Assembly (NCBI GenBank): GCA_902984215.1
Contig: CADWAF010004761.1
Span: 1 to 17,086, forward strand
Source of the DNA: Willaertia magna
Taxonomy: Eukaryota; Heterolobosea; Eutetramitea; Acrasida; Naegleriidae
Reading direction: 5' to 3'
DNA: 17,086 bases
In this document: piece after piece, positions 1 through 17,086 of the stretch
Layout of the letters: every line of letters starts with the position of its first letter
Position numbering within the stretch: position 1 is the stretch's first letter
The notes under the pieces: model-generated
Databases searched by the model: none
Seen by the model: the letters and a program-made list of their open reading frames with translations, nothing else
What the model was told of the DNA's origin: nothing
Position numbers and translations under genes: made by a program

Positions 1-174
1 AAAATTTATGAATGATTTATTATTAAATTTATTTATTTTGAGTGGTAAATTATGTAATAAAATATATTTATTTAATTTTGTTAATCCGATAAGAGTGCTG
101 CGCAAAAACATTTTTTTAGTTTTTTTGATTACTTGGTTTTTCAATCATTGGCGCCAAAAAATTATTTACAAAAA
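1..174. other. 5' flank of the actin-related gene, no gene seen
   Basis: AT-rich non-coding sequence. No ORF, tRNA or repeat is visible. A slightly GC-richer patch (about 82-105) followed by T runs just upstream of the start codon could be part of a promoter, but I see no recognisable motif. The actin-related frame is open upstream to 133 only through a TTG codon, so the first ATG at 175 is preferred. Confidence 0.5.
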
Positions 175-1563
175 ATGAAAACAAAAAGATCAAAGAAGAA
201 AACGAGAAATGTTTTTTTAGATTCCGATTTGAGGATGATGAATAATATGGAATTTAGACCTCTAGTAGTTGATCAAGGATCGGGAATGATGAAAGTAGGT
301 TTTGCAGGTGACGATATTCCTTTGTTGTTAATGCCAACCACTTTGGCACTCGAAACAGAAAGTGTAAAATCTAATATATCTAAAACATCCCCTACAGAGA
401 TAGGAATTAAGAAGAAATCTATAGGAGAAGAAAATAAAGAAAAAGTAAAGGACACACCGTTATCTAACAGGGAAGACAATTATTTGGTGGGAGATGACGC
501 GATGGGAGTAGACAGATCGTCAGGGGCAATATCAAGGTCTGCAAGGTATTTTTCTTTGAATTCTAATAACATTAAGAACTATAATGACAAAATAGACAAT
601 AGAAACTTTAAAAGTTTGTTATTTCCTATAGAACGGGGTATTGTGGATGATTGGGATGCAATGGAGAGAATTTATGAAGCTATCTTTTCTCATCCCAAAA
701 TTGGCACCTCTCCAGAAAATCAACCATTACTTATTTCTGAACCTTGTGAAAATCCAAAGGAGAATAGATACAAAATGGCAGAGATTCTATTTGAAAAGTT
801 TAAAATACCTTCGTTGTATGTGGCAACTCAACCAGTACTATCTCTTTATGCTAGCGGCAAAACTAGTGGTTTGGTTGTAGAGGTGGGTCATAGTGTAACA
901 CAAACAGTGCCGATTTATGAAGGATTTCCGCTTTACCATGCAATAGCGAGATATAATTTTGGTGGTCAAGACTTGACTTTTTATTTACAACATCTTTTAG
1001 AAGATAACAAGAAAAGTATAGATTGTGACTTTAATTCTATTAGAGGATACAAGGTATTAACTGAGATAAAAGAAAAACTGTGTTATGTTGCAATGGATCC
1101 AGAGGAGGAGATAGGAAGTGTTAAATATAAAGAATACGTTTTGCCTGACAGAAAAGTGATTAAGGTGAGTGATGAAACGTTCCAGTGTCCAGAGGCGTTG
1201 TTTAAACCTGCTCTGATGGGAAGAGAAGGAATTCCTGGAATACATGAAGCCATATTCCACGTTTATGAGAAATCGGACGATTTTATAAAACAAATACTGT
1301 TGGATAACGTCATTTTAGCAGGAGGTTCTACAATGTTCAGAGGAATGAAGGAAAGGTTGTCAAAACAATTTCTAAGGTATGCTGAAGAAAAATCTAACGG
1401 AAAGATTGAAAAACTAAATTTAAGGGCAGAGAATGACAGAATATTTAGTTGCTGGATTGGAGGATCAATTTTTGCTTCTCTTCCAACAGTGCAACAACAT
1501 TGGATTTCTAAACAAGACTATGACGAACAACACGACTCTATTTTCAGCAGATGTTATGGATAA
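175..1563 (+). CDS. divergent actin-related protein with basic N-terminus and two insertions
   Basis: Actin-fold ATPase relative, 462 residues from the first ATG (conventional actin is about 375). Seen in order: a basic, NLS-like N-terminal tail (residues 2-11, KTKRSKKKTR), phosphate loop DQGSG (33-37) followed by GFAGDD, LLFPIERGIVDDWD, YVATQPVLSLYASG, VGHSVTQTVPIYEG, IKEKLCYVA, CPEALF, AGGSTMFRGM, WIGGSIFASL and WISKQDYDE near the end. An insertion of about 35-40 residues lies in the subdomain 2 region (about 62-100) and a second of about 20 follows VGDDAM. The phosphate 2 loop differs from actin: positions matching Asp154, Asp157 and His161 are Glu236, His239 and Gln. The residue matching Gln137 is kept. 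Altered nucleotide chemistry or a structural role is inferred. ATGs at 235 or 247 would remove the basic tail and give a more actin-like start. The next gene follows after 55 bp on the same strand. It is not a conventional actin and the ARP class is undetermined. Confidence 0.9.
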   Translation: MKTKRSKKKTRNVFLDSDLRMMNNMEFRPLVVDQGSGMMKVGFAGDDIPLLLMPTTLALETESVKSNISKTSPTEIGIKKKSIGEENKEKVKDTPLSNREDNYLVGDDAMGVDRSSGAISRSARYFSLNSNNIKNYNDKIDNRNFKSLLFPIERGIVDDWDAMERIYEAIFSHPKIGTSPENQPLLISEPCENPKENRYKMAEILFEKFKIPSLYVATQPVLSLYASGKTSGLVVEVGHSVTQTVPIYEGFPLYHAIARYNFGGQDLTFYLQHLLEDNKKSIDCDFNSIRGYKVLTEIKEKLCYVAMDPEEEIGSVKYKEYVLPDRKVIKVSDETFQCPEALFKPALMGREGIPGIHEAIFHVYEKSDDFIKQILLDNVILAGGSTMFRGMKERLSKQFLRYAEEKSNGKIEKLNLRAENDRIFSCWIGGSIFASLPTVQQHWISKQDYDEQHDSIFSRCYG

Positions 1564-1618
1564 AGATAGGATTAAAGTAATGTATCTCCCGCCTAAGGCA
1601 AATAAAATTTACAAATAA

Positions 1619-4600
1619 ATGAAACCTACAGGCAAGTCTAAAACTTCTTACGAAAACAGAGGGTCCCTTCTTTCTAACAACACAGTTTGTTTTTCTTCAA
1701 CAAACAACATCTCTCCTAGATCCTCTTCGGAAATATTACTCTCAAAATACCTTAAAGAAGAGAAACCTGTAAATAGCAAAACTGATTCAAATGTTGTGAA
1801 TGAAAAGTCCCAGACTACATTCTTGAGTCAGATACCCGAAAAAGAAGCAGAAAAGATTTATATGAAGTACTTTCCAAAGGGAACTAAGGTTGTGCACGCT
1901 AGGTGTGCCTGTGGATATCTTCACCCTTTTGTTAGTGTTCCTTGTGTTGAGGTAGAAAATAAAACAACGGAGAACACTGAATCGCCTAGCACAAAGTTAT
2001 CTTATGTGATAAGAAGATCAATAGAGAACACGGAAGAAAAAGAAACAAAAAAAATAGATGGAGCACAAAACAAAGAACAGTTAAATGACAATAGTTTGTT
2101 GGATATGGAACCAACCAAAGAAGAAAATGATGTTTTAAATCAATTTATTAAACAATCCGATGCAACTTCGGGTCCTGTTTTACTCAAAGAGTTTAACAAG
2201 CAAATACGCTCTTTGAGATACCAAATAGAATCAATATCTCACGAAAAAAAATTAATTGAGGAGAGTGCAAAAGAAATATCAGAAAAGGCTGGACAACAAG
2301 TGCAAGAAATTGAAAAACTATATTCAGAGAAGCTTAAATTAAAGGAACAGGTATATACCCTTCAAAAATTCATAAGAAACTCTGCCTGTGATGGTGATTT
2401 GGTAAACACATTGAGAGAGGTTATAAAAGAGAAAGATAACACCATAAAACGAACTGAAACTGAAAAACTAGTGACATCTAGGAGGTTGGAAGAAAAAGAA
2501 AGAAAAATACAGGATTTGATGGAACAGTTCCAATATCAAATCGAATTGTTGAATCAGCAGATAGAGAATATGAAAAAAGATAAAGAGAGGTTGAGTGTTT
2601 CGTTGATTGAAAAAGAACAGTACTTAGTTCAACTTAAAGAGGAAGCTGTCAAGAAAGCGAAAAGTGATATTAAACAATCATTTGAAGAGGACTTACAACA
2701 ATTAAGCCAGGAATTTAAGGCACAAATACAAATTCTTAACATTGAAAAAGATGAACTAGAAAATCTTGTTGCATTACAAAAGGAAAGAATAGAGTTCCAA
2801 GAAAAAGAAGTTTCCAGATTTGTTACTGAAATTAAGCAATACGAAACTCTAACCCGAAACACTGAAGAAAAACTAAAATACCAAGAAAACTACATAACTG
2901 ACCTTACCAGAGACAAAGCTGAAACCGAGTTTAGGCTTAAAACACAATCACAAGAAATAGAAGAATTGCAACATAAAGAAATGAAATTACATGAAGATTG
3001 TATTAAATATAAACAACAAGTTTTGGAAGCACAGCACCAAATAATAGTGAGACAAAAAACCATAGAAAATTTAGAGAGTAAATTAATGTTCCTAAATACA
3101 TCAACTGAATCTATTAACAAAGAAAAAAATAATTTGATGGAAACAATTGAAAGGCTCAATCAAGAACTACTACAAACCGATTTACTTTACAAAACAAAAA
3201 TTCAACAAGAAGAGGAAAGGTTAAAGACCATTATTGAAAATAAAACGAAGGAACATGAAGAGCAGCTGGGGACTGTCACAATTGGTTTTAAACATAAATT
3301 AACTGAGATGGAAAATCAACTTAGTATTTCTAATTCAGAAATATTAATGCTTAGAGAAAAACAAGAAGAAATAATAATTTCACACGTAAATGAACTTCAC
3401 AATTTAGCAGAAGAAAAGAATTTAGTAGAGAAACAGTTGAATGAACAGGCCAAATTGTTAACCATCGAAATAAAAAACTTAAAAAACGAGGAATTAGAGC
3501 TTAAACACAAAATAAGAAAATATGAAGAGGAAATAAATCTACAAAAGGAAGAAAAGCTAGCATATGAAAGAAAAATGCAGGAAACAATTGTTCAACTTCA
3601 AAACTTGGTTGAACAGAATAACAGAGAAATTCTTTTACTAAGAAACGAAAATGGAATGCAAAAAGATCTGGCAACTACTGAAATAGCTAACTTAACCGAA
3701 GAAAAACTATCGATGGAAGAAACTATAAAGAACCTTAATGACCTCATTATTGAAAAGCAGCAACAAATCGATTCTTTCAAAGAAACTATACAAAAGGAAA
3801 ACCAAAGTATAAAGAAAGAGGCAAGTAATTATCAACAAAAGATAACTGAATTGGAAACACAGTTGTCCATAATATCCAAAGAGAGAAGTACATTTGAAAC
3901 TCAACTACAATCTCTCACAACAAAATCAAAGATTTTTGAAAATGGTGTAGAAAAAGAAAAACAGGAGTTAATAAGAAATCTAGAAACAAAATTAAGCGAG
4001 TACCAAGAAATAATCTTTTCTAAGTCTAATGTTATCCAAGAACTTACAGAAAAACTTAATGAACAGTCTTTCAACCTTACAGAACTAGAAAATCAATATA
4101 TTTCAACAACCAAAGAATTATCTAATTTAAAGGAACAAATTCAAGTTGAAGCAACGAAAAATAAGGAATTTGAAAAAGTACTAACTGAAAAGAACAATCA
4201 ATGTGTACAAAATGAAGCACGAACAAAAAAGTTAACAGCTGAAATGCAAGAGCTACTGACAAGTAAAGACCAAATAGAAGAAGAACTATCTAGACAAAAA
4301 CAGCTTGTTTTGAATTACGAACAAATTTTAAGACAAAAAGAAAGCATTCTACTTGAGAAATATGAGGAGATTAAACAATTCAACAACCACATAAATGAAT
4401 CTGCAAAAGAAAAAGGATATACACAGTCAAAACTTGAGGACTTACAACATAAGTTAGAAAACATTATTTTATCAAGTGAAGCCCTCAAAAAAGAATACAC
4501 CACTCAGCTAGAAGAAAAAAACAAAATAATACAAAATTTAGAAAACAAAATATTGGAAATGGAAGTAGAACTACATGGATACAAGAGAATTGGTATGGAA

Positions 4601-5139
4601 TCAAACTCAGATAACCAATTAATACTATCACTCAAAAAAGAAAACATTGTGTTGAAAGAGTAAGTATATTATAAAATCTTGTTTATTTTACAATGATGAT
4701 AAGGCAAAACGAAGAAATTAAACAAACAACTGATAAAATGCAACAGGAAATAGAAAGACTACTTGAACAACTAACAAGCTTGAGCTCTATAGGATCCAAA
4801 ATAGATGAAACCTCTTTGCCACCTTCCACTGGATCTAAATTATCTGTATCTGTCTCATCGAACAAAAATAACAGGAGAAGTTCACCTATGAATTCTAAAT
4901 CAGTCTCTATTATACAAACTACATCTACTAATGCAACACATATGCTTAAAACTGATGATTTCAAGCAACTATGGAAACAATTAAGGAATGAAATAATAAG
5001 ATTAAAACAAAAAAATGTGGAACTTGCTCAACAAATTATGACAGTGAACAAAAACAAAGAGGATTCTATAGTAAGATATGAAAAACAGATTCAAAAGCTT
5101 CAATCAGAATTAAACAGCCTTAAATCTGTTAATCTTTAG
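1619..5139 (+). CDS. very long coiled-coil protein, two exons
   Basis: Spliced coding sequence is 1619-4659 joined to 4704-5139, giving about 1158 residues and a TAG stop. The N-terminal 190 residues are Ser/Thr/Asn-rich and hold a small Cys/His cluster, C96-A-C98 with H102 and C109, that could bind a metal. From about residue 190 to the end the protein is almost uninterrupted Glu/Lys/Gln/Leu-rich heptad coiled coil (many LEEKE, IEELQ, EKLNEQ-type segments), broken once after the splice junction by a Ser/Thr/Asn-rich linker of about 60 residues. The architecture recalls golgins, centrosomal or cytoskeletal tethering proteins, but composition alone cannot decide among them. All of its many Gln codons are CAA or CAG, which supports the standard code. 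The gap to the upstream gene is 55 bp and contains AATAAA at 1601. No family is recognised. Confidence 0.9.
4660..4703 (+). other. 44-nt GT-AG spliceosomal intron
   Basis: GTAAGT donor at 4660 and AG acceptor ending at 4703. Removing these 44 nt joins GA to G (Glu codon) and fuses the two long coiled-coil frames (frame 2 into frame 1) without a stop. Unspliced, a TAA at 4661-4663 would end the protein at residue 1014. The coiled-coil pattern continues directly across the junction (…LKE then QNEEIKQ…). Confidence 0.88.
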
Positions 5140-5405
5140 CATTTAAATAATGTTTTAAGGCAAATAAATAAACAGTTCAGTTTCGATTAATTGTACTGTA
5201 CTTCAATATACATCAATACGTTAAAAATTTATCGTTAAAAATCTATTACAGTAAATTTCGTTGGTGATGTAAAAAATCCTCCCCATTAACGATTGGCTTT
5301 TGTAATAATTGGTAAACTCATTTCAACAGAAAAATGTAGTTTTCAAAACTGCAATTTAAGTTGCCTCCATAGAGATTACGATTGCTACGAAAAAAAAAAC
5401 AAAAT
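5140..5405 (+). promoter_or_regulatory. intergenic region with repeated CGTTAAAAAT, possible promoter
   Basis: This is the only spacer between the coiled-coil stop and the Cys-rich gene, so it should hold the 3' end of one and the promoter of the other. AATAAATAAA-type poly(A) signals lie near 5163-5170. The decamer CGTTAAAAAT occurs at 5219-5228 and 5233-5242, 14 bp apart, and the inverse TTAACGAT at 5286-5293 pairs with ATCGTTAA at 5231-5238. These resemble Myb-type or other factor sites. An inverted CCAAT (ATTGG) overlaps 5292-5296. The regulatory role is inferred. Confidence 0.35.
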
Positions 5406-6329
5406 ATGAAAGTACATTTAGCATTAGTTGTATTAATTGCTGCGCTTGCTTCATTATGCTCAGCTCAAACCTGCTCTACTAACTACGTAAACGTTACTGG
5501 TGCTGCCTTAATCTCTGTCGGTATCTGCCCTGCAGGATATGTATTCAAAGATAAAGTTTGTATTGAATATACCTCTAAAATTGGTGCATCTTGTGATATT
5601 AACAACCCTTGCCTCTTCTCTTGGTTATCATGTGTTAGTGGTGTTTGCCAACCAGTTAAATCTAGATTAAATGGTGATAAATGTACCGTAAAGGAGTCAT
5701 GCGGAAGCTATGACTTTAACCCTCTTAATTGCAAGAGTGGTTCCTGTTCCCAATATACTACCAAAAATGCTGCTGTAGGTGAATCATGTGGAAATTATGA
5801 TGACAGTGCCAATACTATTACTAAATGCAACAGTGGATTAGCATGCTTAAATGGTGTTTGCGTTACTGTTAAGGTACTTGCAGAAAATGCAAATTGTACT
5901 GCCTCTTCCTTAGTCGAATATTGTGATACTAACCTTGTCTGCTTAAACAGTAAATGTCAAAAGGCATTAACACAAGGACAAGCATGCGACGGTACTGTAC
6001 CATGTAGGTCTGGATTAGTTTGTAGAAAGAAATCCAGTCAAGCTGGTTCTACCTGTGAAAAGTTAGCTGATTGGAATGAATATTGTGAATCCAATACTGA
6101 TTGTATTGTTAGTGCTTATGGTGGATTAGCTAGATGTAACAAGGCAACTAACAAATGTGTCAGAATCTATTCAATTTTGGGCGATGGTGCTTGTGGTGTT
6201 AATGAAGATTGTTTCTCTGGATTCTGTTCAGGAGGAAAGTGTGTTTCTAAAGATGACGTAACAAAGCAAACTTGTTCCTCAAACACCTGCCCAACTTCCA
6301 CTGCAGCTTGCTCATGTGAAATTTATTGA
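5406..6329 (+). CDS. secreted cysteine-rich repeat protein
   Basis: A 307-residue protein starting at ATG 5406 (an earlier in-frame TTG at 5382 is ignored). Residues 1-20 form a clear signal peptide (hydrophobic LALVVLIAALASL, cleavage after SA before QTC). The mature part has repeated Cys modules of the pattern C-x2-GL-x-C-x3-5-C, for example CNSGLACLNGVC and CDTNLVCLNSKC, plus CFSGFCSGGKC near the C-terminus. This recalls EB-like or Dickkopf-like disulphide modules common in extracellular proteins of free-living protists. No transmembrane or GPI segment follows, so the product should be secreted or lysosomal. Function is unknown. The stop TGA at 6327 is directly followed by an unrelated gene fragment, so the natural 3' end of this gene may have been replaced. 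Confidence 0.9.
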   Translation: MKVHLALVVLIAALASLCSAQTCSTNYVNVTGAALISVGICPAGYVFKDKVCIEYTSKIGASCDINNPCLFSWLSCVSGVCQPVKSRLNGDKCTVKESCGSYDFNPLNCKSGSCSQYTTKNAAVGESCGNYDDSANTITKCNSGLACLNGVCVTVKVLAENANCTASSLVEYCDTNLVCLNSKCQKALTQGQACDGTVPCRSGLVCRKKSSQAGSTCEKLADWNEYCESNTDCIVSAYGGLARCNKATNKCVRIYSILGDGACGVNEDCFSGFCSGGKCVSKDDVTKQTCSSNTCPTSTAACSCEIY

Positions 6330-6505
6330 GAGAAAAGAAAACTAAGGGTGAACACGCACATGTTCCATCAGTTGCTTATAATAAATATAAGAAGAGTTTA
6401 GAAGAACCAAAGAAGAGTGAGGGATTTGATGAAGTTAAACAAATTAATTTTATTCCATCATTCACAACTGACCAAGAACGTGAAGAATTTATGGAATATA
6501 CATAA
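6320..6505 (+). pseudogene. orphan C-terminal fragment of polynucleotide kinase 3'-phosphatase (PNKP-like)
   Basis: Frame 2 from 6320 to a TAA at 6503-6505 encodes a short peptide with HVPSVAYNKYKKSLEEPKKS followed by EGF and an INF motif. This is the characteristic end of the kinase domain of eukaryotic PNKP DNA-repair enzymes (human: HIPVSD…YRKQFEAPTLAEGF…IPF). The P-loop and phosphatase parts are absent: upstream lies the Cys-rich gene on the same strand. The frame stays open after the TAA for ten codons (RDKPHEKRSF), meets a possible 39-nt GT-AG intron (6536-6574) and ends PTQ-TAG at 6584-6586. The TAA may therefore be a CAA-to-TAA nonsense change in a longer original C-terminus. It is a displaced fragment with no start codon, probably untranslated. 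Confidence 0.7.
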
Positions 6506-6587
6506 AGAGATAAACCTCATGAGAAAAGATCATTTGTAAGTAATAATATTTTGACAATTAATAAATTTAAATAGCCAACGCAATAGC

Positions 6588-6620
6588 ACTATCTGGGTAA
6601 GTACTACTATCTGGGTAAGT
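6588..6620. repeat. 15-bp direct repeat, 18-bp period
   Basis: ACTATCTGGGTAAGT occurs at 6588-6602 and again at 6606-6620, separated by ACT. It lies at the left edge of the AT-rich block in sequence of host-like base composition. It could be a slippage duplication or mark a junction. Each copy carries a GTAAGT like a 5' splice site, but no exon is attached. Confidence 0.8.
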
Positions 6621-6755
6621 TTCGTGTTTTTGTAGTAAGACAAAAAAAATACAACGACAACACTCATCCACCCTTTGAGTTCTTATTACCAACAAATAAT
6701 AACAATAAATGCAAACAAATAATCAAATAACACAATTTATTACTACAAAAACATG

Positions 6756-6846
6756 AAACCTCTCATTATGATAACAAAATTAAATCATGTAAAACCTATT
6801 AAAAAAGTAAAATCAAAACTTCTCAATATGATGACGGAAATAAAGT
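6756..6846. repeat. imperfect direct repeat, about 61-bp spacing
   Basis: AAACCTCTCATTATGATAAC near 6756 and AAACTTCTCAATATGATGAC near 6817 match at 16 of 20 positions. Both are followed by A-rich sequence. On the minus strand they encode similar short peptides (YHNERF and HHIEKF), so this could be an internal repeat of a decayed coding region. Confidence 0.5.
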
Positions 6847-9640
6847 TTTGATATTAATTTATAAACTAGAAATCATTTAAATAATCTATATTACCTAAAG
6901 CATAATTTAGTTTTTTAATAGTTTGAATGTATTTTTAAGAAAGATTAATAATTTATTAAAAGTTTTATATATTACTTTTAATTGATAAATCATTATTATA
7001 ATTAGAATCTACAATCAAATAATAAAAAAAATTTACAATATTTTCTTTTATCATTAATTAAATCTTTTTTTTTTATTGTTACTCTTTATAATAAAACATT
7101 TCAAGTTATATTTAATATCAAAGTAAAATCCAATTTTAGGGTATAATATGTTAAAATTTGAGTTAAAATAATAATTTTCTTACTTAAAATATCATTTACA
7201 CTATTTCACTTTCTATTTATATTATCAACTATATTATTTTCAATATTAATATTATTTTCAATTATTAAAACATCATCATAATTATCAATTTTAAAATATA
7301 TTCTTCATATTAATCAATACCTATTTTATTAATATCAACATTATTTAACATAATTTCATCATTTTCAATCTCTATTTCTTCATCACAAATAATATTACTT
7401 ACAAAATAATTCATAATACAAGGCTTCTTTAAAATAGAATTTTTTTTTAAATCAAATAAAATTATCAAAAAGATAATAAAAGAATTTAAACCAAAATTTT
7501 TTTTTATTAAAACCATATTATATATTGTTTAATAAAAACCTTCTTGAAAAATAATGAAAACTTTTTAATTCTTTATTTAATAAATTTCTATACCATTTAA
7601 AAAAACATTTAACAATAATCTCATATATATAAATATTAAATGTGAATACCAATAAGTCTTATTTAAAAGTCTATAATAACTTTCATATAATCTTTTACAT
7701 CTAAATCCAATATTATCTATATTTTCATTATTTATAATACCTCTTTTCAAAATATTAATCATATACACAAATTCTTTCCAAACTCACTTTATTTCATTTT
7801 TATTTTCAAAATTCTTAAATTCATTCATAAAAATACTTTCATAATTATTAAAAATATTGTTTTCTTATAATATAAATAAAAAACTTTTGATTATCATTAT
7901 CACTTAAATCAACATTTAACATATTTTTAACAATTTTTTTTAAACTAATAATAAAACTTAATACATTAATTTTTTCAAACTTAAAAAACAATACTAACTA
8001 TTAATAAATAAATTTTAAACAGTTACTAACATAATATTTACTTTTTTTTTCATTTCCATCTTTCTAAAATTATCAATATCATAAATATAACACATTCTTC
8101 TCACACTAATTCCTAAAACTAATAACATATTTCCAAATAAATCAGAAACTAATATTTTATTAATATTAAATTTGATATAAACTTTACCAAAATTAAGTAT
8201 TATCTATATAATATTACTAATAATATTTTTTAAATAACTTGAAAATAATTTAATTAAATTTTCAAAACCAAACCATAAATTAATAAAAAAAAATGCAGTT
8301 TGGTTTTTAATGTAATAAAATATAACTATTTGTTAAAGAAACATAAAAAATAATTACATTTTTTTATCTTTAGTTCTAGGTTTATTAATATAGAATTTAA
8401 ATAAAAGTTCTTATATAATATTATTATTACTTTATTTAATTTCTTTCAATAATATACTAGTTTTTGAATCTATAGGTAAATTTTTTTTAAAATGTTTATC
8501 AAATTTTTTCAAATATATATAAATAATATCTGTTATATAATTTTTTAAATTTGAAATAAATAATATAATAATCTTTTTATATCCTACCTTTTTATCATTT
8601 AAAATATATAAACCCTTTTTAAATTCATATTTTTTAATTATTAATAATATTTCTTTTTTCTTTACATCAAAAAATGATCTAAAATACGAAATATCTTTGC
8701 TAAATTTTAAAATAATATTATTCTATTTACTATCAGTTAATTCTTCTTATTCTTTTATGAAAAATTCATATTTCTTTTTATTTATAACTTCATAATAGTT
8801 TTCATTTATTCATTTATTGTAGATACTAAAAGATTTTTTTATTTGAATTATTTGTATAGATAATATTAATAATGTAATTAAATAATTTGTTGTTTTTCAT
8901 TAATAATTAAATAATAATTTCAAGCAAAGTTACACCAAATGATATAAACAATAAACAATTAATACCATAAATAATTTTCATTAAAATATTTGTTTGTAAA
9001 CTATTTAATATAGGATTACTTATTAAATATTGTAAATCATAACAGTTTCTTGTATTGTAAAATTTTGAAACAAAATATTACTTTAGAACTTAAATTAAAG
9101 AAATAAAATAAATGCAAACAAAACATTTTCTTAATACAATTATCAGAATCTTTAAAATAAGTAAAATAATTAAAGTTGTCTTTGGTTATTTTTTTTTATA
9201 TGTATTTGCTAAAAAGATAATATTTTTCATAAATATTTAAATCACTAAGTTTCCAAATATTATTTTAGCAGTTCCATAGTGATTATACTTAAAATTATAT
9301 ATAGTTTTCCAATTGTTCATACAAAAATAGAATAAAAAAGCTTAATAAAATATTTTTTAAAACAATCTTAAAATAACCTTTTTTCAAAAATTTCTTTTTT
9401 TTTAAAACACTGTTTTAGACATGTTTAATAAATACAAATAATTATTCACTCTCATCCATTAAATCCTTCTTTTTCTACTATGTATTTTTGAAGAATAAAT
9501 TATTTTTACTTTTTTTACTTCAAAACTATCTTAACAAATTTCTTTCTACACTCTCTTGTTTTAATCTTTGATTGCTTTTTTGTTACAATAGTTTTCTTCT
9601 TTATAGTTTTTAGACTTTTCTTTTTTTTCTTTTTATCACC
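6830..9640 (-). pseudogene. decayed long ORF, C-terminal continuation of the methyltransferase-like gene
   Basis: The minus strand carries long in-register coding-like stretches broken mainly by TAA/TAG. The best run is about 8830-8040 (around 260 codons, no in-frame TGA and no obvious indel), including SKDISYFRSFFDVKKKEIL, NKPRTKDKK, NFGKVYIKF and VSDLFGNMLLVLGISVRRMC. A second run at 7768-7310 has NIGFRCKRLYESYYRLLNK, TYWYSHLIFIYMRLLLNVF and NFGLNSFIIF. The N-terminal part (9640-9350) is Lys/Arg/Gln-rich, like an NLS-bearing linker, and includes DLMDESE. Frameshifts are suspected near 9250, 8800, 7985 and 7300. The 7650-7500 segment vaguely recalls the C-terminal part of KDZ-type transposases, but I do not claim that identity. 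It is in frame with the methyltransferase-like region above it, so both may be one large polyprotein gene. Confidence 0.5.
6955..6982. terminator. 9-bp inverted repeat near the 3' end of the long decayed gene
   Basis: ATTAAAAGT (6955-6963) and ACTTTTAAT (6974-6982) form a 9-bp stem with a 10-nt AT loop. It lies near where the minus-strand relic loses clear coding signal, so it might be its 3'-end hairpin. In DNA this AT-rich such hairpins are not rare. Confidence 0.25.
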
Positions 9641-10388
9641 AAATTAGCAGGAACAATAAGTATTGAAAAAAGTTATAAATATAAAGCTTGAAAGGTATTT
9701 ACATTTTTATTTTTAATATCAACCATAACTATCTTTAATCTGTAAACTATCATTTTATACTAATATTTATTAATTTCAAAACCAACACAATTCCTACCTA
9801 TTATTAATACAACTAAAGAAGTAGTACTTGTGTTAGAATATAAATTAAAAATTAAATTATTAAAAGTTGAAAACATGTAGAGTAAGTAGGCAATTAATAA
9901 AAGAAACTTTTAACTATTATTGACTAACATTTAAATTTTTACAAATTAAAAATTTTGATTCAAATAAGAATAATATAGAATTATGACTCTAACATAAATC
10001 ATAATCTATACAAACTTTTAATAAACCAAAAAGAAAAACAATAACTATGTTCTTGAATTTATAATTAATAACTTGGTGATAGTCTTTTGAATACAAGTTC
10101 TTTATTTAAACTAATTATTAAACTTAAAAATTCCCTTTGAATACACACTTTATTAATAAAGTATTTAACACAACTAACCTTTAAATTGCTTCTTAAATTA
10201 AATTTTATTTAAATATCATAAAATTTGCTCATTAGTTTATTATAAAATCTTAAAGCAAATTTAGTAATATCTTCTTTCTTAATTAACTTATAACCCAAAA
10301 CTACATTAGTTTTGAAAACAATAACAAAATCTTCTAACCTACACTTAATTTTAAAGCAATAATTTTTAAAAACACTATATTTTAAATG
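9640..10388 (-). pseudogene. decayed N6-adenine/N4-cytosine-type DNA methyltransferase-like domain
   Basis: The N-terminal part is well preserved in phase (10379-10080: NYCFKIKCRLEDF, LGYKLIKKEDITKFALRFYN). Then VFLFG at 10039-10025 sits where a DPPF/Y catalytic motif is expected, followed by a DYD. After a frameshift come LLYMF, an IFNLYS segment and SNTSTTSLVV at 9837-9808, where families of this class have FxGxGTT (AdoMet motif I). Then GRN and GFEIN (9798-9769) and a Tyr and Arg spaced as in LGRNFIGIEINPEY…R. The order DPPY-type motif before FxGxGTT fits the beta-class N6/N4 methyltransferases. Every altered motif residue except one is explained by C-to-T or G-to-A (Pro to Phe/Leu, Gly to Ser/Asn, Asp to Asn). 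The substrate base is unknown. The frame continues into the downstream Lys-rich segment without a clear end. The AdoMet part is the firmer call; the VFLFG reading is weaker. Confidence 0.5.
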
Positions 10389-10397
10389 TTAAAACAA

Positions 10398-10411
10398 GTA
10401 TAAATTTATAT
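10398..10411. repeat. palindrome copy 1, one base degenerate
   Basis: GTATAAATTTATAT, differing from the perfect 14-mer GTATAAATTTATAC only by C to T at the end. It lies 10 bp upstream of the first codons of the methyltransferase-like relic (minus strand), so it could serve a promoter (TATA-like) as well as a 3'-end role. Confidence 0.6.
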
Positions 10412-10432
10412 AAATTAATTTAATTAAAAAAT

Positions 10433-10458
10433 AAAAAAGTATAAATTTATACTTTTTT
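10433..10458. terminator. palindrome copy 2, perfect 26-bp AT palindrome after a stop codon
   Basis: Six A, then GTATAAATTTATAC, then six T: a perfect 26-bp inverted repeat without a loop. On the minus strand it begins 2 nt after the TAA (10463-10461) that ends the small gene relic at 10461-10740. This tight placement matches the rule described for Mimivirus transcripts, whose poly(A) sites fall in palindromic hairpins. The 3'-end role here is inferred. Confidence 0.6.
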
Positions 10459-10460
10459 GT

Positions 10461-10740
10461 TTAAAAAAACTTATTGTTTGTTAAATATTTAGTTAAAATA
10501 ATATAAATATTAGGCTTTACAAACTTTGATTTAATACTATCTTGAAGGAACTTAGAGAAAAAATTATAAATTATTATACTAGTTTCTAAATCAAAATATA
10601 GAACTATATAATAATATTTTAACAACAATTAAAAAATCAAACAATATTTAAAAAATGTATAACTTTTCTAATGTCTATCTCACATTTTGTATATAATTTA
10701 ATTTTTAAATTTTTTCTTATTATAAAAGATCTTAATAACT
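10461..10740 (-). pseudogene. small decayed gene ending in KFF-stop, unknown function
   Basis: Minus-strand frame with clear coding texture in its C-terminal 60 residues: VLYFDLETSIIIYNFFSKFL, then KSKFVKPNIY, ILTKYLTNNKFF and TAA at 10463-10461. The N-terminal part is broken by TAA, TGA and TAG, and no start codon is certain. A perfect palindrome follows the stop. I do not recognise the family. The YFDLET piece resembles the first exonuclease motif (DxE) of DNA polymerases and DEDD nucleases (a typical form is FDIET), but that is too short to carry a call. Confidence 0.4.
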
Positions 10741-10766
10741 TTTTTATTTAAAAAATAAAAAAAAAA

Positions 10767-10780
10767 GTATAAATTTATAT
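10767..10780. terminator. palindrome copy 3, after a stop codon
   Basis: GTATAAATTTATAT, preceded by an A run. One C-to-T difference from the perfect core. On the minus strand it lies 9 nt after the TAA (10792-10790) ending the relic at 10790-10873. The flanks of copies 2 and 3 are also alike (A-rich tract on one side, TTTAAAAAAACTTA on the other), so the conserved module is about 50 bp. Confidence 0.55.
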
Positions 10781-10789
10781 AGTTTAAAT

Positions 10790-10873
10790 TTAAAAAAACT
10801 TACTTTCTTTTACATTATCTAAAACCTAAATATAGTTATCTGTCTTTGTTAACAACAAAACTGTTTTATACAT
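10790..10873 (-). pseudogene. C-terminal gene relic ending in SKFF-stop
   Basis: From an ATG at 10873-10871 the minus strand reads MYKTVLLLTKTDNYI, a TAG, then VLD and VKESKFF with TAA at 10792-10790. The upstream sequence to about 11000 shows further weakly coding minus-strand text (ILQKNLLDLVCLHNN) in a shifted frame, so the gene probably extended there. Its ending (KFF, stop, palindrome) is like that of the neighbouring relic at 10461-10740, suggesting duplicated genes or a duplicated 3' module. Function unknown. Confidence 0.3.
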
Positions 10874-11126
10874 TATTGTCAATTATTTAATTAAATTAAA
10901 ACCTTTACCTTAAAACTATTATTATGAAGACACACTAAATCAAGAAGATTTTTTTGTAAAATATTGTAAACAATATATTACAATCAAACAGTAAGACAAA
11001 AAATAATAAATTACTTACATATAAGTGAACTTATTCGTTAATTATTTTAAATTTCTTTCTTTCTATGTCAAAGAAATGGTTTTAGAAAGTTATTTTAGTT
11101 ATAATAATGTAAGTACTATAATAAAT

Positions 11127-11424
11127 TTAAATAATGATATCTTTAAAAAGTATTGTATTATAAAATTCTTCTAAAATACTGAGCTTAAGATTATTGTTAT
11201 ATTCATTTTTAAATTTATGGTACTTTCTAAATATTTTGTTTAATTTTTCTAAAAAATATAAAAAACTGTATAATTTTATACAAATTTACTGTTTTTTCTT
11301 TTATTAAAACTATATCAATCATATCGTCCAAAGTTTTTTGACTATTAATGTAAGTACTATAAATTTTTTCTGCATAATCTTGGTAAACATTCTTTATACA
11401 TTCATTCTCTTTAAAAACTTCCAT
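11127..11424 (-). pseudogene. small gene of about 100 codons, one stop or frameshift
   Basis: ATG at 11424 opens 65 clean codons (MEVFKENECIKNVYQDYAEK…, then KTLDDMIDIVLIKEK) to a TAG at 11229-11227. A one-base shift just before it continues the coding text (KYHKFKNEYNNN, LSILEEFYN) to a TAA at 11129-11127. The composition is balanced with Cys, Asp, Glu, Met and Tyr, unlike a chance ORF. It is predicted soluble and mostly helical. The family is unknown. The start lies 33 bp from the palindrome cluster at 11457-11561, which also precedes the plus-strand gene at 11655, so that cluster sits in a divergent promoter position. Confidence 0.45.
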
Positions 11425-11456
11425 TAAATAAACTGAAATTTTAATTTATAAAATTT

Positions 11457-11470
11457 ATATAAATTTATAC
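11457..11470. repeat. palindrome copy 4, one base degenerate
   Basis: ATATAAATTTATAC followed by six T. The single difference from the core is G to A at the first base, the mirror image of the C-to-T differences in copies 1 and 3. It lies in the divergent spacer between relics at 11127-11424 (-) and 11655 (+). A looser relative (TATAATTTTATAC) is at about 11483-11495. Confidence 0.6.
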
Positions 11471-11515
11471 TTTTTTAAACATTATAATTTTATACTGTTT
11501 TTATTAAATTAATTT

Positions 11516-11529
11516 ATATAAATTTATAC
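11516..11529. repeat. palindrome copy 5, one base degenerate
   Basis: ATATAAATTTATAC followed by seven T, the same G-to-A variant as copy 4, 59 bp further on. The spacing suggests that the spacer may have grown by local duplication. Confidence 0.6.
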
Positions 11530-11547
11530 TTTTTTTAAATTAAATTT

Positions 11548-11561
11548 GTATAAATTTATAC
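11548..11561. repeat. palindrome copy 6, perfect core
   Basis: Perfect GTATAAATTTATAC in the divergent spacer, 32 bp after copy 5 and about 95 bp before the ATG of the plus-strand relic at 11655. Confidence 0.65.
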
Positions 11562-11654
11562 TATTTTTAGATATTAATTATTTTTGAATATTAACTATTT
11601 AATCATTGAAAAGACAAACTTTATGTAATTAATAATCTATAACATATTTTCAAA

Positions 11655-12585
11655 ATGGTCAGTCTTTGTGTTTAAAAGATTTTAGTATAGTTATATATTT
11701 TAAGATTAATTAAAGTTGTTTTTTTTTATTAAGAAAAATTTAAGAAAGAAAAACAAACTTTCTATAATTTTGTTCAAATTTTTAATATTTTATTACTAAC
11801 TTATTATAATTACAATTTTTAATTTTCAAGGTTTACAAAAAATACTATCTTTAAAACTAAAACACATTATAGAATTTTAAGACTACTTTTTAAATTATTT
11901 ATTCATACCTTACATGATTATTATTTTACTCTTAAGATTAATGATTTTGCTTTATTTGATAACTGTAGGGACGTTTTGTTAATAATTTTTGTAATTTCAA
12001 AGTGGTTATTATATAGTCATACTGAATTATTACAATTTTTACTTTTTAACTATTAAAATGAAAATAATAGTGGCTTTATGTAATATATAGTATATAATAT
12101 TAGAGGTTTTAATGAGAAAATTAGTAAAATAGTTTTCAATTATTTATTTAGATTACACAATAACAATAATAATCCTAATATTTTAAAACAAAAACGTGAA
12201 GAATTTAAAAGTATTAATTTTATTCATAATTTACACAATGCTTTTAATATTTTATATGTTACTAATAGATATTATTTGAAACCAAATAATATTAATGTTG
12301 TTCATGTTAAAGAAAAATTATAATAAATACATAAAAAATTAAAAAAAAAATGACTTGCAAATATTAATCTATTTTGAAAAACCTTCTTAGTTTTTGATAA
12401 CTGATAATAAAGTAAAAAAAGTAATCATTATTAATAAAATTATACCTTAAAACTTAAATGAATTAATTGATAAATAGATTAAAGATAACAATAAGTATTT
12501 TAAGAACAAAATTGAGTAAAAAAGATTAAACAAATATTATGAGTATTCTATTTGAATAAAAAATAATTTCTTTAAACAATAATAA
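11655..12585 (+). pseudogene. decayed plus-strand gene of about 310 codons, unknown function
   Basis: From ATG 11655 one frame runs to 12326 with no frameshift and no TGA, interrupted only by TAA/TAG (I count them at 11673, 11688 TAG, 11730, 11820, 12054, 12081, 12321 and 12324). Two stretches of 77 and 79 codons are fully open, with text such as THYRILRLLFKLFIHTLHDY, FALFDNCRDV, YNIRGFNEKISK, NILKQKREEFKSINFIHN and RYYLKPNNINVVHVKEKL. A one-base shift in the poly-A run near 12345 leads into a further coding stretch (LQILIYFEKP, KVKKVIIINKI, LNKYYEYSI) ending NNFFKQ and TAA at 12580. Gln codons are split between CAA and candidate CAA-derived TAA. The palindrome-like hairpin begins within 4 nt of the stop. 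The product is helical and Asn/Lys-rich; no family is recognised. Confidence 0.5.
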
Positions 12586-12611
12586 AAAGAGTATAAATTT
12601 ATATACTTTTT
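12584..12611. terminator. palindrome copy 7, imperfect hairpin after a stop codon
   Basis: An A run, AGTATAAATTTATATACT and a T run, beginning 1 nt after TAA 12580-12582 of the plus-strand relic. Same motif as the 14-bp core with a 2-bp insertion and one mismatch. It shows that the hairpin follows genes on either strand. Confidence 0.5.
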
Positions 12612-12668
12612 GAAACAATTTTAATTTTTTTTTTAAAAAGGTGTTTTATATAGAAGTAATATTTTTTT

Positions 12669-12690
12669 AAAAAAGTATAAATTATATAAT
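12669..12690. terminator. palindrome copy 8, degenerate
   Basis: AAAAGTATAAATTATATAAT: the core with one T lost. On the minus strand it lies about 20 nt after the TAG (12712-12710) of the relic at 12710-13107. Copies 7 and 8 sit between two convergent genes, each next to its own stop. Confidence 0.4.
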
Positions 12691-12709
12691 TAATAGATTT
12701 TACAAATTT

Positions 12710-13107
12710 CTATAAAAAAACCCTTGTTTTTTTTCTTAAAAAAACTATGGAACTACTAAAATTATTGATAATATCTAAATTATTAATTACAACTTTTCTT
12801 GTTTCTCTTTTTTATTTAAAATAAAACCTATTATTATCTTCTTTAATTATACTTCCTCTATTAAAATTGAAACTTGAAAGTGAAGTATTTAAATATTTTG
12901 CTTTAATTGCTCTTTTTGAAATTAATAAAATATCTTTAAAACTTTTATTTATTCCACTTACTATAATTGTTTTATTTTTAGATTGTATTTATTTTAATCT
13001 TAAAATAAATTTATTCATTTTTTATCAACACCAATCAAATTTTCAAACTTATGTTTATTATTATTGTAATGAGAAGATAATAGAAGATAATGAGAAAATT
13101 AAATATT
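12710..13107 (-). pseudogene. decayed minus-strand gene of about 130 codons, unknown function
   Basis: The minus strand reads HKFENLIGVDKK, then after a one-base shift in an A run MNKFILRLK, TAA, IQSKNKTIIVSGINKSFKDI, LLISKRAIKAKYLNTSLSSF, NFNRGSII, TAA, KRETRKVVINNLDIINN and ends KTRVFL-TAG at 12712-12710. The balanced Ser/Thr/Arg/Val/Gly composition marks this as the real frame. A plus-strand ORF across the same bases (12867-13109) is its low-complexity shadow. Only two in-frame TAA and one shift over 120 codons. The family is not recognised. Confidence 0.45.
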
Positions 13108-13160
13108 AAAAATAGATACAAATATTTGTAAAACAGATAAAATATTTAAATATGTAACAA

Positions 13161-13375
13161 ATGAAGTATGAGGTTGTGTTGTTTAAAAATGAATTAAAAG
13201 TATTAAATATTGGAATTATTTTAGATTTTTTTTTCTATTTTTTTGTTGTTTAAAGTGGTGTTTGATTATATTTTAGAGTGAAGGTTGCTAAAAGTGTTAT
13301 ATAAAAGAATTACTTACGTTTAAGATTTTACAATAGTTAGTATTTAATCACATTATTGTAAAGAACTAAATAAAT
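13161..13375 (+). pseudogene. small plus-strand gene relic
   Basis: ATG 13161 begins MKYEVVLFKNELKVLNIGII, a Phe-rich hydrophobic stretch, then after a TAA and a TGA LYFRVKVAKSVI, KNYLRLRFYN and LITLL. About 70 codons with TAA, TGA and TAG interruptions. Clearly more coding-like than the other frames but too short and damaged to identify. It converges with the minus-strand relic at 13340-13672. Confidence 0.3.
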
Positions 13376-13672
13376 ATAAATAGTTTATTTATTGTTATGT
13401 CTATATTTTGGTAATGTTATTAAAATTTAATTTTATCAATAATATTCTTTTTTTGTTCCGATTAATTGTTTTAAGAAATATTTAATTAAAAATTACTTTA
13501 ATTTTTTTCTTTTTATTCTATTTCTAATATGTATTCTATTTTCAAAATTTATAATTATTCTGTTATTTTCAATTAAATCGTTACTTTTTTTACTTTCATT
13601 TTGACTACAAGCTATATATGTAAAAATTTTATCTTTCATATTACATACATTTACCCCAAATATACCAGCCAT
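13340..13672 (-). pseudogene. small gene with an intact 59-codon N-terminus
   Basis: ATG at 13672 opens an uninterrupted 59-residue frame to TAA 13495-13493: it starts MAGIFGVNVCNMKDKIFTYI, contains an ACSQNESKKSNDL segment and ends in a basic RNRIKRKKLK. The same frame continues past the TAA with coding texture (FLIKYFLKQLIGTKKEYY, then TGA and TAA, ILITLPKYRHNNK), so the original protein was probably about 100 residues. It follows the transposase-like relic on the same strand, 190 bp beyond its stop. No family recognised. If the 59-residue form is functional it would be a small basic protein. Confidence 0.4.
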
Positions 13673-13791
13673 TTTTTAAATTAATATTTAATACATTTCC
13701 ATAATCATTAATTACTGATAAATTTTTGTTTATGTTAATTTTTTATACTTTCAATAATATTACACAATAGAACACTATTTAAATATAGAAT

Positions 13792-13819
13792 AAAAAATTG
13801 AATTTGTTGTCAATTTTTT
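13792..13819. terminator. hairpin downstream of the transposase-like gene
   Basis: AAAAAATTGA (13792-13801) and TCAATTTTTT (13810-13819) form a perfect 10-bp stem with an 8-nt loop. On the minus strand it lies 43 nt beyond the TAA that ends the transposase-like relic at 13863. It has a different sequence from the GTATAAATTTATAC family but a similar place relative to the gene. The arm contains AAAATTGA, the same octamer as the Mimivirus early promoter; with A+T this high that may be chance. Confidence 0.45.
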
Positions 13820-13862
13820 TATTTTGAAAAAAAAATTAAAAAAAATAAAAGATAAATATATT

Positions 13863-15857
13863 TTATTCATTATATTCATCATTACTTACTAACAATAAAA
13901 TTATTTCTTTCATTTTATAACCTCTTCCTCTTCTTGTAAGCTCTAATTCTTCTAATTCATTTAATTCATAAAAAATATTACTATTAGAGTTATTATTGGT
14001 TTTATTTTTATAATAATTTTTAGTTTCATCTATTTTATTCTCTTTTTCACTATAAATATCATTATATTCACATTCATTATTATTTAACAAATAATCAACT
14101 AATAAACAATCAAAATTTTATAACACAGAATCATTATATAATTTATCACAAATTCTATAATTATACTTATAATTATAACAATATTAACAATAATTAAATT
14201 CAACCTCCTTTCTATTATTGAATAATAAAATAGATTTTATTTTAATTGAATTATCTTAATATTTTTGATAATATTAAATTTTATATCTATTTTCATAACT
14301 ATAAATAAATTTATAATATTTTCTAACACCTTTAATTACATTAACTTTAAAATCATTATATCTCTTAACTTCTTTTAATATAATAACATTAGTATTTTTT
14401 AAATCTTTTAACTTTTTTACAACATTATCAATATTAGTAATTTCAATATCTCTACTCATAACTCTTCTTTTAATATATTATTTTCTTATGATATAATAAA
14501 AAAAAGTAATATTCAATTTCAAATTTATATTTTTTTGCTAATTCACTAAATAAAATAATAGTTCTAAAAAGTTTATAATATACAAGTCTCCTATTTGACC
14601 AAATAATTAATTTTTTATATCTTTTAATTCATTTAGTTTAATTATAATTTCTTATACATTATGAACATAATTGTGATTAGATAGAGATGTTTCATAAAGT
14701 ATGTTAAAGTAAATAAAATTAATTTTGTTTTTACTTTTCATAATTAATAAAATTATTATATCTTTTATTATAAATTTTTAATATAATTCATTTGTTATTT
14801 TTATTACTTTATTTATTACTTCCCATCTAAATACAAAATCTATTACTACTATTAATTCATTTTCCTTTAAAAATTCCTTTTGTTTTAACTATTTTTTTTC
14901 TGAAGACTAATTAAAAAAGAATGAAACATATATTTGTTAATTTTATTAATTATAGGTTTGTAAGTTTATAAATTTTGTATAATAACTTTTACAAACTTTG
15001 CAATTACAAGAAGAAGATTTTGAGTGTTCATTAAATATAAGGTAAATTTTATATAGTTCTTTTTAATTATTAATTTTTTCTTTATACTCCTTACAAATTA
15101 GACAAATACTTTTTATTTTTCAACATAGCTTTATATTATTTAGTTTTAAATCATTAAATACTTTTAATAAATGAACTGGAAAAAAAAAATTCATTATATA
15201 ATTCGATATATTTTTTGTATAAAGTTTGAGTGGAATGATTTTGCTATAAAATAAATTTAATATTAAAAGGATCTTTTAGAATTATGTTATTGTTTTGAAT
15301 TTGTATTTTATTTTTTTTTACTTTTTTTAATTAAGATAGTTTTAGTAAAAAAAGGTAATTATTAATCTAAAAGTTAATTATCATTTTTTTATCTTCAATA
15401 ATCACTTTACTTTTCTTTTTCTTGTTTGGAAAAGATTTAATTTGTAATATATTAGAAGAGGATTTTTTGATTTATAAATAATATTTCTACTAATGTTAAA
15501 TTTTTTTATTGATTCAGAGATATTAATTTTTTTAATTAAAGCACTAAAAAGTAATTGTTTAATCGGTAAAATTTTTAGAAAAGAATAATATAAATTAATA
15601 ATATTTTAACAAACAACATTATCTATTTTTGAAAAATTGTTTTTTACTTTTTTTTGTAATAGTGTTAATTTATGAAAGTCAATTTCATTTTATGTATAAT
15701 TATATTTATTTTTATTTATTTATAGTTCTAGATTTAAATCATATAATAAACATTTTTCATTATACTTTTTCCAATATATACAGTTATTTTTATGTTTACT
15801 TTTACTTTATCTTAATAACAATTTTAAAGAATAAACACAAATAAAGGGTGTTTTCAT
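13863..15857 (-). pseudogene. decayed DDE-type transposase-like gene (D…WSDGG…HGKS class)
   Basis: A gene of about 665 codons read from ATG 15857 (MKTPFICVYSLKLLL). In order: a Cys-containing N-terminus, an HTH-like helix set at about 15550-15440 (FSALIKKINI, ESIKKFNISRNIIYKSKN), LYKKYIELYNE, HLLKVFNDLKLNNIKLC, a CLICKEY pair and CxCxxC cluster (15008-14991), FLKENELIVVID with an Asp at 14840-14838, NYVHNV, IIIKLNELKDI, then WSNRR at 14601-14587, FSELAKKYKFEIEY, YHKK at 14490-14482, MSRDIEITNI, LKDLKNTNVIILKEV, and KVNVIKG before a Cys/Tyr-rich and acidic C-terminus. The pattern fits uncharacterised transposases with an acidic residue after WS and an HGK(S/G) motif. Here Asp to Asn, Gly-Gly to Arg-Arg and Cys to Tyr are all apparent G-to-A changes. 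About 20 TAA/TAG, one TGA and four or more frameshifts. Dead copy. The family call rests on memory of motifs. Confidence 0.55.
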
Positions 15858-15879
15858 ATTTTTTAATTGATGATTTTGA

Positions 15880-16278
15880 ACTAGTGACTCATACCTAGTT
15901 CGTGAAGGCAACGTTTGCGTCTTCTATTCCTACAAAGTGTACGAACATACTCTTTATAAAAACGGAACAAAACAATTTCAAGGAATCACAAAAATCAATT
16001 TATCTTTGGCAGATATTCAAACTTTCTTATCTTCTATTCAAACATTTAGAAATGGTTACATTTTGGTCACTGAAGAAAATAATATGGTTATTGGAGGTTC
16101 GATTAACACAATCACCTTAGATCAGAAAGGAAGAATGTCTCTGTTTGATATTAAGGATAGAGGGGCTGGTGATTTAATGAGAGATATTTACAATAATAAC
16201 AATTTTTCTTCACTACCTCAATCTTTTTCATTTAGTGATTTTATATTTTCGATTTTTAACCGTTATGCTCTAACGTAA
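15880..16278 (+). pseudogene. truncated Cache-domain receptor fragment
   Basis: 132 codons open from 15880 to TAA 16276-16278, in normal host-like codon usage. The text (SYLVREGNVCVFYSYKVY, NGTKQFQGITKINLSLADIQ, NGYILVTEENNMVIGGSINT, GDLMRDIYNNNNF, LPQSFSFSDF) is the membrane-distal part of a double-Cache sensor like those of heterolobosean TM/Cache receptors and cyclases. There is no start codon, signal or TM segment. Upstream it stops abruptly 23 bp from the end of the AT-rich element, preceded in frame by TGA codons at 15868, 15871 and 15877. It ends just after the Cache core without TM or effector domains. Most likely part of a gene cut by the element and by a 3' break, and a paralogue of the receptor 243 bp downstream. 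Internal GTGs could start a 113-residue product, but function is unlikely. Confidence 0.7.
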
Positions 16279-16279
16279 A

Positions 16280-16450
16280 ATGAATTTCCATGATTTTAAG
16301 GAATTCGTTAAAAAGGTTTTTTCACATTATTTCAAACAAATGGTCTCTAAGTTTCACCGCCTTCTAGTCTACAAAAATGAGCGAAAGCACACCCTGTGTG
16401 ACCCTTTAAAAATGTGCGTGGCAGTGCTACCAGGATGTGGGAAACCCTGA
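16280..16450 (+). CDS. possible small ORF, 56 codons
   Basis: ATG 16280 overlaps the last bases of the Cache fragment's stop region and opens a 56-codon frame with balanced composition: MNFHDFKEFVKKVF, HRLLVYKNERKHTL and CVAVLPGCGKP before TGA 16448. It might be a +1-shifted continuation of the broken Cache gene, a short independent peptide, or chance. The final 70 bp (16380-16450) is the most GC-rich part of the spacer and can fold locally (GGG-AAA-CCC), so a structured RNA is an alternative. Low certainty. Confidence 0.25.
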   Translation: MNFHDFKEFVKKVFSHYFKQMVSKFHRLLVYKNERKHTLCDPLKMCVAVLPGCGKP

Positions 16451-16520
16451 TTTGGTGTGAAATTGATTACACTTTTAGTAAAAAAAAACTAGCGGATATT
16501 CCATTAGTAAACAGAAAAAG

Positions 16521-17086
16521 ATGGTTTCTTACAAAGTTAACCCCGAAACTATTGAGAATGTAGATACTGCTAACTCAGATTCATTTATCTCTGAAAGAAG
16601 TACCAAAATCAAAAAGCCTTACTTTGAGAAAGGTGCCCCTAATAATAAGCGTTTAGGTCTTTCTATAAGAATAACTATAATTGTAGTTATTATGTTATTA
16701 GTTTTATTGTGTTCCGTGTTTGTTTGGTTGTCATCATTCTTATCTGCTCAGAATGGATTAAATAATTTCTCGGGTTTAGTTGTGAAGAATGTTTATGAGA
16801 AAGTGGATGACTTCTTAAAAAACCAGTTCAAACCTTACGTGTTACTGGCAAAGAATATTGCCAGAGATTGGAACAACAGATTAGTTGATGATAGCAATGC
16901 TAAAAACTATTTAACTTACAGATTTCTAGATTATAAATCCGCAGGTATTGGCTTAATGTTTGGAGAGAACAACAATTCCGGTCTATATTCTGTATTAGAC
17001 TCATATTCTAATGGTAGAACAATTTACTTTTGGGCATATAAACCATTGGATTCCTATCAAAGAACGAATATCTCTTTTTTAAACTT
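16521..17086 (+). CDS. transmembrane Cache-domain receptor, 5' part (possible cyclase or kinase sensor)
   Basis: ATG 16521 opens a frame that runs off the window after 188 codons. Residues 1-48 are a polar cytosolic tail, 49-72 a strong transmembrane helix (ITIIVVIMLLVLLCSVFVWL), then an extracellular domain beginning AQNGLNNFSGLVVKNVYEKV with a helix followed by KNYLTYRFLDY…AGIGLMFGE…SVLDSYSNGRTIYFW. This layout (short N-tail, TM, membrane-distal Cache domain) is that of large sensory receptor families in heterolobosean amoebae, often followed by a second TM and adenylate/guanylate cyclase or kinase domains. The effector is outside the window, so it is not named. No intron is visible in this part. 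The truncated fragment just upstream belongs to the same broad family. The spacer 16451-16520 should hold its promoter; an A run lies 16 bp upstream. Confidence 0.8.
   Translation, partial: MVSYKVNPETIENVDTANSDSFISERSTKIKKPYFEKGAPNNKRLGLSIRITIIVVIMLLVLLCSVFVWLSSFLSAQNGLNNFSGLVVKNVYEKVDDFLKNQFKPYVLLAKNIARDWNNRLVDDSNAKNYLTYRFLDYKSAGIGLMFGENNNSGLYSVLDSYSNGRTIYFWAYKPLDSYQRTNISFLN

Follow-up and report, generated by a model that had tools for sequence, protein, structure and literature searches.

Transib and Tdd-4 are transposons with terminal inverted repeats (TIRs) and a 5-bp target duplication, and Polintons make target duplications of 5-6 bp. The transposon termed element B here resembles eukaryotic TIR transposons with a 5-bp duplication (e.g., hAT5, named in a title that PMC12730594 cites) in its short inverted ends, its 5-bp duplication, its insertion into another element and its internally deleted copies; it differs from them in that no Pfam transposase was found and in its methyltransferase relic and arrays of AT palindromes. 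For the related amoeba Naegleria gruberi, the part of PMC12344493 consulted describes 5-methylcytosine (5mC) in all four sequence contexts, on repeats and young transposons. The copies examined here share with fungal repeat-induced point mutation (RIP) and methylation-linked decay C-to-T change affecting both strands, a shift of repeats towards AT and a DNMT1-like gene in the genome, whereas the host is not a fungus, the preference for CpA (the RIP context in Neurospora) is only mild, and directed mutation is a candidate reading. Neither the element B family, nor Willaertia transposons, nor RIP in Heterolobosea was found in titles and abstract openings of the open-licence literature, among the matches listed.

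The window is the whole 17,086-nucleotide stretch of a Willaertia magna contig (CADWAF010004761.1) that was analyzed. Its AT-rich block is not one element: four or more pieces, of which A, B, C and D are named here (Table 1), lie nested in it. With good confidence, these are nested dead DNA transposons in a genome of the Willaertia/Naegleria group, eroded mainly by C-to-T change, with deamination of 5mC as the probable cause.

Table 1. Features of the AT-rich block, in window coordinates
Feature	Positions	Strand	Basis or remark
Element A, large transposase-like gene in decay, C-terminal part with downstream end	6638..9263	-	blastn and tblastn against C319
Element A, N-terminal part of that gene, split off by B	12761..13260	-	Comparison with C319
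Element B, 3.5-kb TIR transposon inserted into A	9264..12760		Family of 6.4-6.7 kb; this copy has an internal deletion
Left TIR of B, 17 bp, YTTAGYAGTTCCATAGT	9264..9280	+	
Right TIR of B, 17 bp	12744..12760	-	
Target duplication ATTAT, left of B	9259..9263		Empty site in C319
Target duplication ATTAT, right of B	12761..12765		Already part of A
DNA methyltransferase gene relic in B, N4/N6 type	9480..10391	-	Approximate limits, mapped from C604 42574-43863
Second minus-strand gene relic in B	11127..11476	-	151-aa open frame in C604
Plus-strand gene relic in B, transposase candidate	11598..12516	+	Alignment A1
Junction of ~2.84-kb internal deletion in B	11440..11453		Relative to C389 (4495 to 7339)
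Nine copies of palindrome TATAAATTTATA, at most one mismatch	10396..12604		At 10399, 10440, 10768, 11269, 11458, 11483, 11517, 11549 and 12592
Element C, ~330-bp short repeat	13332..13664		Relatives in C312, C591 and C323
Element D, decayed transposase-like gene	13863..15857	-	Periodicity; searched piece 13866-15359

Composition and coding texture

GC content was 15.7% over positions 6640-15880, against 32.3% over 1-6500 and 32.2% over 15900-17086; in 500-base windows it ran at 13-20% inside the block and 28-38% in the flanks. Codon-position periodicity of the nine segments named in the sequence-only reading was scored against 200 dinucleotide shuffles. It was clear in four of them, namely 13863-15857, 12710-13107 and 11655-12585 (each equalled by 0 of 200 shuffles) and 6830-10388 (3 of 200). 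No clear periodicity was seen in 13340-13672 (equalled by 22 of 200), 11127-11424 (58), 10790-10873 (47), 10461-10740 (69) and 13161-13375 (154); of these, 13340-13672 and 11127-11424 are backed by relatives. The proposed coding texture is supported in the four periodic segments and gains support from relatives in those two; it has none in plus-strand 13161-13375, the left part of which faces the beginning of the transposase-like gene of A on the other strand. The count of at least nine genes reduces to about five supported relics (the transposase-like gene of A, the methyltransferase, second minus-strand and plus-strand genes of B, and the gene of D), and the grouping changes as well: minus-strand 6830-10388 covers two elements that meet at 9264, and minus-strand 12710-13107 continues the gene that is cut there.

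The block looks empty because gene finders meet only stops. Rfam and tRNA scans of the window gave no hits. That it contains real decayed coding sequence is borne out by periodicity and relatives. The evidence thereby supports its description as a gene graveyard made of mobile DNA, invisible to gene finders and containing relics of transposase-like and methyltransferase genes. Relatives of A, B, C and D were found elsewhere in the same genome, the least eroded copy of B being that in C604 (23% GC). The shared intergenic hairpins are real, with six matches to AAGTATAAATTTATACTT at up to three mismatches where 0.38 were expected and 0 of 200 shuffles reached six, and they are concentrated in element B.

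Structure of the nested elements

The relation of A to B was established by comparison with contig C319, which joins window 6638-9264 directly to 12756-13257 and so provides an empty site for B. Comparison with an empty allele had been proposed in the sequence-only reading. DNA similarity between A and C319 begins at 6638 (blastn, 77-85%); the protein-level match occupies 13260-12761 and 9252-6889 on the minus strand of the window and is uninterrupted in C319. Open frames of C319 gave tblastn matches to the left and right of B that follow the gene order, apart from a few weak matches that do not. For the C415 copy, which is related to A, there is a 918-aa Willaertia magna relative that is 57% identical over 92%. 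The gene of A probably encodes a transposase. It resembles the CMC (tnp2)/KDZ group in what we take to be a tnp2-like motif order (FPxALWFG, a D-containing stretch, CCxxC) and in a stretch near A in C319 that by eye is presumably an Ulp1-like protease. Another frame of C319 is one that we read as Maelstrom-like. It is unlike that group in that Pfam searches with P0001, P0004 or pieces gave no match of note to a CMC/KDZ transposase profile. CACTA starts near 6588 in the window and near 9811 on the minus strand of C319 were considered as ends of A and rejected, as the opposite end was not found; inverted stretches in C319 (1356-1515 and 9623-9464) stop short of the outer end of A.

Element B, inserted into the transposase-like gene of A, is a TIR DNA transposon; its ends are 17 bp long and its target duplication is 5 bp. 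Its terminal inverted repeats match as TTAGYAGTTCCATAGT at 9265 (+) and 12759 (-), and the end motif hit the genome 157 times, whereas the reversed motif, used as a control, hit it 38 times. Target duplications of 5 bp were present in all five copies in which both ends were found by pattern (the window, C389, C604, C317 and C56, with flanks judged by eye), weak end-pattern matches away from element ends being left out of the tally. A further copy in C424 has a decayed right end and, by eye, TATAT flanks on both sides. Relatives of B reach 6.4-6.7 kb; besides the methyltransferase relic they have further conserved genes, and the palindromes in them number 19-22. We know of no family with ends such as YTTAGCAGTTCCATAGT.

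The methyltransferase gene of B was open throughout in none of the copies read, the C604 copy having 6 stops over 430 codons. In the C415 copy, an open frame of 175 aa matched the methyltransferase family phrog_18293 (PHROG) at 2.5e-9 and PF01555 at 0.0043, the latter below the cut-off. No profile hit was obtained with the pieces from C389 and the window (the window piece in one frame only). A PDB search for the methyltransferase gave no match. Judged by its coordinates, segment 11127-11424 corresponds to the region opposite the beginning of the 151-aa open frame of C604. The plus-strand protein is conserved in the copies compared and is the candidate transposase of B; it gives what we take to be a DUF6589-like impression. 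Neither profiles nor the PDB offered a noteworthy match for it. PDB searches of P0002, A1 and A2 returned nothing usable (A1 against RNase H, E 0.22-0.27, is not claimed), and a protein search of P0002 found no match.

Elements C and D, on the right, are pieces of two further families. The repeat forming element C recurs in three other contigs at 80-84%. Element D contains 21 in-frame stops in the piece searched and probably derives from a transposase gene, its relative in C577 being a frame that we take to encode one. The predicted structure of this relative had a mean pLDDT of 31, and a protein search with it gave no match.

Mutation spectrum of the copies

Copies differ mainly by transitions, with transition:transversion counts of 155:18 between the window and C317 (B) and 237:34 between the window and C319 (A). 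Transitions per C/G site exceeded transversions per site 11.8-40.8-fold in 21 of 21 B pairs and 31-fold in A; the B pairs exclude some copies, e.g., C208, C114, C566 and C858, which were too short or not retrieved. About 40-60% of C/G sites are eroded, on both strands and in every context. When new stops were counted relative to C604 (B) or C319 (A), with one frame-check row left out, C>T or G>A alone explained 11 of 13 in the plus-strand gene of B in the window, 10 of 13 in the C424 copy and 7 of 9 in A; the fit was poorer for C441 (5/11), the window methyltransferase (3/10) and C415 (0/1).

With C604 or C319 as the starting point and near copies as the end point, CpA was more eroded than CpT in 11 of 12 comparisons; the preference was modest. 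Context counts in A were CA 104/235, CT 65/184, CC 16/52 and CG 5/10, the CpG numbers being small, and three older A-family comparisons placed CpT above CpA. In element B, TpA/ApT was 1.15 and (CpA+TpG)/(ApC+GpT) 0.81, whereas the left flank gave 0.89 and 1.20, so that B is displaced in the direction expected of RIP; no clear shift was seen in A (0.95, 1.17) or in the right part (0.99, 1.04).

Origin of the block and cause of its erosion

The sequence-only reading had considered the block probably one virus-like or mobile element. A giant virus, virophage or Polinton that had integrated and then decayed as one piece would account for AT-rich DNA with genes on both strands, for a DNA methyltransferase relic among intergenic palindromes and, since Polintons share it, for the short target duplication; B is like Polinton/Maverick, virophage and giant-virus insertions in its AT richness, methyltransferase relic and 5-bp duplication. 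Against this, B measures only 3.5-6.7 kb and has 17-bp ends, and the block is composite: A occurs in C319 without B, B has copies in many other contigs, and the relatives of C and D are different again. Among the frames of A, B and D that were scanned, open or read-through, none contained a Pfam family above cut-off, with sensitivity limited by decay, and hence none a capsid, packaging ATPase, polymerase (type B) or retroviral-type integrase such as Polintons/Mavericks and virophages carry; the nearest approach to a hallmark was DNA_pol_alpha_N at a sub-cut-off 0.014. Nor did three pattern-based scans of viral contigs recover relatives of the plus-strand protein of B, of its methyltransferase or of the D-related frame in C577. 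A viral origin as a unit is highly improbable, and a single such element was rejected in view of the empty site in C319.

For the erosion, three causes were weighed. The genome encodes DNMT1-like and DNMT2-like genes; the former shows two stops in a six-frame search and therefore contains an intron or is damaged. Taken with transposon methylation at all contexts in Naegleria, the DNMT1-like gene would make methylation-driven erosion the best explanation, by analogy, although the part of PMC12695648 consulted counts against it, concluding that across eukaryotes base composition is not substantially shaped by 5mC. Active repeat-directed mutation like fungal RIP, in place of slow deamination of methylated repeats, would fit the transition counts above, the multicopy targets with their mild CpA preference, the shifted indices of B and the presence of a DNMT1-family enzyme, the family to which RID belongs (PMC12730594, part consulted). 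It is nonetheless unlikely, as the indices are not clearly shifted in A or the right part, no young yet heavily mutated pair was seen among the copies compared, and the C604 copy retains its 23% GC. The third cause, ordinary neutral drift ending in a mutational equilibrium of very high AT content, would give repeats and methylation no special role. The older A-family splits favor it, being not transition-rich (369:548, 396:481 and 336:517), as does the overall GC content of W. magna C2c of 24.8% (PMC6892926, part consulted), at which unconstrained DNA may sit well below genes anyway. The per-site C/G transition excess, found in 22 of 22 comparisons, speaks against drift and leaves it rather improbable. 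Plain AT pressure usually gives a smaller excess than 11.8-40.8-fold.

Under the preferred reading, deamination of methylated repeats, B jumped into the transposase-like gene of A, and the repeats would then have been marked with 5mC, as in Naegleria gruberi by analogy. Deamination would have produced C-to-T changes on both strands and in every dinucleotide context, so that GC would have fallen to about 15% and stop codons would have arisen; the starting GC of the copies was presumably higher than now. A doubtful extension is a heterolobosean RIP-like defence in which a DNMT1-family enzyme marks repeat cytosines in all contexts and heavy C-to-T mutation kills families such as B, leaving islands of 15% GC; the N4/N6 methyltransferase that the transposon carried might then have set a counter-mark against this silencing.

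Element B defines a transposon family with a methyltransferase relic and palindrome arrays, unmatched to any known superfamily, and the copies show clearly and measurably how transposons of this lineage die, chiefly through transitions at C/G. Should 5mC deamination or directed mutation be the cause, repeat methylation would influence base composition in a group that has received little study, and erosion of the RIP type could be tested outside fungi.

As a host control, three of 37 actin-family matches, more diverged than the copies, had transition:transversion counts of 141:171, 147:186 and 149:227, which makes them a weak control; no paralogues of the window gene at 5382-6329 were found for the same use. 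Indels also separate the copies, with 4-17 events per B pair and 23 in A. Single-strand editing was rejected, as both strands are affected everywhere; an asymmetry remains in A, where on the window plus strand G>A (96/185) exceeds C>T (95/301).

Nested structure of the block

The AT-rich block (6640-15880) has a GC content of 15.7%, compared with 32.3% and 32.2% in its flanks, and is a graveyard of nested transposons of an ordinary kind, one family of which is uncharacterised. The coding texture reported in nine segments by a sequence-only reading held in part: codon-position periodicity, judged against 200 dinucleotide shuffles, was significant in four segments and not in five, but homology, which is the stronger evidence, identified relatives elsewhere in the genome for much of the block and shows which of its parts belong together. 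Willaertia magna is a free-living amoeba and a relative of Naegleria. The assembly comprises 894 contigs (19.24 Mb), of which the window is one entire contig (C797); PMC6892926 gives 36.6 Mb and 24.8% GC for the W. magna C2c genome.

In another contig of the assembly, C319, the counterpart of window 6638-9264 (77-85% identity) is joined directly to that of 12756-13257 (72.5%). Window 9264-12760 (element B) is therefore a separate insertion in a transposase-like gene (element A), and the single virus-like or mobile element proposed earlier is set aside. B is bordered by YTTAGYAGTTCCATAGT in inverted orientation at its two ends and by ATTAT as a direct repeat; ATTAT is single at the empty site of C319. 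Other copies are flanked on both sides by ATTTA (C389), TAAAA (C604), TAAAT (C317), and TAGTT (C56), so that all five copies whose two ends were located by pattern, the window copy included, have a 5-bp duplication; flanks were printed by script and duplications compared by eye. The C424 copy has a decayed right end and TATAT on both sides. The end motif (up to two mismatches) had 157 genome matches (92 forward, 65 reverse), a count of single ends rather than complete elements, versus 38 (20 and 18) for a reversed control pattern. B-family sequence adjoins A-family sequence in C415 and C447, and by eye in C389, suggesting more than one insertion of B into A-rich islands. The left flank of the C56 copy (C56:5314-5365) is similar to window flank 9210-9264, and this copy is perhaps a second insertion of B into A, at that site or close to it.

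Element A

Open frames of C319 matched the minus strand of the window by tblastn at 13260-12761 and 9252-6889, mostly in order, apart from a few misplaced weak matches; segment 12710-13107 thus belongs with the left part of 6830-10388, listed separately before, in one gene cut by B. Further A frames of C319 had no tblastn match in the window, and the A frames scanned had no Pfam match of note. P0004, a W. magna relative 918 aa long, carries the annotation 'hypothetical protein'. When the A-family copy of C415 was read through, two proteins were found among 8000 scored candidates, both from W. magna (57% identity over 92% of the query and 99% over 20%). By its motif order, A may lie near the tnp2/KDZ transposases. 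A better preserved A-family copy occupies C319:1290-9723, where a HETSHYDDGIKS-type coding motif is repeated near both ends in opposite orientation; by eye, stretches upstream of its transposase-like gene resemble a Ulp1-type protease and a Maelstrom domain.

Element B and the viral reading

Long copies of B were found in C389 (6.70 kb), C604 (6.57 kb), and C317 (6.43 kb), and short copies in the window (3,497 bp) and C56 (3.05 kb). Relative to C389, the window copy is missing approximately 2.84 kb at 11440-11453 and two smaller stretches. The genes common to the copies are listed in the table.

Features of element B and of the window flanks
Feature	Window position	Strand	Remarks
B DNA methyltransferase-like gene	~10391-9480	minus	common to copies
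B second minus-strand gene	~11127-11476	minus	common to copies
B plus-strand gene	11598-12516	plus	common to copies
Actin-family gene	left flank		Pfam 3e-97
Long frame	left flank		coiled-coil in appearance
Cysteine-rich frame	left flank		EB match, below cut-off
Host-like coding piece, short	6340-6520		left border of block
Host-like coding piece, short	15899-16278		right flank, at block border; weak Cache-domain match

The methyltransferase frame of C415 (175 aa, open) matched a PHROG methyltransferase family (2.5e-9) and, below cut-off, PF01555 (0.0043); the C604 read-through matched the same families (6.9e-5 and 0.0043). The pieces of C389 and the window had no PHROG or PF01555 match, and a search of solved structures returned none. 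We regard this gene with moderate confidence as the relic of an N4/N6-type DNA methyltransferase. The plus-strand protein can be aligned across the compared copies, had no family above a cut-off in profile searches, and is a transposase candidate by elimination.

The shared hairpins of the sequence-only reading were confirmed: they are the palindrome TATAAATTTATA. With at most one mismatch, it occurs 19, 22, and 22 times, clustered, in C389, C604, and C317, nine times in the window copy, five in C56, and three in the C319 copy of A; the 18-base form occurs six times in the window (0.38 expected). These palindromes are likely candidates for sites bound by a protein of the element or for ends of two-way transcription.

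Nothing supports a viral origin of the block or its elements: the frames scanned contained no hallmark viral gene above a cut-off, and viral contigs gave no relative in three pattern-based scans. Because decay limits the sensitivity of the hallmark search and the A, B, and D frames matched no recognised transposase profile either, a viral link for each element alone is graded only as unlikely.

Elements C and D

The repeat at 13332-13664 (element C) has relatives in C312, C591, and C323 (80-84%) and a weaker one in C261. Adjoining the C312 copy are, by eye, two histone H3-like open frames (2296-2739 and 3080-3325) and, on its other side, a hAT-like stretch. The transposase-like relic D (minus 13866-15359, read through 21 stops) has two distant relatives, in C619 (38% identity, 1.9e-19) and in a 679 aa open frame of C577 (24%, 3.4e-14). 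The latter resembles a transposase in its cysteine-rich start and its SDKG and HGKS stretches; Pfam, protein-database, and structure results backed no superfamily for it.

Mutation pattern

In the B plus-strand region, transitions numbered 93-192 across all 21 pairs of seven copies and transversions 16-54, with indel events at 4-17; transitions per C/G site were 11.8-40.8 times transversions per site. For A, the window and C319 differed by 237 transitions, 34 transversions, and 23 indel events (per-site ratio 31). From C604, the B copy of highest GC (23%), to the other six, 105-161 C/G sites per comparison became T/A in the plus-strand region, with 26-40 reverse changes; the overall share of changed C/G sites ranged from 39% in A to 61% in B (C424). 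Older A-family splits were not transition-rich (transitions:transversions 369:548 for C319-C415, 396:481 for C319-C368, and 336:517 for C415-window), nor were three of the 37 actin-family matches (141:171, 147:186, and 149:227); the actin matches, being more diverged, are a weak control.

Both strands were affected. C>T equalled G>A within error in the B plus-strand region (six of six comparisons, p 0.49-0.91), and G>A was somewhat higher in the minus-strand region (p 0.026 in two of five). In A, G>A (96/185) clearly exceeded C>T (95/301; p 1e-5), so either the cytosines of the coding strand were hit harder or those of the plus strand stayed protected for longer. GC skew is extreme (-0.58 to -0.81) at 7001-8250 and 14001-14500, where the plus strand is almost without G and C is kept; the former, in A, agrees with its strand asymmetry, and the latter lies in D. 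All dinucleotide contexts were hit. CpA ranked above CpT in 11 of the 12 comparisons that start from the least eroded copies; in three older A-family comparisons, CpT ranked above CpA.

The A gene has no third-position excess among the changes that postdate its split from C319 (position sums 59, 55, and 37; four segments) and so evolved without visible constraint. The second codon position changed least in the B plus-strand gene of the window (64, 40, 72), and some constraint may therefore predate its loss. New stops that C>T or G>A alone would create numbered 11/13 (window), 10/13 (C424), and 5/11 (C441) in this gene, 7/9 in A, and 3/10 (window) and 0/1 (C415) in the poorly aligned B methyltransferase.

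Cause of the erosion

Transition-dominated decay makes repeat-directed erosion testable in Heterolobosea. PMC12344493 describes 5mC in N. gruberi, which has DNMT1 enzymes, as low genome-wide (0.28%), present in all four dinucleotide contexts, and concentrated on repeats and young transposons. If repeats here likewise carried 5mC, its deamination would yield the observed C-to-T erosion; against this, PMC12695648 concludes that base composition across eukaryotes is not substantially shaped by 5mC. RIP-like directed mutation of repeats, as known in fungi, is a possible but unproven cause: the indices TpA/ApT and (CpA+TpG)/(ApC+GpT) are shifted RIP-ward in B (1.15 and 0.81; left flank 0.89 and 1.20) but show no clear shift in A (0.95 and 1.17) or the right part (0.99 and 1.04).

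At C319:16346-17811, approximately 6.5 kb from the A-family copy, lies a DNMT1-like gene whose best match in the PDB is DNMT1 (5.8e-43). It has two stops in six-frame reading, so it contains an intron or is damaged. C456 has a DNMT2-like gene in an open frame. Two TET/JBP dioxygenase candidates, C226:14862-15140 (1.1e-5) and C754:5881-6069 (5.0e-5), are sub-threshold.

Flanks

The short pieces at both borders of the block resemble truncated genes, and the transposon cluster may therefore have broken genes on either side. The actin family is large (37 matches in the genome), and members with stops, e.g. in C305 and C839, may be pseudogenes or hold introns.
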